Part shown: piece by piece, positions 1 through 48,680 of the stretch
How positions within the stretch are numbered: position 1 is the stretch's first letter
How the letters are laid out: every line of letters begins with the position of its first letter
Virus record (IMG/VR): IMGVR_UViG_3300028490_000012
Span: 1 to 48,680 of that record
Origin: a virus
Length of the DNA: 48,680 bases
Strand: one strand, 5' to 3'
Program-made: the position numbers and the translations under genes
Notes under the pieces: generated by a model
Databases searched by the model: none
Told to the model about the DNA's origin: nothing
Seen by the model: the letters and a program-made list of their open reading frames with translations, nothing else

Positions 1-2
1 TA

Positions 3-770
3 TTATTCAAAGCACAATTCGGGAAAAATGAAATCATAGCTCAAGTAGATTTAGAACTTCTTGATGTAGATGATAAAGGAACTCCAAGTGATTGGTCAAG
101 GTTCAGTCATTCAAGTTCATTCGAAGATGCAAAGGTTGGTATTAAAGCACTACACCACAAATATCTAATTCAAGCTATTGTTGGTGGGGCTTCTGTCAGA
201 GAAGATATAGTGATAGCAACCCCAGCAAGTACACCAGAAAAAATTAGATTGAAGAAAGTTAAACCAAATGATCTACCACGTATGCTTAAGTTCTCTGTTG
301 TAAGGGGAATTAGGAAAGCATATGATCCTATGCATGATGCAGAGGGAAAATCAGTTTTTGTTGACGGTAAACAAGTTTATCAAGAAAGAGATTCCAAAAC
401 AGATTCTTATGAAACTATAGTTGGTGAAATTTTTAAATTGACATTTGGAAGGTTAGAAGAACACCCAGAAGATCAGAAAGACTTTGGTTCATTTGTTGGT
501 GTTGCTAATCTTATGAAAAAATACCTCGACAAAACTCAAATCAAACGTTCTTTCGAACGTTACGAACAAAAGCTTTTCGGTAAGTATGAACAAGTCCTTG
601 AGAGAAACGACCCAAAGGGTGATTACGAAGTTAAGATCAGTGGATACAACTATTTAGCTAAGAAGTTTGGCTTCAAAGTGAACCAAAAGAAGATTGATGA
701 CTATTATGCTAATTTCAAGGGTGAACGTAATGAATCCATGATTAGAAATGCTATGAGGGGATTGGTGTGA
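3..770 (+). CDS. Hypothetical protein, 5' end outside window
   Basis: The reading frame is open from base 3, so the gene starts before the window; the GTG at 210 is only an internal codon. About 255 codons are visible. I recognise no family. The product is charged and soluble-looking, with no signal peptide or membrane segment, and has a lysine-rich C-terminal third. It lacks the M-I-R-E tag of its neighbours, although its start is not visible. It ends a few bases before the next gene, which suggests one transcription unit. Confidence 0.75.
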   Translation, partial: LFKAQFGKNEIIAQVDLELLDVDDKGTPSDWSRFSHSSSFEDAKVGIKALHHKYLIQAIVGGASVREDIVIATPASTPEKIRLKKVKPNDLPRMLKFSVVRGIRKAYDPMHDAEGKSVFVDGKQVYQERDSKTDSYETIVGEIFKLTFGRLEEHPEDQKDFGSFVGVANLMKKYLDKTQIKRSFERYEQKLFGKYEQVLERNDPKGDYEVKISGYNYLAKKFGFKVNQKKIDDYYANFKGERNESMIRNAMRGLV

Positions 771-772
771 GT

Positions 773-1891
773 ATGATAAGAGAAGCAATCTCTTATCGAG
801 AAAAAATGGTTGAATATTTAGAAGTAATAAATAATTCTTCGTCAATCACCGCAATTATAGAAAGTGGGAGTATCCAAGACCTCAGAAAAGAAGTTCAACA
901 TTTAATCAATTCAGTAACTGATTACAAAACTATTCAGGATATTATGAATATTCTTTATAGAGAGTCATATACAGAATTGATTGAAAAGATTATGAAAAAG
1001 AAAGGTTTAGACACTAAGACTATGGATGAATTTTCTAGATATTTCTTTTCAGTTTCAGGGTCTCCAGAAGATAAAAATGAGTTTTTAGAATCCATGTTAA
1101 GTGATGGAATATGGGATTCAAGTTCAATATTAGGTGCGTCTAGTCTTACTTCATATACGAGTAGTTCGGTTCTCATTCATCAAAGTGAATTCACCTTGAA
1201 GATGTTGGAAACACTTAAATATTGGAAAGCTCCACTGGGTGCTAAATCTGGTGTTGGGAAGGGTGAAGGTCTTATTATTATGTTTGCAAAAGACGGTGGT
1301 AAGGCTAAAAAGGGTGATGTTGAAATTGGTGGTGTCACAGTTGAAGTGAAGGCTAATGACAAAAGTGGTGCTTCTGGTGGAAGATTAATTGGTACTTCGA
1401 ATGAGTGGATAAAACCACCATCAGTCTACTCTAAAATGATAGAAATTCTGAGAGGGGCGTTGAGTCCCACTCTTGGAATGGATTTACCAGAAGACCCAAA
1501 TTTTTATAACCTGACTTCTACAAAGTTGAAGGGGTTGAATAAATTCTATTCAACATTAGGTAAAAAGAAAAGTGCAGACATCCTGAATAGTGTAATTAGT
1601 TTAATGTATGTTCATAAACCAAAATTGAAGTGGATAGAATCAACTCTAGATAGGGACGGTTCAATTACGGACGCGTTCCTAGATAGATTTGCTGTATTCC
1701 AATTTCAATATTACCAAGACATTGAGAAATTTGACGCCATTTTATTCATGAATAACCAGACCGATAATATGATTATAGTAAAGGATTATAAAGAATATGC
1801 AAAAATTATTAGTAATGGAATAATCAAATATTCTGGATTCAGTTGGAAAGAAGATAGAAACTTGGCATATCAAGTCGGATTGACAAGTTAA
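773..1891 (+). CDS. Tagged protein with PD-(D/E)XK nuclease-like core
   Basis: I chose the ATG at 773 rather than the upstream GTG at 767 because it starts exactly at the shared N-terminal tag (MIREAI). The product is about 372 aa. Around residues 165-200 a glycine/lysine-rich stretch is followed by GDVEIGG and then VEVKAN. This D...(E)xK spacing with flanking beta-strand residues is typical of PD-(D/E)XK restriction-type nucleases, as is the following SGGRLIG. With the capsid-targeting tag I infer a nuclease packaged in the head and delivered to the host. The nuclease call rests on motif shape only; the tag is directly visible. Confidence 0.6.
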   Translation: MIREAISYREKMVEYLEVINNSSSITAIIESGSIQDLRKEVQHLINSVTDYKTIQDIMNILYRESYTELIEKIMKKKGLDTKTMDEFSRYFFSVSGSPEDKNEFLESMLSDGIWDSSSILGASSLTSYTSSSVLIHQSEFTLKMLETLKYWKAPLGAKSGVGKGEGLIIMFAKDGGKAKKGDVEIGGVTVEVKANDKSGASGGRLIGTSNEWIKPPSVYSKMIEILRGALSPTLGMDLPEDPNFYNLTSTKLKGLNKFYSTLGKKKSADILNSVISLMYVHKPKLKWIESTLDRDGSITDAFLDRFAVFQFQYYQDIEKFDAILFMNNQTDNMIIVKDYKEYAKIISNGIIKYSGFSWKEDRNLAYQVGLTS

Positions 1892-1916
1892 ATAATAAAA
1901 ACAAGAAGGATAAATT

Positions 1917-3842
1917 ATGATTCACGAAGCCATACACAAAGTAAATGAAGCCGACGATTATCTTAATATTAGTATTAAGAATGTCGACAAAGTTGTTAAA
2001 GACGAGAAGACGGCTTCTGAACTTATAAATCAGGAAGTTATTGTTTATGGAAAGTATGATGGTACAAAACTAAGTTTACTAAGAACTGGTGAAGATTGGG
2101 ATAGTAAACAGTGGTGGAAGATGTTTGTAGTTTCTTATAAAGGAAATATCATTTACGGAACGGAATATTCCGAACTTCACCCTGACGCTGATCTTGACTC
2201 TACTGTAGGAGTTTCCCAATATAAGTCAGTGATTGACCATGTTTCTAAAAACTTTAATGATTGGAAATCGATTCCTAAAAACACTGAATTCTTCGTAGAA
2301 TTCCTTATGAACAAACCTACACTTACAAGAAAATATACAAAGCTTAGACAACTCATATTAATTGGTTATTCTAAAGTTTCAAGTATAAGCGTAACAAATG
2401 GTAGAATTCATATTAAGTCAAATGGACTTAATATGGACGACCGTGAAAAATATGCTAAGATTCTTGGTCTTAATTTACCTGAACTCATATTCAAGGGTAA
2501 AATGATTAATTTTCCTAAAGGTCTAAATTCTCGTGCTACTGGATACTATAAAGATTATGAATCTGCATTTAAGGGTTTACCAGCTGACGGTTACTGGAAA
2601 TTGGCTAAAAACTTCTTTTCAGAGTTACCTTCACTTTATGGTTCTATAAAGGAAGAGGGAGTTGTGTTCCATTTGTCAAATCCTATGGGAAACACAAATA
2701 TTCTTAAGATTGTACAAGATGACCAATATGATAAAGAACTAAGATTCAAAATCAAACAACAATATAAGATGGAAGTAAAAGATGAAGATGCATATTGGCT
2801 CAAGGTACGCGAGTCAGCAGAAGAAATCATCTCCACAATGAAACTTAACGGGAAGTTTGCAAAGATCCTTCAAGAGCTTTCTAGGGTGGTTTATAAAGAG
2901 TATGAGCTTGGGTTCACTCACAAGAAAAAGACTGACCTGAATGTTAGGGATGATATTCAACTTACGACTAAATCTATGCTCATGAGAAAACTCCCAGGAA
3001 ATAACGGGGCGTTGGTAGTCGGTAAATTCAGAGTATTCACAAACGGTCATAAAAAGATGTTTGAACAAGCTCTTAAAGGGCGTGATTTCTTAGTAGTTGC
3101 TTTGGTTTCTAATAAAGAGACAAAACCAACTCTAGAACTTAGAAAGAAAATGATTCAAGCTGAATATCCTAAAGTTGAAATATTAACTACCACTTCTGGA
3201 AATTTATTAACTATGATTAATAAAACTTCTCAAAACATAAATGTGGTTTTAGCTGGTTCAGATAGAGTTGATGGTTACACAGAACAAATGAAAAGAAACC
3301 TTGATGTACAAATTGAAGAAGTGCGTAGAGGTGAAGACGATGAGTCTGCTACAAAGGTAATAAGAAACCTTTCAGATGTAAAATACTTCAAGAAGAATGT
3401 GCCAAAGAAAGTTCAAAAGTTCTATGACGAATTAGTTAAGACTTATGGTGTTTCAGAAAACTTCAGAATACAAGGAAAAGAAATGTTAAGAGAAGCTGTA
3501 AATGAAGTGAGTGGTGCGATTCAATATTCTATAGAAGATGTTGTTGATGAATTGAGAATCATTTCTGCTAAATTGGATAAAAAACGTGCCTCAGAAGTTG
3601 AAATGATGATTATGGATCTGAACGCATTAATTGGTAAAGAATTTTTCGAAGGGTTCTTTGATAAATTTAAGAAGAAGTCGAAATATAAGATTTCTAAGAC
3701 ATCTGATGTGAATAAAGACTTAGAAGTTATACACTCTGAATTTTTAGCTCTTTCTAAAGAAGCTAAAAGATACAAAGAACCTTATAGTGTTATTAATGTA
3801 ATGGATACAATTTCAATAATCTTGGGTAGACTATTAAAATGA
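1917..3842 (+). CDS. RNA ligase-like / NMN adenylyltransferase-like fusion with capsid tag
   Basis: 641 aa. The start MIHEAIHKVNEADDY is a variant of the shared tag with an ideal VNE|A cleavage site. Residues ~45-60 contain GKYDGTKL, the KxDG nucleotidyl-lysine motif of RNA/DNA ligases. FFVEFLMN and EEGVVFHL follow at spacings expected for ligase motifs III and IV. Residues ~360-490 form a second domain with GKFRVFTNGHKKMF, the xxGH motif of cytidylyltransferase/NMNAT enzymes, and a late SATKVIRNL. The protein could repair tRNA nicks or act in NAD metabolism. Near residue 523 a second complete tag (MLREAVNEVSG) occurs, preceded by AAGGA, so an internal start at 3483 may give a separate ~119 aa protein. 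Confidence 0.7.
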   Translation: MIHEAIHKVNEADDYLNISIKNVDKVVKDEKTASELINQEVIVYGKYDGTKLSLLRTGEDWDSKQWWKMFVVSYKGNIIYGTEYSELHPDADLDSTVGVSQYKSVIDHVSKNFNDWKSIPKNTEFFVEFLMNKPTLTRKYTKLRQLILIGYSKVSSISVTNGRIHIKSNGLNMDDREKYAKILGLNLPELIFKGKMINFPKGLNSRATGYYKDYESAFKGLPADGYWKLAKNFFSELPSLYGSIKEEGVVFHLSNPMGNTNILKIVQDDQYDKELRFKIKQQYKMEVKDEDAYWLKVRESAEEIISTMKLNGKFAKILQELSRVVYKEYELGFTHKKKTDLNVRDDIQLTTKSMLMRKLPGNNGALVVGKFRVFTNGHKKMFEQALKGRDFLVVALVSNKETKPTLELRKKMIQAEYPKVEILTTTSGNLLTMINKTSQNINVVLAGSDRVDGYTEQMKRNLDVQIEEVRRGEDDESATKVIRNLSDVKYFKKNVPKKVQKFYDELVKTYGVSENFRIQGKEMLREAVNEVSGAIQYSIEDVVDELRIISAKLDKKRASEVEMMIMDLNALIGKEFFEGFFDKFKKKSKYKISKTSDVNKDLEVIHSEFLALSKEAKRYKEPYSVINVMDTISIILGRLLK

Positions 3843-4387
3843 TTCGATTGATTATAGAGAAGATTACAAATGGTACAACCATAGAAACTCTGAAGGCAGA
3901 TGTGAAGGGTGTACCGACGTTCATATTTATAATGGGTGGTTCAGGTTCAGGAAAGAATTATGTATTTGATAAATTCCTTAAAGGCATCCCACTCATTGAT
4001 GTTGATAAATACACGGCTGAATATTCTAAGGAATTTGGCACCCCAGCAACTAAACATGTTGGTAAGGCTACATCGAGGTCAAAAAGGGAATTACTTTCAG
4101 CATTTGCATCAAATAAAACAATTGCTCAAGTTGGTACTGGTTCAAATCTTGAATCTAGTGAAAATAAGTTCATGTGGGCAAAAGAAAAGGGAATGAAGGT
4201 AGTTGTTATTTTCATAGACACAGATGTAAATAAAGCACTGAAGAGAAATAAGAGAAGACACGAACAAGGGGTTCAGGGGCTTGTGCCAGACGATAAGGTA
4301 AGGGCAACATCTAAAAAATCAAAATCAAATATTAAGGTATTTAAATCTAATTCAAATGTAGATTTAATTATTCAATATAAGAATTAA
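3839..4387 (+). CDS. P-loop kinase-like protein
   Basis: 182 aa, overlapping the previous stop by four bases (ATGA). It begins MIRLIIEKI, a diverged form of the shared tag. Residues ~32-42 contain GGSGSGKN, a Walker A motif, followed by PLIDVDKYTAEY, where a DxD-type aspartate would place the acceptor. The rest (VVVIFIDTDVNKALKRNKRR) resembles the strand-plus-basic-lid arrangement of zeta-toxin, polynucleotide-kinase and shikimate-kinase folds. A kinase of RNA ends would fit next to the ligase-like protein, but the substrate cannot be read from the sequence. Confidence 0.65.
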   Translation: MIRLIIEKITNGTTIETLKADVKGVPTFIFIMGGSGSGKNYVFDKFLKGIPLIDVDKYTAEYSKEFGTPATKHVGKATSRSKRELLSAFASNKTIAQVGTGSNLESSENKFMWAKEKGMKVVVIFIDTDVNKALKRNKRRHEQGVQGLVPDDKVRATSKKSKSNIKVFKSNSNVDLIIQYKN

Positions 4388-4410
4388 ATAATAGAAAATA
4401 AGGGAATGAT

Positions 4411-4695
4411 ATGATAAGAGAAATTATAGAAGCAATTACCGACAAAAAGAATTCAGTTGATTTAAGGACTAGCAAATCACCAGTGCCATCTGTTACAGTA
4501 TTGAAGTACGATCGTGGTGACTATGGAATCTTAAATTATTCCATGAGCCAAGAAGCTAGAGACTTCCTTATGGATAATGGTTTCATTATCGATAGAAATA
4601 CTAAATACCCATATAAAAATTATAAAACCCTGAAAGATGTTGAAAAGGCTCTTAAGGATATGTTTGGAATTAAGAAAGGGTTGGTTGAAGCGTAA
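4411..4695 (+). CDS. Small tagged protein, unknown function
   Basis: 94 aa beginning MIREIIEAITD, a clear copy of the shared capsid tag. The remainder is soluble, with a KNYKTLKDVEKAL segment that resembles the end of a small alpha/beta domain, but I recognise no family. Its stop overlaps the next start (TAATG), which indicates translational coupling. Reading IIE|A as the prohead protease site would release about 87 aa into the capsid. Confidence 0.75.
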   Translation: MIREIIEAITDKKNSVDLRTSKSPVPSVTVLKYDRGDYGILNYSMSQEARDFLMDNGFIIDRNTKYPYKNYKTLKDVEKALKDMFGIKKGLVEA

Positions 4696-5096
4696 TGATT
4701 AGAGAAGCTATACAAATAATTCAAGAACGAGTTTCGCCAGACTGTCAAACGGGAAATGGTGCGATGATGAAAGTTGGTAAATGGATTATTGGTAGGACTT
4801 CACACTTAGATGACCCAAGACCACCTTCTGAAAAAGAGCGTGATGATGGGTTTTATTGTAAGGAATTCGCTAATATAATTCAGATGTTTCTTAAAAAGCG
4901 TCCAATGAATATTTCTGATGGAAAATACCACCTCGTATATAAAAACGAACACGGGTATCAGGATTGTCTAGTTGCTGTGAACAACGACTTCAAAACGATG
5001 ACATTCGTTACTATTATGCAATTAAACAAAAAGAGTCCAAATGATTACGATGCCAAAAATGGTGAAAAGCGTATTTTCATCGGAAAAACAAAATAA
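4695..5096 (+). CDS. Small tagged protein, unknown function
   Basis: 133 aa beginning MIREAIQIIQER. After the tag come a CQTGNG segment, a conserved-looking GFYCKEFANII helix and a beta-rich C-terminus (HLVYKNEHGYQDCLVAVNN). It has two or three cysteines but no zinc-binding pairs and no known motif. It is coupled to the previous gene by an overlapping start and is followed 10 bases later by another tagged gene. Confidence 0.75.
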   Translation: MIREAIQIIQERVSPDCQTGNGAMMKVGKWIIGRTSHLDDPRPPSEKERDDGFYCKEFANIIQMFLKKRPMNISDGKYHLVYKNEHGYQDCLVAVNNDFKTMTFVTIMQLNKKSPNDYDAKNGEKRIFIGKTK

Positions 5097-5106
5097 GGAA
5101 ATATAA

Positions 5107-5301
5107 ATGTTAAGAGAAATATTAGAGGGAAAATTTACGAAGAATTTTAAGTATAAGGGATATAGTGTTTCTATAACTGCGATGATAGGTGATAATAAAT
5201 TTCATAAGTTTAAGGTAAATATTAATATGGAATGGCTTGGAAATTATAAAACTATGGAAGCCAGTGAAGAAAAAGCGAAAGCTTACATAGATAAAATCTA
5301 A
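5107..5301 (+). CDS. Small tagged protein, unknown function
   Basis: 64 aa, preceded by AAGGAAAT. The tag MLREILEGKF gives an ILE|G protease site. The mature part would be a ~56 aa, strongly basic beta/alpha peptide ending in SEEKAKAYIDKI. No family recognised. Small basic packaged proteins can be DNA-condensing or host-directed inhibitors, but nothing in the sequence decides this. Confidence 0.7.
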   Translation: MLREILEGKFTKNFKYKGYSVSITAMIGDNKFHKFKVNINMEWLGNYKTMEASEEKAKAYIDKI

Positions 5302-5310
5302 GGAAGTGGT

Positions 5311-5562
5311 ATGTTAAGAGAAGCTATAAAAATTGCAGAAGAAGAAACAAAAATATCTGGGAAGGATATAAAAGTCACTAAATCTCAGGTGAGAAAATTT
5401 CTCACCAATAAATTCGGGAAGATTGATGTACTCAGTTCATTTTCAGTCATAGGGAATATGATTAAGATGTTATTTGTTGCTCAAGGTCATACAAGTACAT
5501 ATACAACAGAAACTAAATGGGTTCTATCTAACACTGACTTCAGTGATACATCTAATTCATAA
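5311..5562 (+). CDS. Small tagged protein, unknown function
   Basis: 83 aa beginning MLREAIKIAEEE, with AAGGAAG just upstream. The body is basic and then hydrophobic, with a segment near residues 45-55 (VIGNMIKMLFVAQG) that could be a buried helix. No known domain. It is the last gene of the first tagged block; a phage promoter follows directly. Confidence 0.7.
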   Translation: MLREAIKIAEEETKISGKDIKVTKSQVRKFLTNKFGKIDVLSSFSVIGNMIKMLFVAQGHTSTYTTETKWVLSNTDFSDTSNS

Positions 5563-5567
5563 TCAAT

Positions 5568-5606
5568 TTTAAGCAACCTTTAAGCTTTATTACGCTATAA
5601 TAGTAT
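5568..5606 (+). promoter_or_regulatory. Phage promoter upstream of SprT-like gene
   Basis: TTTTAAGC and TTTAAGC tracts about one helical turn apart precede GCTATAAT (-10 at 5596-5601). This is the recurrent architecture in this window. It drives the gene at 5626. Confidence 0.8.
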
Positions 5607-5625
5607 AAAGTTTGAAAGGCTTAAA

Positions 5626-6192
5626 ATGACTACTCTCAAAAAATTACAAACACTACAAAATAAAATAACAAATAGAATTATCGAATTACAGAAGATTTCT
5701 CAAGAAAAATGGGGTGTATCACCTGAAATGAGAGTCATGTATGATTTGGATAGTGTGAAAACCCTTGGTACTGCCAACTATTATAAAGGTACTATGAGAT
5801 TGAATAAACATCTCTTACTTGAGTTTGGTGATGTGTACATTGATGAAGTAGTCGTTCATGAATACGCTCATTTCGTAACTGACGCAATAGCAAAAGAGAA
5901 AATGACTAGATACCAAGCTCATGGTAGGGAATTCAAACAAATATGTAGTAAATTTGGTATTGTTGGAAAAGCTACAACCAATAAATTCAGTGATTCAAAA
6001 TACTTGAAAGATAAAAAAGACAAATTAAAAGCAAATAAAAAAGTATTTTATTATGGTTGTGATTGTAATTATTATAAGGAATTGTCTACTACAATTCACA
6101 ATAGAATTCAAAGAGGTAGAGCTTCATATAATTGTAGAGCTTGTAAAGTAACATTGAAGTTTGTAAAACAACGTTCAAAACTAATCGCATAA
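5626..6192 (+). CDS. SprT-like zinc metalloprotease
   Basis: 188 aa. Residues ~82-90 read VVVHEYAHFV, the HExxH zinc site, followed about 20 residues later by HGREFK, as in SprT/Spartan proteases. The C-terminal part has CDCN and CRAC cysteine pairs, the zinc-ribbon tail typical of bacterial SprT. Family members cut proteins crosslinked to DNA; the phage role is inferred. It lacks the capsid tag and has its own promoter, so it is probably an early cytoplasmic protein. Confidence 0.85.
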   Translation: MTTLKKLQTLQNKITNRIIELQKISQEKWGVSPEMRVMYDLDSVKTLGTANYYKGTMRLNKHLLLEFGDVYIDEVVVHEYAHFVTDAIAKEKMTRYQAHGREFKQICSKFGIVGKATTNKFSDSKYLKDKKDKLKANKKVFYYGCDCNYYKELSTTIHNRIQRGRASYNCRACKVTLKFVKQRSKLIA

Positions 6193-6200
6193 GGCTTAAT

Positions 6201-6824
6201 ATGAATTTTTCAATTATAACAGATTACGGTTGCCCGTTTAATTGTAGTTTCTGTATCAGTAATTCACAGCTATCTAAGAAAGACTTTATTTTTACTGAAG
6301 ACATGAAAGTCAAAATACTAGAGAATCTACAAGGCGTTGAAAGAGTTTCTATTTCTGGTGGTGGTGACCCTATGTTTACCCACAACACAGAAATAGAAAA
6401 GTTCCTACAATTCGTTATCACGGAAACTAATAAATTGGGGATTAAGAATTCAATTCACACAAATATAATGTCTCCTTTAAATTTCAGCTATTTGATTTTT
6501 GATTTTGATAAAGTTGTGGTTTCAGTGATGCTAGATGATGTGAAATCTAAGGTGATGAATTATAAAAATATAGATGATGTGAGATTTACATATGTATCAG
6601 ACGGTACAGATATAATCACGGTAATGAAAATCTATAATGAAATACCTGATAATTGTCAATTCACCGTTAAACAACTTGACGAATGTGAAAATGATTTTTC
6701 TCAAATAGAGAATTTCATGAGTATTGATGAGAAGTGTGTTTTCCTAGGAAGTGGTGATTATAACACATATTTATACTTAAATGATCTAAAAATATATGAA
6801 AAGTTTAAATCTATTAAATTTTAA
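6201..6824 (+). CDS. Radical SAM-type protein
   Basis: 207 aa. Residues ~10-19 read GCPFNCSFC, the CxxxCxxC 4Fe-4S site of radical SAM enzymes. SISGGGDP (residues ~50-57) is the GGE-like SAM-binding strand with D in place of E. The protein is shorter than most radical SAM enzymes and has no extra cysteine cluster near the C-terminus. It follows the protease gene by nine bases and shares its promoter. The substrate is unknown; tRNA or nucleotide modification would be typical for phages. Confidence 0.8.
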   Translation: MNFSIITDYGCPFNCSFCISNSQLSKKDFIFTEDMKVKILENLQGVERVSISGGGDPMFTHNTEIEKFLQFVITETNKLGIKNSIHTNIMSPLNFSYLIFDFDKVVVSVMLDDVKSKVMNYKNIDDVRFTYVSDGTDIITVMKIYNEIPDNCQFTVKQLDECENDFSQIENFMSIDEKCVFLGSGDYNTYLYLNDLKIYEKFKSIKF

Positions 6825-6847
6825 GAAAATACGCGAAAAAGAGTATA

Positions 6848-6890
6848 TTAAGTAAGATTTAAGCTAAAATACGCTATAATAGAGTATAAA
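6848..6890 (+). promoter_or_regulatory. Phage promoter upstream of DNA ligase
   Basis: TTAAGTAAGATTTAAGC precedes GCTATAAT (-10 at 6875-6880) and AGAGTATA. It drives the ligase at 6907. Confidence 0.8.
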
Positions 6891-6906
6891 ATAAGTAAGG
6901 AATGAA

Positions 6907-8307
6907 ATGAAAGCATATGATATAATTGAACTATTGAGAACTCAAGCAAGTATTAATGACATGAGAGAAAGTTTAGGGTTCTATAAAGATAATAAACAAT
7001 TTCAACTTGTATTGACACAAGCACTTGACCCGAGAATTACATTTGGTATTAAGAAAATTCCAACTTATGATTACATTGCGGTTAAATTGACACTTGAACA
7101 AGCAATTACTGAATTAGGAAAGCTACAACGCCGAGAGGTGACTGGCAACTCTGCAACAGAGCTTCTTAGAGGAATTCTAGAAACAACTTCTACGCATGAT
7201 GCTCAGGTCATTAAATGGATAATTGCAAAAGACTTTAAAGCTGGGTTTGGTGTTTCTTTAATTAATAATGAAATGGCTCCATTTAAAGTTTACGAAGTTC
7301 CTTATATGGGTGCAACATCTTACACTGATAAGAAAGTAGAAAATATCTTTAAGAAATATCCATACGCTTATTCAGAAGTGAAAATGGATGGACGTTACTT
7401 GAATATTGTTGCTAAAAAAGAGGGGATTTTACTTGAGTCTCGTGGTGGTAGACCAAACCCTCTCATGGGGGCACTTGAAAAAGAAGCAATGTTATTCAGA
7501 GATTATTTTGAAAGAGATATTGTAATTAATGGTGAACTTATGTTTAAAGGTGAGCCAGATAGATATAAAGCAAACGGTATTATTGCAAGCTTTATTTCTA
7601 TTGCACAAAAGCACTTTGACGGTAAAGACATTACAAAGGAATCAATTAAATTTGAAAAAGAAAACGGTATTTCATTAGAAGATGCGAAAGCTAGAATTAA
7701 TTTCGTTGTATGGGATGTTATCAATATCGACGAATATGAAGCTCAATTCTCTAATACTGCAAGATCAGAAAGACTTGTAAGATTAGAAGAAGCAGTTTCA
7801 GCAACGGGTGTATTCCAAATCATTGAATACAAAATAGTTCACTCAAAAGCTGAAGCAATTGAACACTTCCAAGAGATGCTAAAAAGAGGTGAAGAAGGAA
7901 CTATCCTTAAAGGTGCTTTCGGTGAATGGAAAGATGGTAAGCCAATTTGGCAAGTTAAGATGAAATTAGAAATTGATCTTGACCTTAGAATTGTTGGATT
8001 TAATTACGGTACTCCTGGAACAAAAAATGAAAATGTGATTTCAAGTTTAAATGTAGCGTCTGAGTGTGGTGAACTTACTACTTCTCCTGGAGGAATTAAG
8101 GAAAAGGATATGGATTTTATCACTGCTAATATGGATGACCTTAAGGGAAAACTTGTGGAAATCAAATGTTCTGGTTTAAGCCAAGATTCAGAGGGTAATT
8201 GGTCATGTCTTCACCCAGTGTTTAAAATCATCCGTGATGACAAAGAGCGTGGTGATACCTTAGTAAGTGCTATTGAAATTGAAGACGGTGCGAAGGGGTT
8301 ATCATGA
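6907..8307 (+). CDS. ATP-dependent DNA ligase (T4 gp30-like)
   Basis: 466 aa, close to the T4 ligase length. The adenylation motif is SEVKMDGRYLN around residue 159, with the lysine of KxDG as nucleophile. ESRGGRPNP follows as motif Ia, NGELMF as motif III, EEGTILKG as motif IV and WQVKMKLE as motif V. An N-terminal helical region (~120 aa) precedes the catalytic core and an OB-fold-like region follows. It seals nicks in phage DNA during replication and recombination. Its stop overlaps the next start. Confidence 0.9.
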   Translation: MKAYDIIELLRTQASINDMRESLGFYKDNKQFQLVLTQALDPRITFGIKKIPTYDYIAVKLTLEQAITELGKLQRREVTGNSATELLRGILETTSTHDAQVIKWIIAKDFKAGFGVSLINNEMAPFKVYEVPYMGATSYTDKKVENIFKKYPYAYSEVKMDGRYLNIVAKKEGILLESRGGRPNPLMGALEKEAMLFRDYFERDIVINGELMFKGEPDRYKANGIIASFISIAQKHFDGKDITKESIKFEKENGISLEDAKARINFVVWDVINIDEYEAQFSNTARSERLVRLEEAVSATGVFQIIEYKIVHSKAEAIEHFQEMLKRGEEGTILKGAFGEWKDGKPIWQVKMKLEIDLDLRIVGFNYGTPGTKNENVISSLNVASECGELTTSPGGIKEKDMDFITANMDDLKGKLVEIKCSGLSQDSEGNWSCLHPVFKIIRDDKERGDTLVSAIEIEDGAKGLS

Positions 8308-8573
8308 TATTTTTATATTTATTATTGTTGATTGCCCTTGTCGTAATAGCTATATTCGTGAATGATGAGTTTGATTATGAATTAAATGAACACGTTGAAA
8401 AGAAGTATTGGAACCCATTCAATATTTGGAAAGAAATAGACTCGTTAGAAAATGCCAGATATTTGGTAAAATTTGTGTTGAAATTTTTGGGCACTGCTCT
8501 ATTTTGGTCAATCACAAATGGGATATATATACTTTCGTTTCGTTGGTCAAGATCTATATTTTTGAAAAATTAA
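8304..8573 (+). CDS. Small membrane protein
   Basis: 89 aa. Residues 1-18 form a strongly hydrophobic helix (FLYLLLLIALVVIAIFV), and a second hydrophobic segment near residues 58-80 contains a tryptophan-rich end. The stretch between is acidic. It overlaps the ligase stop by four bases. No family recognised; a small inner-membrane protein is the safe call. Confidence 0.65.
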   Translation: MIFLYLLLLIALVVIAIFVNDEFDYELNEHVEKKYWNPFNIWKEIDSLENARYLVKFVLKFLGTALFWSITNGIYILSFRWSRSIFLKN

Positions 8574-8599
8574 ATATAAAAAACTAAAAGGAGAAGATA

Positions 8600-8776
8600 A
8601 TGGAAATTCCAGTATTTGAGTCAGCAGAAGAAGTAATAGAGGAAATGATAGTGATGTTCGGTGCGGACATCGAGGATATAATTGAGGGTGATTTAGGTAA
8701 TCTTGATAAGGCTGAGTTGGAAGGTGTTTATAACCTTATGGCAATTGCGTATGAACAAGGGACTACTGAGAATTAA
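8600..8776 (+). CDS. Small acidic protein, unknown function
   Basis: 58 aa ORF with a strong ribosome binding site (AAAGGAGAAGATA) just upstream of the ATG. It is very acidic and helical in appearance (SAEEVIEEMIVMF), with no known motif. Size, charge and position between two promoters fit a small host-directed phage protein. Confidence 0.65.
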   Translation: MEIPVFESAEEVIEEMIVMFGADIEDIIEGDLGNLDKAELEGVYNLMAIAYEQGTTEN

Positions 8777-8810
8777 GTTAATCTTAAGTCTAATCCCCTA
8801 TAATACTGAA
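8774..8810 (+). promoter_or_regulatory. Phage promoter upstream of metallophosphoesterase
   Basis: TTAAGTTAATCTTAAG precedes CCTATAAT (-10 at 8799-8804). It drives the gene at 8822. Confidence 0.75.
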
Positions 8811-8821
8811 AAGGGGTAAAA

Positions 8822-9577
8822 ATGAAAAATAGACTATTCGTGTGTGGAGATACTCACATACCTTCAGACATATATAAATTAAATTCAAGTAGCTTTCCAG
8901 AGCAATCTGAACTTACTAAAGATGATGTATTAGTTCAACTTGGTGATTTTGGTGGTATTTGGTACGCTCTTGGTTCTAACCGTGAACAAGAGTATTGGTT
9001 GAATTGGTTAGGAAATAAAAACTTCACAACAGCTGTAGTATTAGGCAATCATGAAAATTATGATATCATTGAAACTCTACCTTGGGAAACCAAATGGGGT
9101 AACGAAGTTCAATTCTATGAACTTGAAAATGGTAACAAAATATACTTTTTCAAGCGTGGTGCTATTTACAATATCAATGGACATAAATGTTTAACTATTG
9201 GTGGTGCTCACAGTATCGATAAAGCTCATAGAACTCCACATATCAGTTGGTGGGAACAAGAAGATATCACTTCTAAAGAAATTAGTAATTGTTTCGAAGA
9301 ACTTGATGAAAAGGGTTACGACGTGGATTACGTTTTAACTCATACTTGCCCATCCAGAATTGTGATGGAATTTGTGCATTTGACTATGTATAATCAAGGT
9401 AAAATAAAAGATACAACAGCAGAATTCTTAGATGAAATTGACAATAGAGTTGAATTCAAAAGTTGGCATTTCGGTCATATGCATACCCATTACAAACATA
9501 TAGATAATTATGATGACGGTCACACTGATGAATATACTTGTCACTACAATAATTCACCACTAGAATTAGGCGTATAG
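8822..9577 (+). CDS. Calcineurin-like metallophosphoesterase
   Basis: 251 aa with all family motifs in order: CGDTHIP (~8-14), QLGDFGG (~40), LGNHENYD (~76), a late THTCPSR and the C-terminal GHMHTH metal site. These bind two metals and hydrolyse phosphoesters. No signal peptide is seen, so it acts in the cytoplasm on an unknown nucleotide or protein. The next gene starts at the base after the stop. Confidence 0.88.
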   Translation: MKNRLFVCGDTHIPSDIYKLNSSSFPEQSELTKDDVLVQLGDFGGIWYALGSNREQEYWLNWLGNKNFTTAVVLGNHENYDIIETLPWETKWGNEVQFYELENGNKIYFFKRGAIYNINGHKCLTIGGAHSIDKAHRTPHISWWEQEDITSKEISNCFEELDEKGYDVDYVLTHTCPSRIVMEFVHLTMYNQGKIKDTTAEFLDEIDNRVEFKSWHFGHMHTHYKHIDNYDDGHTDEYTCHYNNSPLELGV

Positions 9578-10138
9578 ATGAGATGGGAATATAGAAGTGA
9601 TATACACGCTGATATTAAAAAAGTTCACACGAACCCAGGAATTGTACCCCAAGGGATTGTATTAGAAACGGTCGAACTTCAAGCAAGGGTTTTCGGGGAT
9701 TGGGCACCATCCCATGTACCAGAAAGAATAATAAGAGATACCTTGGCAAAAGCGATAGCAGATGAACTTGTCATTGATGTCGCTTGGTCAACTGATCCAA
9801 GATCTGGGTATTCTACGGGAAAATTCAGTTCAGTCGTTTACATGAAGCCTAATCTAAAGGAATTAAACGAAGCTAATAATAGAAAAGATAGTAGAATTCT
9901 AGAAATTAATAAAGAGAGATTAGTTTTAGAAAAGAAGTTTTTAAATACTTCGAAGGAACTATCGCGTACCGAAGATGAAAAGTTCAAATTAGAAATTAAA
10001 AACTCAAAATTAACCGTTGAAATGAATTGTAAATTTCATGATTATAGATTCCTATTGAAACAAGGTTTTAGAATGTTGTGGTTAGAAATTAAATGTGAAC
10101 TTTTTGCATTAGCTAGATTTGTACCTTTCAGGGGTTAA
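9578..10138 (+). CDS. Hypothetical protein with coiled-coil
   Basis: 186 aa, directly after the phosphoesterase and probably co-translated. The N-terminal ~95 residues look like a compact alpha/beta domain. Residues ~100-145 are a lysine/glutamate-rich coiled coil (LEINKERLVLEKKFLN), and the C-terminus is a hydrophobic helix with a basic end. No family recognised. Confidence 0.7.
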   Translation: MRWEYRSDIHADIKKVHTNPGIVPQGIVLETVELQARVFGDWAPSHVPERIIRDTLAKAIADELVIDVAWSTDPRSGYSTGKFSSVVYMKPNLKELNEANNRKDSRILEINKERLVLEKKFLNTSKELSRTEDEKFKLEIKNSKLTVEMNCKFHDYRFLLKQGFRMLWLEIKCELFALARFVPFRG

Positions 10139-10180
10139 ATTAAGTAAGATTTAAGCTACATTACGGTATAATAGAGTATA
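10139..10180 (+). promoter_or_regulatory. Phage promoter
   Basis: TTAAGTAAGATTTAAGC precedes GGTATAATAGAGTATA (-10 at 10167-10172). It drives the genes from 10199. Confidence 0.8.
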
Positions 10181-10198
10181 TAAAAAGAAAGGTTCGAA

Positions 10199-10381
10199 AT
10201 GACTAAGTTTGATAATCTATATAAAACAATCATGAATTCTACTTTAGAAGATATTACAAAAGACAAAATTCATGAACTTATTGATGCTGCGGAAGACAAA
10301 CTTGATTTCCTAAAGGTTGAAAGAGTTCATCGAATTCTTATTAGTGAAAAAACAAAAAATATGAAGGTATGTGCAAAATGA
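10199..10381 (+). CDS. Small helical protein, unknown function
   Basis: 60 aa, preceded by GAAAGGTTCGAA. Mostly charged helices (ITKDKIHELIDAAEDKL). It overlaps the following nucleotidyltransferase start by four bases (ATGA), so it may be a partner or a leader for translational coupling. No family recognised. Confidence 0.65.
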   Translation: MTKFDNLYKTIMNSTLEDITKDKIHELIDAAEDKLDFLKVERVHRILISEKTKNMKVCAK

Positions 10382-11421
10382 ATAAAGAATTAAAAGAGAA
10401 ATTAGAACAATTTGAAAAAGATAATCAAGCGACAGTTCTGTATGTTACGAAGTACGGTTCAAAGTTGTACGGGACAGATAATCCTAACTCTGATACTGAT
10501 TACAAAGGCGTATTCGTTCAGAACAAAGATTTAGTGCTTCTTAAAAAAGATATGGAACATTGGACTTCAAATTCAAACGATACAAACGAAAAGAACGGGG
10601 CTGAAGATGTTGATTTACAATTATTTTCAGTGCATAAATTCTTCACGTTGCTTCGAAAGGGTGAGACTGGTGCTCTAGATTTACTATTTAGTATGTGGGC
10701 AAAAGATACTGTTGTATTTGAGAATACTGTTTTTGTTGATCACATGCAAATGTACTACAAGAAATTCTTAAACAGAAAGCTACACAGCTTCACTGGGTAC
10801 GCAGTCGGTCAGGCTAAAAAGTACGGTGTTAAGGGTACAAGATATAAAGAATTGACTCAATTCAATGAGTGGTTTGGTGGTATGTACAATGAATATAAAG
10901 ATGAAAGACTTGGTTCAACATTTGAAGCAGTTAAGAAATTTACTGAAGCTAGTGGGTTCAAATATGTAAATGTTGTTCAGGCTCAAGGTCCAAAAACTGG
11001 TCCAGTTGATAACATGATAGATTACCTTGAAGTTCTCGGTAAGAAATACAGTGGTGATGTGACTGTTGGTTACTTCTTCGAACGCTCAGTTGAAATGGAA
11101 GAACAATTCGGTAACAGAGCCAAAAGTTCAGCCGAAGGCGTTGACTGGAAAGCACTTAGTCACTCTGTAAGAGTACTATTTGAAGTTGAGGAATTACTTG
11201 AAACTGGATTTGTGACATTTCCATTAAAAGAACGAGAATTCGTGACTGAAGTCAAAGAGGGTAAATTGCCCGTCGATGTGGTAATGTTATTTGTGAACGA
11301 AAAGTTGGATGTTGTAAAACAAAAGCTAGATACAAATACAACTTTACCAGAAGCGTCCGACCGTGAAACTATGGATTGGTTAGAGTTATGCTTCTTAGAA
11401 TGGTTTGGTAATTTTGACTAA
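10378..11421 (+). CDS. Predicted nucleotidyltransferase
   Basis: About 347 aa from the ATG at 10378, which overlaps the upstream stop; the ATG at 10369 is possible but less likely. Residues ~19-35 read KYGSKLYGTDNPNSDTDYKG: the GSxxYG motif and the DxD metal pair of the Pol-beta nucleotidyltransferase fold. EDVDLQLFSVHKFF supplies the third acidic position. Relatives include the large phage and bacterial families of unassigned nucleotidyltransferases, some in toxin systems. It could modify RNA ends or proteins. Confidence 0.8.
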   Translation: MNKELKEKLEQFEKDNQATVLYVTKYGSKLYGTDNPNSDTDYKGVFVQNKDLVLLKKDMEHWTSNSNDTNEKNGAEDVDLQLFSVHKFFTLLRKGETGALDLLFSMWAKDTVVFENTVFVDHMQMYYKKFLNRKLHSFTGYAVGQAKKYGVKGTRYKELTQFNEWFGGMYNEYKDERLGSTFEAVKKFTEASGFKYVNVVQAQGPKTGPVDNMIDYLEVLGKKYSGDVTVGYFFERSVEMEEQFGNRAKSSAEGVDWKALSHSVRVLFEVEELLETGFVTFPLKEREFVTEVKEGKLPVDVVMLFVNEKLDVVKQKLDTNTTLPEASDRETMDWLELCFLEWFGNFD

Positions 11422-11435
11422 GACGATGATGAAGT

Positions 11436-11831
11436 ATGAATCTAATTGAAGTTCCAGTTTTATTGACGCTGAACAAAGATATAGGTGATGGAATGATTTT
11501 CGAATTAAGGGATTTTATTCCGGCACTATTGAAGGCTATTGAAAAAGAGTGTTTTGTGTATTTTGCGCAGGATGTGAACGAAGATTTAGATTTAATGAAC
11601 GCAGTTGGTAAGGTTCATGATTTCTCAACAAGTGATGATGGTAAGGTCACTTTGAAGGTTGATTTCTTAGATGTACCACATAGTCAGGCTACACTTCAAC
11701 GGCTACAAAAGGGTTGGACCACAACTTCTATGAAGGCACTTGGTCGAATTAGATCCGATAAAACGGTTGATGACATAGTAATATTGGGATTTGTTGAATC
11801 CCTACAAAAGGAAAAAATAAATGTTATATAG
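11436..11831 (+). CDS. Hypothetical protein
   Basis: 131 aa alpha/beta protein with no motif I recognise. An internal region (GKVHDFSTSDDGKVTLKVDF) looks like a beta-hairpin. Its 3' end overlaps the start of the YqeY-like gene by 11 bases, so the two are probably coupled. Confidence 0.7.
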   Translation: MNLIEVPVLLTLNKDIGDGMIFELRDFIPALLKAIEKECFVYFAQDVNEDLDLMNAVGKVHDFSTSDDGKVTLKVDFLDVPHSQATLQRLQKGWTTTSMKALGRIRSDKTVDDIVILGFVESLQKEKINVI

Positions 11832-12285
11832 AATTAAAGCTGACTTATTGACAGCAAGAAAAGCAAAAGACAAATTCACAGCAGGAATTTTAGGAACATT
11901 AGTTTCTGAAGGTGCTATGATTGGTAAGGATATGGGAAATAGAGAAACTACTGACGCAGAAATGCAGAAGTTGATATTGAAGTTTAAGAAAGGTGCTAAT
12001 GATACATTAGAATTACTCGGGGCTTCGATTGACAATATTCTAGGTTCTACAAAAGAGAATGCTGGCAAGTGTTTAGAACTTGCATTAGAAATTGGTGTAT
12101 ATAACGGTTATCTACCAACTCAATTATCAGAAGATGAAATTGAAAAAGAAGTTGGTTTTTACTTACAAGCTAATGATGACAAAGCAAACATCGGTTCAGT
12201 TATGGGTCATTTCAGAAGTAACTTCGATGGTCAATATGATGGTAAGGTTCTAGCGAAAATTACGAATAAAGTATTGAAGGGTTAA
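11821..12285 (+). CDS. GatB/YqeY family protein
   Basis: 154 aa, the usual YqeY length. It matches the family pattern: an N-terminal DLLTARKAKDKFTAGILGTL helix, a central segment leading to LPTQLSEDEIE, and a C-terminal NIGSVMGHF, which corresponds to the conserved GxxMG element. YqeY proteins resemble the tRNA-binding tail of the GatB amidotransferase subunit. In a phage with this many tRNA-like RNAs a tRNA-binding role is attractive but inferred. Confidence 0.82.
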   Translation: MLYRIKADLLTARKAKDKFTAGILGTLVSEGAMIGKDMGNRETTDAEMQKLILKFKKGANDTLELLGASIDNILGSTKENAGKCLELALEIGVYNGYLPTQLSEDEIEKEVGFYLQANDDKANIGSVMGHFRSNFDGQYDGKVLAKITNKVLKG

Positions 12286-12286
12286 T

Positions 12287-12784
12287 ATGAAAGTCATAGA
12301 GGCAATTTTATTCGCATCAGAGAAGCATAAGGGGCAAGTTCGAAGAGGTTCTAAATTACCTTATGTCACTCACCCAATTATCGTATCTGAGTTATTGAGA
12401 AAATATAAGGGTGATTCAAAACATATAACAAGCCTTGTATGTGCTGCGATACTTCATGATGTATTGGAAGATACTGACGCTACAATTCAGGAAATTGTAG
12501 AAAAGTTCGGTGATATGACTGCTTCCCTTGTTATAGAATTAACCTCAAATGACGAACTTATTGAATTCTATGGTAAGAACGAATTTCTAATTCAGAAGAT
12601 GTTAAAAATGACATCTTACGCCTTAGTAATAAAATTATGTGACAGACTTTCAAACATACTTGATGGACCAAAACCAGCGTATTTGAATGACACAAAAGTG
12701 ATGATAGACACACTAGAAGCTGAATTAGACTTAACTAGGACTGAAAAGGCTATTATTATTGAGATTAGGAAAGTTTTGAATTGA
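12287..12784 (+). CDS. HD-domain (p)ppGpp hydrolase-like protein
   Basis: 165 aa. Motifs: AILFASEKHKGQVRRGSKLPYVTHP at the N-terminus, AAILHDVLEDT (the HD pair followed by ED), and a C-terminal IKLCDRLSNILDG with the final metal aspartate. This is the small stand-alone SpoT/MESH1-type hydrolase arrangement, with no synthetase domain. It would lower host alarmone during infection. Its stop overlaps the next TTG start. Confidence 0.85.
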   Translation: MKVIEAILFASEKHKGQVRRGSKLPYVTHPIIVSELLRKYKGDSKHITSLVCAAILHDVLEDTDATIQEIVEKFGDMTASLVIELTSNDELIEFYGKNEFLIQKMLKMTSYALVIKLCDRLSNILDGPKPAYLNDTKVMIDTLEAELDLTRTEKAIIIEIRKVLN

Positions 12785-13011
12785 ACGATATTCAACTATT
12801 CAGGGTTCGGTGGAGGGTAGTCGATGAAGTCTACTCTGAACTTTCTATAGATGGATTTGAAAGATGGTCTCGCTCAGAGCGTATGACTACTGCTCGGATT
12901 AAATTGATGTATAGAGAGTTTCCTGGTATGGAATTTGGATTAGAAACTATTAAATTCAAATTCAAGGGGAATAAAATGTTAGTAATGAAATCAGAATGGG
13001 TTTGGGATTAA
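12781..13011 (+). CDS. Small hypothetical protein, TTG start
   Basis: 76 aa from a TTG that overlaps the preceding stop (TTGA). Rich in arginine and tryptophan (FRVRWRVVDE, KSEWVWD). No motif recognised. The unusual start and the overlap suggest coupled low-level expression with the hydrolase. Confidence 0.55.
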   Translation: MNDIQLFRVRWRVVDEVYSELSIDGFERWSRSERMTTARIKLMYREFPGMEFGLETIKFKFKGNKMLVMKSEWVWD

Positions 13012-13048
13012 GCAAGGTTTAAGCTACATTAGGGTATAATAGTATATA
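13008..13048 (+). promoter_or_regulatory. Phage promoter
   Basis: TTAAGCAAGGTTTAAGC precedes GGTATAATAGTATA (-10 at 13035-13040). It is almost identical to the promoter at 13988. Confidence 0.8.
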
Positions 13049-13066
13049 AAGTTTGAAAGGCTTAAA

Positions 13067-13729
13067 ATGAGAAACATAACTGGAAGAGCATGGGAAAATG
13101 GTTTAAGTAACCTTGATGAATTAATGTCGTGGATGTATGACAAAGAAATCATGAATAAGGGTGAAAGAGAAAGAAAAGATAGTATTTTTAGACAATACAA
13201 AAGATATTACAATGATGGTGATGCTCCTCGTGGAGTACTTAGAAAGTATGGTATTACTAAATACAATACAGTTATGGTTGAATTGAAATTAGAACACTAT
13301 TTGAATGATTTCATTGTAGAGATTCTAGAGAAATATCAAGGTAAGTACAGTAGACAAGATTTCTACCTTGATAGAAACATAGGAAGATTGAAAGATCTTC
13401 TTTCAAATGTTGAACGCCTTGATGCATATTCTACACCTTATTGGGCATATAGAACCTCTGCAAACATTGGTAATGAGGGTATTGTCGAATATGGTAAGCA
13501 AATTGAATTGTTGTATAAATCAGCAAGAGAAGAATTTGACCAAAGTAATAAAGGGCTTGGACTTGAAAATAACACACTAGAATACGCATCACAAAGAGAT
13601 GATGTAACACTTACGGAAAATTTCAAATTGAGTTACAAATCTCTTTTGATAGAAATGGTTGATTTTGCGGTACTTATTAAAAATAGCATCGCAATTCTAG
13701 AAGCAACGAAAATAAAAATAAAACTTTAA
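13067..13729 (+). CDS. Hypothetical protein
   Basis: 220 aa, largely helical and charged, preceded by GAAAGGCTTAAA. It contains ERERKDSIFRQYKRYYND near residue 40 and a hydrophobic C-terminal helix ending in a lysine tail. No family recognised. It shares its promoter with the small membrane protein downstream. Confidence 0.7.
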   Translation: MRNITGRAWENGLSNLDELMSWMYDKEIMNKGERERKDSIFRQYKRYYNDGDAPRGVLRKYGITKYNTVMVELKLEHYLNDFIVEILEKYQGKYSRQDFYLDRNIGRLKDLLSNVERLDAYSTPYWAYRTSANIGNEGIVEYGKQIELLYKSAREEFDQSNKGLGLENNTLEYASQRDDVTLTENFKLSYKSLLIEMVDFAVLIKNSIAILEATKIKIKL

Positions 13730-13738
13730 GGAGTTTAA

Positions 13739-13987
13739 ATGAAAAGTGATAATACAGTAGTATTTGTGATAGGTGTGATTTTAATGTTGGTAGCAGCATG
13801 GTTTGGTGCCACTGCGTTCTTCGGCTTAGTGGGAGATTTATATACTTGGTTAGATTCCCATATTTGGGCGTTCTTCGCTGGTATCATAGCGTTCTTTTTA
13901 TCACTGTGGATAGTTGGTCTAATGTTACAAATTACAGTGGTTGTGCTTGCATTAATACTTGGTGTGTTATCAACTTTATTCGGGTAA
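13739..13987 (+). CDS. Small two-helix membrane protein
   Basis: 82 aa with hydrophobic stretches at residues ~7-30 and ~43-80 separated by a short tryptophan-containing loop. The start follows AAGGAGTTTAA. Holin-like in shape, but there is no lysis gene nearby, so I call only a membrane protein. Confidence 0.65.
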   Translation: MKSDNTVVFVIGVILMLVAAWFGATAFFGLVGDLYTWLDSHIWAFFAGIIAFFLSLWIVGLMLQITVVVLALILGVLSTLFG

Positions 13988-14030
13988 ATTAAGCAAGGTT
14001 TAAGCTACATTAGGGTATAATAGTATATAA
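13988..14030 (+). promoter_or_regulatory. Phage promoter
   Basis: TTAAGCAAGGTTTAAGC precedes GGTATAATAGTATA (-10 at 14016-14021). It starts the operon 14047-15827. Confidence 0.8.
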
Positions 14031-14046
14031 ACTAAAAAGGCTTAAT

Positions 14047-14313
14047 ATGTTATTACGAGAAAACCACCCAAGATTTCATGCTATGATTCAAGAGCATGGT
14101 ACTATGTCTGAAAAAATTGATTATTTTAATATATTGGTTTTACTTGATACGGCTTCAATTTTCAATGCACCATTAGTTTTGGCTAAGGAAATTGAAAGAT
14201 TGGAATTAAAGGGTATCGAAGATTTAGGAATTTATCAAGAAATATTCGGGTTAGTGGCAAGAGATAACTTTTGGTTCATTGACGAAACGTTTGAATTACC
14301 ATATTACATATAA
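14047..14313 (+). CDS. Hypothetical protein
   Basis: 88 aa helical protein with no recognised motif. The start follows AAAAAGGCTTAAT. First gene of an operon that ends with a CCA-adding-type enzyme and two small ORFs. Confidence 0.65.
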   Translation: MLLRENHPRFHAMIQEHGTMSEKIDYFNILVLLDTASIFNAPLVLAKEIERLELKGIEDLGIYQEIFGLVARDNFWFIDETFELPYYI

Positions 14314-14322
14314 AGGCTTAAA

Positions 14323-14631
14323 ATGAAAATCTATAAACAGTTAGTGACTAAATCAAATTTACCAGAATATCACTTAGATCACACTTGTGACTATGGTAGT
14401 TTGAAACAAGAGTTATTTGATTTGGGATATGGTAAATCAGACTTTAGTATAATTTGCCATTCAGGATATGATATGAAAGAAGTTATTCGTCTTATTAAAA
14501 GTAAGATCAGAAAAGACTCTGAAGCACTAGAAATAATTAAGGGTTATTTATTAACGGAAGAAACTTTTATTAATTTAAAAGACACTTTGTATTACCCAAT
14601 GATTAAGAGAATTCCACCACAAAGCATATAA
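14323..14631 (+). CDS. Hypothetical protein
   Basis: 102 aa, alpha/beta in appearance, with histidines and aspartates clustered at residues 16-24 (YHLDHTCDYG). That might bind metal, but it matches no family I know. It lies between its promoter-proximal neighbour and the CCA-type enzyme with about 10-base gaps. Confidence 0.65.
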   Translation: MKIYKQLVTKSNLPEYHLDHTCDYGSLKQELFDLGYGKSDFSIICHSGYDMKEVIRLIKSKIRKDSEALEIIKGYLLTEETFINLKDTLYYPMIKRIPPQSI

Positions 14632-14640
14632 AGGATATTT

Positions 14641-15312
14641 ATGGAGAAAAAATTAGTAAAAATGTTTACCGACAATGTTGTTCTCCTAGAGGTCAGTATG
14701 ATTCTTCTATCTGTGACTGATGAATGTTACCTTGTTGGTGGTGCTGTAAGAAACGCACTTTACGGAAAAGAAGCTAAAGACTTTGACTTCACGGTTGGTA
14801 ACACGGGTTACGATAAACTGTCCGATGCGTTTGAACAAGCAGATTGGACAATCAAAGAAACGGGTAAAGAATTTCTTGTACTTATGGTAACTAAGGTTAT
14901 CAACGGTAAGAGAGAAGAATTCGAAATTGCAATGCTTAGAAAGGATGGGATGTATGTTAATGGTCGCAGACCAGAGGGTGTTGAAACGGGTACGCTTCTA
15001 GAAGATGCTATGCGTAGAGACTTCTCTATTAACAGCCTTTACTTCTGCCTTAAGACGGGAAAAGTAATTGACCCCACACGTAAAGGTATGCAAGACCTTA
15101 GAGACCGAGTATTGCGTTTTAACGGTAAGGCAAAAGAGCGAATGGAAGAAGATTATCTTAGAATGTACAGAGGTCTTAGATTTCTTCAACTTTTTAACCT
15201 TACTTGGGCACAAGGTACAGAAAGGGTTTTCAATAGAATGTTCCTAGAACATAGTCAAAAGGTGAACCCACAAAGGGTTCTTAACGAGCTAAATAAAATG
15301 GCGAGGGGTTAA
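14641..15312 (+). CDS. cca: CCA-adding / poly(A) polymerase-type nucleotidyltransferase
   Basis: 223 aa, about half a full bacterial CCA enzyme. It has the class II head: YLVGGAVRNAL (GGxVRD-like) at ~33-43, AKDFDFTVG with the DxD metal pair, AMRRDFSINSLYF as the RRDF motif, then the neck with EDYLRMYRGLRF. The body and tail domains are missing. It could add or repair 3' CCA on phage tRNAs, several of which lack an encoded CCA in this window. The short length leaves open a specialised function. Confidence 0.85.
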   Translation: MEKKLVKMFTDNVVLLEVSMILLSVTDECYLVGGAVRNALYGKEAKDFDFTVGNTGYDKLSDAFEQADWTIKETGKEFLVLMVTKVINGKREEFEIAMLRKDGMYVNGRRPEGVETGTLLEDAMRRDFSINSLYFCLKTGKVIDPTRKGMQDLRDRVLRFNGKAKERMEEDYLRMYRGLRFLQLFNLTWAQGTERVFNRMFLEHSQKVNPQRVLNELNKMARG

Positions 15313-15313
15313 T

Positions 15314-15565
15314 ATGAAGAAAATATTTATGGCGTTGGTACTTTTATCAACGCTAGTTTTTGCGAAGGTAGATGTAATTGAAGCAGTGAGTGCTAGAGTA
15401 AATGAAATGAGTTACAATGATAAAGTTTCTTATCAGGAAATTTGCGTCGATGGAAAATTATTCATTTCGGTGATTGCTTCATCAGGTGTATCAATAACTC
15501 AGGTCATGGAATACGATTATTCATATCAAGAGACATCAGCAGTGTCGTGTAAAAATGGGAAATAA
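15314..15565 (+). CDS. Small exported protein
   Basis: 83 aa starting MKKIFMALVLLSTLVFAKV, a clear signal peptide (basic N-end, hydrophobic core, probable cut after VFA). The mature part has two cysteines that could form a disulfide in the periplasm. No family recognised. Superinfection-exclusion proteins often look like this, but that is only a possibility. Confidence 0.7.
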   Translation: MKKIFMALVLLSTLVFAKVDVIEAVSARVNEMSYNDKVSYQEICVDGKLFISVIASSGVSITQVMEYDYSYQETSAVSCKNGK

Positions 15566-15827
15566 CTCATTAACTTATGTTAAAACAAATGTCTCCATTA
15601 ACTTAAATGGAGAAGCAAAGATCGGCTTCTCAGTCGGTGGAAAACACTATAATTTAGATTTACCAGATTTTGATACGAGCTTCCATGAATTCGATTTCAC
15701 ACATTCTGACGGAGACGGTGATCATTACGACGGCATATTGGATGGTGATAGAATTGCTGAGTTATATGAATTCGATTTCTTTCCAACTGAATTAATCAAT
15801 ATCACCACTACATTACGACAAAATTAA
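15555..15827 (+). CDS. Hypothetical acidic protein
   Basis: 90 aa, overlapping the exported-protein gene by 11 bases in another frame. Very rich in aspartate and phenylalanine (FDFTHSDGDGDHYDGILDGD), reminiscent of a calcium-binding loop but without a full EF-hand. Last gene before the NrdB promoter. Confidence 0.6.
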   Translation: MGNNSLTYVKTNVSINLNGEAKIGFSVGGKHYNLDLPDFDTSFHEFDFTHSDGDGDHYDGILDGDRIAELYEFDFFPTELINITTTLRQN

Positions 15828-15862
15828 GCCAATATTAAGCTTCTTATATTATAATTAATCTG
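15823..15862 (+). promoter_or_regulatory. Phage promoter upstream of nrdBA
   Basis: TTAAGCCAATATTAAGC precedes a TATAAT at 15850-15855. It is followed at 15900 by a three-codon mini-ORF (ATG AGT TAA) in a TTAAATAACTCA element and then the nrdB ribosome site. Confidence 0.7.
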
Positions 15863-15935
15863 AATATATATTAAGAAAATACATAAAAGGAAGCTTTGAA
15901 TGAGTTAAATAACTCACATTAAAGGAGAAAAATGA

Positions 15936-16940
15936 ATGATTAAAGAAGAAAAAACTATACCACTAGAGGTTCCGAGTTTATTTGGTGATTACCAATATCC
16001 CGAAGCTAATGAAATTCGTAAAAAACAACAAGATATTTTTTGGACAGAACAAGAAATACCAGTAGAAAAAGACATACATGATTTTAGACATAATATGAGT
16101 TTTCATCAATTTAATTTGTCGAGTATAACGCTTGATTTATTTGTAGAAATTGAACAAAAGGTCGGTGACGTTTGGGAAAAGATCTCAACTTGGTTTCCTC
16201 ACTCAGAAATAGAAGGTGCTTGTACACAAATTGCTGCTATGGAAAAGTCAGTTCACGCGTTTTTCTATCAAAAGATGTCAGATGAAATGAATATTGACCC
16301 AGAAACTACTGCGGAAAATCAAGAAACGATATTAGTATTGAAAAGCAAACTTTCAATGTTGAATGAAATAACTAAAAATCTATCAGATAACAAGGCGTTA
16401 TCACTAGCAACAGTATCTATGATAGAACAAGTTTTATTATTTAGTAACTTTGCTATGTTAAAATCTTTTCAAGCTAATGGTCACAACCTCATTACTAATA
16501 CAATCACTGGTGTTGATTTTGTAGTACAAGATGAAACACTTCATGGTGTTTTTGCAACTTACTTACATAATACATACATCAAAGAACACGGGAGTAATTT
16601 CGATAAAAGAACACATAATAAAAATGTATCTAATTTAGTTAAGGAAATCATTGCTCACGAAGACGCAGTAATTGATTTTGTGTTCAAGGGAGTAGATTCA
16701 ATAAATGATATCACACCCGATCAACTTAAAGCTTTCATCCGTTCAAGGGCAGATTTAACTCTAATAGAACTTAATTCAAGACCAATGTACAATATAGAAA
16801 TCAATCCAATCGCTGAATGGTTTTATAAGGGTGCTAACTCAATTAAAATGCATGATTTTTTCGTTTCAGGTACATCCAGTTATAGAAGAAGTTGGAAAAC
16901 AAATAACTTATCAAGATTACCAAACACAAGGAAAAAATAA
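15936..16940 (+). CDS. nrdB: Ribonucleotide reductase small subunit
   Basis: 334 aa ferritin-like R2 protein. The helix pattern fits NrdB: E at IEGACTQIAAMEKSVHAFF carries the ExxH iron ligands, and a later VVQDETLHGVFATYL provides the second E..H pair. Start at 15936, after AAAGGAGAAAAATGA; the overlapping ATG at 15932 is closed by a stop. It forms the diferric-tyrosyl radical used by NrdA, encoded immediately downstream with a one-base overlap. Confidence 0.9.
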   Translation: MIKEEKTIPLEVPSLFGDYQYPEANEIRKKQQDIFWTEQEIPVEKDIHDFRHNMSFHQFNLSSITLDLFVEIEQKVGDVWEKISTWFPHSEIEGACTQIAAMEKSVHAFFYQKMSDEMNIDPETTAENQETILVLKSKLSMLNEITKNLSDNKALSLATVSMIEQVLLFSNFAMLKSFQANGHNLITNTITGVDFVVQDETLHGVFATYLHNTYIKEHGSNFDKRTHNKNVSNLVKEIIAHEDAVIDFVFKGVDSINDITPDQLKAFIRSRADLTLIELNSRPMYNIEINPIAEWFYKGANSIKMHDFFVSGTSSYRRSWKTNNLSRLPNTRKK

Positions 16941-18685
16941 TGTCAGGAAGTACAAAATACGAAAAATTATCATTTAGGAGAAAATTCCTACAATCAGAAG
17001 GTCTAGCACCTGATTGGTTATCAACGGCTGGGTTTCAACTATTAACAGAACGGAATTATCTAAATACGGCTGAAACACCATTATCAATGTATTCAAGAAT
17101 TGCTCAAAGAGCTTCTGAATTAACAGATTTTGAAATTCCAAGTGATTGGGGTTATGAAAATTGGAATGATGCATTTTTCGACGTAATGTGGAATGGTTGG
17201 GTTTCTCCAAGTACACCAGTTTTAACAAATATGGGTAACGAAAGAGGTCACCCAATTAGTTGTTCTGGGACACATTTAGGGGATTCTATTAGATCATGGT
17301 ATCAGGCACGTATGGAAATCGCACAATTAACTCAACGTGGGTATGGTACTTCAACAGTCCTAGACCCAGTGAGGCATCGTGGTTCGCCAATTTCAAAAGG
17401 TGGTACGGCAAATGGTATAATGCAACCAGCAGAGGGTATTGTTCAGGATATGAAAGATGTTTCTCAAGGCTCTAGTCGTAGAGGGGCAGCAGGACTTTAC
17501 CTGAACCCACTTCATGAAGATTTTAATGAAATTGCTGACCAAATTTTAGCTGATGACGATGGCTGGAATATTGGTTGGAACATAACTGATGAATTCGAAG
17601 ATTTATTCGAAAAAGACCCAACTAGAGCTGATGCTATTTGGAAGAAAATGCTTAAGATTAAACTTATTAAGGGGAAAGGATATTTCTTCTTTATCGATAA
17701 AGCAAATCGTTCACGACCAAAGATGTATAAAGATAAAGGGTTATTTGTTAAGGGGTCAAACCTTTGTGCAGAAATTCAATTATTCTCAGACGAAGATCAC
17801 TCATTCACGTGTGTTCTAAGTTCTATGAATGTTTCTAAATACAATGAGTGGAAAAATACAAAGGCTGTTGAAATAGCTATGGTACTCCTAGACGCTATAA
17901 TTAGTGATATGTTAATTAAGGCTAAGAAAGAAGCAGGATTTGAGAGAGTTATTGCATTTACTGAAAAATCTAGAGCAGTCGGCTTAGGAATTCTCGGTGA
18001 AGCTACATATTACCAACAAGAAGGTTGGGTGTTTGGTGACTTACAATCAATTATGTTCAACCAATCATTAGTTAAGATGCTCGATAAAAGAACTTTAGCA
18101 GTTTCTAGATTAGTAGCTAAAGAAGTTGGTGAACCAGAATGGCTTGAGGGTTATGGTGAAAGATGGTCACATAGAATGGCATTCCCACCAACAATGAGCA
18201 CTTCAATTATTATGGGTGGTATTTCTCAAGGAACAGAACCAGTTTTTGCTAATATTTATGAACAAGACACGGCTGGTGGTACAGTTTTTAGGATCAACCC
18301 TCCTTTCTTAAAATTAATGAAAGAAAGAGGAATGTACACTGAAGAAGTTATGAAGCGTATTGCGGAAGACCAAGGATCTGTACAAGCTGAAGATTGGCTT
18401 ACTGATCACGAAAAGGCTGTCTTTAGAACTGCGTTTGAATTAAACCAATCAACAGTTCTAAAGATGTCAGGTGATAGACAAAGAGGAATGAATAAGACGG
18501 GTGGTGGTCAAGGACAATCAACCAACCTTTATTTCCCACATGATGCGAAAGAGGAAGACATATCCACGCTTCACCATGAAGCGTTTGAAGATGAAGATAT
18601 TGAAAGTCTTTATTATGTAAGAACATTAAATGGTGCCACAAAGGTTAAGATTGATGCATCAGTTTGTGAGGCATGTGAAGGATGA
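16940..18685 (+). CDS. nrdA: Ribonucleotide reductase large subunit
   Basis: 581 aa. Recognisable R1 elements: SPSTPVLTNMG and HPISCSGTHLGDS (active-site cysteine region), SNLCAEIQLFS (NLCxEI), AFPPTMSTSIIMGG (the PTxSTS phosphate loop) and a C-terminal CEAC redox pair. The protein lacks an N-terminal ATP-cone, so the overall dATP switch is probably absent, as in many phage enzymes. With NrdB it makes deoxynucleotides for phage DNA. Confidence 0.92.
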   Translation: MSGSTKYEKLSFRRKFLQSEGLAPDWLSTAGFQLLTERNYLNTAETPLSMYSRIAQRASELTDFEIPSDWGYENWNDAFFDVMWNGWVSPSTPVLTNMGNERGHPISCSGTHLGDSIRSWYQARMEIAQLTQRGYGTSTVLDPVRHRGSPISKGGTANGIMQPAEGIVQDMKDVSQGSSRRGAAGLYLNPLHEDFNEIADQILADDDGWNIGWNITDEFEDLFEKDPTRADAIWKKMLKIKLIKGKGYFFFIDKANRSRPKMYKDKGLFVKGSNLCAEIQLFSDEDHSFTCVLSSMNVSKYNEWKNTKAVEIAMVLLDAIISDMLIKAKKEAGFERVIAFTEKSRAVGLGILGEATYYQQEGWVFGDLQSIMFNQSLVKMLDKRTLAVSRLVAKEVGEPEWLEGYGERWSHRMAFPPTMSTSIIMGGISQGTEPVFANIYEQDTAGGTVFRINPPFLKLMKERGMYTEEVMKRIAEDQGSVQAEDWLTDHEKAVFRTAFELNQSTVLKMSGDRQRGMNKTGGGQGQSTNLYFPHDAKEEDISTLHHEAFEDEDIESLYYVRTLNGATKVKIDASVCEACEG

Positions 18686-18924
18686 TTTCAAATTCTCCCC
18701 TACACACTATGAAAATTAGTAAAGATGATTTCAATGTGACCTTTGATATTGAGGAATATGTGAAAATTGCAACTCCAGAAGGTTTTAAATATTTCGTGGC
18801 TTATTTCATAAATGAAAAAGATAATTGTATAGATTCAATGGCAATTGACATTGATAATTTACCCACTGAATTACCAGATAATTTTGATGGGTTTATAATC
18901 CCAAAGGAGACTAAAGATGATTAA
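18682..18924 (+). CDS. Small hypothetical protein
   Basis: 80 aa, start overlapping the nrdA stop (ATGA); a start at 18709 is possible. Acidic, with a beta-strand-rich middle and an ELPDNFDGFIIP end. No motif recognised. Expression is probably coupled to nrdA. Confidence 0.6.
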   Translation: MISNSPLHTMKISKDDFNVTFDIEEYVKIATPEGFKYFVAYFINEKDNCIDSMAIDIDNLPTELPDNFDGFIIPKETKDD

Positions 18925-19222
18925 AGAATATGTAACCCACAAAACTGTTTGTGACAGCTGTGGGGAAGAAAAATATGAAGGTGCTATGCTCTCAAGTCAA
19001 ATTAGTTCATGGTATAGATTATTTGGTGAAGACCTTTGTTATGTGTGTTACCATAGTATTATAAATACACTTATAAGTGAACGTTATATAACAGAGGATG
19101 ACTATAAAGAAGTTAAGAAAATTTTCACGAGAAATACAAGATTAACTTGCAACCCGTTTGGGTCAGGTTCAACAGCTACATTTGAATTATGTGGTGGTTG
19201 GAAAACAAATCAACATCTATGA
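18917..19222 (+). CDS. Zinc-binding small protein
   Basis: 101 aa with CDSC near residue 12 and CYVC near residue 42, a two-pair arrangement for one zinc ion. A second cysteine lies near the C-terminus. Overlaps the previous gene by eight bases after AAAGGAG. Zinc-ribbon proteins continue in the next two genes, so these may act together, but no family is certain. Confidence 0.65.
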   Translation: MIKEYVTHKTVCDSCGEEKYEGAMLSSQISSWYRLFGEDLCYVCYHSIINTLISERYITEDDYKEVKKIFTRNTRLTCNPFGSGSTATFELCGGWKTNQHL

Positions 19223-19233
19223 AAGGAAATAAA

Positions 19234-19686
19234 ATGAAAATAGAAAAACTTTGCCCTAAATGTGGGTACGACGATATGGTATTAACTTATACAGAAATTG
19301 GAAAAGAAAAGCACGGTGGTTATAAAGAGCTATTTAGTGATTTTGGGAAGTTGGTTCAAAAATCACCAAATTATAGTCAATCTACAACTTTAGTCATTGA
19401 TAAGGAATGTATTCGCGTTCATTGTAAAACTTGTCAATATAGTTTTGTGACAGACACAATTAGTAGTGAAACTCAGGAAGAAACTGCTGTCGATATTAAT
19501 GACATTGAAATCCCAACTGGTGGTTTCTTTGGACTTGGTGGTGATTTGTTTACTGAAGGTGGGCACCACGCTTCTCCGATGGTTGATGGCTTTTTGTTTG
19601 GTCAAACACAAACAAAAGATAAAACATTTGAAGATATGTTTGAAGATATCTTTGCAAGTGGTATATTCGCTAAAGATAAAAAATAA
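19234..19686 (+). CDS. Zinc-ribbon protein
   Basis: 150 aa from the ATG at 19234, which has GAAAGGAAATAAA in front; the longer frame from 19189 lacks such a site and overlaps the upstream gene. CPKCGYDD at the N-terminus and a later CKTCQYSF form one zinc ribbon. The C-terminal half is glycine-rich and acidic. It overlaps the dCMP deaminase start by one base. Confidence 0.65.
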   Translation: MKIEKLCPKCGYDDMVLTYTEIGKEKHGGYKELFSDFGKLVQKSPNYSQSTTLVIDKECIRVHCKTCQYSFVTDTISSETQEETAVDINDIEIPTGGFFGLGGDLFTEGGHHASPMVDGFLFGQTQTKDKTFEDMFEDIFASGIFAKDKK

Positions 19687-20456
19687 TGTTATATTGTACA
19701 AGATGTGGTTGTGAAGACCAAGAAAAGCTCCATTTAACTGTAGTCACTGGAAATGTTTTTAGTAATAATTGCCAGTGTTGTAATTATGAGGGTGTCGTAA
19801 AAGAGTTTGAAGCACAAACTGTTTGTGAAAGATGTGAATTAGTTACTAATGGGGAACTTGACCTTAAAGAAAAATGTCCAAGGTGTGGTTCTGTAGGATA
19901 TTCTTCTCACACAAAATTCCAACCAACTATGTCGTATGTGCAATTCGATATCCCAAAGGTTAATAAATATGATGACGCTTTACTGAAGACGGCTTACACA
20001 TTCGCTGAACTATCTAGTTGTGAGCGTTTAAAGGTCGGTGCTGTCATTGCAAAAGATGGTAGACCACTTGTAACGGGATACAACGGTACAATTTCAGGGC
20101 TTGATAATTGTTGTGAAGAAGAAACAAATATCATATGTGAAGGTTGTGGTGGTTCAGGGATTATTGAAACTGCTGGTGTTGGTATATGGGATTGTCCCAC
20201 TTGTGGTGGTAAAAAAGTTGAAATGAAAACTTCTGACTTTGTAGTACATGCTGAACAAAACGCTATATTATATGCTGCAAAACACGGGATAGCAACGGAA
20301 GGTTGTGACATATATGTTACTCACGCTCCTTGTTCCCAATGTGCTAAGGCAATAGCATCTGCTGGTATTAAGCGTGTTATATTCTCGAAGGAATACCGTG
20401 ATTCTAGTGGGGTTGAATTCCTTAAGAAATGTGGTCTTGTAGTTGAAATTAAATAA
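19686..20456 (+). CDS. dCMP deaminase with N-terminal zinc ribbons
   Basis: 256 aa. The first ~75 residues hold three cysteine pairs (CTRCGC, CERC, CPRCG), an unusual extra zinc-ribbon region. The catalytic domain has GYNGTISG, then HAEQNAI (zinc ligand and catalytic glutamate) and PCSQCAK, as in phage dCMP deaminases. An inserted CEGCGG...CPTCGG loop lies before the HAE motif, as in T4 Cd where a second zinc is bound. It makes dUMP for thymidylate synthesis. It follows nrdBA in the same operon. Confidence 0.88.
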   Translation: MLYCTRCGCEDQEKLHLTVVTGNVFSNNCQCCNYEGVVKEFEAQTVCERCELVTNGELDLKEKCPRCGSVGYSSHTKFQPTMSYVQFDIPKVNKYDDALLKTAYTFAELSSCERLKVGAVIAKDGRPLVTGYNGTISGLDNCCEEETNIICEGCGGSGIIETAGVGIWDCPTCGGKKVEMKTSDFVVHAEQNAILYAAKHGIATEGCDIYVTHAPCSQCAKAIASAGIKRVIFSKEYRDSSGVEFLKKCGLVVEIK

Positions 20457-20476
20457 CTGAAATACAAGGACAGTGT

Positions 20477-20953
20477 ATGATAAGAGAACTATTAGAAAAA
20501 TTATTCAGTAAGGGTGTTTATATGTCCCTGAAGCTCGTAAATGGCTCTGAAGCAACATTCAAGAAATACATTAAGGATAACGTGCCGGAACTTACTCCGA
20601 CGCCTGATCCTCATTTAACGCTCATTTACAGTAAGAAAAAGTTCGATGATGAAGTAATATTAACTAAGACCGAATATTCTGGTGTTGTTAAAGGCTTTGC
20701 AGTATTTGGTCAAGGTGATGATAGAGCATTAGTTGCTGAAATTGAATCAAGTGAAATAGTAGAAAGAAACAACATATTAGTTACGGAATATGGATTCATA
20801 TCTGATTTTGAAGAATATAAACCACATATCACATTAGCTTATGACATCCCCGAAGATTTTGATATAAACTCTCTCCCAGAATTCACACATCCCCTTACTT
20901 TCGGTGAAGAATCGATTTCAGAACTTGAACTTGATTGGGCTAAGAAGAATTAA
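20477..20953 (+). CDS. Tagged 2H phosphoesterase-like protein
   Basis: 158 aa starting MIRELLEKLFSKG, a diverged capsid tag. Two HxT motifs, HLTLIYS (~47) and HITLAYD (~115), sit at the spacing of the 2H phosphoesterase (LigT/CPDase) superfamily. Members hydrolyse 2',3'-cyclic phosphates or 2'-5' oligoadenylates, including anti-defence phosphodiesterases. A head-packaged 2H enzyme could destroy cyclic-nucleotide alarm signals on entry; that role is inferred. Confidence 0.75.
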   Translation: MIRELLEKLFSKGVYMSLKLVNGSEATFKKYIKDNVPELTPTPDPHLTLIYSKKKFDDEVILTKTEYSGVVKGFAVFGQGDDRALVAEIESSEIVERNNILVTEYGFISDFEEYKPHITLAYDIPEDFDINSLPEFTHPLTFGEESISELELDWAKKN

Positions 20954-20990
20954 GCATATCTTAAGCCAAATTAGGGTATAATAGAGTAAT
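20951..20990 (+). promoter_or_regulatory. Phage promoter of main tagged-protein array
   Basis: TTAAGCATATCTTAAGC precedes GGTATAATAGAGTA (-10 at 20977-20982). It drives the run of tagged genes from 21021 to 25449, in which I see no further promoter. Confidence 0.8.
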
Positions 20991-21020
20991 TAAATAACTT
21001 AAATGGTTTAAGGATATTAC

Positions 21021-21305
21021 ATGATTAGAGAAATAGTTGAAAATATAAACGAAGCGAAGGAGAAATTCTTTCTTCTCACTTGGTTTAAGTGGAATGATGA
21101 AGACGAAGATTACACTGACATGAATGGAAGTCTGAATATAGTTGGTGTTAAGGATTCTAAATCCAAGGTCACAAAAGACCACCAAAATGATTATAAATCC
21201 AATAATAAACTACAAGTTGAAGAGATTTCAGCAAAAGAAGCTGAGTCAAGTTACAGTGATGAAGACTGGTACATAGATAATACACAAAAAATTTACAAGT
21301 TTTAA
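21021..21305 (+). CDS. Small tagged protein, unknown function
   Basis: 94 aa starting MIREIVENINEAKEK, with an ideal INE|A cleavage site. The mature ~83 residues are acidic with WFKWNDEDEDY and end in QKIYKF. No family recognised. First gene behind its promoter. Confidence 0.75.
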   Translation: MIREIVENINEAKEKFFLLTWFKWNDEDEDYTDMNGSLNIVGVKDSKSKVTKDHQNDYKSNNKLQVEEISAKEAESSYSDEDWYIDNTQKIYKF

Positions 21306-21314
21306 GGATTAATG

Positions 21315-21464
21315 ATGTTAAGAGAAATATCTGAATCAAATGGTTGGGACAAACAAATTAAAGATTTGAATGCCCAGATTGATAAGATGATTGAAGACAA
21401 TAACCAAAAGGGTCTTGATATTTTAACCAAAGAATTAGATAAAATACTTAAAGGACTGAAATAA
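21315..21464 (+). CDS. Very small tagged protein
   Basis: 49 aa starting MLREISESNGWDK, with TAAGGATTAATG upstream. The rest is a single amphipathic coiled-coil helix (IKDLNAQIDKMIEDNNQK). Its stop overlaps the next start (TAATG). Small size, tag and coupling make it a genuine family member. Confidence 0.7.
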   Translation: MLREISESNGWDKQIKDLNAQIDKMIEDNNQKGLDILTKELDKILKGLK

Positions 21465-21856
21465 TGTTAAGAGAAATCATAATACCTTTAAATGAGAAGA
21501 AGATTTCTTTTAAGGCATTGAAAGATTCAGGAAGTTTGATGTCTAAGTGGAAACTAAAATCAAAATATTTAAAGGGGTTCGCTGAATTTAAGAATGGAAG
21601 AGGTAGTTCTCTTGAAATTTTCGAACTTATTGATTACGATGCTTCAATTAAATATGAAGATGATGAAGATACTTTTTACGATGTCGTATTACACATGAAA
21701 AATTTAGATACTGGAAAAATCATTAAAATAGACCAAGATGACAGATATGGTTATTATCCATCACTAACTAAAAAGCGTAAAGAAAATATAGAAGATTTGT
21801 ATTATTCAGCAAAAGAAACAGTGGATGCACTTGAAGTATTCATTAAAAAAATATAA
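21464..21856 (+). CDS. Tagged protein, unknown function
   Basis: 130 aa starting MLREIIIPLNEKKIS; the tag is followed by LNE|K, a weaker protease site. The body looks like an alpha/beta domain with an acidic central loop (IKYEDDEDTFYDVVLHM). No family recognised. Confidence 0.72.
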   Translation: MLREIIIPLNEKKISFKALKDSGSLMSKWKLKSKYLKGFAEFKNGRGSSLEIFELIDYDASIKYEDDEDTFYDVVLHMKNLDTGKIIKIDQDDRYGYYPSLTKKRKENIEDLYYSAKETVDALEVFIKKI

Positions 21857-21865
21857 GGACCAAAT

Positions 21866-22609
21866 ATGATAAGAGAAGCAGTAGAGTTAGTTGAGAGTAA
21901 AACACCCAGCATTTTAAAATATATTCCTAAGAAATTAGGTAAAAAATACACAACGGCTAAGGCTGAAGCAGAAGCTTGGATAGAAATTATGAAATATCCA
22001 TTTGATGCTGGTTATTTTGGACATTATGGAAAAGATGAGGGAAAACTTGAATTTAATATCAAAACCCATTTAGATTTTGATATGGATGAGGTGAAAGCTC
22101 TTTTAAACACCGATGAAGAAGATGTTTATCAAATGTCTGATAATTACTTAGAGCTTCAACGTGAAGATCTTGAGGAAAGCCTTAAGTCTGAATTTGGTTG
22201 TGCTGAATTCAGTTACTCTGGTAGACAAGGTGGTTATATCTTAATAAAAGACTATGACGAAGCAATCTTCGGTGGTATGGGTCTTAATGAAATTTCTCCT
22301 TGGAACGATGATAATTACGGTGATCCAGTAGATGAAATTATGGAATGGGTCGATGATATTGAAACTCTAATGACAGACTTGGAAGGTGAAGGTCCACTTG
22401 GTGAAAATTGGGATACATATATTGCTGATCTAAATGAAATGATTGACGAGGGAGTAGTGACAGACTATGACCTTTCAAATAAAAAAGGTGCGTTGAAAGT
22501 CATGGCTAAAAACTATACAAAACTTGAAACTTTCATTGAAAAAGCTAAGAGCTCTGTTGAAAGTGGTTTCATGGATTATGTAAAAGACAATTTAGACGAG
22601 TTAAAGTAA
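21866..22609 (+). CDS. Tagged acidic protein, unknown function
   Basis: 247 aa starting MIREAVELVESKTPS. Extremely acidic throughout, with a patterned DFDMDEVKALLNTDEED region and a C-terminal helical part. Strong negative charge could mimic DNA, as in Ocr or Ugi-like inhibitors; that would suit a protein injected ahead of host nucleases, but it is inference from charge only. Confidence 0.72.
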   Translation: MIREAVELVESKTPSILKYIPKKLGKKYTTAKAEAEAWIEIMKYPFDAGYFGHYGKDEGKLEFNIKTHLDFDMDEVKALLNTDEEDVYQMSDNYLELQREDLEESLKSEFGCAEFSYSGRQGGYILIKDYDEAIFGGMGLNEISPWNDDNYGDPVDEIMEWVDDIETLMTDLEGEGPLGENWDTYIADLNEMIDEGVVTDYDLSNKKGALKVMAKNYTKLETFIEKAKSSVESGFMDYVKDNLDELK

Positions 22610-22860
22610 TGGTTAAAGTAATGGGCGATTTAAAAACAATATGTGAAGAATTGAATGTCGTTGGTGAAGATACCAACGGTGACATTTATAAGATGTTGGA
22701 CAACGCAGATTTCAATATGAAGAAGGTTGTCCAACAATTAAAGGGTGAAATATTTAGGGATAAATCAAGAGTTCCTAAAAGTGCAAAATTAAAATCATTG
22801 ACTACAAAAGCAGATAAATTGTGGGATGAAATTAGAAGTTATGCTAGAGAAGTTAGATAA
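22609..22860 (+). CDS. Small protein without tag
   Basis: 83 aa, start overlapping the upstream stop (TAATG); a second ATG four codons in is possible. Unlike its neighbours it begins MVKVMGDLKTI and lacks M-I-R-E. The C-terminus is basic and helical. It may be a partner of the acidic protein before it, but no family is recognised. Confidence 0.65.
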   Translation: MVKVMGDLKTICEELNVVGEDTNGDIYKMLDNADFNMKKVVQQLKGEIFRDKSRVPKSAKLKSLTTKADKLWDEIRSYAREVR

Positions 22861-22878
22861 ATCTGAGGAGATGAAATT

Positions 22879-23121
22879 ATGTTAAGAGAAATTGTAAAAG
22901 AAGTAAAGATTAAAATTAAGTGGAAAGGTGGTCCAGATGACTATACTTCAGCTAACAAAATAGAAAATTTGATAAAAAGTTATGATTTTTATACAGACTA
23001 TATTGACTCATACGCTCAGAAGAAAAAGAAAGATGCTAAAAATGACGCAATTGTTAATCAATTGAAAGAATTCGGCGTAACTTCTTTCACAAATTCAGAT
23101 AAATCTAAGGACGTAAAATAA
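22879..23121 (+). CDS. Small tagged protein, unknown function
   Basis: 80 aa starting MLREIVKEVKIKIKWKGG, after TGAGGAGATGAAATT. Basic and lysine-rich, with no typical E|A site right after the tag. Its stop overlaps the next start. No family recognised. Confidence 0.72.
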   Translation: MLREIVKEVKIKIKWKGGPDDYTSANKIENLIKSYDFYTDYIDSYAQKKKKDAKNDAIVNQLKEFGVTSFTNSDKSKDVK

Positions 23122-23429
23122 TGTTAAGAGAAATAGTAGAAGGTTTGACACCATATGATAAAGTACAAAAAGATTCAATTCATAATGAATTCAAAACTTA
23201 CAAAGAAATTGAAAAGGCTGTGAAAGCTGGTAAACCAGTTTTCTGGGCAAATAGTAATTATGAAGTTCAATGGTGGGATAAACCAAAGGGTGTTTATGTG
23301 ATGAGCTTATCAAACGCAAGTGCAATTGGTCTTGGTGATACAAAGTACGACATTGAAAGATGTTACTTAGACAAAGATGCTGCGAAAAAAGCTCAAAGCA
23401 ATAAAAACTCACAGAACTACAAGAAATAA
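23121..23429 (+). CDS. Small tagged protein, unknown function
   Basis: 102 aa starting MLREIVEGLTPYD, with an IVE|G site at residues 5-8. The mature part has a tryptophan-rich strand (PVFWANSNYEVQWWDKPKG) and a lysine/glutamine-rich tail. No family recognised. Confidence 0.73.
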   Translation: MLREIVEGLTPYDKVQKDSIHNEFKTYKEIEKAVKAGKPVFWANSNYEVQWWDKPKGVYVMSLSNASAIGLGDTKYDIERCYLDKDAAKKAQSNKNSQNYKK

Positions 23430-23430
23430 C

Positions 23431-23985
23431 ATGATACGAGAAGCACTTCAAAACATGAATGAAGCTATGAAAGGGCTTGACAATTATGCCCTTTTCACTT
23501 CTTATGGATTATCCTATTTATATAAAGCTGACGAAGAATTAGCACAAGCTTTAGATGAATATGATACAGAGGGTATGGAGTCAAAGATTCTATTCGTTTT
23601 CGGTATAAAGGAAAGTATGTATATGGACGCAGTCTGGGCACGAAAAGGTTATGGTCCGATTGCGTACATGACTGCTATGGAGATGCAAGGTACTATGGCT
23701 CCGAATTGGATGGAGTCTCAAGTAACGAAACAAGCTCAAGTAGTTTGGAAAGAATTCTTTGACGGCAAAGGTGAAAAATTTGTCAAGAAAGAATTGACTG
23801 GCGTGAGTCCTGAGAACTATCGCCATTATTGGTATAGTCTTAAAAAATCTTTGAAATTAAATAACAATAAGAAAGCAGACGATAAATTCATTGGTCAAGA
23901 CAAATATGGCGAAAAGCGTGGAATGATGAACGAGTTGGCTGAAGGAATTTTACGGCAGTCAATGCGTGGAATATATAATTTTTAG
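23431..23985 (+). CDS. Tagged protein, unknown function
   Basis: 184 aa from the ATG at 23431, chosen over the upstream ATG at 23377 because it starts the tag MIREALQNMNEAMKG, with an ideal MNE|A site. The mature protein is mainly helical. A segment FGIKESMYMDAVWARKGYGP and a later SPENYRHYWY look like conserved surface motifs, but I cannot place them. Confidence 0.73.
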   Translation: MIREALQNMNEAMKGLDNYALFTSYGLSYLYKADEELAQALDEYDTEGMESKILFVFGIKESMYMDAVWARKGYGPIAYMTAMEMQGTMAPNWMESQVTKQAQVVWKEFFDGKGEKFVKKELTGVSPENYRHYWYSLKKSLKLNNNKKADDKFIGQDKYGEKRGMMNELAEGILRQSMRGIYNF

Positions 23986-24002
23986 GAGATGGGGATGATA
24001 GG

Positions 24003-24353
24003 ATGTTAAGAGAAATAGTAGAAAGTGTTGTAAACGAAGGCGTTTTAGATAAATTTTTGGGAAAGATTGAAAAAATTGGGGTTAAGTATTCTAAATACAT
24101 CGCAAAGATGTACACGGATAAACAAGGTCAATATGGAAGTAAGATGGCAACTATTGATACTGCTCACGTGTTTCCGAGCGATACATTAGCAACGGGTTAT
24201 TTGACTGGTATATATCAAGTAAAATCTGGTTCGTTTGGTCAATTTATTGGATTAAGTAAAGTGACATTTAAGAAAGGTGACAAAGTGTTATTATCTGCGT
24301 TAAAGAAATTTGATGATTTAGGTTCTGACGTTTATGTTGTCAAAAAAGCGTAG
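24003..24353 (+). CDS. Tagged protein, unknown function
   Basis: 116 aa starting MLREIVESVVNEGVLDK, with a VNE|G site. The remainder is a basic alpha/beta domain with a central ATIDTAHVFPSDTLATGYLTG. No family recognised. It follows GGAGATGGGGATGATAGG, which contains two possible ribosome sites. Confidence 0.74.
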   Translation: MLREIVESVVNEGVLDKFLGKIEKIGVKYSKYIAKMYTDKQGQYGSKMATIDTAHVFPSDTLATGYLTGIYQVKSGSFGQFIGLSKVTFKKGDKVLLSALKKFDDLGSDVYVVKKA

Positions 24354-24361
24354 GAGTTGGT

Positions 24362-24850
24362 ATGATTAGAGAAGCACTCAGTAACATAAATGAAGCGAAA
24401 TTACCAAAACTTATTCAAGAACTTAAAGCTTGGGTAGAAATTGTTTATCCAGAAGCAGAGCAAAAGGATTTTCCAGCAAACAAAAGTAAGAGGTTTCCGA
24501 ATTACGGATCCACTTCTTTCACTTTCAACACTGGAAAAAAAGGAAAGGATTTTTTGGATAAGATGTCAAAAATACCAAAGTATGAAAGCCTTCTTTGGGG
24601 TTGGGCTGGTAATGTGATTGAAGTCAATCACCCACAATTTCATGATAAAATAAAAATGACAAAGGATGAATTCTCAAAGTGGTCTATTGATACAAGAAAA
24701 CATGGAAGTTTTTATATCAAATCATATAAATCTCTTGGAAAATCAGGATCATCATTTATTTTCAATGACAAAGATAAATTGGTAGCTTATTTCATAGATG
24801 ATAGAGAAATGGTATTTGCTGATAAAAAAACTTTGAAAATGTTTAAGTAA
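24362..24850 (+). CDS. Tagged protein, unknown function
   Basis: 162 aa starting MIREALSNINEAKLPKL; INE|A is a textbook T4-type prohead protease site. The mature part has several SFTFN, SFYIK and SFIFN beta-strands, suggesting a beta-rich fold, and ends in FADKKTLKMFK. No family recognised. Confidence 0.75.
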   Translation: MIREALSNINEAKLPKLIQELKAWVEIVYPEAEQKDFPANKSKRFPNYGSTSFTFNTGKKGKDFLDKMSKIPKYESLLWGWAGNVIEVNHPQFHDKIKMTKDEFSKWSIDTRKHGSFYIKSYKSLGKSGSSFIFNDKDKLVAYFIDDREMVFADKKTLKMFK

Positions 24851-24859
24851 GGGGTGAAG

Positions 24860-25108
24860 ATGTTAAGAGAAATATTAGAAACAATAAATGAAGATGGGTT
24901 AGATACTAAATTGCAAGATTTAGCACAAATGGCTCCAAAAATTACATTTAATTATTCAGACATAAATAAAAGGAATAAGAAGAATGATAAAAAAATTACC
25001 AAGTTACTTAAGGATTTAAAGAAAACTTTTGATTTTGACATAGATGATGAAGATACATTCGATATCCAAACCCAAATTAACTCATTAGTGTTGAATAAGG
25101 AAGATTAA
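24860..25108 (+). CDS. Small tagged protein, unknown function
   Basis: 82 aa from the ATG at 24860; the GTG at 24854 is inside the ribosome site region. The tag MLREILETINEDGL has INE|D. The rest alternates basic and acidic stretches and looks helical. Its stop overlaps the start of the next tagged gene. Confidence 0.72.
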   Translation: MLREILETINEDGLDTKLQDLAQMAPKITFNYSDINKRNKKNDKKITKLLKDLKKTFDFDIDDEDTFDIQTQINSLVLNKED

Positions 25109-25449
25109 TGTTAAGAGAAATATTAGAAAGTATGAAGGACTTAGACCCTTCTTTAGTGGAAAAAGTTATTTCTGCAATTAATAAAGATTTTGGGAAGACA
25201 AATAAGTTAGTAAGAAAAGACGACCCTATTTGGCACGACACAGATGATTTGAAAGAAATTTTCATAAATGTACCTAAACCACCACGAGGATGGTTTAATA
25301 AACTTCCAGAAGTTTTAGCGAAGGCTGGGATGAAAGAAGAGATGCTTAATACATATTATCAAGAACTTGAATTCATTAACGATAATTTCAGTTTATCAGC
25401 TTCAAAGCGTGGTAAAACAATAGAAATGGTCATACAAAGAAGATTATAG
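25108..25449 (+). CDS. Tagged protein, unknown function
   Basis: 113 aa starting MLREILESMKDLDPSL. The middle contains FINVPKPPRGWFNKLPEVL, a proline/aromatic loop similar in feel to DTPKWYNHLPSQG in the tagged protein at 37884, so the two may be distant paralogues. Last gene of the array; two promoters follow. Confidence 0.73.
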   Translation: MLREILESMKDLDPSLVEKVISAINKDFGKTNKLVRKDDPIWHDTDDLKEIFINVPKPPRGWFNKLPEVLAKAGMKEEMLNTYYQELEFINDNFSLSASKRGKTIEMVIQRRL

Positions 25450-25483
25450 GTTATTTTTAAAAAAGTTTAAATTCTTTTCTGAA

Positions 25484-25524
25484 TTTAAGCTAACTTTAAG
25501 GTACATTTAGCTATAATACTCGTA
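25484..25524 (+). promoter_or_regulatory. Phage promoter, first of tandem pair before tRNA array
   Basis: TTTAAGCTAACTTTAAGG precedes GCTATAAT (-10 at 25512-25517). A near-identical promoter lies about 115 bases downstream. Confidence 0.8.
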
Positions 25525-25599
25525 TGACTAATAAGTACTGTGAAAGTCACCATTTAATTGGTAAGTTTAAATTTTAAAAAGTTTTAAAAGACCTTAGAA

Positions 25600-25640
25600 T
25601 TTTAAGCTAACTTTAAGGTACATTTAGCTATAATATAAAA
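25600..25640 (+). promoter_or_regulatory. Phage promoter, second of tandem pair
   Basis: TTTTAAGCTAACTTTAAGG precedes GCTATAAT (-10 at 25629-25634), the same core as the promoter at 25484. It drives a leader ORF and the tRNA array. Confidence 0.8.
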
Positions 25641-25710
25641 ATAAAATAAGAAACGGTTAAAAAGTGACTTTGGTCATTAAATAACTGTAATAAAACAAAA
25701 GGAGACTGTA

Positions 25711-25848
25711 ATGGTTGATACATTTAGAAACACAAACATTGATACATTTATTATCATTACAGAAACTCCGATTATCCCCGAGCAGACTATTGCTCAAATT
25801 TGCGAACCGATTGCGTATCAAGCGTATCAGGTAAACAAGACTTCATAA
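25711..25848 (+). CDS. Short leader ORF ahead of tRNA array
   Basis: 45 aa beginning MVDTFRNTNIDTFIII, with AAAGGAGACTGTA upstream. It resembles the N-terminus of the ORF at 26990 (MTRTFNTNHFDTV), which also sits between a promoter and tRNAs. Both are followed by hairpins. I infer a translated leader at the head of a stable-RNA operon. Confidence 0.6.
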   Translation: MVDTFRNTNIDTFIIITETPIIPEQTIAQICEPIAYQAYQVNKTS

Positions 25849-25853
25849 GAATT

Positions 25854-25897
25854 CTCTACTAGAGGACTCTTATGAGTTCTTTAGTTAGTAGAATAAT
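25854..25897 (+). terminator. Leader hairpin after ORF 25711
   Basis: TCTACTAG-AGGACTC-TTAT-GAGTTCTT-TAGT-TAGTAGA forms a two-part stem directly after the leader stop. There is no clear U-run, so it is more likely an attenuator or processing hairpin than a full terminator. Confidence 0.4.
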
Positions 25898-25934
25898 TCT
25901 ACAACACTCAAAACTCTTTTATAAATATGATGGG

Positions 25935-26072
25935 CTTTTCCTTCTTAATAGCAACTGGTTTGTTGATTAAACAAGATTCGAATCGGCATATATAGTAAGG
26001 TTCGAAACTTACGACGTATGTTTAACTTTAATCGAAGGAATTCAGTAGGTTCGAATCCTACACCTTGACCCA
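25935..26072 (+). ncRNA. Structured element ending in an orphan tRNA 3' half
   Basis: Positions 26045-26072 form a perfect tRNA 3' end: T-arm GTAGG-TTCGAAT-CCTAC, acceptor strand ACCTTGA, then C and CCA. No upstream 7-mer pairs with ACCTTGA. Instead a closed multi-hairpin structure (TTCCTTC with GAAGGAA, inner TTAAACA with TGTTTAA) precedes it and holds two further TTCGAA hairpins. It is a tRNA remnant, an interrupted tRNA or the 3' half of a split tRNA. Confidence 0.5.
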
Positions 26073-26077
26073 AATGT

Positions 26078-26152
26078 TGAGATATAGTTCAGTGGCAGAA
26101 CGCTTGGTTTTGAACCAAGATGTCGGGGGTTCGAACCCCTCTATCTCATCCA
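26078..26152 (+). tRNA. tRNA-Gln(TTG)
   Basis: Full cloverleaf: TGAGATA pairs TATCTCA, anticodon arm CTTGG-TTTTGAA-CCAAG, canonical TTCGAAC T-loop, encoded CCA. Confidence 0.95.
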
Positions 26153-26160
26153 AAAAATAT

Positions 26161-26235
26161 GGCTGTGTCGTCTAGAGGTTAGGACGCTTGGTTTTCAACC
26201 AAGAGAAGAGGGTTCGATACCCTTCACGGTCACCA
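26161..26235 (+). tRNA. tRNA-Glu(TTC)
   Basis: GGCTGTG pairs CACGGTC with G-U pairs, anticodon arm CTTGG-TTTTCAA-CCAAG, T-loop TTCGATA, CCA encoded. Confidence 0.95.
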
Positions 26236-26241
26236 AAATTT

Positions 26242-26316
26242 CGAAGTATAGCTCAGGGGCAGAGCGTTCGCTTGATAAGCGGAAAGTCGTTGGTTCAAAT
26301 CCATCTACTTCGACCA
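26242..26316 (+). tRNA. tRNA-Ile(GAT)
   Basis: Acceptor CGAAGTA/TACTTCG, anticodon loop TTGATAA, T-loop TTCAAAT, CCA encoded. Confidence 0.93.
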
Positions 26317-26345
26317 AAGAATAAAGAGTAAAAAGTGAAAAATAT

Positions 26346-26419
26346 CCTCGGTTAGTTTAATGGTAGAACATTCGGCTGATAACCGGAAAACGAAAGTTCA
26401 ACTCTTTCACCGAGGACCA
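26346..26419 (+). tRNA. tRNA-Ile(GAT), second copy
   Basis: Acceptor CCTCGGT/ACCGAGG, anticodon arm TTCGG-CTGATAA-CCGGA, CCA encoded. Different body from the first Ile tRNA, so not a recent duplication. Confidence 0.92.
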
Positions 26420-26424
26420 AATAT

Positions 26425-26512
26425 GCGTACGAGTCAACTATTGGTTGGTTGAAGCAGATTGTAAACCTGTAACATTGAAACGCGAAGGGTTCGATTCCCT
26501 TGGTGCGCACCA
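26425..26512 (+). tRNA. tRNA-Tyr(GTA), class II
   Basis: D-arm TCAA/TTGA with large loop, anticodon loop TTGTAAA, 14-base variable region, T-arm AAGGG-TTCGATT-CCCTT, CCA encoded. The first acceptor pairs are solid; position 7 is mismatched. Confidence 0.85.
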
Positions 26513-26518
26513 GAATAT

Positions 26519-26608
26519 GGATAATTAGAAACTATGGATGTGGTTGGGGTTGTAATTCCCATGATTCCGAAAGGGTCCAACTCGGTTCGATTCCGAGGTT
26601 ATCCACCA
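26519..26608 (+). tRNA. Class II tRNA, anticodon reads GTA
   Basis: GGATAAT/GTTATCC acceptor, long variable arm, T-loop TTCGATT, CCA encoded. The best anticodon fold is TGGGG-TTGTAAT-TCCCA. The D-arm is irregular, so the anticodon is less certain than in the Tyr tRNA before it. Confidence 0.75.
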
Positions 26609-26615
26609 GAAATAT

Positions 26616-26692
26616 CAGAATGTAGCTCAATCAGGCAGAGCACTCCGTTTGGGACGGAGAGGTTGGAGGTTCGATTCCTCTCATTCTGACCA
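26616..26692 (+). tRNA. tRNA-Pro(TGG)
   Basis: CAGAATG/CATTCTG acceptor, anticodon arm CTCCG-TTTGGGA-CGGAG, T-loop TTCGATT, CCA encoded. Confidence 0.94.
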
Positions 26693-26702
26693 TTATAATT
26701 GT

Positions 26703-26779
26703 CTAGACGTAACGAAATACGGCAATCGTCTCGCCTTGGATGCGAGTATATAGGGGTTCGAGTCCCCTCGTCTAGACCA
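26703..26779 (+). tRNA. tRNA-Pro(TGG), second body
   Basis: CTAGACG/CGTCTAG acceptor, D-arm ACGA/TCGT, anticodon arm CTCGC-CTTGGAT-GCGAG, T-loop TTCGAGT, CCA encoded. The D-arm and A37-T38 differ from the other Pro tRNA. Confidence 0.88.
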
Positions 26780-26793
26780 AAACAAAAACAGAT

Positions 26794-26868
26794 GGCTCAT
26801 TCATCTATCGGCTAGGATATCGTCTTTTCAAGGCGAGTAGGAGGGTTCGATTCCCTCATGGGCTACCA
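26794..26868 (+). tRNA. tRNA-Glu(TTC), second body
   Basis: GGCTCAT/ATGGGCT acceptor, anticodon arm TCGTC-TTTTCAA-GGCGA, T-loop TTCGATT, CCA encoded. Confidence 0.9.
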
Positions 26869-26898
26869 AAAAACGAGTAAATAAAAAAGAATTTGAGT

Positions 26899-26940
26899 CT
26901 TTAAGTTTAATTTAAGAAAATTAAGCTATAATTGACTCAT
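26899..26940 (+). promoter_or_regulatory. Phage promoter of second tRNA transcript
   Basis: TTTAAGTTTAATTTAAG precedes GCTATAAT (-10 at 26927-26932), followed by a TTAAATACC element and the leader ORF at 26990. Confidence 0.78.
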
Positions 26941-26989
26941 AAATAAAAAGTTAGGCATTAAATACCTATAATAAACATAAGGAGTAGAC

Positions 26990-27142
26990 ATGACACGAAC
27001 ATTTAACACGAATCATTTTGATACTGTCGGGACAACCGATACAGCAACGAACATGTTTACTGCTCATGTTACTGCCAGATTTGGAGCCGATTGTGGCTTT
27101 AGGGCTGTGGCAACTGTGTGGGGCAACACTAAAATTTCTTAA
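26990..27142 (+). CDS. Short leader ORF ahead of second tRNA group
   Basis: 50 aa beginning MTRTFNTNHFDTVG, with AAGGAGTAGAC upstream. The N-terminus mirrors that of the leader ORF at 25711. It contains one or two cysteines and no domain. Hairpins follow, then tRNA-Gly. Confidence 0.58.
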   Translation: MTRTFNTNHFDTVGTTDTATNMFTAHVTARFGADCGFRAVATVWGNTKIS

Positions 27143-27155
27143 AAGAACTTCTAAA

Positions 27156-27208
27156 TCAGGAGCTCTTTTAAGAGCTTTTGACTTCTCTACCTGAATTCTA
27201 CTTCAGGT
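27156..27208 (+). terminator. Leader hairpins with U-run
   Basis: AGCTCTT-TT-AAGAGCT followed by TTTT resembles an intrinsic terminator or attenuator; a second stem ACCTGA/TCAGGT follows. Both lie between the leader ORF and the first tRNA, so read-through must be allowed for tRNA synthesis. Confidence 0.5.
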
Positions 27209-27249
27209 CATCAAAACTCTTATCAAAAATTAAAGATTAAACATCTTTT

Positions 27250-27323
27250 GCGAATGTGGCTTAATGGCTGAGCACCGTCCTTCCAAGTCGGTTATGCGGG
27301 TTCGATTCCTGTCATTCGCTCCA
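27250..27323 (+). tRNA. tRNA-Gly(TCC)
   Basis: GCGAATG/CATTCGC acceptor, loop CTTCCAA, T-loop TTCGATT, discriminator T and CCA. The anticodon stem has one T-T mismatch. Confidence 0.9.
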
Positions 27324-27329
27324 AAATGT

Positions 27330-27404
27330 ACCGACGTCATATAGTGGTTATTATGCTAGACTGTCAATCTGGACACGGGAGTTCAATTCTCCTCGTTGGT
27401 GCCA
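27330..27404 (+). tRNA. tRNA-Asp(GTC)
   Basis: ACCGACG/CGTTGGT acceptor, anticodon arm CTAGA-CTGTCAA-TCTGG, G73 then CCA, as expected for Asp. Confidence 0.93.
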
Positions 27405-27414
27405 AAAATAATAT

Positions 27415-27490
27415 GGGGAAATAACTCAATTGGAAGAGTATCGGATTGTCTATCCGAAGGTTGCGGGTTCAAATCCCGTTTTCCTCGCCA
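27415..27490 (+). tRNA. tRNA-Asp(GTC), second body
   Basis: GGGGAAA/TTTCCTC acceptor, anticodon arm TCGGA-TTGTCTA-TCCGA, G73 and CCA. Different sequence from the neighbouring Asp tRNA. Confidence 0.91.
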
Positions 27491-27501
27491 GAATAAAATA
27501 T

Positions 27502-27577
27502 CCACTCTAAGCTAACTTAGTAGAAGCGTCGGTTTGAAGAACCGAAGGATGAGGAGCGTAACCTCAAGGGTGGACCA
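27502..27577 (+). tRNA. tRNA-Phe(GAA) with altered T-loop
   Basis: CCACTCT/AGGGTGG acceptor, anticodon loop TTGAAGA, CCA encoded. The T-arm is TGAGG-AGCGTAA-CCTCA: position 54 is A and 58 is T, the reverse of the normal T54-A58 pair. Confidence 0.85.
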
Positions 27578-27586
27578 GAAAAATGT

Positions 27587-27660
27587 GGGCTGTTAGTATA
27601 ACGGGATTATTCCTGCCTTGCACGTAGGCGATCGGGGTTCGATTCCCCGACGGTCCACCA
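27587..27660 (+). tRNA. tRNA-Ala(TGC)
   Basis: GGGCTGT/ACGGTCC acceptor, anticodon loop CTTGCAC, T-loop TTCGATT, CCA encoded. Confidence 0.9.
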
Positions 27661-27666
27661 AATTAT

Positions 27667-27764
27667 AGTGATGTAGTTTAACTGAATATTGTACAATATT
27701 CGACGAAAAACATTCGAGGGCAATTGCCTTGAAAGAAGTTGGGTCATGCCAACCATTACTGCCA
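27667..27764 (+). ncRNA. Non-canonical cloverleaf RNA ending in CCA
   Basis: The outer stem AGTGATG/CATTACT plus G and CCA looks like a tRNA, and TAGTTTAACTG begins like a D-arm. Inside are three hairpins with unusual loops: GAATATT-GTAC-AATATTC, TTCGAGG-GCAATTG-CCTTGAA and GTTGG-GTCATG-CCAAC. There is no TTCRA T-loop and no uridine 33. A hairpin inserted in the D-loop is one reading. It is a tRNA-like RNA that probably does not decode. Confidence 0.6.
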
Positions 27765-27776
27765 AAAAGAATTTTT

Positions 27777-27825
27777 CAGGGTGGAAAAGGAACTCAGTAG
27801 GTGGAGACCTACCTTTACCACCTCC
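27777..27825 (+). ncRNA. Long hairpin between tRNAs
   Basis: GGTGG, AAAG and GTAGGT pair with ACCTAC, CTTT and CCACC around a GGAG loop. There is no U-run after it, so it is a structural or processing hairpin rather than a terminator. Confidence 0.4.
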
Positions 27826-27836
27826 AAGAATTTTAT

Positions 27837-27912
27837 GCTACTGTAGTTCAGTTGGAAGAACGCTTGTTTTGTACTCAAGAGGTCGGGGGTTCAAATCCTC
27901 TCAGTAGCTCCA
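27837..27912 (+). tRNA. tRNA-Thr(TGT)
   Basis: GCTACTG/CAGTAGC acceptor, loop TTTGTAC, T-loop TTCAAAT, CCA encoded. T31-T39 mismatch next to the anticodon loop. Confidence 0.88.
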
Positions 27913-27914
27913 TT

Positions 27915-28020
27915 GATTATTATAAGGCTGAATAATTTCATCCTTTAGTGATCACTTAAAGTAGGTTAGTTTATGTCTAATTTTCACCTACATATCAAAA
28001 ATGAAAACATGGCGTTATAA
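27915..28020 (+). other. Structured spacer between tRNAs
   Basis: Contains CTTT-AGTGATCACT-TAAAG and GTAGGTTAG-TTTATGT-CTAATTTTCACCTAC hairpins, and TTATAA at both ends that can pair. It may be another cloverleaf-like RNA but has no CCA. Confidence 0.3.
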
Positions 28021-28097
28021 GCTCGGTTGGCGTCGAATGGTAAGACACTTCCCTTACAAGGAAGGCATTGGGGGTTCAAATCCCTCACCGAGTACCA
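28021..28097 (+). tRNA. tRNA-Val(TAC)
   Basis: GCTCGGT/ACCGAGT acceptor, anticodon arm CTTCC-CTTACAA-GGAAG, CCA encoded. Confidence 0.94.
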
Positions 28098-28101
28098 AAA
28101 A

Positions 28102-28215
28102 TTCAATGAAGAAGTAGAAAGCAGAATAAGGCTTCTGTGGGTTCGAGTCCCACTCTTTCTGAGTCGTTCTCAAGGTTCACAACCTGACTTTTTCATTGAG
28201 TTTTTAACTCTAAAA
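28102..28215 (+). ncRNA. Long-stem RNA with embedded T-arm
   Basis: TTCAATGAA pairs TTCATTGAG to close about 100 bases. Inside, AGAAAG pairs CTTTCT around a short hairpin and a perfect T-arm GTGGG-TTCGAGT-CCCAC. Next to it is AGGTT-CAC-AACCT. It has a T-arm but no D-arm or anticodon arm, like the tRNA-derived stem RNAs at 47-48 kb, though without their conserved loop. Confidence 0.45.
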
Positions 28216-28220
28216 ACAAT

Positions 28221-28256
28221 GTCATCTGGGCGTGCAAAAAGGTTCGAGTCCTTTCA
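28221..28256 (+). other. Orphan tRNA T-arm fragment
   Basis: AAAGG-TTCGAGT-CCTTT flanked by AATG upstream and CATT downstream. A tRNA 3' relic or a mini tRNA-like hairpin; too short to decode. Confidence 0.35.
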
Positions 28257-28274
28257 TTAAAATAAGGAAACAAT

Positions 28275-28481
28275 ATGAAATTAATCGAAATGGTTAAGGG
28301 AAAAGTTGTTCGTCTTAAATTTTATAGAAAAGGCGAACTTTGGTACGAGACAGAGGACGGGTTTCCATTCCCCGTTCCAATTAGTGACTGTGGAGATGCG
28401 ACATTTCTGCCAGAAGATAAAGCTTCATTATTTATGAGGTATATCAGAAAGCAACTTGAAGCATTAAAAGAAGAAGGGTAA
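28275..28481 (+). CDS. Small hypothetical protein inside tRNA array
   Basis: 68 aa, start preceded by ATAAGGAAACAAT. Basic N-terminal half (EMVKGKVVRLKFYRKG) and a helical, acidic C-terminus. No family recognised. Several such small ORFs lie between the tRNAs. Confidence 0.65.
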   Translation: MKLIEMVKGKVVRLKFYRKGELWYETEDGFPFPVPISDCGDATFLPEDKASLFMRYIRKQLEALKEEG

Positions 28482-28494
28482 CTTTCTTCACTTT

Positions 28495-28566
28495 GGGGAA
28501 TCTGTATGGGACAGACTCTTGGCTTGCACCCTCGATGAATCGGATCGTTACCGATATTCTCCACCA
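28495..28566 (+). tRNA. tRNA-Ala(TGC)-like with weak anticodon stem
   Basis: GGGGAAT/ATTCTCC acceptor and CCA are sound. The T-arm ATCGG-ATCGTTA-CCGAT has A54 and T58. The anticodon loop CTTGCAC equals that of the Ala tRNA at 27587, but the stem CTTGG/CCTCG has only three pairs. The D-arm is a small CTGT/ACAG hairpin. Possibly degenerate. Confidence 0.6.
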
Positions 28567-28571
28567 ATTAA

Positions 28572-28642
28572 CGCATACGTCAAGGCGACATTCGAACCTC
28601 ATAAGTTTGGAAAGCCAGATTCGATTTCTGGGTATGCGACCA
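28572..28642 (+). tRNA. tRNA-Met(CAT) with reduced D-arm
   Basis: CGCATAC/GTATGCG perfect acceptor, anticodon arm CGAAC-CTCATAA-GTTTG, T-arm CCAGA-TTCGATT-TCTGG, CCA encoded. The D-arm is only GTC-AAGGC-GAC, so the tRNA is 71 bases long and lacks the G18G19 loop. Confidence 0.85.
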
Positions 28643-28667
28643 AAAATAAAAAGAGAAAAAACCTGAG

Positions 28668-28711
28668 TTTAAGCTTGTTTTAAGCGAAGTTACGGTATAA
28701 TAGAGTATATT
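28668..28711 (+). promoter_or_regulatory. Phage promoter within tRNA array
   Basis: TTTAAGCTTGTTTTAAGC precedes GGTATAATAGAGTATA (-10 at 28696-28701). It drives the short ORF and tRNAs that follow. Confidence 0.78.
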
Positions 28712-28732
28712 AAAAGTTAGAAAGGCTATTAT

Positions 28733-28849
28733 ATGAGAATCAAAAAACCAGGAAACCCAAACGCTAAATGTTCGTATAAGAACGGAAAAGTATATAACAG
28801 AAAGAATGTATAATCACTCAAACGGTGATTTAAGACGGAAGAGGTAGTT
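28733..28849 (+). CDS. Short basic leader ORF
   Basis: 38 aa beginning MRIKKPGNPNAKCSYKNG, with GAAAGGCTATTAT upstream. Its last codons run into the cloverleaf RNA at 28840, so translating ribosomes would occupy that RNA's 5' end. This matches the pattern of promoter, short ORF and stable RNA seen elsewhere here. Confidence 0.5.
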
Positions 28850-28938
28850 GAAAGGGTATTACGCTGAAAGTTGGTAATACTGAGTCTATGGTGTAACCTA
28901 GATGCTTACAGATGGTTAAAATCCATCCTCTTCAACCA
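28840..28938 (+). ncRNA. Non-canonical cloverleaf RNA ending in CCA
   Basis: GAAGAGG pairs CCTCTTC, followed by AACCA. Inside are GTATTAC...GTAATAC, a TCTA-GG stem with ACC-TAGA, and GATGG-TTAAAAT-CCATC. The last is T-arm-like but without the TTC signature. No normal anticodon loop or D-arm can be drawn. Similar in plan to the RNA at 27667. Confidence 0.55.
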
Positions 28939-28939
28939 T

Positions 28940-29014
28940 GCCTTCATAGCTCAATGGTAGAGCACTCCCCTTGTAAGGGAAAGGTTTTCGGTTCAAGTCC
29001 GAATGAAGGCTCCA
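28940..29014 (+). tRNA. tRNA-Thr(TGT), second body
   Basis: GCCTTCA/TGAAGGC acceptor, loop CTTGTAA, T-loop TTCAAGT, CCA encoded. Confidence 0.93.
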
Positions 29015-29189
29015 GAATCAGAGTAAGATTTTAATGGAAGTTTTATTCGGGTTCTGTGTGAAAGAAAGCGTCAGAGCAGTTGCTAGACAACATAAGATTC
29101 TTTGGTGGCTATACTGGGAGGTAATTGAGATTAATTTCCTGGACTGAATAACAGATGACGGTTCAAAACTCAATAACAAAGGAAACAAT
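29015..29189 (+). other. Structured spacer, no gene recognised
   Basis: Several hairpins can be drawn (GTTG-CTAGA-CAAC; GGAGGTAATT-GAGA-TTAATTTCC), and a TGACGGTTCAAAA fragment recalls a T-loop. I cannot close it into a tRNA. Confidence 0.3.
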
Positions 29190-29360
29190 ATGAGTAACAG
29201 AGATGGCAAGAAGCCGAGAAGTAAATTCAGAAGAGGACAACCATGTCCAAATTGTAGATCTAAAAATAAAAATTCCAGAGCAACATTAGAAAGATGTCCG
29301 TGTGGGTGTCATTCAAAGGTAGCTTTACATTGTATAACATGTCATTGGTCAAATTATTAA
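29190..29360 (+). CDS. Small zinc-finger protein
   Basis: 56 aa, start after AAAGGAAACAAT. The basic N-terminus (GKKPRSKFRRGQ) is followed by CPNC, CPCGCH and CITCHW, enough cysteines and histidines for one or two zinc sites. Basic plus zinc suggests nucleic-acid binding; in a tRNA array an RNA partner is plausible but unproven. Confidence 0.7.
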   Translation: MSNRDGKKPRSKFRRGQPCPNCRSKNKNSRATLERCPCGCHSKVALHCITCHWSNY

Positions 29361-29365
29361 ACTGT

Positions 29366-29441
29366 GCACTGTTCGTCTAACTGGATAAGACACGAGCCTT
29401 CTAAGCTTGTAATCGGGGTTCGAGTCCTCGATGGTGTACCA
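29366..29441 (+). tRNA. tRNA-Arg(TCT)
   Basis: GCACTGT/ATGGTGT acceptor, D-stem GTCT/AGAC, anticodon arm CGAGC-CTTCTAA-GCTTG, CCA encoded. Confidence 0.93.
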
Positions 29442-29451
29442 AAACAAAAAT

Positions 29452-29526
29452 GCGAATGTAGCTCAGTGGAAGAGCATCTGCTTGCCAAGTAGAAGGTCGT
29501 GGGTTCGAATCCCATTATTCGCTCCA
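29452..29526 (+). tRNA. tRNA-Gly(GCC)
   Basis: GCGAATG/TATTCGC acceptor, anticodon arm TCTGC-TTGCCAA-GTAGA, T-loop TTCGAAT, CCA encoded. Confidence 0.94.
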
Positions 29527-29531
29527 AATAT

Positions 29532-29634
29532 GTCCGATATACCAACAACAGAAGAAGTTGGTACTAAGTATTCTAGATATGTAACTTAGTAGCCTTTGTG
29601 CTGGGTAGGTTCAATTCCTACATTCGAGGCACCA
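29532..29634 (+). ncRNA. Non-canonical tRNA-like RNA with extended hairpins
   Basis: The 3' part has a normal T-arm GTAGG-TTCAATT-CCTAC and ends in ACCA. The D-arm is replaced by a seven-pair hairpin TACCAAC/GTTGGTA, the central arm is ACTAAGT/ACTTAGT with a 14-base loop, and the 5' acceptor strand pairs poorly with ATTCGAGGC. A tRNA body rebuilt with extra arms, or one that needs processing. Confidence 0.5.
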
Positions 29635-29639
29635 AATAT

Positions 29640-29714
29640 GTCAGTGTGGCTAAATGGTAAAGCAGGAGATTGCAAATCTCAAGATTGGGGGTTCGAGTCC
29701 CTTCACTGACTCCA
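29640..29714 (+). tRNA. tRNA-Cys(GCA)
   Basis: GTCAGTG/CACTGAC acceptor, anticodon arm GGAGA-TTGCAAA-TCTCA, U73 and CCA, as expected for Cys. Confidence 0.94.
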
Positions 29715-29720
29715 AACTAT

Positions 29721-29797
29721 GGTGTAGGTATCCCAATGGTAGAGGAGCTCGGTTGTGAACCGAGTTGTTGCGGGTTCGAGTCCCGTTCTACACCCCA
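29721..29797 (+). tRNA. tRNA-His(GTG)
   Basis: Has the His-specific extra G at -1 opposite C73, anticodon arm CTCGG-TTGTGAA-CCGAG, CCA encoded. Confidence 0.95.
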
Positions 29798-29812
29798 AAA
29801 TAAAGGAAATTA

Positions 29813-30052
29813 ATGTTTACACCAAAATTTAAAAAAGGTGATGTGATATCAGCTTATAGAAATAAAAGTCCAGTTAATGGTATGTTGGTTTATGTAGGTG
29901 GTAATAATTATTGGGTTGAAAAGAACGAAAGTTCTATCAAGGTCACATATACAATTACTGAAGTCATGAAACGTGGGTATAAGTGTAAAGAAAGAGAATT
30001 ACTTCCTTATTCATTAGGGGAAACATATTTCAAAAAGGAGATGCTGAATTAG
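29813..30052 (+). CDS. Small hypothetical protein overlapping a tRNA
   Basis: 79 aa, start after AAAGGAAATTA. Basic, with KFKKGDVISAYRN at the N-terminus, reminiscent of a small SH3-like barrel. Its last ten bases lie inside tRNA-Thr(GGT), so mRNA and tRNA maturation compete. No family recognised. Confidence 0.7.
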   Translation: MFTPKFKKGDVISAYRNKSPVNGMLVYVGGNNYWVEKNESSIKVTYTITEVMKRGYKCKERELLPYSLGETYFKKEMLN

Positions 30053-30117
30053 CTCAGTGGCAGAGCACTTGTGTGGTATTCAAGAGGTCATCGGTTCAAT
30101 CCCGATATTCAGCTCCA
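30043..30117 (+). tRNA. tRNA-Thr(GGT)
   Basis: GCTGAAT/ATTCAGC acceptor, loop GTGGTAT, T-loop TTCAATC, CCA encoded. Overlaps the 3' end of the preceding CDS. Confidence 0.88.
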
Positions 30118-30143
30118 TATCTTTGTTTTCATAAGGAGGTATT

Positions 30144-30257
30144 ATGTCAAAAGAACAAAAGGAAAAAGTTAGAAAATTAAAATCCCAAGGGAAAGTAGAA
30201 AATATTGATTTTAGAGTAATTTACTTCGGAATTCAAGCTGAAATTAAATACTCTTAA
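30144..30257 (+). CDS. Very small basic protein
   Basis: 37 aa with a very strong ribosome site (AAGGAGG) seven bases before the ATG. Lysine-rich helix then a strand (DFRVIYFGI). No family; the ribosome site is the main support. Confidence 0.6.
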   Translation: MSKEQKEKVRKLKSQGKVENIDFRVIYFGIQAEIKYS

Positions 30258-30268
30258 AAGGAGTATAT

Positions 30269-30400
30269 ATGAATAGCATATTATGGTTTATTGCTGGTAC
30301 AGCGTTTGGGTTTTATTTTCCAAATGTAGTTTCAAAGATAAAAACTACTGTTACAAATTGGTTTAATTCAAAAAGTTCTGAAAATTCAGATAAAAAATAA
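30269..30400 (+). CDS. Very small membrane protein
   Basis: 43 aa after AAAGGAGTATAT. Residues 4-19 (ILWFIAGTAFGFYFPN) form one membrane helix, followed by a basic and then polar tail. Single-span phage membrane peptides of this kind are common; the function is unknown. Confidence 0.6.
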   Translation: MNSILWFIAGTAFGFYFPNVVSKIKTTVTNWFNSKSSENSDKK

Positions 30401-30409
30401 AGGGTAGAT

Positions 30410-30589
30410 ATGACAGAAATGTACATGGAAGATGTTGGTAAAATAGCGTGTGAAGCTACAGATTTAATCATAGAACACCTAAAAGAATTTGGGATTATAA
30501 TTGAAGGGAAGGATGAAGATCTTTTCTTCAACCCAATATTCGATGAAGTGGAAAAATTGTGTAAAAATGATTATAAAAATCATATGTAA
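30410..30589 (+). CDS. Small acidic protein
   Basis: 59 aa, start after AAAGGGTAGAT. Helical and acidic (CEATDLIIEHLKEFG). Its stop lies one base before tRNA-Arg(TCG). No family recognised. Confidence 0.6.
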   Translation: MTEMYMEDVGKIACEATDLIIEHLKEFGIIIEGKDEDLFFNPIFDEVEKLCKNDYKNHM

Positions 30590-30664
30590 GCTCTGTTGGT
30601 GTAATGGATAGCATGGTCGGCTTCGAACCGATCGATCGGGGTTCGAATCCCTGATGGAGCACCA
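30590..30664 (+). tRNA. tRNA-Arg(TCG)
   Basis: GCTCTGT/ATGGAGC acceptor, anticodon arm GTCGG-CTTCGAA-CCGAT, CCA encoded. Begins at the base after the upstream stop codon. Confidence 0.92.
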
Positions 30665-30761
30665 AAGTTAAAATTAAGATTAAGACAGTAAAATATAATA
30701 ACTCTATAATGCGGGAGATAGATTCAAAGCATTGAACTTTAAAGTAGGACACGAAATTTAG

Positions 30762-30892
30762 ATAATGAAGAGACGGTTGAAATATAGCCGACAAAGACCT
30801 CTTACATAGTGTTAGTTACGGGTGATGACCGACCATCAGGTTAGTAGAAAATGGATTGGTACGCAAGTACAAGTAGGTTCATTATCCTATAG
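30762..30892 (+). ncRNA. Closed structured RNA with GNRA hairpin
   Basis: GATAATGAA pairs TTCATTATC to close about 130 bases. Inside are CGG...CCG, TGATG-ACCGAC-CATCA and a perfect GTAC-GCAA-GTAC tetraloop hairpin. No open frame and no tRNA fold fit. Flanked by tRNA-Arg and tRNA-Trp. Confidence 0.5.
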
Positions 30893-30936
30893 AAGGAATA
30901 GACAACCGAAACTTCTATTTAAATCTACATTTTTGT

Positions 30937-31011
30937 AGGGATATAGTTCAACGGTTAGAATAATGGGTTCCAAACCCATTGATGTGGGTTCAATTCCTAC
31001 TATCCTTGCCA
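30937..31011 (+). tRNA. tRNA-Trp(CCA)
   Basis: AGGGATA/TATCCTT acceptor, anticodon arm ATGGG-TTCCAAA-CCCAT, G73 and CCA. Confidence 0.94.
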
Positions 31012-31049
31012 ACAATTAAATTAAATACTCTAAAATATAAGGTAAAATT

Positions 31050-31814
31050 ATGTTAAGAGAAGCAATACAAATTATCGAAGAGTTAAGTGCTATCGCTGGA
31101 AATAGAAGAAGTTATGATGAATTGATTTCAAATCGTTGTATTCCTCTAGAATTATCTATGATGAAAAGATTAGGTTATTCATATAGTGGTGAAAAGGCAT
31201 TTCATTTAACGAACAGTAGACACCTTTCTGGATTAGCTAAGATTCAGGGTACAAAAAATCAACTTTCAACATTTACAGTTGGTGGACCAGAATTGGTCAG
31301 ACTTCCATCTCAACCTGATTGTATGGTTGAACTTCTGGGAACAGAGGTTATTAGAGGGAAGAGTGATATTTGGACCACAGTTGATAAAGATGGTATGCGT
31401 TGGATTAACCACAACGTTCAGGAAAGATCTACTAAATATAAGTTGACATTTATGATAGATGGCATTCTTACTAAATTACTTAAGGAATTTGGCGTTGATT
31501 TTAACGCTGAACAACAACCATCATCAGAGGTATTGAAGGCTATTAAACAAGTCAAAGATACCAAAAAGTTTCACAAGGCTTATTTTAAGTCAATTGAATC
31601 TTGGGTTGATGCTGGTGGATATAAGGAATTTCAGAACTATTTGGATACTGCTGCTGAGATGAAGTACAATGAAGTTGTTTTGACAAAGTTTAAAATAACG
31701 GGTGTATATAGTCTTGACAACGATATTCCGAAAGTACAAGCGTTTTGTAAGAAAACTGGTGTAAAATATAAAGGTGTGCTTCCATCGAAAGCATTGAGTG
31801 AACTAAAGATATAA
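31050..31814 (+). CDS. Tagged protein, ADP-ribosyltransferase-like
   Basis: 254 aa starting MLREAIQIIEELSAIAGN; IIE|E or ELS|A follow the tag. The body has EKAFHLTNSRHLSGLAKIQG near residue 48 and then NQLSTFTVGG, a pattern shared with the tagged protein at 37091 (KAYHTTDMDGLETLKKLQG, EISAFFLG). An H-x-T/S strand followed by a helix and an aromatic strand is how ADP-ribosyltransferase folds begin. T4 Alt is a head-packaged ADP-ribosyltransferase, so this assignment fits, but catalytic residues are not proven. Confidence 0.6.
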   Translation: MLREAIQIIEELSAIAGNRRSYDELISNRCIPLELSMMKRLGYSYSGEKAFHLTNSRHLSGLAKIQGTKNQLSTFTVGGPELVRLPSQPDCMVELLGTEVIRGKSDIWTTVDKDGMRWINHNVQERSTKYKLTFMIDGILTKLLKEFGVDFNAEQQPSSEVLKAIKQVKDTKKFHKAYFKSIESWVDAGGYKEFQNYLDTAAEMKYNEVVLTKFKITGVYSLDNDIPKVQAFCKKTGVKYKGVLPSKALSELKI

Positions 31815-31839
31815 GAAAGTAAAATCAAGGAATGATTAA

Positions 31840-32292
31840 ATGAAAGAAATAGACTTAGATGAAGTGAGAGCTTACATTAAAGAAAACGAAAACGCAAAAA
31901 TCTATTTCGGGTGTGATTCAACTAAATTCAGAAAAGGTGGTGATTGGCACGCACGATTTGTAACTGCAATTGTTGTTTACGAAAAAGATAAAAACAAAAT
32001 TTTTGGTGAAGTATCGTATGAACGAGATTTTGATGCAAAACCAAGCCGACCAGCACTTAGAATGATGAATGAAGTTTATAAGGTATCAGCAATGGTAACT
32101 GAATTAGCTCCAGACCTTGAAGATAGATATTTCGAAGTTCACTTGGACATCAACCCAAATATTCTACACGGTTCTTCAGTAGCAATTTCTCAAGCTATTG
32201 GTTACATCAAAGGCGTGAACGGAATAGACCCAAAAGTTAAGCCAGATGCTTGGGCAGCAACACACGTTGCAGACAGACTTTTAAAGGACTAA
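31840..32292 (+). CDS. RNase H-fold nuclease-like protein (YkuK/DUF458 type)
   Basis: 150 aa. IYFGCDSTKFR gives the first acidic strand, LDINPN the second, and the C-terminal KPDAWAATHVADRLL the last aspartate, as in YkuK-type RNase H-like proteins. No tag. It could process RNA primers or the many stable RNAs of this genome; that role is inferred. Confidence 0.75.
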   Translation: MKEIDLDEVRAYIKENENAKIYFGCDSTKFRKGGDWHARFVTAIVVYEKDKNKIFGEVSYERDFDAKPSRPALRMMNEVYKVSAMVTELAPDLEDRYFEVHLDINPNILHGSSVAISQAIGYIKGVNGIDPKVKPDAWAATHVADRLLKD

Positions 32293-32303
32293 AATTTCCA
32301 CAT

Positions 32304-32340
32304 ATTAAGTTAATATTAAGCTTAAATAGGTAAAATTAAC
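32304..32340 (+). promoter_or_regulatory. Phage promoter of glycan/sulfation cassette
   Basis: TTAAGTTAATATTAAGC precedes TAAAAT (32331-32336), a weaker -10 than in other copies. It drives the operon from 32359. Confidence 0.6.
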
Positions 32341-32358
32341 TAAAAATATGGGGTAACA

Positions 32359-33183
32359 ATGATAGTAACTTTACTCGGTGGTGCTGGTGCCGGAAAAACC
32401 ACAATAGCAAAAGCTATGGAAAAATACGTCAAGGACAGCTTTGTAATTGACGGCGACGAACTTAGAGCCGAAACATCCAACATGGATATAGGGTTCTCTG
32501 GTCGTGAAGCAAATATGCACTTGGGATTCTCAAGAGCAAGACGTTTATCTGACTTAGGATTTACGGTATTTATAGCGATGCAAGCTCCTATAAAAGAAAT
32601 TAGAGAACAATACTTAACGAAATATGATTTAGAAATTATTATCGAAAACGTCGGAGACAATCCAAAAGACGACATGGGTTATAATAAGAATTTCAATCCA
32701 GATTATTCTGGTGTCCATCTAACACAAATATTACAAGAATTTGATGAACACTCGTTCTATTCTTACATATTTCCAAAGGTACTTGTACCAGCTAGATTTC
32801 AAGGGTTTCACAAAGGTCATAAAGTTGTACTTGAAGAAGCAAAACGCCTTTCACCAAATGTAACAGTTGGTCTTAGAGTAGATGGTGAAGATATCATTGA
32901 TCTTGACAAAAATATTAAGCTTCTTGAATCTAGAGGGTATAATACAATTAAAACACCTGACATAGATGAAGATTGGACAGACTTTGCTAACAAGTTTGAT
33001 TATTACGTCCAAGGCAACCCAATGGTCATAGAAAAATTTAAAGATTCGAATTGTGAACTATTTCATGTCCCTAGATACGGTGATGTATCGGGTACAAATA
33101 TTAGAGAAACAGTTTCTTTGGGGCTTGATGTACTGACAGACGTAGACCGTGATGTCATGGATCTCATAAAAGAAAGCATTTAA
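32359..33183 (+). CDS. APS kinase-like / cytidylyltransferase-like fusion
   Basis: 274 aa. The N-terminal half has a Walker A motif GGAGAGKTT, then VIDGDELRAETSNMDIGFS and REANMHLGFSRARRL, matching adenylylsulfate kinase (CysC). The C-terminal half has PARFQGFHKGHK, the HxGH motif of nucleotidyltransferases, and a late GTNIRE. CysC makes PAPS, the donor for sulfotransferases, one of which is encoded three genes downstream. The second domain may activate a sugar or alcohol as a CDP or ADP derivative. Confidence 0.8.
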   Translation: MIVTLLGGAGAGKTTIAKAMEKYVKDSFVIDGDELRAETSNMDIGFSGREANMHLGFSRARRLSDLGFTVFIAMQAPIKEIREQYLTKYDLEIIIENVGDNPKDDMGYNKNFNPDYSGVHLTQILQEFDEHSFYSYIFPKVLVPARFQGFHKGHKVVLEEAKRLSPNVTVGLRVDGEDIIDLDKNIKLLESRGYNTIKTPDIDEDWTDFANKFDYYVQGNPMVIEKFKDSNCELFHVPRYGDVSGTNIRETVSLGLDVLTDVDRDVMDLIKESI

Positions 33184-33779
33184 TGACAGTAATTGTAGGT
33201 GGTGGTGCTATTGGTGAAGCCTTAAGAGCCAGAAGCCGTGCTATAGTTATAAAATCAAAAGATTTTGAGCAAATTGCTCAAGATTTAATTGAAATAAATG
33301 AATCTACTGAAATAAAAAACATCATTGTAACAAGTGGATTTTTAGAGAAACAGACTATAGGTGATTTTTCACCAGAAACTATTCGAAAGACAGTTGATGC
33401 TAATTTCATGATTCCGATGCTAGTTGCTAATTTCAGCGTTGCTAATTTCCCAACAACCAACCTTGTGTTCTTTTCTAGTTCAGTTGTATTTGAGGCACGT
33501 GAGGGTTACTCAGTGTACTCTGCGTCTAAGACTGGTTTAGAAATATTCTTAAGAACGCTTGTGGTAGAACACAACACCAATCTTAAGATCATTAGGAATT
33601 CAAGGACAGATACTAAGCTCCGTTGGAATAACTATAAACATAGCGACAAAACTGAAGCGAATTTATTAACACCAGACGAAGTAGCAAAGGCAACTTTAGA
33701 ATTTATGAAGGAAGATGGAATTGTGATGGAAGTTTATAAAAGAAATGAAATAATACACAAGGATGTACATGATGTCTAA
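33183..33779 (+). CDS. Short-chain dehydrogenase/reductase
   Basis: 198 aa. VIVGGGAIGEALR is the nucleotide-binding glycine loop, FFSSSVVF supplies the catalytic serine strand, and YSVYSASKTG the YxxxK pair. Slightly short for an SDR. The start overlaps the previous stop. Probably an NAD(P)-dependent sugar or alditol oxidoreductase for glycan precursors. Confidence 0.78.
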   Translation: MTVIVGGGAIGEALRARSRAIVIKSKDFEQIAQDLIEINESTEIKNIIVTSGFLEKQTIGDFSPETIRKTVDANFMIPMLVANFSVANFPTTNLVFFSSSVVFEAREGYSVYSASKTGLEIFLRTLVVEHNTNLKIIRNSRTDTKLRWNNYKHSDKTEANLLTPDEVAKATLEFMKEDGIVMEVYKRNEIIHKDVHDV

Positions 33780-34512
33780 AACACATATAGTTTATCCTTA
33801 TATTATACCAAGAGATGAATCAGTGGGTTGGGAACTTATGTATTCTATACGCTCATTGTATAAGAATTTTAATGGAGACTTTGATATCACGGTTATAGGT
33901 GAGATTCCAAGTTGGTTAAATACAGATGAGATAAATTGTATAGAATTTGATAATTTCGATATAAATGCTCAACGCCAAACGAAAATTAACCAAAAGATTT
34001 TAAAGGCTTGTGATTTATATGAAGATTTCATTGTGTTTAATGATGACATAATGTTAATGAAAGAAACTACTCGAGAAGATCTGAAAATAGCACGTCGTAC
34101 AGCAAATAAATTAGAGTTTGTTGAAAGAAGTACACCTAAAAAGAATTCTTTCCGTGAACAATGTAGGAATTCATATTTCACATTAAAGGAAAATGGGTTA
34201 CAGTACAATGTTAATTATGTATCACACTGCCCACATTTCTATGAAACTTCAGTTATTAAGGAAATAGAAAAGGTCATTGATTTAGCACCAATGAAATTTC
34301 CAACAGTGATATTTGAAAACATATATCACAACTTTAATAAATCAGAAACTCTACCATCAAAAGATTTCAGATATGGTTGTTGGGGAAGAGAGTGTGGTGA
34401 ATATACCGACCAACAAATTTTAAATTTTGATGAATTAGGTTATGAAAATAACCAATGGATAAAATCTTTATTAGAGGGTACATTCCCTAAAAAATGTAAG
34501 GGAGAAAAATGA
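33769..34512 (+). CDS. Stealth-like sugar-phosphate transferase
   Basis: About 248 aa from the ATG at 33769 or 33772, placed behind AAGGA; the upstream ATG at 33763 is too close to that site. VYPYIIPRDESVGWELMYSIRSLY at the N-terminus and DFIVFNDDIMLM match the Stealth family of capsule hexose-1-phosphate transferases, where NDD binds metal. It overlaps the SDR gene by 11 bases. Confidence 0.72.
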   Translation: MMSKTHIVYPYIIPRDESVGWELMYSIRSLYKNFNGDFDITVIGEIPSWLNTDEINCIEFDNFDINAQRQTKINQKILKACDLYEDFIVFNDDIMLMKETTREDLKIARRTANKLEFVERSTPKKNSFREQCRNSYFTLKENGLQYNVNYVSHCPHFYETSVIKEIEKVIDLAPMKFPTVIFENIYHNFNKSETLPSKDFRYGCWGRECGEYTDQQILNFDELGYENNQWIKSLLEGTFPKKCKGEK

Positions 34513-35216
34513 CAATTTTAAGTAAAATTAATACAATTATAATACATGTACCAAAGACGGGTGGCTCAAGCGTCCGTTGGTCAGCGATTAGTAAATATGG
34601 TGCTAGATATAGTTGCCAACATTGTAATTTCAATATGATACCAAGTCAATATAAGAACTTTAGAAAAATCACATTCACAAGAAATCCGATTGACTGGTAT
34701 GCGTCGCGTTTCTTCTTTGATAAAAAGAAATTTGACCTTTCGAACAAACAATCAAAACTTGAACCATTTTCAGATGCATTAAGTGAACAATATAATTTAA
34801 CATTTGAACAAACATTACCAAGAATGTTGAACTTAACTGAAGCGTTTAGAAATGGGGCAACCCTTGAATTATTTAAAGAGAGATTAAGATTCGAAGTTTT
34901 AAATAATTACCAATGTTGGTGGGTTAGTTATTTTGATGACATTGAAAATATCACAGCAGATAGTTTTGAAAATAAGAGTTTATATCAATGGTTTAACGAT
35001 ATAGTTGGATTAGACAAATGTGATGTAGTATATAGATTAGAAGATCAATATGAATATGGTATGAAACTGGAATTTGGTTCAGATATAAAATTAGCCCACA
35101 GAAATTCCACTGGGCGTGAAAAATCAGAAGACATATATACAACACAAATGAGACAAAGTGTTTTGAAAACAGAAAAAGACTTTATAAGGAAATATTATGG
35201 TAAATTTGAAAATTGA
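34509..35216 (+). CDS. Sulfotransferase
   Basis: 235 aa. HVPKTGGSSVR at residues ~13-23 is the 5'-phosphosulfate loop, and ITFTRNPIDWYASRF is the 3'-phosphate site of the sulfotransferase family. With the APS kinase at 32359 it makes a two-step route to sulfated glycan. No signal or membrane anchor, so it acts in the cytoplasm on a precursor. The starts and stops of neighbours overlap. Confidence 0.82.
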   Translation: MTILSKINTIIIHVPKTGGSSVRWSAISKYGARYSCQHCNFNMIPSQYKNFRKITFTRNPIDWYASRFFFDKKKFDLSNKQSKLEPFSDALSEQYNLTFEQTLPRMLNLTEAFRNGATLELFKERLRFEVLNNYQCWWVSYFDDIENITADSFENKSLYQWFNDIVGLDKCDVVYRLEDQYEYGMKLEFGSDIKLAHRNSTGREKSEDIYTTQMRQSVLKTEKDFIRKYYGKFEN

Positions 35217-35919
35217 TGCAACATTTATAGTACCGTGTTACAACCCACCAGAAAAACTTTTCAGGGATCACGTTGAAAGTTTATTACAACATGATATGAA
35301 AATTGTGATTTGTGATGACGGTTCAGACAAAGAAACAAAGAATTTGATTAAGGAACTATATGGAAACAATCAATTAGTAACCATTAAAACTCATAAAAAT
35401 AATAAAGGTCACCAAGAAGCAATAAGAACTTGTGTGGGTGTAGTAAAAACTCCCTTTCTAATTCGTGTAGATGCAGATGATGAATATTTGAAAATTCCGG
35501 AGTTTGATAATGATGATTGGGATGTTTTATTGTTACAAAAAACTCAGGATAATTTATCTGAGTATCTAGAAATTGGTGGTTCTCCAGTAGGTGGTGTATT
35601 CAAGACTGAAGTTTATAAAGAAGTTTTTGAAAAAGACTTTAAATTTAAAGATGATAATGAGGAATGGATCCACGAAGATATTTGGACTCATATCAATTTA
35701 TTAACGTCTGGTTATAAATTATCTTACGCAACTAATTCTACAATATATCATAGACATATCCATCCATTGGGTATGACAATACGGAAGAATAATTACCCAG
35801 ATAGAAAGCGTTGGGAAACATTTATGTTTTGGTGTCATGAAAGAAATGATTTTGGGTTATATTTAAAAATGCAAAATATGGTTCTAGAACTTCATTTATA
35901 TAAGAGAAACCTATGTTAA
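35197..35919 (+). CDS. Family 2-type glycosyltransferase
   Basis: 240 aa. ATFIVPCYNPPEK and VICDDGSDKETKN are the nucleotide-sugar half of a GT-A fold. RVDADDEYL carries the DxD motif, and EEWIHEDIWTHINL is the late catalytic ED. The N-terminus overlaps the sulfotransferase gene by 20 bases. It probably builds the glycan modified by its neighbours, on phage DNA, a virion protein or a host surface structure. Confidence 0.82.
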   Translation: MVNLKIDATFIVPCYNPPEKLFRDHVESLLQHDMKIVICDDGSDKETKNLIKELYGNNQLVTIKTHKNNKGHQEAIRTCVGVVKTPFLIRVDADDEYLKIPEFDNDDWDVLLLQKTQDNLSEYLEIGGSPVGGVFKTEVYKEVFEKDFKFKDDNEEWIHEDIWTHINLLTSGYKLSYATNSTIYHRHIHPLGMTIRKNNYPDRKRWETFMFWCHERNDFGLYLKMQNMVLELHLYKRNLC

Positions 35920-36152
35920 TTATTAAATCTATAATATACCGAATTATCAGGGTGTTATTACTTCTTACAGTTTCATATTTCGTGATTGGTGATATACAAA
36001 CTGCTTTATCAATATCATTCATTGATATGATAGTCGCTACATTTTATTATTACTATTTTGATAAGACTTGGGAAAAATTCGGTGAACCTTTTTTCAATGA
36101 TGTGTTCCTGAAATTCAAGTATAGAAAGTTTGACAATGATGACCTTAAATAA
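35913..36152 (+). CDS. DUF2061-like small membrane protein
   Basis: 79 aa with two membrane helices (residues ~10-27 and ~33-50) and YRIIRVLLLLTVSYF...FIDMIVATFYYYYFDKTWEKFG. The pattern SYRI...ALxISFIDM...YY..D+.WEK is typical of DUF2061 proteins. Overlaps the glycosyltransferase stop. Confidence 0.65.
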   Translation: MLIIKSIIYRIIRVLLLLTVSYFVIGDIQTALSISFIDMIVATFYYYYFDKTWEKFGEPFFNDVFLKFKYRKFDNDDLK

Positions 36153-36177
36153 AAGAAAAATAAGGAGATATTAAAGT

Positions 36178-36360
36178 ATGTATAACGCAACATTTATATT
36201 TGAAGGAAGATCAATCGGTACGCAAGAAGACGACGATTTATTTTTCTTCCCGAAGAAAAATACACACACTGAAATAGACGGGACAACATATTACGTCAAG
36301 ACTTTTTCGTTAATTGGTGAAACAATAATTTACATTTTAGAAAAGCAACGCATTAAATAG
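36178..36360 (+). CDS. Small hypothetical protein
   Basis: 60 aa after AAGGAGATATTAAAGT. Beta-rich and charged (EGRSIGTQEDDDLFFFPKK). No family recognised. It ends the glycan operon. Confidence 0.6.
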   Translation: MYNATFIFEGRSIGTQEDDDLFFFPKKNTHTEIDGTTYYVKTFSLIGETIIYILEKQRIK

Positions 36361-36402
36361 TAACATAGATATATCTATAAATCCAGAACTAAAGGAGATT
36401 CT

Positions 36403-36528
36403 ATGAATCACAACCTTGCACGTGGACAGACAACCGCAACTTTGAACGAGATAATAAAGGTGAATCACACACCCCACTTCAATTCAAAGGAGCAATTTAT
36501 TAGGCTAAAATTTAAGAATGATCCTTGA
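36403..36528 (+). CDS. Short ORF, possible leader peptide
   Basis: 41 aa beginning MNHNLARGQTTATLNEI, with AAAGGAGATTCT upstream. Basic, no domain. It lies between the glycan operon and the next tagged block and is followed by a strong hairpin, like the leader ORFs of the tRNA arrays. Confidence 0.5.
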   Translation: MNHNLARGQTTATLNEIIKVNHTPHFNSKEQFIRLKFKNDP

Positions 36529-36571
36529 AGGGGGTGATCCTTTTATCTACCAATAAAAGATGATATTTCGG

Positions 36572-36610
36572 GGATTTTCAAGAATCCCCACGTTTCTTGT
36601 TTTAATTTTT
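36572..36610 (+). terminator. Intrinsic terminator-like hairpin
   Basis: GGGGATT-TTCAAG-AATCCCC is followed a few bases later by TTTCTTGTTTTAATTTTTT. Its position after the glycan operon fits transcription termination. Confidence 0.6.
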
Positions 36611-36638
36611 TAAAGAGAAATTAACAGAAGGAGTTAGT

Positions 36639-37091
36639 ATGTTAAGAGAAATAGTAGAAGATATGAGTGAGTCTTTCACTGGAGAACCATATATTTCATA
36701 CACCCAGATGGGTAACGCGTATACAAAAATGTATAGTAGATGGGCTGAGGACTATAAAAAAGTGAATAAAAAATTGAAAGGGATTGGTGAATTCTCCATA
36801 GATAAAGTTAATGGGACTACTTCAAGTGTTCCTTCAATGGTGTTATGGTATTCTAAAAATAAAAAGAATAAAATCATTTTGACTCAGGACGCAAGATATT
36901 CCGATATAGAATTAAGTTTACATGTAGGAAATGGACATAGTATTAAACGTTTCAAGTCTAATAGTTTGGATGTAAGTGATATAAAACAAAGCCTGAAAGA
37001 GTTGAATTTGTATTTAGGTAGTATGGATGACCGATTTAAATCTTTTGCACCATTCGATTTCCCAAAAGCTTTTAAAGATGCAGTAAAATAA
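36639..37091 (+). CDS. Tagged protein, unknown function
   Basis: 150 aa starting MLREIVEDMSESFTGEP, after AGAAGGAGTTAGT. Mixed alpha/beta with a basic middle and aromatic C-terminus. No family recognised. First of a third tagged block of four genes, all nearly touching. Confidence 0.72.
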   Translation: MLREIVEDMSESFTGEPYISYTQMGNAYTKMYSRWAEDYKKVNKKLKGIGEFSIDKVNGTTSSVPSMVLWYSKNKKNKIILTQDARYSDIELSLHVGNGHSIKRFKSNSLDVSDIKQSLKELNLYLGSMDDRFKSFAPFDFPKAFKDAVK

Positions 37092-37882
37092 TGTTCAGAC
37101 AAGCCTTAAAATCAATTCAAGAACGTTACATAGCGAACAGTTCAGCAGAAAAAGAGTGGAAATTAGCATCTGAAGGTTATATGCCAATGACACCAAGCAT
37201 ACTGAAGGAATTCGAGATAGATGTAACTAAGGCTTACCACACCACTGATATGGATGGTTTAGAGACCCTTAAGAAATTACAAGGGTCAAAGAAAGAAATT
37301 TCAGCATTTTTCTTAGGAAGTGAGGGATTATCTCAAGGAGCAAGAACTTTGACAGAAGTTGTAGTTGAGCTTAGTGGTAAATCCTCATTTCATGCTGTAA
37401 CTGATTTTTATTCAGCACTTTCAAGAAACGGGTACAAGTGGCTTAGACCTCTTATGACAGAAAAGGATTATGTGGTAAATAACGACTTTTCAGTACCTAT
37501 GTTTGGGAAGATGATTGAATATTTTAGCGTTAAGGATAGATTTGCGGTTAGAAATGTCGTAAAAAATCTTGATGGTAAAGGAAAAGCGAATTTTGTTAAA
37601 TGGTATATGGATGAAAGTAAGAAATTAATCACCAAAAAATTATTAACAAAAATACAAGATTCGATTTCAAAACGTTCTCATGATACTTTCAATAATGATG
37701 AGTTGTTCTTACATCAATTTAAAATTGACAGTGTAGATGTTGTGAAAGAGAAGATTAGTAGTAGATTAGATGATTCTGAAAGACAAGAAAAATGGAATGA
37801 AAGAAAACTCTCAATAGAAGAACTTGGTTTGAAGTTTGGTAAATTCATTGAAATAAAAGAAATATCAAAATTAGGGAGATAA
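37091..37882 (+). CDS. Tagged protein, ADP-ribosyltransferase-like, paralogue of 31050
   Basis: 263 aa starting MFRQALKSIQERYI, a diverged tag. KAYHTTDMDGLETLKKLQGSKK at residues ~47-68 aligns with the H-x-T region of the 31050 protein, and ISAFFLGSEGLSQGARTLTEVVVELSG follows in the same order. The shared core supports a common fold; ADP-ribosylation of host targets is inferred from the HxT start and the packaged context. The C-terminal half is basic and helical. Confidence 0.6.
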   Translation: MFRQALKSIQERYIANSSAEKEWKLASEGYMPMTPSILKEFEIDVTKAYHTTDMDGLETLKKLQGSKKEISAFFLGSEGLSQGARTLTEVVVELSGKSSFHAVTDFYSALSRNGYKWLRPLMTEKDYVVNNDFSVPMFGKMIEYFSVKDRFAVRNVVKNLDGKGKANFVKWYMDESKKLITKKLLTKIQDSISKRSHDTFNNDELFLHQFKIDSVDVVKEKISSRLDDSERQEKWNERKLSIEELGLKFGKFIEIKEISKLGR

Positions 37883-37883
37883 T

Positions 37884-38117
37884 ATGTTAAGAGAAATAGT
37901 ACAATTAATGGAAGCAAATGATGTGAGTTTGGTCACTAAATTAGTTAGAGATTTAATAGATTTTAAGATTAAACCAAAGGATTACAACAAGCGTGTAAAA
38001 GAAGTTGAGAAAGATACTCCAAAGTGGTATAACCATTTACCGTCACAAGGTGCTGCGAATTTTGTTAATTTAGTGAATTATGAACCAACTTACAATAGGA
38101 ATAAGAGTAAGAAATGA
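37884..38117 (+). CDS. Small tagged protein, unknown function
   Basis: 77 aa starting MLREIVQLMEANDVSLV, with an LME|A protease site. DTPKWYNHLPSQGAANF resembles a loop of the tagged protein at 25108. Basic C-terminus. Its stop overlaps the next start. Confidence 0.72.
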   Translation: MLREIVQLMEANDVSLVTKLVRDLIDFKIKPKDYNKRVKEVEKDTPKWYNHLPSQGAANFVNLVNYEPTYNRNKSKK

Positions 38118-38683
38118 TAAGAGAAATTATAGAATCTCAAAATAAAGTAATTTACCATGGGACACCAACTAAAAACATAAGTTCTATTAGAAGGGAAGGA
38201 TTTCGGTATTCTCGTAAAAATGTTTTAAGAAATCTCAATTATTCAGAGAATAGATTCTACTTTTTTTATAGAAAGTCTAGAACTGAAGCTATGATAGCAC
38301 AATTTATTCTAGATAGAGACAAATCCTATGACCCTTCAATAAAATTAATAGATACATATACAGAATCTCCGGATAACATGGAAGAAATAGAGGGAATATC
38401 TTCTACCATAAGGGATTGGAAATATTTTGAGATTGAAGACAGAAAACAAATCATTAAAAAATTCAATAATGTTAAAGAAACAGATTACTCTATAATTGAA
38501 TTGGATTTTAAATTAATGGAAAAAGAAGCAGTCTTTGATAAAGTGAATGGTGTTGATTTTGGTGACGGTCTTTTTATTACTCAGAGAAATTCTGAAAATA
38601 TAAGTGCCAAATATATATTGAAAATTGAGAAATTCAATTATAAAAAATTCATAAAAGATACTTTCAAATTAAATGCAAAATAA
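38114..38683 (+). CDS. Tagged ADP-ribosyltransferase-like protein
   Basis: 189 aa starting MIREIIESQ. KVIYHGTPTKNISSIRREGF at residues ~10-29 is the HGT...I...GF signature of PARP/ART and RNA 2'-phosphotransferase-like folds, followed by a YFFYRKSRTEAMIAQF helix. DFGDGLFIT near the C-terminus fits a late catalytic-loop strand. This is the clearest ART-like member of the packaged set. Confidence 0.68.
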   Translation: MIREIIESQNKVIYHGTPTKNISSIRREGFRYSRKNVLRNLNYSENRFYFFYRKSRTEAMIAQFILDRDKSYDPSIKLIDTYTESPDNMEEIEGISSTIRDWKYFEIEDRKQIIKKFNNVKETDYSIIELDFKLMEKEAVFDKVNGVDFGDGLFITQRNSENISAKYILKIEKFNYKKFIKDTFKLNAK

Positions 38684-38724
38684 GTAATTTAAGTTTATTT
38701 TAAGCTTTTTACCCTATAATTCAA
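38683..38724 (+). promoter_or_regulatory. Phage promoter
   Basis: TTTAAGTTTATTTTAAGC precedes CCTATAAT (-10 at 38715-38720). A leader ORF follows. Confidence 0.77.
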
Positions 38725-38784
38725 CTAATAACAAATTACAGCATTAAATAACTGTAATAAATAAAAACAAAAAAGGAACTAGAC

Positions 38785-38847
38785 ATGTTGTCACTGATAC
38801 TATTATCATCAATAAATTTATCCTCGCTCTCGAGTATAAATATCTAA
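38785..38847 (+). CDS. Short hydrophobic leader ORF
   Basis: 20 codons (MLSLILLSSINLSSLSSINI) after AAAAAGGAACTAGAC. Serine, leucine and isoleucine only, besides Met and Asn. It follows the same GCATTAAATAACTGTAATAAA element found before other leader ORFs. Hairpins (AGTCC/GGACT; TTTCAG/CTGAAA) come next, then another promoter. Confidence 0.5.
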   Translation: MLSLILLSSINLSSLSSINI

Positions 38848-38943
38848 GTCCCCTCTTCTTTCAGGTTGGGTGGACTTTAAGCACACCGATCTGAAAATAT
38901 TCAAATAAATCAAAATATTTTCCAAAATTTTATCTTTTTAACG

Positions 38944-38985
38944 TAATTTAAGCAAGGTTTAAGCTAACTTACGGTATAATAGAGT
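38944..38985 (+). promoter_or_regulatory. Phage promoter of cloverleaf RNA 39028
   Basis: TTTAAGCAAGGTTTAAGC precedes GGTATAATAGAGTATA (-10 at 38975-38980). Confidence 0.8.
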
Positions 38986-39027
38986 ATATAAGTTGTAAGA
39001 CTTATAAGTTCTTAAAAATTCAAAAAT

Positions 39028-39113
39028 GAGTCTCGAATGATTATCTCCAAAAGAGTTAGTCGGACGTGGTGTCCCCAAAAGGGAATGAGGTTCAACTCCT
39101 CCGAGACCCACCA
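39028..39113 (+). ncRNA. Non-canonical cloverleaf RNA ending in CCA
   Basis: GAGTCTC pairs GAGACCC, then ACCA. The 3' arm GAGG-TTCAACT-CCTC is a true T-arm. Upstream are GATTATCTC-CAAAA-GAGTTAGTC, GGAC-GTGGT-GTCC and CCC-AAAA-GGG hairpins instead of D and anticodon arms. It has its own promoter. A tRNA acceptor/T-half on a foreign body. Confidence 0.6.
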
Positions 39114-39148
39114 AAAAGTTTTAAACTTTTATAAATTATATCAAAAAA

Positions 39149-39188
39149 ATTAAGCTGACTTTAAGCATAATTACGGTATAATATATAA
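39149..39188 (+). promoter_or_regulatory. Phage promoter of the TTAA-stem RNA region
   Basis: TTAAGCTGACTTTAAGC precedes GGTATAATATATAA (-10 at 39177-39182). Drives the structured region 39223-40300. Confidence 0.8.
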
Positions 39189-39222
39189 AGGCTTAGTCCT
39201 TTAGTTATTTAAAATTTCATTG

Positions 39223-39320
39223 TTAATTTCAAAATATTCAGACGATTATGAATAAAGAGATGATACTGGACTCCCAAATCCAGAAAGTAGCTCACTCGTA
39301 TCTGAATATTTTGAAGTTAA
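39223..39320 (+). ncRNA. TTAA-stem RNA, copy 1
   Basis: TTAATTTCAAAATATTCAGA pairs TCTGAATATTTTGAAGTTAA over about 20 bases, closing 58 bases. These contain CTGGA-CTCCCAAA-TCCAG, an anticodon-like arm with an eight-base loop (Trp-like with one extra C). Two more RNAs downstream share the distal ten pairs. Confidence 0.65.
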
Positions 39321-39555
39321 TTAAACATAGTGAGCGATGTTAGTGATAGAGCCTTTTGGTGGATTGTACATAAACCAAGAGGGAATCGTCGCGATGGCTG
39401 TAGAGCCATAAGTTTAGGTGCAATTCCTAAAAATTAATCTTCAACTGCTAAACAAAGAACGCTTAAATTTACGCAGTATAAATAATTATGAAGCCACGTG
39501 GGAGTTAGGGTCCACAAAGTCGAGAGGGGTCAATGACTAAGAACGGACTTTCACA

Positions 39556-39662
39556 TTAATTTCAAAATATACTCAAACCAGAGAATTAATTACTCTTTGG
39601 TGTCCTTGGTTGGCAATACTAGATAAAGGGGTTCGAATCCTCAGAGTATATCTTGAAGTTAA
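39556..39662 (+). ncRNA. TTAA-stem RNA, copy 2
   Basis: TTAATTTCAA and TATACTC pair with GAGTATA and TTGAAGTTAA. The interior has CCAGAG/CTTTGG and a T-arm GGGG-TTCGAAT-CCTC placed just before the 3' stem, so the inner stem doubles as an acceptor-like stem. Confidence 0.6.
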
Positions 39663-39669
39663 TTCTTTT

Positions 39670-39748
39670 ATATTGGTGTAGTGGTTACACGTCTGAAGTC
39701 TGCTAGCGACCTCTCAGAAAACCTCTGTTCGATTCAGGGATATAAATG
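39670..39748 (+). ncRNA. tRNA-like RNA with enlarged anticodon arm
   Basis: TTTATAT pairs ATATAAA, D-arm GTGT-AGTGGTT-ACAC, T-loop TTCGATT. The central arm is TCTGA/TCAGA with an inner GTC/GAC and a loop containing CTGCTAG, which could hold a Ser GCT anticodon. No CCA is encoded. Confidence 0.5.
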
Positions 39749-39872
39749 GAACTTTAGTGTAGGGAACTGACACTTAAAATTAAATTGCCAAAAAGTGGTT
39801 CGAATCCCACCTTTAGAATGTAATATTTCGGTAGGTAAAGATTGACAAATCTTGATGGACAAAATTGTCGAC

Positions 39873-39975
39873 TTAATTTCAATAAGTGTTTATGAAGGCA
39901 TAGTGAAAGATTGCAATCGTTCTTTGGGTACATGACCAGAGAAACTATGCCACCATAAACACTTATTGAAGTTAA
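39873..39975 (+). ncRNA. TTAA-stem RNA, copy 3, with acceptor-like inner stem
   Basis: TTAATTTCAATAAGTGTTTATG pairs with the mirror sequence ending TTGAAGTTAA, about 23 pairs. After a two-by-two internal loop, GGCATAG pairs CTATGCC followed by ACCA, like a tRNA acceptor end inside the stem. The apical part has CTTTGG/CCAGAG and no T-loop. Confidence 0.62.
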
Positions 39976-40305
39976 TTCAGAAGAATTAGTAAGTACCCTC
40001 AGATGTGCGTAGAGCACGTCTTGAGGTGACACTTCACAGTTATCGCTCTAAGAATTTAATAAAATTTTTAAAGGGGTGACTTGATATCCCATCCGTGAGC
40101 TTCGGCAAATAAAAAGATATCAAAAATCTTAACTGTGGTGGTTGAGTAGGTTATAGAAATTTACGCCTTAAGAATAATCAAGATTAAAGCTGAGTATAAT
40201 GTGAACTTCCTCAGTCCTCGGTTCATTAGGTGAAATGGACCTCTTTGGTAATGATAATATACAAATCAACATATTTATCAGAGGATTAACCACCCTCGAT
40301 TCTGT

Positions 40306-40381
40306 TCGGATATAGTTCAGTTGGTAGAACGCATGACTGTTAATCATGATGTCGGAGGTTCGAGTCCTTCTATCCGAGCCA
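40306..40381 (+). tRNA. tRNA-Asn(GTT)
   Basis: TCGGATA/TATCCGA acceptor, anticodon arm CATGA-CTGTTAA-TCATG, G73, CCA encoded. Confidence 0.95.
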
Positions 40382-40382
40382 A

Positions 40383-40416
40383 AGTTTAAATTAAGTTTAA
40401 AAGGTTATAATACCTT
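40383..40416 (+). promoter_or_regulatory. Phage promoter
   Basis: TTTAAATTAAGTTTAA precedes GTTATAAT (-10 at 40406-40411). The start would fall at the outer stem of the next RNA. Confidence 0.68.
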
Positions 40417-40421
40417 CTAAT

Positions 40422-40556
40422 TAGTTTCAAAGAGTATAAAGTATGACTAAATTGGTAAGTCAGGTGACGTGCACGGTTCGATTCCGTCTTGTTAAGCTTG
40501 TTGGGAGCTGTTGCCTTTGATGTCGGTTCGATTCCGACCTTTATGTTCTTTGAAGC
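40422..40556 (+). ncRNA. Nested tRNA-like RNA with two T-arms
   Basis: TTTCAAAGA...TATAAAG pairs CTTTATG...TCTTTGAAG. Read from TATAAAG it is a tRNA: D-arm GACT-AAATTGGTA-AGTC, T-arm GTCGG-TTCGATT-CCGAC and acceptor CTTTATG. The anticodon arm is replaced by AGGTGACG/TGTTGCCT holding a second T-arm, ACGG-TTCGATT-CCGT. So one tRNA 3' part lies inside another tRNA body. Confidence 0.55.
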
Positions 40557-40692
40557 CAATTTCGGTTGAGCTTCATTTAGTTGAATGTATATGGGTCGCA
40601 CCCAACTTCGAAAGAAGCTATAAACATTCCGTCCCTCAACGAGACGAAGACTTGGGGTTGTTTGGTAGTTCAACAATAAAAAACTACCACCA
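40557..40692 (+). other. Hairpin-rich spacer
   Basis: GAAGC/GCTTC, GGGTCGCACCC, GAATGT/ACATTC and GGTAGTT-CAACAATAAA-AACTACC hairpins follow each other. No gene seen. Confidence 0.3.
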
Positions 40693-40693
40693 T

Positions 40694-40787
40694 GGAGAGT
40701 TGTCCGAGTCAGGCTTATGGTGCTAGACTTGAAATCTAGTGAGGTGTGTCAAAAGCATCTCCGAGGGTTCGAATCCCTCACTCTCCT
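40694..40787 (+). tRNA. tRNA-Ser(TGA), no encoded CCA
   Basis: GGAGAGT/ACTCTCC acceptor, anticodon arm CTAGA-CTTGAAA-TCTAG, long variable arm, T-loop TTCGAAT. The 3' end reads TGCT instead of CCA, so it depends on a CCA-adding enzyme. Confidence 0.9.
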
Positions 40788-40895
40788 GCTCTATATTTAA
40801 CTTGCCTTCACGTGGCATAGAGTGTAAGTACCGAAAGGGAAACTAAAAGTTGAAAGAGGGATGCGAACTAATTAAATAACTTCAAGGAGTTATTT

Positions 40896-41558
40896 ATGTT
40901 CTATTATATTTACAAGATTACAAATACCATAAATGGTAAGATTTATGTTGGTGTTCATAAAACCAAAGATTTAGAAGACGGATATATGGGTTCTGGGAAA
41001 GTCCTAAATCGTGCGATTAAAAAGTACGGCTTAGAAAACTTCAAAAAGGAAATCATTCAAAAGTTTGATAATTCTGAGGATATGTTCAACGCTGAAATTC
41101 AACTCGTGAACGAGGAATTCGTTTCAAGAGAAGATACATATAATCTAAAAGTTGGTGGATATGGTGGTTTTGATTATATAAATGAACTTAGAAAAGATGA
41201 AGATTTTCTAGAAAAAGTAAAGAAATCTATTTCAGATGGTAAAAAATGTGGAATGGTTAGTAAAGGCTTCTCAGGAAAAACTCATTCAGAAGATACTAAA
41301 AAGAAAATGATTAGGACTAAAATAGCTAATCACGGAAGAGAAGTATTTGATACATTTTCTGGTAGGAAGCATTCAGAAGAAACAAAGGTAAAAATGTCAA
41401 AGGGTCAATATGGTAAACACGATGGTGAGAAAAATTCTCAATTCGGAACTATGTGGATTTACAACTTAGGAGAGAAACTAAGTAAAAAAATCAAAAAAGA
41501 TGAATTACCTTCTTATGAAAAGTTAGGTTGGCAGAAAGGTCGTAAAATCAAATTTTAG
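40896..41558 (+). CDS. GIY-YIG homing endonuclease
   Basis: 220 aa. YYIYKITNTINGKIYVGVH is a full GIY-YIG start, followed by GYMGSGKVLNRAIKKYG with the catalytic arginine helix. Two NUMOD-like SGKTHSEDTKKKM / SGRKHSEETKVKM repeats follow. The C-terminus has NSQFGTMWIYN, shared with the HNH protein at 45243. It sits between tRNA-Ser and tRNA-Met with AAGGAG upstream, a typical T4 Seg-like insertion site. Confidence 0.9.
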   Translation: MFYYIYKITNTINGKIYVGVHKTKDLEDGYMGSGKVLNRAIKKYGLENFKKEIIQKFDNSEDMFNAEIQLVNEEFVSREDTYNLKVGGYGGFDYINELRKDEDFLEKVKKSISDGKKCGMVSKGFSGKTHSEDTKKKMIRTKIANHGREVFDTFSGRKHSEETKVKMSKGQYGKHDGEKNSQFGTMWIYNLGEKLSKKIKKDELPSYEKLGWQKGRKIKF

Positions 41559-41631
41559 GGCGTGTGTCTTAATGGTAGAGAAACAAGCTCATAACTTGTC
41601 TGCGGAGGTTCGATTCCTCCCTCGCCCACCA
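41558..41631 (+). tRNA. tRNA-Met(CAT)
   Basis: GGGCGTG/CTCGCCC acceptor with one mismatch, anticodon arm ACAAG-CTCATAA-CTTGT, CCA encoded. Elongator Met or, if C34 is lysidinylated, Ile. Its first base is the last base of the endonuclease stop codon. Confidence 0.9.
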
Positions 41632-41669
41632 TGAAAAAGAAATTTAAAATTTGTTTAAAATTTGTTTAA

Positions 41670-41710
41670 AATTTAAGCAAACTTTAAGTGAAATTTAGTT
41701 ATAATAACGG
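41670..41710 (+). promoter_or_regulatory. Phage promoter of the large-RNA region
   Basis: TTTAAGCAAACTTTAAG precedes GTTATAAT (-10 at 41700-41705). It drives the hairpin, tRNA-like and structured RNAs up to about 43.8 kb. Confidence 0.75.
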
Positions 41711-41737
41711 TACTTAAAAATAAAACTTTAAAAAGTT

Positions 41738-41781
41738 TTTAAAGAGAGAAGAGAGCCTTTCAACAAGCTTCTCTCTTTAAA
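41738..41781 (+). ncRNA. Perfect 14-pair hairpin at transcript start
   Basis: TTTAAAGAGAGAAG and CTTCTCTCTTTAAA enclose a 16-base loop. No U-run follows. The next bases (AAAGACTTTCAAG) can pair with CTTGTCAAGTCTTT near 42115, so the hairpin may cap the 5' end of a long structured transcript. Confidence 0.5.
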
Positions 41782-41836
41782 GACTTTCAAGTGGTTTAGC
41801 TGACTACTTGGTCTTAGTTTAGAAAGAGTATCTCCT

Positions 41837-41908
41837 GACGGTATGGTGTAATCGGTAACATATCTGGTGCGAAACTTGAATATGTAGGTTCGAGTCCTAC
41901 TGCGGTCG
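41837..41908 (+). tRNA. tRNA-like gene, anticodon unclear
   Basis: GACGGTA/TGCGGTC acceptor with one mismatch, D-arm GTGT-AATCGGTA-ACAT, T-arm GTAGG-TTCGAGT-CCTAC. The anticodon arm TCTGG-TGCGAAA-CTTGA is poorly paired; the anticodon could be GCG or CGA. No CCA is encoded. Confidence 0.6.
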
Positions 41909-41923
41909 CTTGAATGGAGAGAA

Positions 41924-41974
41924 ATGAAAAACGATGAACAAAAACTTCTGATTGCGCATGAAGAAGTTCAGTAA
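41924..41974 (+). CDS. Very short ORF (16 codons)
   Basis: MKNDEQKLLIAHEEVQ with GGAGAGAA upstream, between a tRNA-like gene and the structured RNA. It may be a leader peptide like others here; support is the ribosome site only. Confidence 0.35.
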   Translation: MKNDEQKLLIAHEEVQ

Positions 41975-42079
41975 ATCGGAACGAATGGATAATGGTAAAT
42001 GCTGGTTGCGGGAGCAACATAAGCGATCACCCAATTTGGAAGCTTCAGTAGCTGGTTGCTTCCTAAGAACTTTTTAATG

Positions 42080-42660
42080 AATACATAGATTGATTGTTTA
42101 AAAAACTTGTCAAGTCTTTCAAAATGTGTATTCTTTAAAGGGTTCTCACTTTAGTCAATATAAAACGGTCAGGTGTTAAAGCCAGAACGAGAATAAAGTT
42201 GGTGTTTAACGGTGAAACGACTCTTTCGGCTGTGTATGGTCGTTAAGATAGTCTTGGCAACAAGGTGAAAGGTGCGGTGGAACGTATCGGGTTGGCTTCT
42301 TCGGGAGTTGGTCAGTAAGTACGCAAAATAGACGACTAACGTGTCATGCGTAAAGACTTCATCAAGGTGGAGTTCAAAATGAACGTCGGAGTACGAAAAA
42401 AGGCAGATGGGTAACACTGATGACAGCCTGATTCTCGCAAGGAATCTAGTACACGCAAAATTCGGAAGAATAGAAAAGTCGAATCTGTAGTTCTTTTGTC
42501 CAAGTGGTAACACACGAGGGCTTGAGTTCAGTTTTTAGAGAAAAAGGTCGTTGGGCTGAGTATCTTTAATAATGGTGAAAGTAGTCTGTTAGACAAAATC
42601 ACAAGAGGTGGGAAGCATCTCGTAGGGCAAAACCTTACGGAACTTCTGAAGGAGCCCATC
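42080..42660 (+). ncRNA. Large structured RNA candidate, part 1
   Basis: About 580 bases without a convincing ORF but with many stable elements: GTTCT/AGAAC, TTAACG/CGTTAA, CTTC-TTCG-GGAG, GATTC-TC-GCAA-GG-AATC, CGTAGG-GCAAAA-CCTTACG. Base composition is richer in G than the coding DNA. Phage tRNA arrays are known sites of giant ornate RNAs such as GOLLD and ROOL; I cannot confirm membership. Confidence 0.5.
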
Positions 42661-42665
42661 TCTCC

Positions 42666-42739
42666 AATCTATTAGCTTAATGGTAGAGCATTTGAATTTT
42701 TAATCAAACGGTTGAGGGTTTCAATACCCTCATAGAAAC
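42666..42739 (+). tRNA. Degenerate tRNA-Lys(TTT)-like gene
   Basis: TAGCTTAATGGTAGAGC D-arm is canonical. The anticodon arm TTTGA-ATTTTTAA-TCAAA has an eight-base loop, the T-loop is also eight bases (GAGGG-TTTCAATA-CCCTC), the acceptor pairs only at TCTAT/ATAGA, and no CCA is encoded. Confidence 0.55.
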
Positions 42740-42744
42740 TAAAA

Positions 42745-43440
42745 CGCAAAGACTCCTTCACTGACACTTGAAAGTGGCTTAAGACCTCCCCGCAATGTGG
42801 GAATGAGGTTTGTGGAAACTCGCAAGGTGGAAACAATTTAAAGGAAAGCAAGGTTTTCTCGCAAGGATTAACTGCTCGCAAGGCAGAACTAAATGGAACT
42901 TTAGAGTAGAGTGTCAGGATGCAAGAAATGCTACTTGTTGGCGAAAGCCTAAACAAAAGCAGTCACGGTTGATACGAACAGAAATGGTCGTGGATAAATT
43001 CGGGAACCAAATAATCCGGACAAAGGCAATCACTAGAGGGAATAATCTCATCCCGATAAAAGTAAATCTTAGGATTTATTCAAAGATGAAAGTAGAAGTT
43101 TCAGCGTCTGGACGTGTTTTCAGGTAAGACTTCTATTATGCACGCACTGGCTGAAAGTGTAGGACGGATCAACTCCGACTTCTTTGAATAAGTTCTTTGA
43201 ACTTGAATATTGAACGAAATAAATCGCAAATGTACCTGACGGGGGAGCTAACGCAAGACACGGTCAGGCTAAGTCGGAATAGATCTCACAGAAGTCGCTC
43301 TTCTATTGAGTCCTTACGAAGCATTCTTAGAGCTAACTATGTGCATCTATGGTTAGTGCTCACGTTATTTGTTTCGTTCAGTATTTACTAACTGAAGATA
43401 CTAATATCTCAAAATTAGTAGTGAACAATGGGCGAGTAAA
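42745..43440 (+). ncRNA. Large structured RNA candidate, part 2
   Basis: About 700 bases with CACT-TGAA-AGTG, CCTC..GAGG, CTGC-TC-GCAA-G-GCAG, GGC-GAAA-GCC, GGGA-ATAATCTCA-TCCC and TAAATC-TTAG-GATTTA hairpins. The motif CTCGCAAGG occurs three times here and once in part 1. Open frames across it have unnatural composition for this genome. Together with part 1 it may be one very long RNA. Confidence 0.5.
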
Positions 43441-43539
43441 GTCTACCTAAAATTCTACTTAATGGATTGTAAATCAAACTTAGTGGAAGGCGTTGTATCC
43501 TTCTGCGAACTTCCGAGGGTATATAACCTCGGAAATGTG

Positions 43540-43615
43540 TAGCTGGTGGTGGGTAGGTATCCAAGGGAGTCTCATAAGCTCCATCAACATAGTTCAATTC
43601 TATGACGAGCAACCA
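43540..43615 (+). tRNA. tRNA-Met(CAT)-like with unmatched acceptor
   Basis: Anticodon arm GGAGT-CTCATAA-GCTCC, T-arm CATAG-TTCAATT-CTATG and 3' ACGAGCA-A-CCA are normal. The bases upstream of the D region do not pair with ACGAGCA, and a strong TCCGAGG/CCTCGGA hairpin sits there. Degenerate or dependent on another RNA for its 5' strand. Confidence 0.5.
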
Positions 43616-43622
43616 AAAACGA

Positions 43623-43697
43623 TGCGGGGTAGAAGATTGGTAATTCGTTGGGCTCATAACCCAAAGTATGGTGGTTCGATTCCATCCCCCGCAACCA
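43623..43697 (+). tRNA. tRNA-Met(CAT)
   Basis: TGCGGGG/CCCCGCA perfect acceptor, anticodon arm TTGGG-CTCATAA-CCCAA, T-loop TTCGATT, CCA encoded. The first pair is T-A rather than the initiator C-A mismatch. Confidence 0.92.
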
Positions 43698-43703
43698 AAT
43701 TAT

Positions 43704-43828
43704 GCCTTTGTAGCTCAGTGGTTAGAGCAGTCCCCCGTTGTGTGGATGTTAGTGCAAGTTGATGAATCGGTTGCAAACGATTTTGATATAATTCTTGTGG
43801 CGTTGGTTCGAATCCAACCTCAGGCACA
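43704..43828 (+). ncRNA. Expanded tRNA-like RNA, possibly Cys
   Basis: D-arm GCTC-AGTGGTTA-GAGC and T-arm GTTGG-TTCGAAT-CCAAC are normal, and GCCT/AGGC can pair at the ends. Between D-arm and an AATCG-(G)TTGCAAA-CGATT arm (anticodon GCA) lie about 34 extra bases, and about 20 more precede the T-arm. The 3' end is ACA. An insertion or intron-like element is likely. Confidence 0.5.
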
Positions 43829-43831
43829 TTA

Positions 43832-43878
43832 GATCAATACTAAGAATATAATGTATCCTTAATATTGGTCTTTTTATG
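43832..43878 (+). terminator. Intrinsic terminator
   Basis: AGATCAATA-C-TAAG pairs CTTA-A-TATTGGTCT with G-U pairs and is followed by TTTTT. Ends the transcript of the large structured RNAs. Confidence 0.75.
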
Positions 43879-43879
43879 T

Positions 43880-44500
43880 AGTATTTTAAGTCCGTGGGTC
43901 AAATTAGAACATATGATAACTAATTTGGATGATGACACTAAGAATTATAAAATCTACACTTGAACAATCGATGTCGGAATATCGAGTTGAATACCTCAGT
44001 AATTAGGGTAATATCCGTCTCTAGGAAAATGTCAATAAGTTCAGGCTATATCAATAAGATTTCTAAGAAGTTTTATTGCTGTAGCTAATCGTTAAGTCTG
44101 TCAGAGACTAGATTAATAAGGTGGTTTGAGGTATCTGAATAGTCCAAAACCCAAAGAAAATGGTACCAAATTCGTTGCAGTACGAAAAATAAATATCGCT
44201 GGTGTGTGAAACAAAACATGGACTCTCTGATTTGAGTCGGGAAAGCCTAAAACTTTCCGCAGTGGCCAAAATATGATCTGATGTGATATCATCATCGGTT
44301 GAACACCGAGTTAGGTCGCCAATACTTTTGAAGTGCTATCTTAGGATGGTTCTTTGAAGGCATTCAAAAAGTAACGAAAATGGAACACCTCGATGGAGTG
44401 AGGTATTAGTGGAAGGGGCGTGCACGCCACGGAAGACATTAAGTTGTGTATTTTATAAAGCGTCAAGATAAATATTCCTCTGGTAGGTAGCTTTATAATC
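43880..44500 (+). other. Structured non-coding stretch
   Basis: No ORF or full tRNA. Hairpins include GACTC/GAGTC, GGAAAG-CCTAAAA-CTTTCC, TCGG-TTGAACA-CCGA (Phe-like anticodon arm), ACCTC/GAGGT and GGCGTGCACGCC. It lies after a terminator with no promoter I recognise, and precedes tRNA-Leu(TAA). Confidence 0.35.
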
Positions 44501-44503
44501 TGT

Positions 44504-44581
44504 GCGTCCATAGTGCAATCGGTAGGAGACAAGGGACTTAAAATCCCAACAGTGTGGGTTCGAGTCCCACTGGACGTACCA
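44504..44581 (+). tRNA. tRNA-Leu(TAA)
   Basis: GCGTCCA/TGGACGT acceptor, anticodon loop CTTAAAA, T-arm GTGGG-TTCGAGT-CCCAC, CCA encoded. Variable region is short for a Leu tRNA. Confidence 0.88.
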
Positions 44582-44593
44582 AATAAAATTCAT

Positions 44594-44668
44594 GCGTCTG
44601 TAGCCCAGAGGTGAGGCAATTGGTTTAGAACCATAAATCTGAGGGTTCGAATCCCTCCAGGCGTACCA
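44594..44668 (+). tRNA. tRNA-Leu(TAG) with weak anticodon stem
   Basis: GCGTCTG/CAGGCGT acceptor, loop TTTAGAA, T-arm GAGGG-TTCGAAT-CCCTC, CCA encoded. The anticodon stem ATTGG/CCATA has only three pairs. Confidence 0.82.
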
Positions 44669-44682
44669 CGAAAGAAGAAAAA

Positions 44683-44946
44683 ATGAAAGATACAAAAGAA
44701 AGAAAACAAGGTAAATATTCTGAGGAATATTCTAAGATTGTGAACGGTGTAAAAGTTCAAATCAAGGAAGAAACTATTGTCGGAAGAGATTTCGAAATTA
44801 TGAGTTTCTCAAGAGATTATAACCCAGCAGTCCCAAGTTCCACTAATATTTTTATGGAAAGTGGTGTAACAATTGAATGGAATGAAATTATCAGAGATAA
44901 TGCCAAAAACATTATTGATAGAATCCCTCATTCAAAAACATTCTAG
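44683..44946 (+). CDS. Small hypothetical protein in tRNA array
   Basis: 87 aa with AAGAAGAAAAA upstream. Lysine/glutamate-rich N-terminus, then GRDFEIMSFSRDYNPAVP. No family recognised. Short gene wedged between two tRNA-Leu genes. Confidence 0.65.
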   Translation: MKDTKERKQGKYSEEYSKIVNGVKVQIKEETIVGRDFEIMSFSRDYNPAVPSSTNIFMESGVTIEWNEIIRDNAKNIIDRIPHSKTF

Positions 44947-44957
44947 ACGAAGAATGT

Positions 44958-45033
44958 GCGTAGGTGATCCAAAGGTAGAGGTGCTAGATTCAAAATCTAG
45001 ATGTTGAGGGTTCGATCCCCTCTCTACGCACCA
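44958..45033 (+). tRNA. tRNA-Leu(CAA)
   Basis: GCGTAGG/TCTACGC acceptor, anticodon arm CTAGA-TTCAAAA-TCTAG, T-arm GAGGG-TTCGATC-CCCTC, CCA encoded. Confidence 0.9.
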
Positions 45034-45051
45034 TGAAATTAACAAAATGAT

Positions 45052-45129
45052 GCACGTGTAGTCCAATCGGCAGGAGACGCTTGGCTAAGAACCAAGACAG
45101 TGGAGGTTCGAATCCTCTCACGTGTACCA
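45052..45129 (+). tRNA. tRNA-Leu(AAG)
   Basis: GCACGTG/CACGTGT acceptor, anticodon arm CTTGG-CTAAGAA-CCAAG, T-loop TTCGAAT, CCA encoded. An A at position 34 of a Leu tRNA is unusual in bacteria, where GAG normally reads CUU. Confidence 0.88.
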
Positions 45130-45137
45130 AAAATTTT

Positions 45138-45214
45138 GGAAAGTTCCCATAATGGTATTGGAGCTGGTTGCTAACCAGTCGGGTGTAAAAGCCTTCGGGG
45201 TTCTAGGAACTTAG
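45138..45214 (+). pseudogene. Truncated or altered tRNA-Ser(GCT)
   Basis: GGAAAGT, D-arm with TAATGG, and anticodon arm CTGG-TTGCTAA-CCAG match the intact Ser(GCT) at 45984. The sequence breaks off in the T-arm at GGGGTTC, followed by TAGGAACTTAG and the homing endonuclease gene. No CCA. AAGTTCC/GGAACTT can still close the RNA. Confidence 0.65.
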
Positions 45215-45242
45215 TAATTAAATAACTTCATAAGGAGTTATT

Positions 45243-45992
45243 ATGAATTACAAAAAAGTTTACGATCAAATTATAGAAAAAAGACAGAAAGACCCAATTA
45301 ATGAGGGTTATTCAGAAAAACATCATATTCTTCCAAGAAGTTTAGGTGGTTCTGATAACCCTGACAATTTGGTCAGATTATCTGCTCGTGAACATTTCAT
45401 TTGTCATTATTTGCTTGCAAAGATGTACGAAAGAGAAACTAACGAGTGGTATAGAATGAACCATGCTTTTATGATGATGAAATCCGAAAGTGTGTTTAAT
45501 TCTAGATATTTCAATTCCAGATTATATGAGGCACTGAAAGGTGACTTTTCTTCTGTTATGAGTTTTGCTCAAAAAGGAAAGAAAAATTCACAATACGGGA
45601 CTTGCTGGATTTGTAATTTGGATAATCAAGTTAAGAAAATTCCAAATGAAGATTTAGTGATTTGGTTGAACAAAGGTTGGATCAAGGGACGTACTATACC
45701 GAAACCATCAATTTTGAAGGATGTGAGAAAAATAATCCGTAAAAATGATACTCTTGCCAAACGAGAAAAAATTAGAAAAGATAAAAAAGAAGAACTAGAA
45801 AAACAAAACATTGAAATGGTGAATGAAAATGTTAAGATTTATTCTGAACATTTCATAATATATGAAAAGTATGGATTTAAAAAATTCGTAGAAATTACGG
45901 GTTATGAATTCTCTCTTGAAAATTTAGTATCTCAATTTTCGAAATATGTTCAGGAATTTGTTCCGCAAAGTAGGATAAAAAGGGGAAAATGA
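45243..45992 (+). CDS. HNH homing endonuclease
   Basis: 249 aa. SEKHHILPRSLGGSDNPDNLVRLSAREHFICHYLL is a complete HNH core (HH, N, H). Around residue 115 NSQYGTCWICN and the following WLNKGWIKGR repeat the C-terminal motif of the GIY-YIG protein at 40896. The rest is basic and helical, for DNA binding. It lies between a broken and an intact tRNA-Ser(GCT), suggesting that the insertion duplicated or replaced tRNA sequence. Its stop overlaps the intact tRNA. Confidence 0.88.
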   Translation: MNYKKVYDQIIEKRQKDPINEGYSEKHHILPRSLGGSDNPDNLVRLSAREHFICHYLLAKMYERETNEWYRMNHAFMMMKSESVFNSRYFNSRLYEALKGDFSSVMSFAQKGKKNSQYGTCWICNLDNQVKKIPNEDLVIWLNKGWIKGRTIPKPSILKDVRKIIRKNDTLAKREKIRKDKKEELEKQNIEMVNENVKIYSEHFIIYEKYGFKKFVEITGYEFSLENLVSQFSKYVQEFVPQSRIKRGK

Positions 45993-46070
45993 TCTAAGAT
46001 GGTTCTTAGGCTCGGTTGCTAACTGAAGGGTGTCGAAAGGCATGGGGTTCAATTCCTCCGTTTTCCGCCA
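45984..46070 (+). tRNA. tRNA-Ser(GCT)
   Basis: GGAAAAT/GTTTTCC acceptor, loop TTGCTAA, long variable arm, T-loop TTCAATT, G73 and CCA as expected for Ser. Starts inside the end of the endonuclease gene. Confidence 0.88.
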
Positions 46071-46076
46071 AAATTT

Positions 46077-46164
46077 GGAAGATTGACAGAACGGTAATGT
46101 GCCTCCTTGGAAAGGAGAGTCTGGTTAATAGCCTGAGTGGGTTCAACTCCCATGTCTTCCGCCA
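46077..46164 (+). tRNA. tRNA-Ser(GGA)
   Basis: GGAAGAT/GTCTTCC acceptor, anticodon arm CCTCC-TTGGAAA-GGAGA, long variable arm, G73 and CCA. Confidence 0.93.
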
Positions 46165-46197
46165 AACATAAAATTATAAAAATAAAAAGGTTACAAA

Positions 46198-46524
46198 ATG
46201 AGAAAAGAATTTGATAGAATTGCTAGAGAGTATTTCGGTAAGAGTGTAGATTTAGATAAACTATTTCAGACATTTAAGACTTCACAAAATTGGGACAGAT
46301 TACATCCAGTTGAAGACAAATCTAAAGAAAGAAAATCGAATGAAACTGTTGGTTTCTTTGAATCATTATTTGATTCGGTTAAGTATAACCCAAAACCATC
46401 AAAAAAGTTCTATGAATTGAAAAATCCAGTGAACCAAGATAACACGGAAGGATATATAGCGTTCTTAAAGAGAATGTTATCTCTATCTAAAGACGAAAAT
46501 TATAAACATTTAAACTTTATTTAA
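46198..46524 (+). CDS. Hypothetical protein
   Basis: 108 aa, start after AAAAAGGTTACAAA. Basic and polar, with EYFGKSVDLDKLFQTFK and a C-terminal LKRMLSLSKDENYK. No family recognised. Last gene before the Lys tRNA promoter. Confidence 0.7.
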   Translation: MRKEFDRIAREYFGKSVDLDKLFQTFKTSQNWDRLHPVEDKSKERKSNETVGFFESLFDSVKYNPKPSKKFYELKNPVNQDNTEGYIAFLKRMLSLSKDENYKHLNFI

Positions 46525-46535
46525 AAAAGTTTGAA

Positions 46536-46576
46536 CTTTAAGCTAACTTTAAGTAACATTTAGCTATAATAGACGT
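46536..46576 (+). promoter_or_regulatory. Phage promoter of tRNA-Lys group
   Basis: TTTAAGCTAACTTTAAG precedes GCTATAAT (-10 at 46565-46570), the same core as the promoters at 25484 and 25600. Confidence 0.8.
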
Positions 46577-46636
46577 ATAAATAAAAAGTTAAGTATTAAA
46601 TAACTTCACTTAAACATTAAAATAAAAGGATAACTT

Positions 46637-46669
46637 ATGAAACACGCGAAAATCATAGGTGCTCGTTAG
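46637..46669 (+). CDS. Ten-codon leader ORF
   Basis: MKHAKIIGAR after AAAAGGATAACTT, again behind an ATTAAATAACTTCA element. Followed by a hairpin that reaches into tRNA-Lys. Fits the pattern of short translated leaders before tRNA groups. Confidence 0.45.
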   Translation: MKHAKIIGAR

Positions 46670-46688
46670 ACTTACATTTGGGTCTACT

Positions 46689-46746
46689 GGAGCATCTTCA
46701 ACAAATAAACAAATCAAATGATTAAAATTTATTTTGAAGATGCTCC
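46689..46746 (+). promoter_or_regulatory. Leader hairpin sequestering tRNA-Lys 5' end
   Basis: GGAGCATCTTCAA (46689-46701) is perfectly complementary to TTGAAGATGCTCC (46734-46746), whose last five bases are the start of the tRNA-Lys acceptor stem. The 13-pair hairpin and the tRNA fold exclude each other. Confidence 0.6.
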
Positions 46747-46818
46747 TTTAGTTCAACGGTTTAGAATACGGGGCTTTTAACCTTGGGATGACGGGTTCGA
46801 TTCCCTCAGGGAGCACCA
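46742..46818 (+). tRNA. tRNA-Lys(TTT)
   Basis: GCTCCTT/AGGGAGC acceptor, loop CTTTTAA, T-loop TTCGATT, CCA encoded. Confidence 0.9.
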
Positions 46819-46830
46819 TTCATAATATTT

Positions 46831-46905
46831 GCACTTGAAGCTTAATTGGCGAAGCACTGGACTCTTAATCCAGGGAACAAGGTTCGATTCCTTGCGGGTG
46901 TACCA
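46831..46905 (+). tRNA. tRNA-Lys(CTT)
   Basis: GCACTTG/CGGGTGT acceptor, anticodon arm CTGGA-CTCTTAA-TCCAG, T-loop TTCGATT, CCA encoded. Confidence 0.93.
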
Positions 46906-46912
46906 ATATTTT

Positions 46913-46988
46913 GGGTCGGTAGCTCAATCGGTAGAGCATTCCACTTTTAATGGAAGGGCAGACGGATCGTAACCGTCTCGACTCACCA
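46913..46988 (+). tRNA. tRNA-Lys(TTT) with altered T-loop
   Basis: GGGTCGG/TCGACTC acceptor, anticodon arm TTCCA-CTTTTAA-TGGAA, CCA encoded. T-arm GACGG-ATCGTAA-CCGTC has A54 and T58 instead of T54 and A58. Confidence 0.9.
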
Positions 46989-47005
46989 AATAACAATAAT
47001 CAGTG

Positions 47006-47042
47006 CCTTAAGTTTACTTTAAGGTTAATCTAGTATAATTCA
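47006..47042 (+). promoter_or_regulatory. Phage promoter of Y-RNA array
   Basis: CTTAAGTTTACTTTAAGG precedes AGTATAAT (-10 at 47034-47039). The expected start lies just at the outer stem of the first Y-like RNA. Confidence 0.75.
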
Positions 47043-47049
47043 ATATAAA

Positions 47050-47156
47050 TTCAATAAAGTAAGAATCACAGTATAAGATTACATCAATAAGTTCATCTCC
47101 TAGAGATTACCCTATTTTCAAAACATCTTATACGATTTCATCTTGTTTTATTGAGT
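47050..47156 (+). ncRNA. Candidate Y RNA 1
   Basis: The outer stem TCAATAAAGTAAG pairs CTTGTTTTATTGA. Then comes an internal loop of AATCACA opposite GATTTCAT, an inner stem GTATAAGA/TCTTATAC, and TTACATC. All five other copies share this plan. The head is a simple hairpin ATCTC-CTA-GAGAT. The placement just before a Ro60 gene identifies the two-helix stem as the likely Ro-binding part. Confidence 0.75.
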
Positions 47157-47157
47157 T

Positions 47158-47268
47158 TACTGTGAAAACAAATAATAAATGCACAAACAAGTGACGGTTG
47201 TTGACACAAGCTGAATATGGGGATGGACCTATTTCACTGTATCCTAGTCAATTTGTTTTCGCAGTGAA
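47158..47268 (+). ncRNA. Long-stem spacer RNA
   Basis: ACTGTGAAAACAAAT pairs ATTTGTTTTCGCAGT with one mismatch, closing about 80 bases. It lacks the conserved ATYACA and TTTCA loop elements, so it is not counted as a Y RNA. It may help separate copies 1 and 2 during processing. Confidence 0.45.
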
Positions 47269-47424
47269 CTCAATAAAGTAAGAATTACAGTATAAGATTA
47301 CATCACAAACGGGTTGTCGTGGGTTCGAGTCCCACACCCTCTCTTCGGGAGGGTTAGTTCAGCTGGTAGAACACCCGTCTCAAATTAACATCTTATACGA
47401 TTTCATCTTGTTTTATTGAGTTTA
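47267..47424 (+). ncRNA. Candidate Y RNA 2 with permuted tRNA module
   Basis: Same stem as Y RNA 1 (GTATAAGA/TCTTATAC inner helix, AATTACA/GATTTCAT loop). The head is a circularly permuted tRNA: 3' anticodon-stem ACGGG, T-arm GTGGG-TTCGAGT-CCCAC, acceptor ACCCTCT closed by CTTCG to GGAGGGT, TA, D-arm GTTC-AGCTGGTA-GAAC, and CCCGT, which pairs with ACGGG. The acceptor end is sealed, so it cannot be charged. This matches the tRNA-mimic modules of bacterial Y RNAs. Confidence 0.85.
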
Positions 47425-47514
47425 TAGAAGATAGGGTCTAACTCCCGTTGCCACTTAAGTGGTACTTACGTGTTGTAAGTGCATTTTCTCTTAAGAAGGT
47501 TTCATAAACTCAAC
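47413..47514 (+). ncRNA. Alternative hairpin downstream of Y RNA 2
   Basis: TTGAGTTTAT, the 3' strand of the Y RNA 2 outer stem, is also perfectly complementary to ATAAACTCAA at 47505-47514. Between lie CCACTTAAGTGG and ACTTAC-GTGTT-GTAAGT hairpins. The two folds compete, which could control release of Y RNA 2. Confidence 0.45.
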
Positions 47515-47519
47515 TTAAT

Positions 47520-47556
47520 CCTTAAGTTTAAATTAAGGTTACTAAGTTATAATACA
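47520..47556 (+). promoter_or_regulatory. Phage promoter of second Y-RNA group
   Basis: CTTAAGTTTAAATTAAGG precedes GTTATAAT (-10 at 47548-47553). Start expected just at the outer stem of Y RNA 3. Confidence 0.72.
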
Positions 47557-47564
47557 GTTATAAG

Positions 47565-47651
47565 TTCATAAAAGAAAGAATTACAGTTTAAGATTACATC
47601 GCATTTTGAAGCTAACACTACATCTTCGACGCTTTCATCTTTCTTTTATGA
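47565..47651 (+). ncRNA. Candidate Y RNA 3 (short)
   Basis: Outer stem CATAAAAGAAAG/CTTTCTTTTATG, loop AATTACA opposite GCTTTCAT, inner strand GTTTAAGA with TCTTCGAC, then TTACATCGCA. The head is tiny, with no tRNA-like part. About 87 bases, near the size of minimal Y RNAs. Confidence 0.72.
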
Positions 47652-47672
47652 GCGTATGCTCTTGTTCTTTAA

Positions 47673-47984
47673 AAATTTGTATTGAGAATCACAGTAATAG
47701 ATTACATCGCATATAAATAATATGATATGGTAAATGTGTTCCGATCTTCATTAATGATAACGATTTTGGGTGACTCCCAACGACCCGAATAAGTAGGGTT
47801 GTCCTCTTAAAAATAAAAAACGTCTATTTGATCGATGCGAGGTTTACGCCTTTGACCATCCCAAATATAAAGTAATTAATGCCTATGTTCTTGGTGACAG
47901 AACTCGGTTCCTAGTGGTAATACACGGGGCTAGAAATAACGGGTGAATTCCCACTTCTATTATGTATTCATCTCGGTACAAATT
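47673..47984 (+). ncRNA. Candidate Y RNA 4 (long head)
   Basis: Outer stem AATTTGTATTGAGA/TCTCGGTACAAATT, loop ATCACA opposite ATTCA, inner AATAGA/TCTATT, then TTACATCGCA. The head is about 250 bases and includes GGG-TGACT-CCC and CAACGACCC-GAATAAGTA-GGGTTG. Much larger than known Y RNA heads; it may carry a separate effector domain. Confidence 0.65.
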
Positions 47985-47990
47985 CAATTC

Positions 47991-48119
47991 CTATTGTTAT
48001 GTGAAATTACAAAATAAGATTACATCGTATTTTTTGAATAAACACAAGTTCGGGTTCGATTCCCGATATTGAAGCTGGTTGCCTATTTTCATCTTATTTG
48101 CCTTCATTCACATAACAAT
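47991..48119 (+). ncRNA. Candidate Y RNA 5 with T-arm
   Basis: Outer stem ATTGTTATGTGAA/TTCACATAACAAT perfect, loop ATTACA opposite GCCTTCA, inner AAATAAGAT/ATCTTATTT perfect, then TACATCGTA. The head has a canonical T-arm TCGGG-TTCGATT-CCCGA but no complete acceptor or D-arm: a partial tRNA mimic. Confidence 0.75.
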
Positions 48120-48133
48120 GGGTTTTTGAAATT

Positions 48134-48290
48134 ATTGTTAAACAAAAATCACAGTGAGAAATTACATCGCATTGAAAGCACGTTGTCGAAGGTTCAATTC
48201 CTTCTCTTCCCACCATTTAAAATATGGGAAGATAGCTCAGTTGGTAGAGCACGTTTAAAACTTTCTCACGCTTTCATTTTGTTTAACAAT
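48134..48290 (+). ncRNA. Candidate Y RNA 6 with permuted tRNA carrying ACCA
   Basis: Outer stem ATTGTTAAACAAAA/TTTTGTTTAACAAT, loop ATCACA opposite GCTTTCA, inner GTGAGAAA/TTTCTCAC, then TTACATCGCA. The head is a permuted tRNA: T-arm GAAGG-TTCAATT-CCTTC, acceptor TCTTCCC, then ACCATTTAAAATAT, GGGAAGA, TA, D-arm GCTC-AGTTGGTA-GAGC and CGT pairing ACG. The retained ACCA shows descent from a real tRNA and could become a 3' end if the loop is cut. Confidence 0.85.
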
Positions 48291-48363
48291 AACTTCAATC
48301 CCAGTGACCTACAATGAGGTGACGATTCGTCTAATAAAGTAATTAGAACTAAAGGATATTACA

Positions 48364-48680
48364 ATGGGAAAATTCAATAAAACTACAAAGGGTGTAAACT
48401 CTACACCAGACACTACAAACGTTGCAGGATTCGCTGCTTTTTCAAGAAATGACTTTAAAATGGATGTGGCTTCAGTTGTTCTGAACACAATGCTTAACGG
48501 TAATAACTTCTATGAATCAGAAGCTGAAAGAATTAAGAGAATTGAAGGTTTCGTTGCAGATAATACTGAAAATGGTGAATTCTTGGCTAAGGCTATGGTG
48601 TACACAAGAAATGAAGGTAACTTGAGATCTGTGTCACACTTGATGGGTACTCTATTAACTGAAAATGTTAAGGGTTCTAC
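48364..48680 (+). CDS. rsr: Ro60/Rsr-like TROVE-domain protein, 3' end outside window
   Basis: The first ~105 codons are visible; start after AAAGGATATTACA. NVAGFAAFSRNDFKMDVAS, then LNTMLNGNNFYESEAERIKRIEGFV and FLAKAMVYTRNEGNLRSVSHLMGTLL match the N-terminal helical repeats of the TROVE module (Ro60, bacterial Rsr). Ro binds the stem of Y RNAs outside its ring and misfolded or degraded RNAs in the cavity. In bacteria it works with PNPase and helps rRNA and tRNA processing. The six stem RNAs directly upstream are its likely partners. Whether a von Willebrand A-like domain follows cannot be seen. Confidence 0.88.
   Translation, partial: MGKFNKTTKGVNSTPDTTNVAGFAAFSRNDFKMDVASVVLNTMLNGNNFYESEAERIKRIEGFVADNTENGEFLAKAMVYTRNEGNLRSVSHLMGTLLTENVKGS

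What the first reader, a model, noticed from the sequence alone, without database searches (positions are those of the whole stretch)
42080..43440. Up to 1.3 kb of highly structured RNA in the tRNA array
A region with its own promoter and a terminator at 43832 has no credible CDS but many tetraloop hairpins, including four CTCGCAAGG elements and TTCG and GAAA loops. Giant phage RNAs (GOLLD, ROOL) are known next to tRNA arrays, but I cannot match this one. It could be a new class or a divergent member.
Basis: partly seen in the sequence, partly recalled or inferred. Interest (0 to 1): 0.75.

Follow-up and report, generated by a model that had tools for sequence, protein, structure and literature searches.

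The report
GOLLD cage RNA carrying tRNA mimic
The stretch encodes a phage GOLLD RNA, a known giant RNA that builds hollow RNA cages; in this phage and most relatives examined, the cage's inner loop carries a tRNA look-alike that changes far faster than the cage itself, which gives a testable handle on what these cages are for.

Summary
Rfam GOLLD (RF02032) matches 42603-43054 end to end (218 bits, cut-off 150). Relatives extend the same RNA upstream to about 42150-42350. So this is about 0.9 kb of GOLLD, not a new class. The last 390 nt (43055-43440) lie outside GOLLD: they hold a separate, unidentified structured element, shared with one related phage.

Inside the GOLLD linker, the loop that points into the cage, sits a tRNA-like fold with a 5-bp acceptor, an 8-nt anticodon loop and no CCA. 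In 77 distinct phage GOLLD loci, 58 have a tRNA-like linker. Against 468 ordinary tRNAs of the same loci, these elements almost never have a 7-bp acceptor (1/52 against 395/468) or CCA (3/52 against 377/468). Their helices are kept by compensatory changes, but they diverge far faster than the flanks: in one pair GOLLD and the neighbouring free tRNAs are 98-100% identical while the linker element is 55-60%.

I read it as a tethered, fast-evolving tRNA mimic displayed inside the cage, probably bait for a tRNA-binding or tRNA-cutting host factor. The fold and its variability are shown; the function is inferred.

The parts
41661..41706 (+). Likely promoter of the transcription unit (TTTAAGCAAACTTTAAGTGAAATTTAGTTATAATA); same type repeated before other units in this phage and its relative
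   Evidence: dispersed repeat with TATAATA; transcription not tested
42066..42146 (+). Long AT-rich hairpin at the 5' edge of the GOLLD region; the relative has a hairpin at the same place
42150..42602 (+). GOLLD 5' (less conserved) domain; 5' end uncertain by about 90 nt
   Evidence: 74.9% DNA identity to L035 from 42353 on; alignment and covariation with L035 and L059; weak profile match of 42468-42610 to other GOLLD 5' domains, E 1e-4
42603..43054 (+). GOLLD 3' (conserved) domain, Rfam RF02032 positions 1-416
   Evidence: 218.3 bits, gathering score 150
42666..42739 (+). tRNA-like element in the GOLLD linker: 5-bp acceptor TCTAT/ATAGA, 8-nt anticodon loop, 8-nt T loop, no CCA
   Evidence: Rfam tRNA 38.9 bits at 42668-42736, not called by ARAGORN; alignment A1
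43070..43200 (+). Unidentified structured element directly after GOLLD: long closing helix with three hairpins; homologue in L059
   Evidence: no Rfam match
43205..43385 (+). Second helix-closed domain (19-nt arms, 89% complementary), unidentified
43544..43697 (+). Two ARAGORN tRNA-Met calls downstream (the first, 43544-43615, is a poor fold)
43704..43826 (+). tRNA with a long insertion (123 nt)
   Evidence: (39.6 bits)
43831..43877 (+). Terminator-like hairpin followed by TTTTT
   Evidence: z -2.86

Best explanation
The region encodes a GOLLD RNA of a T4-like phage distantly related to Campylobacter phages. By homology with the solved GOLLD env-38 structure it should fold into a 5' cap domain and a 3' ring domain and assemble into a closed RNA cage with the linker inside. 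In this phage and most phage GOLLDs sampled, the linker is a tRNA-like domain: it keeps the D arm, anticodon arm, T arm and elbow, but has a shortened acceptor and no CCA, so it probably cannot be charged and is probably not cut out as a tRNA. It would thus be shown in many copies inside the cage. Its anticodon arm and body change or are exchanged far faster than the cage. The most likely role is bait or a docking site for a tRNA-recognising factor, for example a host anticodon nuclease or a tRNA-binding protein. Shown here: GOLLD identity, the tRNA-like fold, the acceptor truncation, covariation and hypervariability. Inferred: cage formation by this copy, retention in the cage, and the bait role.
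For: GOLLD; two contigs of a related phage with the same arrangement; 69 of 176 predicted pairs with compensatory change among just three sequences. Linker element: present above the Rfam cut-off in 20/20 loci (some loci share the same linker), in 58/77 distinct GOLLDs by ARAGORN (36/50 clusters at 85% identity), and in 4 of 6 named phages with GOLLD. Acceptor 7/7 paired 1/52 against 395/468 free tRNAs; CCA 3/52 against 377/468; loop not 7 nt 9/52 against 5/468. D, anticodon and T helices 96-97% paired with double changes, outer acceptor pairs mostly not. L103/L104: flanks 98-100%, free tRNAs 0.98-1.0, linker 0.55-0.60. L121/L112: seven free tRNAs identical, anticodon loop changed. The cage and the inward linker come from Kretsch 2025 (PMC12286853).
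Against: No expression data. The sample was drawn with sequence patterns taken from GOLLD motifs, so frequencies may be biased. About a quarter of the linkers have no ARAGORN tRNA (some hold only shorter hairpins; two of six named phages show none), so the full tRNA shape is not always needed. 43 of 52 elements have a 7-nt anticodon loop and many anticodons are real ones, so some may still act as tRNAs. No target factor is identified.
Confidence: 0.55

Rival explanations
1. The linker element is an ordinary phage tRNA parked in GOLLD and released by RNase P and tRNase Z.
For: Annotators call it tRNA-Arg in DSS3_MAL1 and MD18 and tRNA-Leu in Cp1R7A-A1; 43/52 have a 7-nt anticodon loop; this phage encodes a PolyA_pol/CCA-type head domain that could add CCA.
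Against: Acceptor stems lack the outer pairs and CCA is absent, unlike the neighbouring tRNAs judged with the same tool; anticodons such as ATG, ATT, ATC and 8-nt loops occur. In a Mycobacterium GOLLD the internal pseudo-tRNA was not detectably expressed on its own (PMC6582537).
Confidence: 0.15
2. The linker is a neutral landing site: tRNA genes insert in a loop that tolerates anything and decay as pseudogenes.
For: Short linkers with remnants exist (L053, L098, L109, L045, L086); the element is exchanged between near-identical GOLLDs.
Against: The three inner helices stay 96-97% paired over 54 diverse sequences with many compensatory changes while the outer acceptor does not; elements mostly resemble other linkers (0.83) more than free tRNAs (0.75).
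Confidence: 0.25
3. The linker element contacts ribosomes or host translation through its tRNA shape, so that GOLLD sequesters or holds ribosomes late in infection.
For: Kretsch 2025 cites ribosome pull-down with GOLLD (PMC12286853); the elbow and anticodon arm are the parts kept.
Against: Does not by itself explain fast change of the anticodon arm; the solved cage had only a 42-nt disordered linker.
Confidence: 0.15
4. The region is a frameshifted protein gene, or a new RNA class.
For: None found.
Against: Full-length GOLLD match at 218 bits and covariation; no long ORF.
Confidence: 0.02

Closest known systems
GOLLD RNA (Rfam RF02032)
   Same: Full 416-position 3' domain at 218 bits, a structured 5' domain upstream, phage genome, tRNA array, linker at the same place
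   Different: Linker filled by a tRNA-like domain instead of the 42-nt disordered loop of env-38; extra structured element directly downstream
GOLLD with internal pseudo-tRNA in Mycobacterium tRNA arrays (PMC6582537)
   Same: tRNA-like sequence inside GOLLD, within a tRNA cluster
   Different: There reported as a predicted pseudo-tRNA gene; here shown across phages as a recurrent, covarying, acceptor-truncated and hypervariable element
tRNA (Rfam RF00005)
   Same: D, anticodon and T arms, elbow residues
   Different: 5-bp acceptor, no CCA, 8-nt anticodon and T loops in this copy
ROOL RNA
   Same: Large phage cage RNA near tRNA islands with an internal disordered linker (PMC12286853)
   Different: No ROOL match in the window region at E up to 1

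Membership tests
GOLLD (RF02032) | Covariance-model score over the curated cut-off, full model | tested here: met
   218.3 bits against 150, positions 1-416
GOLLD (RF02032) | Less conserved structured 5' region of about 420 nt | tested here: inconclusive
   Homologous, covarying region in two relatives; similarity to other GOLLD 5' domains weak; 5' end not fixed
GOLLD (RF02032) | Located in phage or prophage, near tRNA genes | tested here: met
   Virus record, 36 tRNAs called by ARAGORN
GOLLD (RF02032) | Linker in the 3' domain at the position that points into the cage | tested here: met
   Model alignment: insert between the first 3' helix and the next strand of the model; env-38 linker 497-538
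GOLLD (RF02032) | Assembly into a 14-mer nanocage | not testable with these tools
   Needs cryo-EM or mass photometry
GOLLD (RF02032) | Expression rising during lysis | not testable with these tools
   No transcriptome
tRNA (RF00005), linker element | Cloverleaf body with D and T arms | tested here: met
   38.9 bits, cut-off 29; ARAGORN does not call it
tRNA (RF00005), linker element | 7-bp acceptor stem and 3' CCA | tested here: not met
   5 bp TCTAT/ATAGA, no CCA
tRNA (RF00005), linker element | 7-nt anticodon loop | tested here: not met
   TTTGA-ATTTTTAA-TCAAA, 8 nt
ROOL | Covariance-model match | tested here: not met
   No match at E up to 1 in 38600-48680

The most novel reading that the evidence does not exclude
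Phage GOLLD cages display a dedicated, uncharged tRNA mimic whose anticodon arm and body are diversified or swapped between nearly identical phages: a hypervariable bait inside an RNA cage, evolving against host tRNA-targeting factors such as anticodon nucleases.
Probability: 0.3. Interest if true: 0.85.

Novelty: new member of a known kind. Interest (0 to 1): 0.58.

Why it matters
GOLLD forms one of the largest known RNA-only structures, and its function is unknown. If the cage interior regularly carries a fast-changing tRNA mimic, the open question narrows to 'what recognises it?', which can be tested with cultured phages such as DSS3_MAL1 and Phaeobacter phage MD18, whose GOLLD linkers have the same form. 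It also warns that genome annotations list these elements as real tRNA genes.

Tried and rejected
DNA similarity of the region to named phages: no match. ROOL and other large RNAs: no match. A frameshifted protein: rejected. Ser/Leu anticodons on a short-variable-arm body as a test of non-function: dropped, because many free phage Leu/Ser tRNAs here also have short variable arms. Scan of IMG/VR for the downstream element: only L059 besides the window is real; the other 15 contigs look like chance matches in coding sequence. The genome-contig scan gave 10 matches, not verified. Two of the 59 stretches (L051, L054) are false positives and were left out. Reading 43445-43560 as a tRNA-Tyr with an insert: not supported. 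The original GOLLD paper (2009) and Morgado 2020 are not held, so earlier reports of linker variability cannot be excluded.

Full report
WHAT IS THERE. The window is a 48,680-base virus record. Its proteins include NrdA/NrdB, a DNA-ligase-type protein, an RNA-repair nucleotidyltransferase (RlaP), a CCA/poly(A) polymerase head domain and an anti-CBASS Acb1. One protein has its closest named relatives in Campylobacter and Vibrio phages at about 37% identity. ARAGORN finds 36 tRNAs. The four CTCGCAAGG elements are real and far beyond chance and belong to the GOLLD hairpins.

LIMITS. Related IMG/VR contigs, one of 155 kb and one of 18 kb, carry GOLLD at 224 bits in the same setting. DNA identity to them is 75% over 42353-43026. 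A third relative, L059, aligns as well. RNAalifold on the three gives 176 pairs, 69 with a compensatory change. The solved env-38 GOLLD has residues 1-420 as 5' domain and 421-833 as 3' domain, with a disordered linker at 497-538 inside the cage (PMC12286853). By that yardstick GOLLD here runs from about 42150-42190 to 43054; the 5' end is not fixed. The 390 nt after it (z -3.4) are another thing: an element at 43070-43200 with a 16-bp closing helix and three hairpins, with a homologue in L059 that keeps the closing helix and inner stems by changes on both sides, and a second helix-closed domain at 43205-43385. The relative L035 has a similarly structured stretch there (z -4.0) without sequence similarity. 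A promoter of the kind repeated through this phage lies at 41661-41706, and a terminator hairpin at 43831-43877, so tRNA-Ser, GOLLD, the extra element and two or three tRNAs probably form one transcript of about 2.2 kb. Transcription is not tested.

THE LINKER. Rfam also finds a tRNA at 42668-42736 (38.9 bits), inside the GOLLD linker. It is not an ordinary tRNA: acceptor 5 bp (TCTAT/ATAGA; GTAAT/ATTAC in the relative, a compensated change), 8-nt anticodon loop, 8-nt T loop, no CCA. I collected other GOLLDs from IMG/VR with three DNA patterns. In 20 loci checked with Rfam, 20 had GOLLD and each had a tRNA match inside it; a few of these share the same linker. In 77 distinct GOLLD loci, 58 had an ARAGORN tRNA in the linker, in 36 of 50 clusters at 85% flank identity. 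Six of seven named-phage loci examined have GOLLD over the cut-off, and four of the six have the linker tRNA; three of those four are annotated as plain tRNA genes.

NOT ORDINARY tRNAs. In the first set, 32 linker elements were compared with 468 other tRNAs of the same loci by the same program: all seven acceptor pairs 0/32 against 395/468 (Fisher p 3e-24), CCA 2/32 against 377/468 (p 5e-18), anticodon loop not 7 nt 5/32 against 5/468 (p 2e-4). In the enlarged set 1/52, 3/52 and 9/52. Anticodons include ATT, ATG and ATC. On an alignment of 54 elements the D, anticodon and T helices are 96-97% paired and the acceptor 73.5%; the loss is in the outer three pairs; 20 of 21 pairs show changes on both sides, and slid controls fall to 34-46% paired. 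The elbow residues are nearly invariant. So the fold is kept, the end that would be charged is not. Covariation alone could be inherited from tRNA ancestors; the next comparison speaks to that.

HYPERVARIABLE. Among pairs of GOLLDs with flanks at least 95% identical (mean 97%), the anticodon stem is 59% and its loop 63% identical, D stem 66%, T stem 69-70%. L103 and L104: GOLLD flanks 98-100% identical, four free tRNAs 98-100%, linker element 55-60% with a different anticodon. L115/L112 and L121/L116 behave alike. L121/L112: seven free tRNAs identical, but the anticodon loop changed from 7 to 8 nt. L070/L069: free tRNAs 96-100%, linker 90%, anticodon TAT to TAG. Conversely L118 and L083 share the same element in more divergent GOLLDs. 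Both whole-cassette exchange and local change of the anticodon arm therefore occur. Most linker elements resemble other linker elements (mean best 0.83) more than any free tRNA (0.75); 8 of 52 are exceptions.

HOW IT MIGHT WORK. A body with elbow and anticodon arm, no chargeable end, tethered inside a multimeric cage and changing quickly, fits a bait or docking site for something that reads tRNAs. Loss of the outer acceptor pairs would also hinder release by RNase P and tRNase Z, which keeps it in the RNA (inference from their known measuring of the acceptor/T stack). Host anticodon nucleases are one candidate partner. The RNA-repair gene RlaP and the Ro60/Y-RNA cluster of this phage show investment in RNA integrity but do not prove the link. 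Neutral decay of inserted tRNAs, and ribosome binding, remain serious rivals.

PRIOR ART. [quoted passage not shown] I found no report of the acceptor truncation or the hypervariability, but two key papers are not in the library.

VERDICT.

Noticed in passing
window 47060-48300 and 48364-48680: Six repeats of a Y-RNA-like stem (ACAGTnTAAGATTACATC ... CATCTTATACGATTTCATCTT), two with a YrlA-type tRNA-mimic module (RF02553, 43.5 and 37.4 bits, below the cut-off 69), upstream of the start of a protein cut by the contig end that is 51% identical to a TROVE/Ro60 protein of the related phage L059: a phage Ro60 with an array of Y RNAs.
   Followed up: partly
window 43070-43200; L059 about 3305-3175 (-): Structured element directly after GOLLD with conserved GTGAAAGT, CAGCG, TTATGNACGC, AGGACGG...TCCGAC and compensatory changes in its stems; no Rfam match.
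   Followed up: partly
window 43704-43826: tRNA of 123 nt (39.6 bits) with a long insertion in the anticodon/variable region, perhaps an intron or an unusual long arm.
   Followed up: no
window 45983-46067: tRNA-Sec-like match (39.4 bits, cut-off 47) next to another tRNA at 46077-46161 that ARAGORN misses.
   Followed up: no
window 38690-40300, 43880-44500: Further long stretches without ORFs in the tRNA array that carry no Rfam match and may hold more structured RNAs.
   Followed up: no
window 5566-5650, 13008-13073, 13986-14049, 25599-25662, 28665-28746, 38944-39017 and L035: Dispersed intergenic repeats, also present in the relative, apparently promoter copies (TTTAAGCTAACTTTAAG...TATAATA).
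   Followed up: partly
window 10369-11421, 14641-15312, 20477-20953: RlaP RNA-repair nucleotidyltransferase, CCA/poly(A) polymerase head domain and anti-CBASS Acb1 in the same phage.
   Followed up: no
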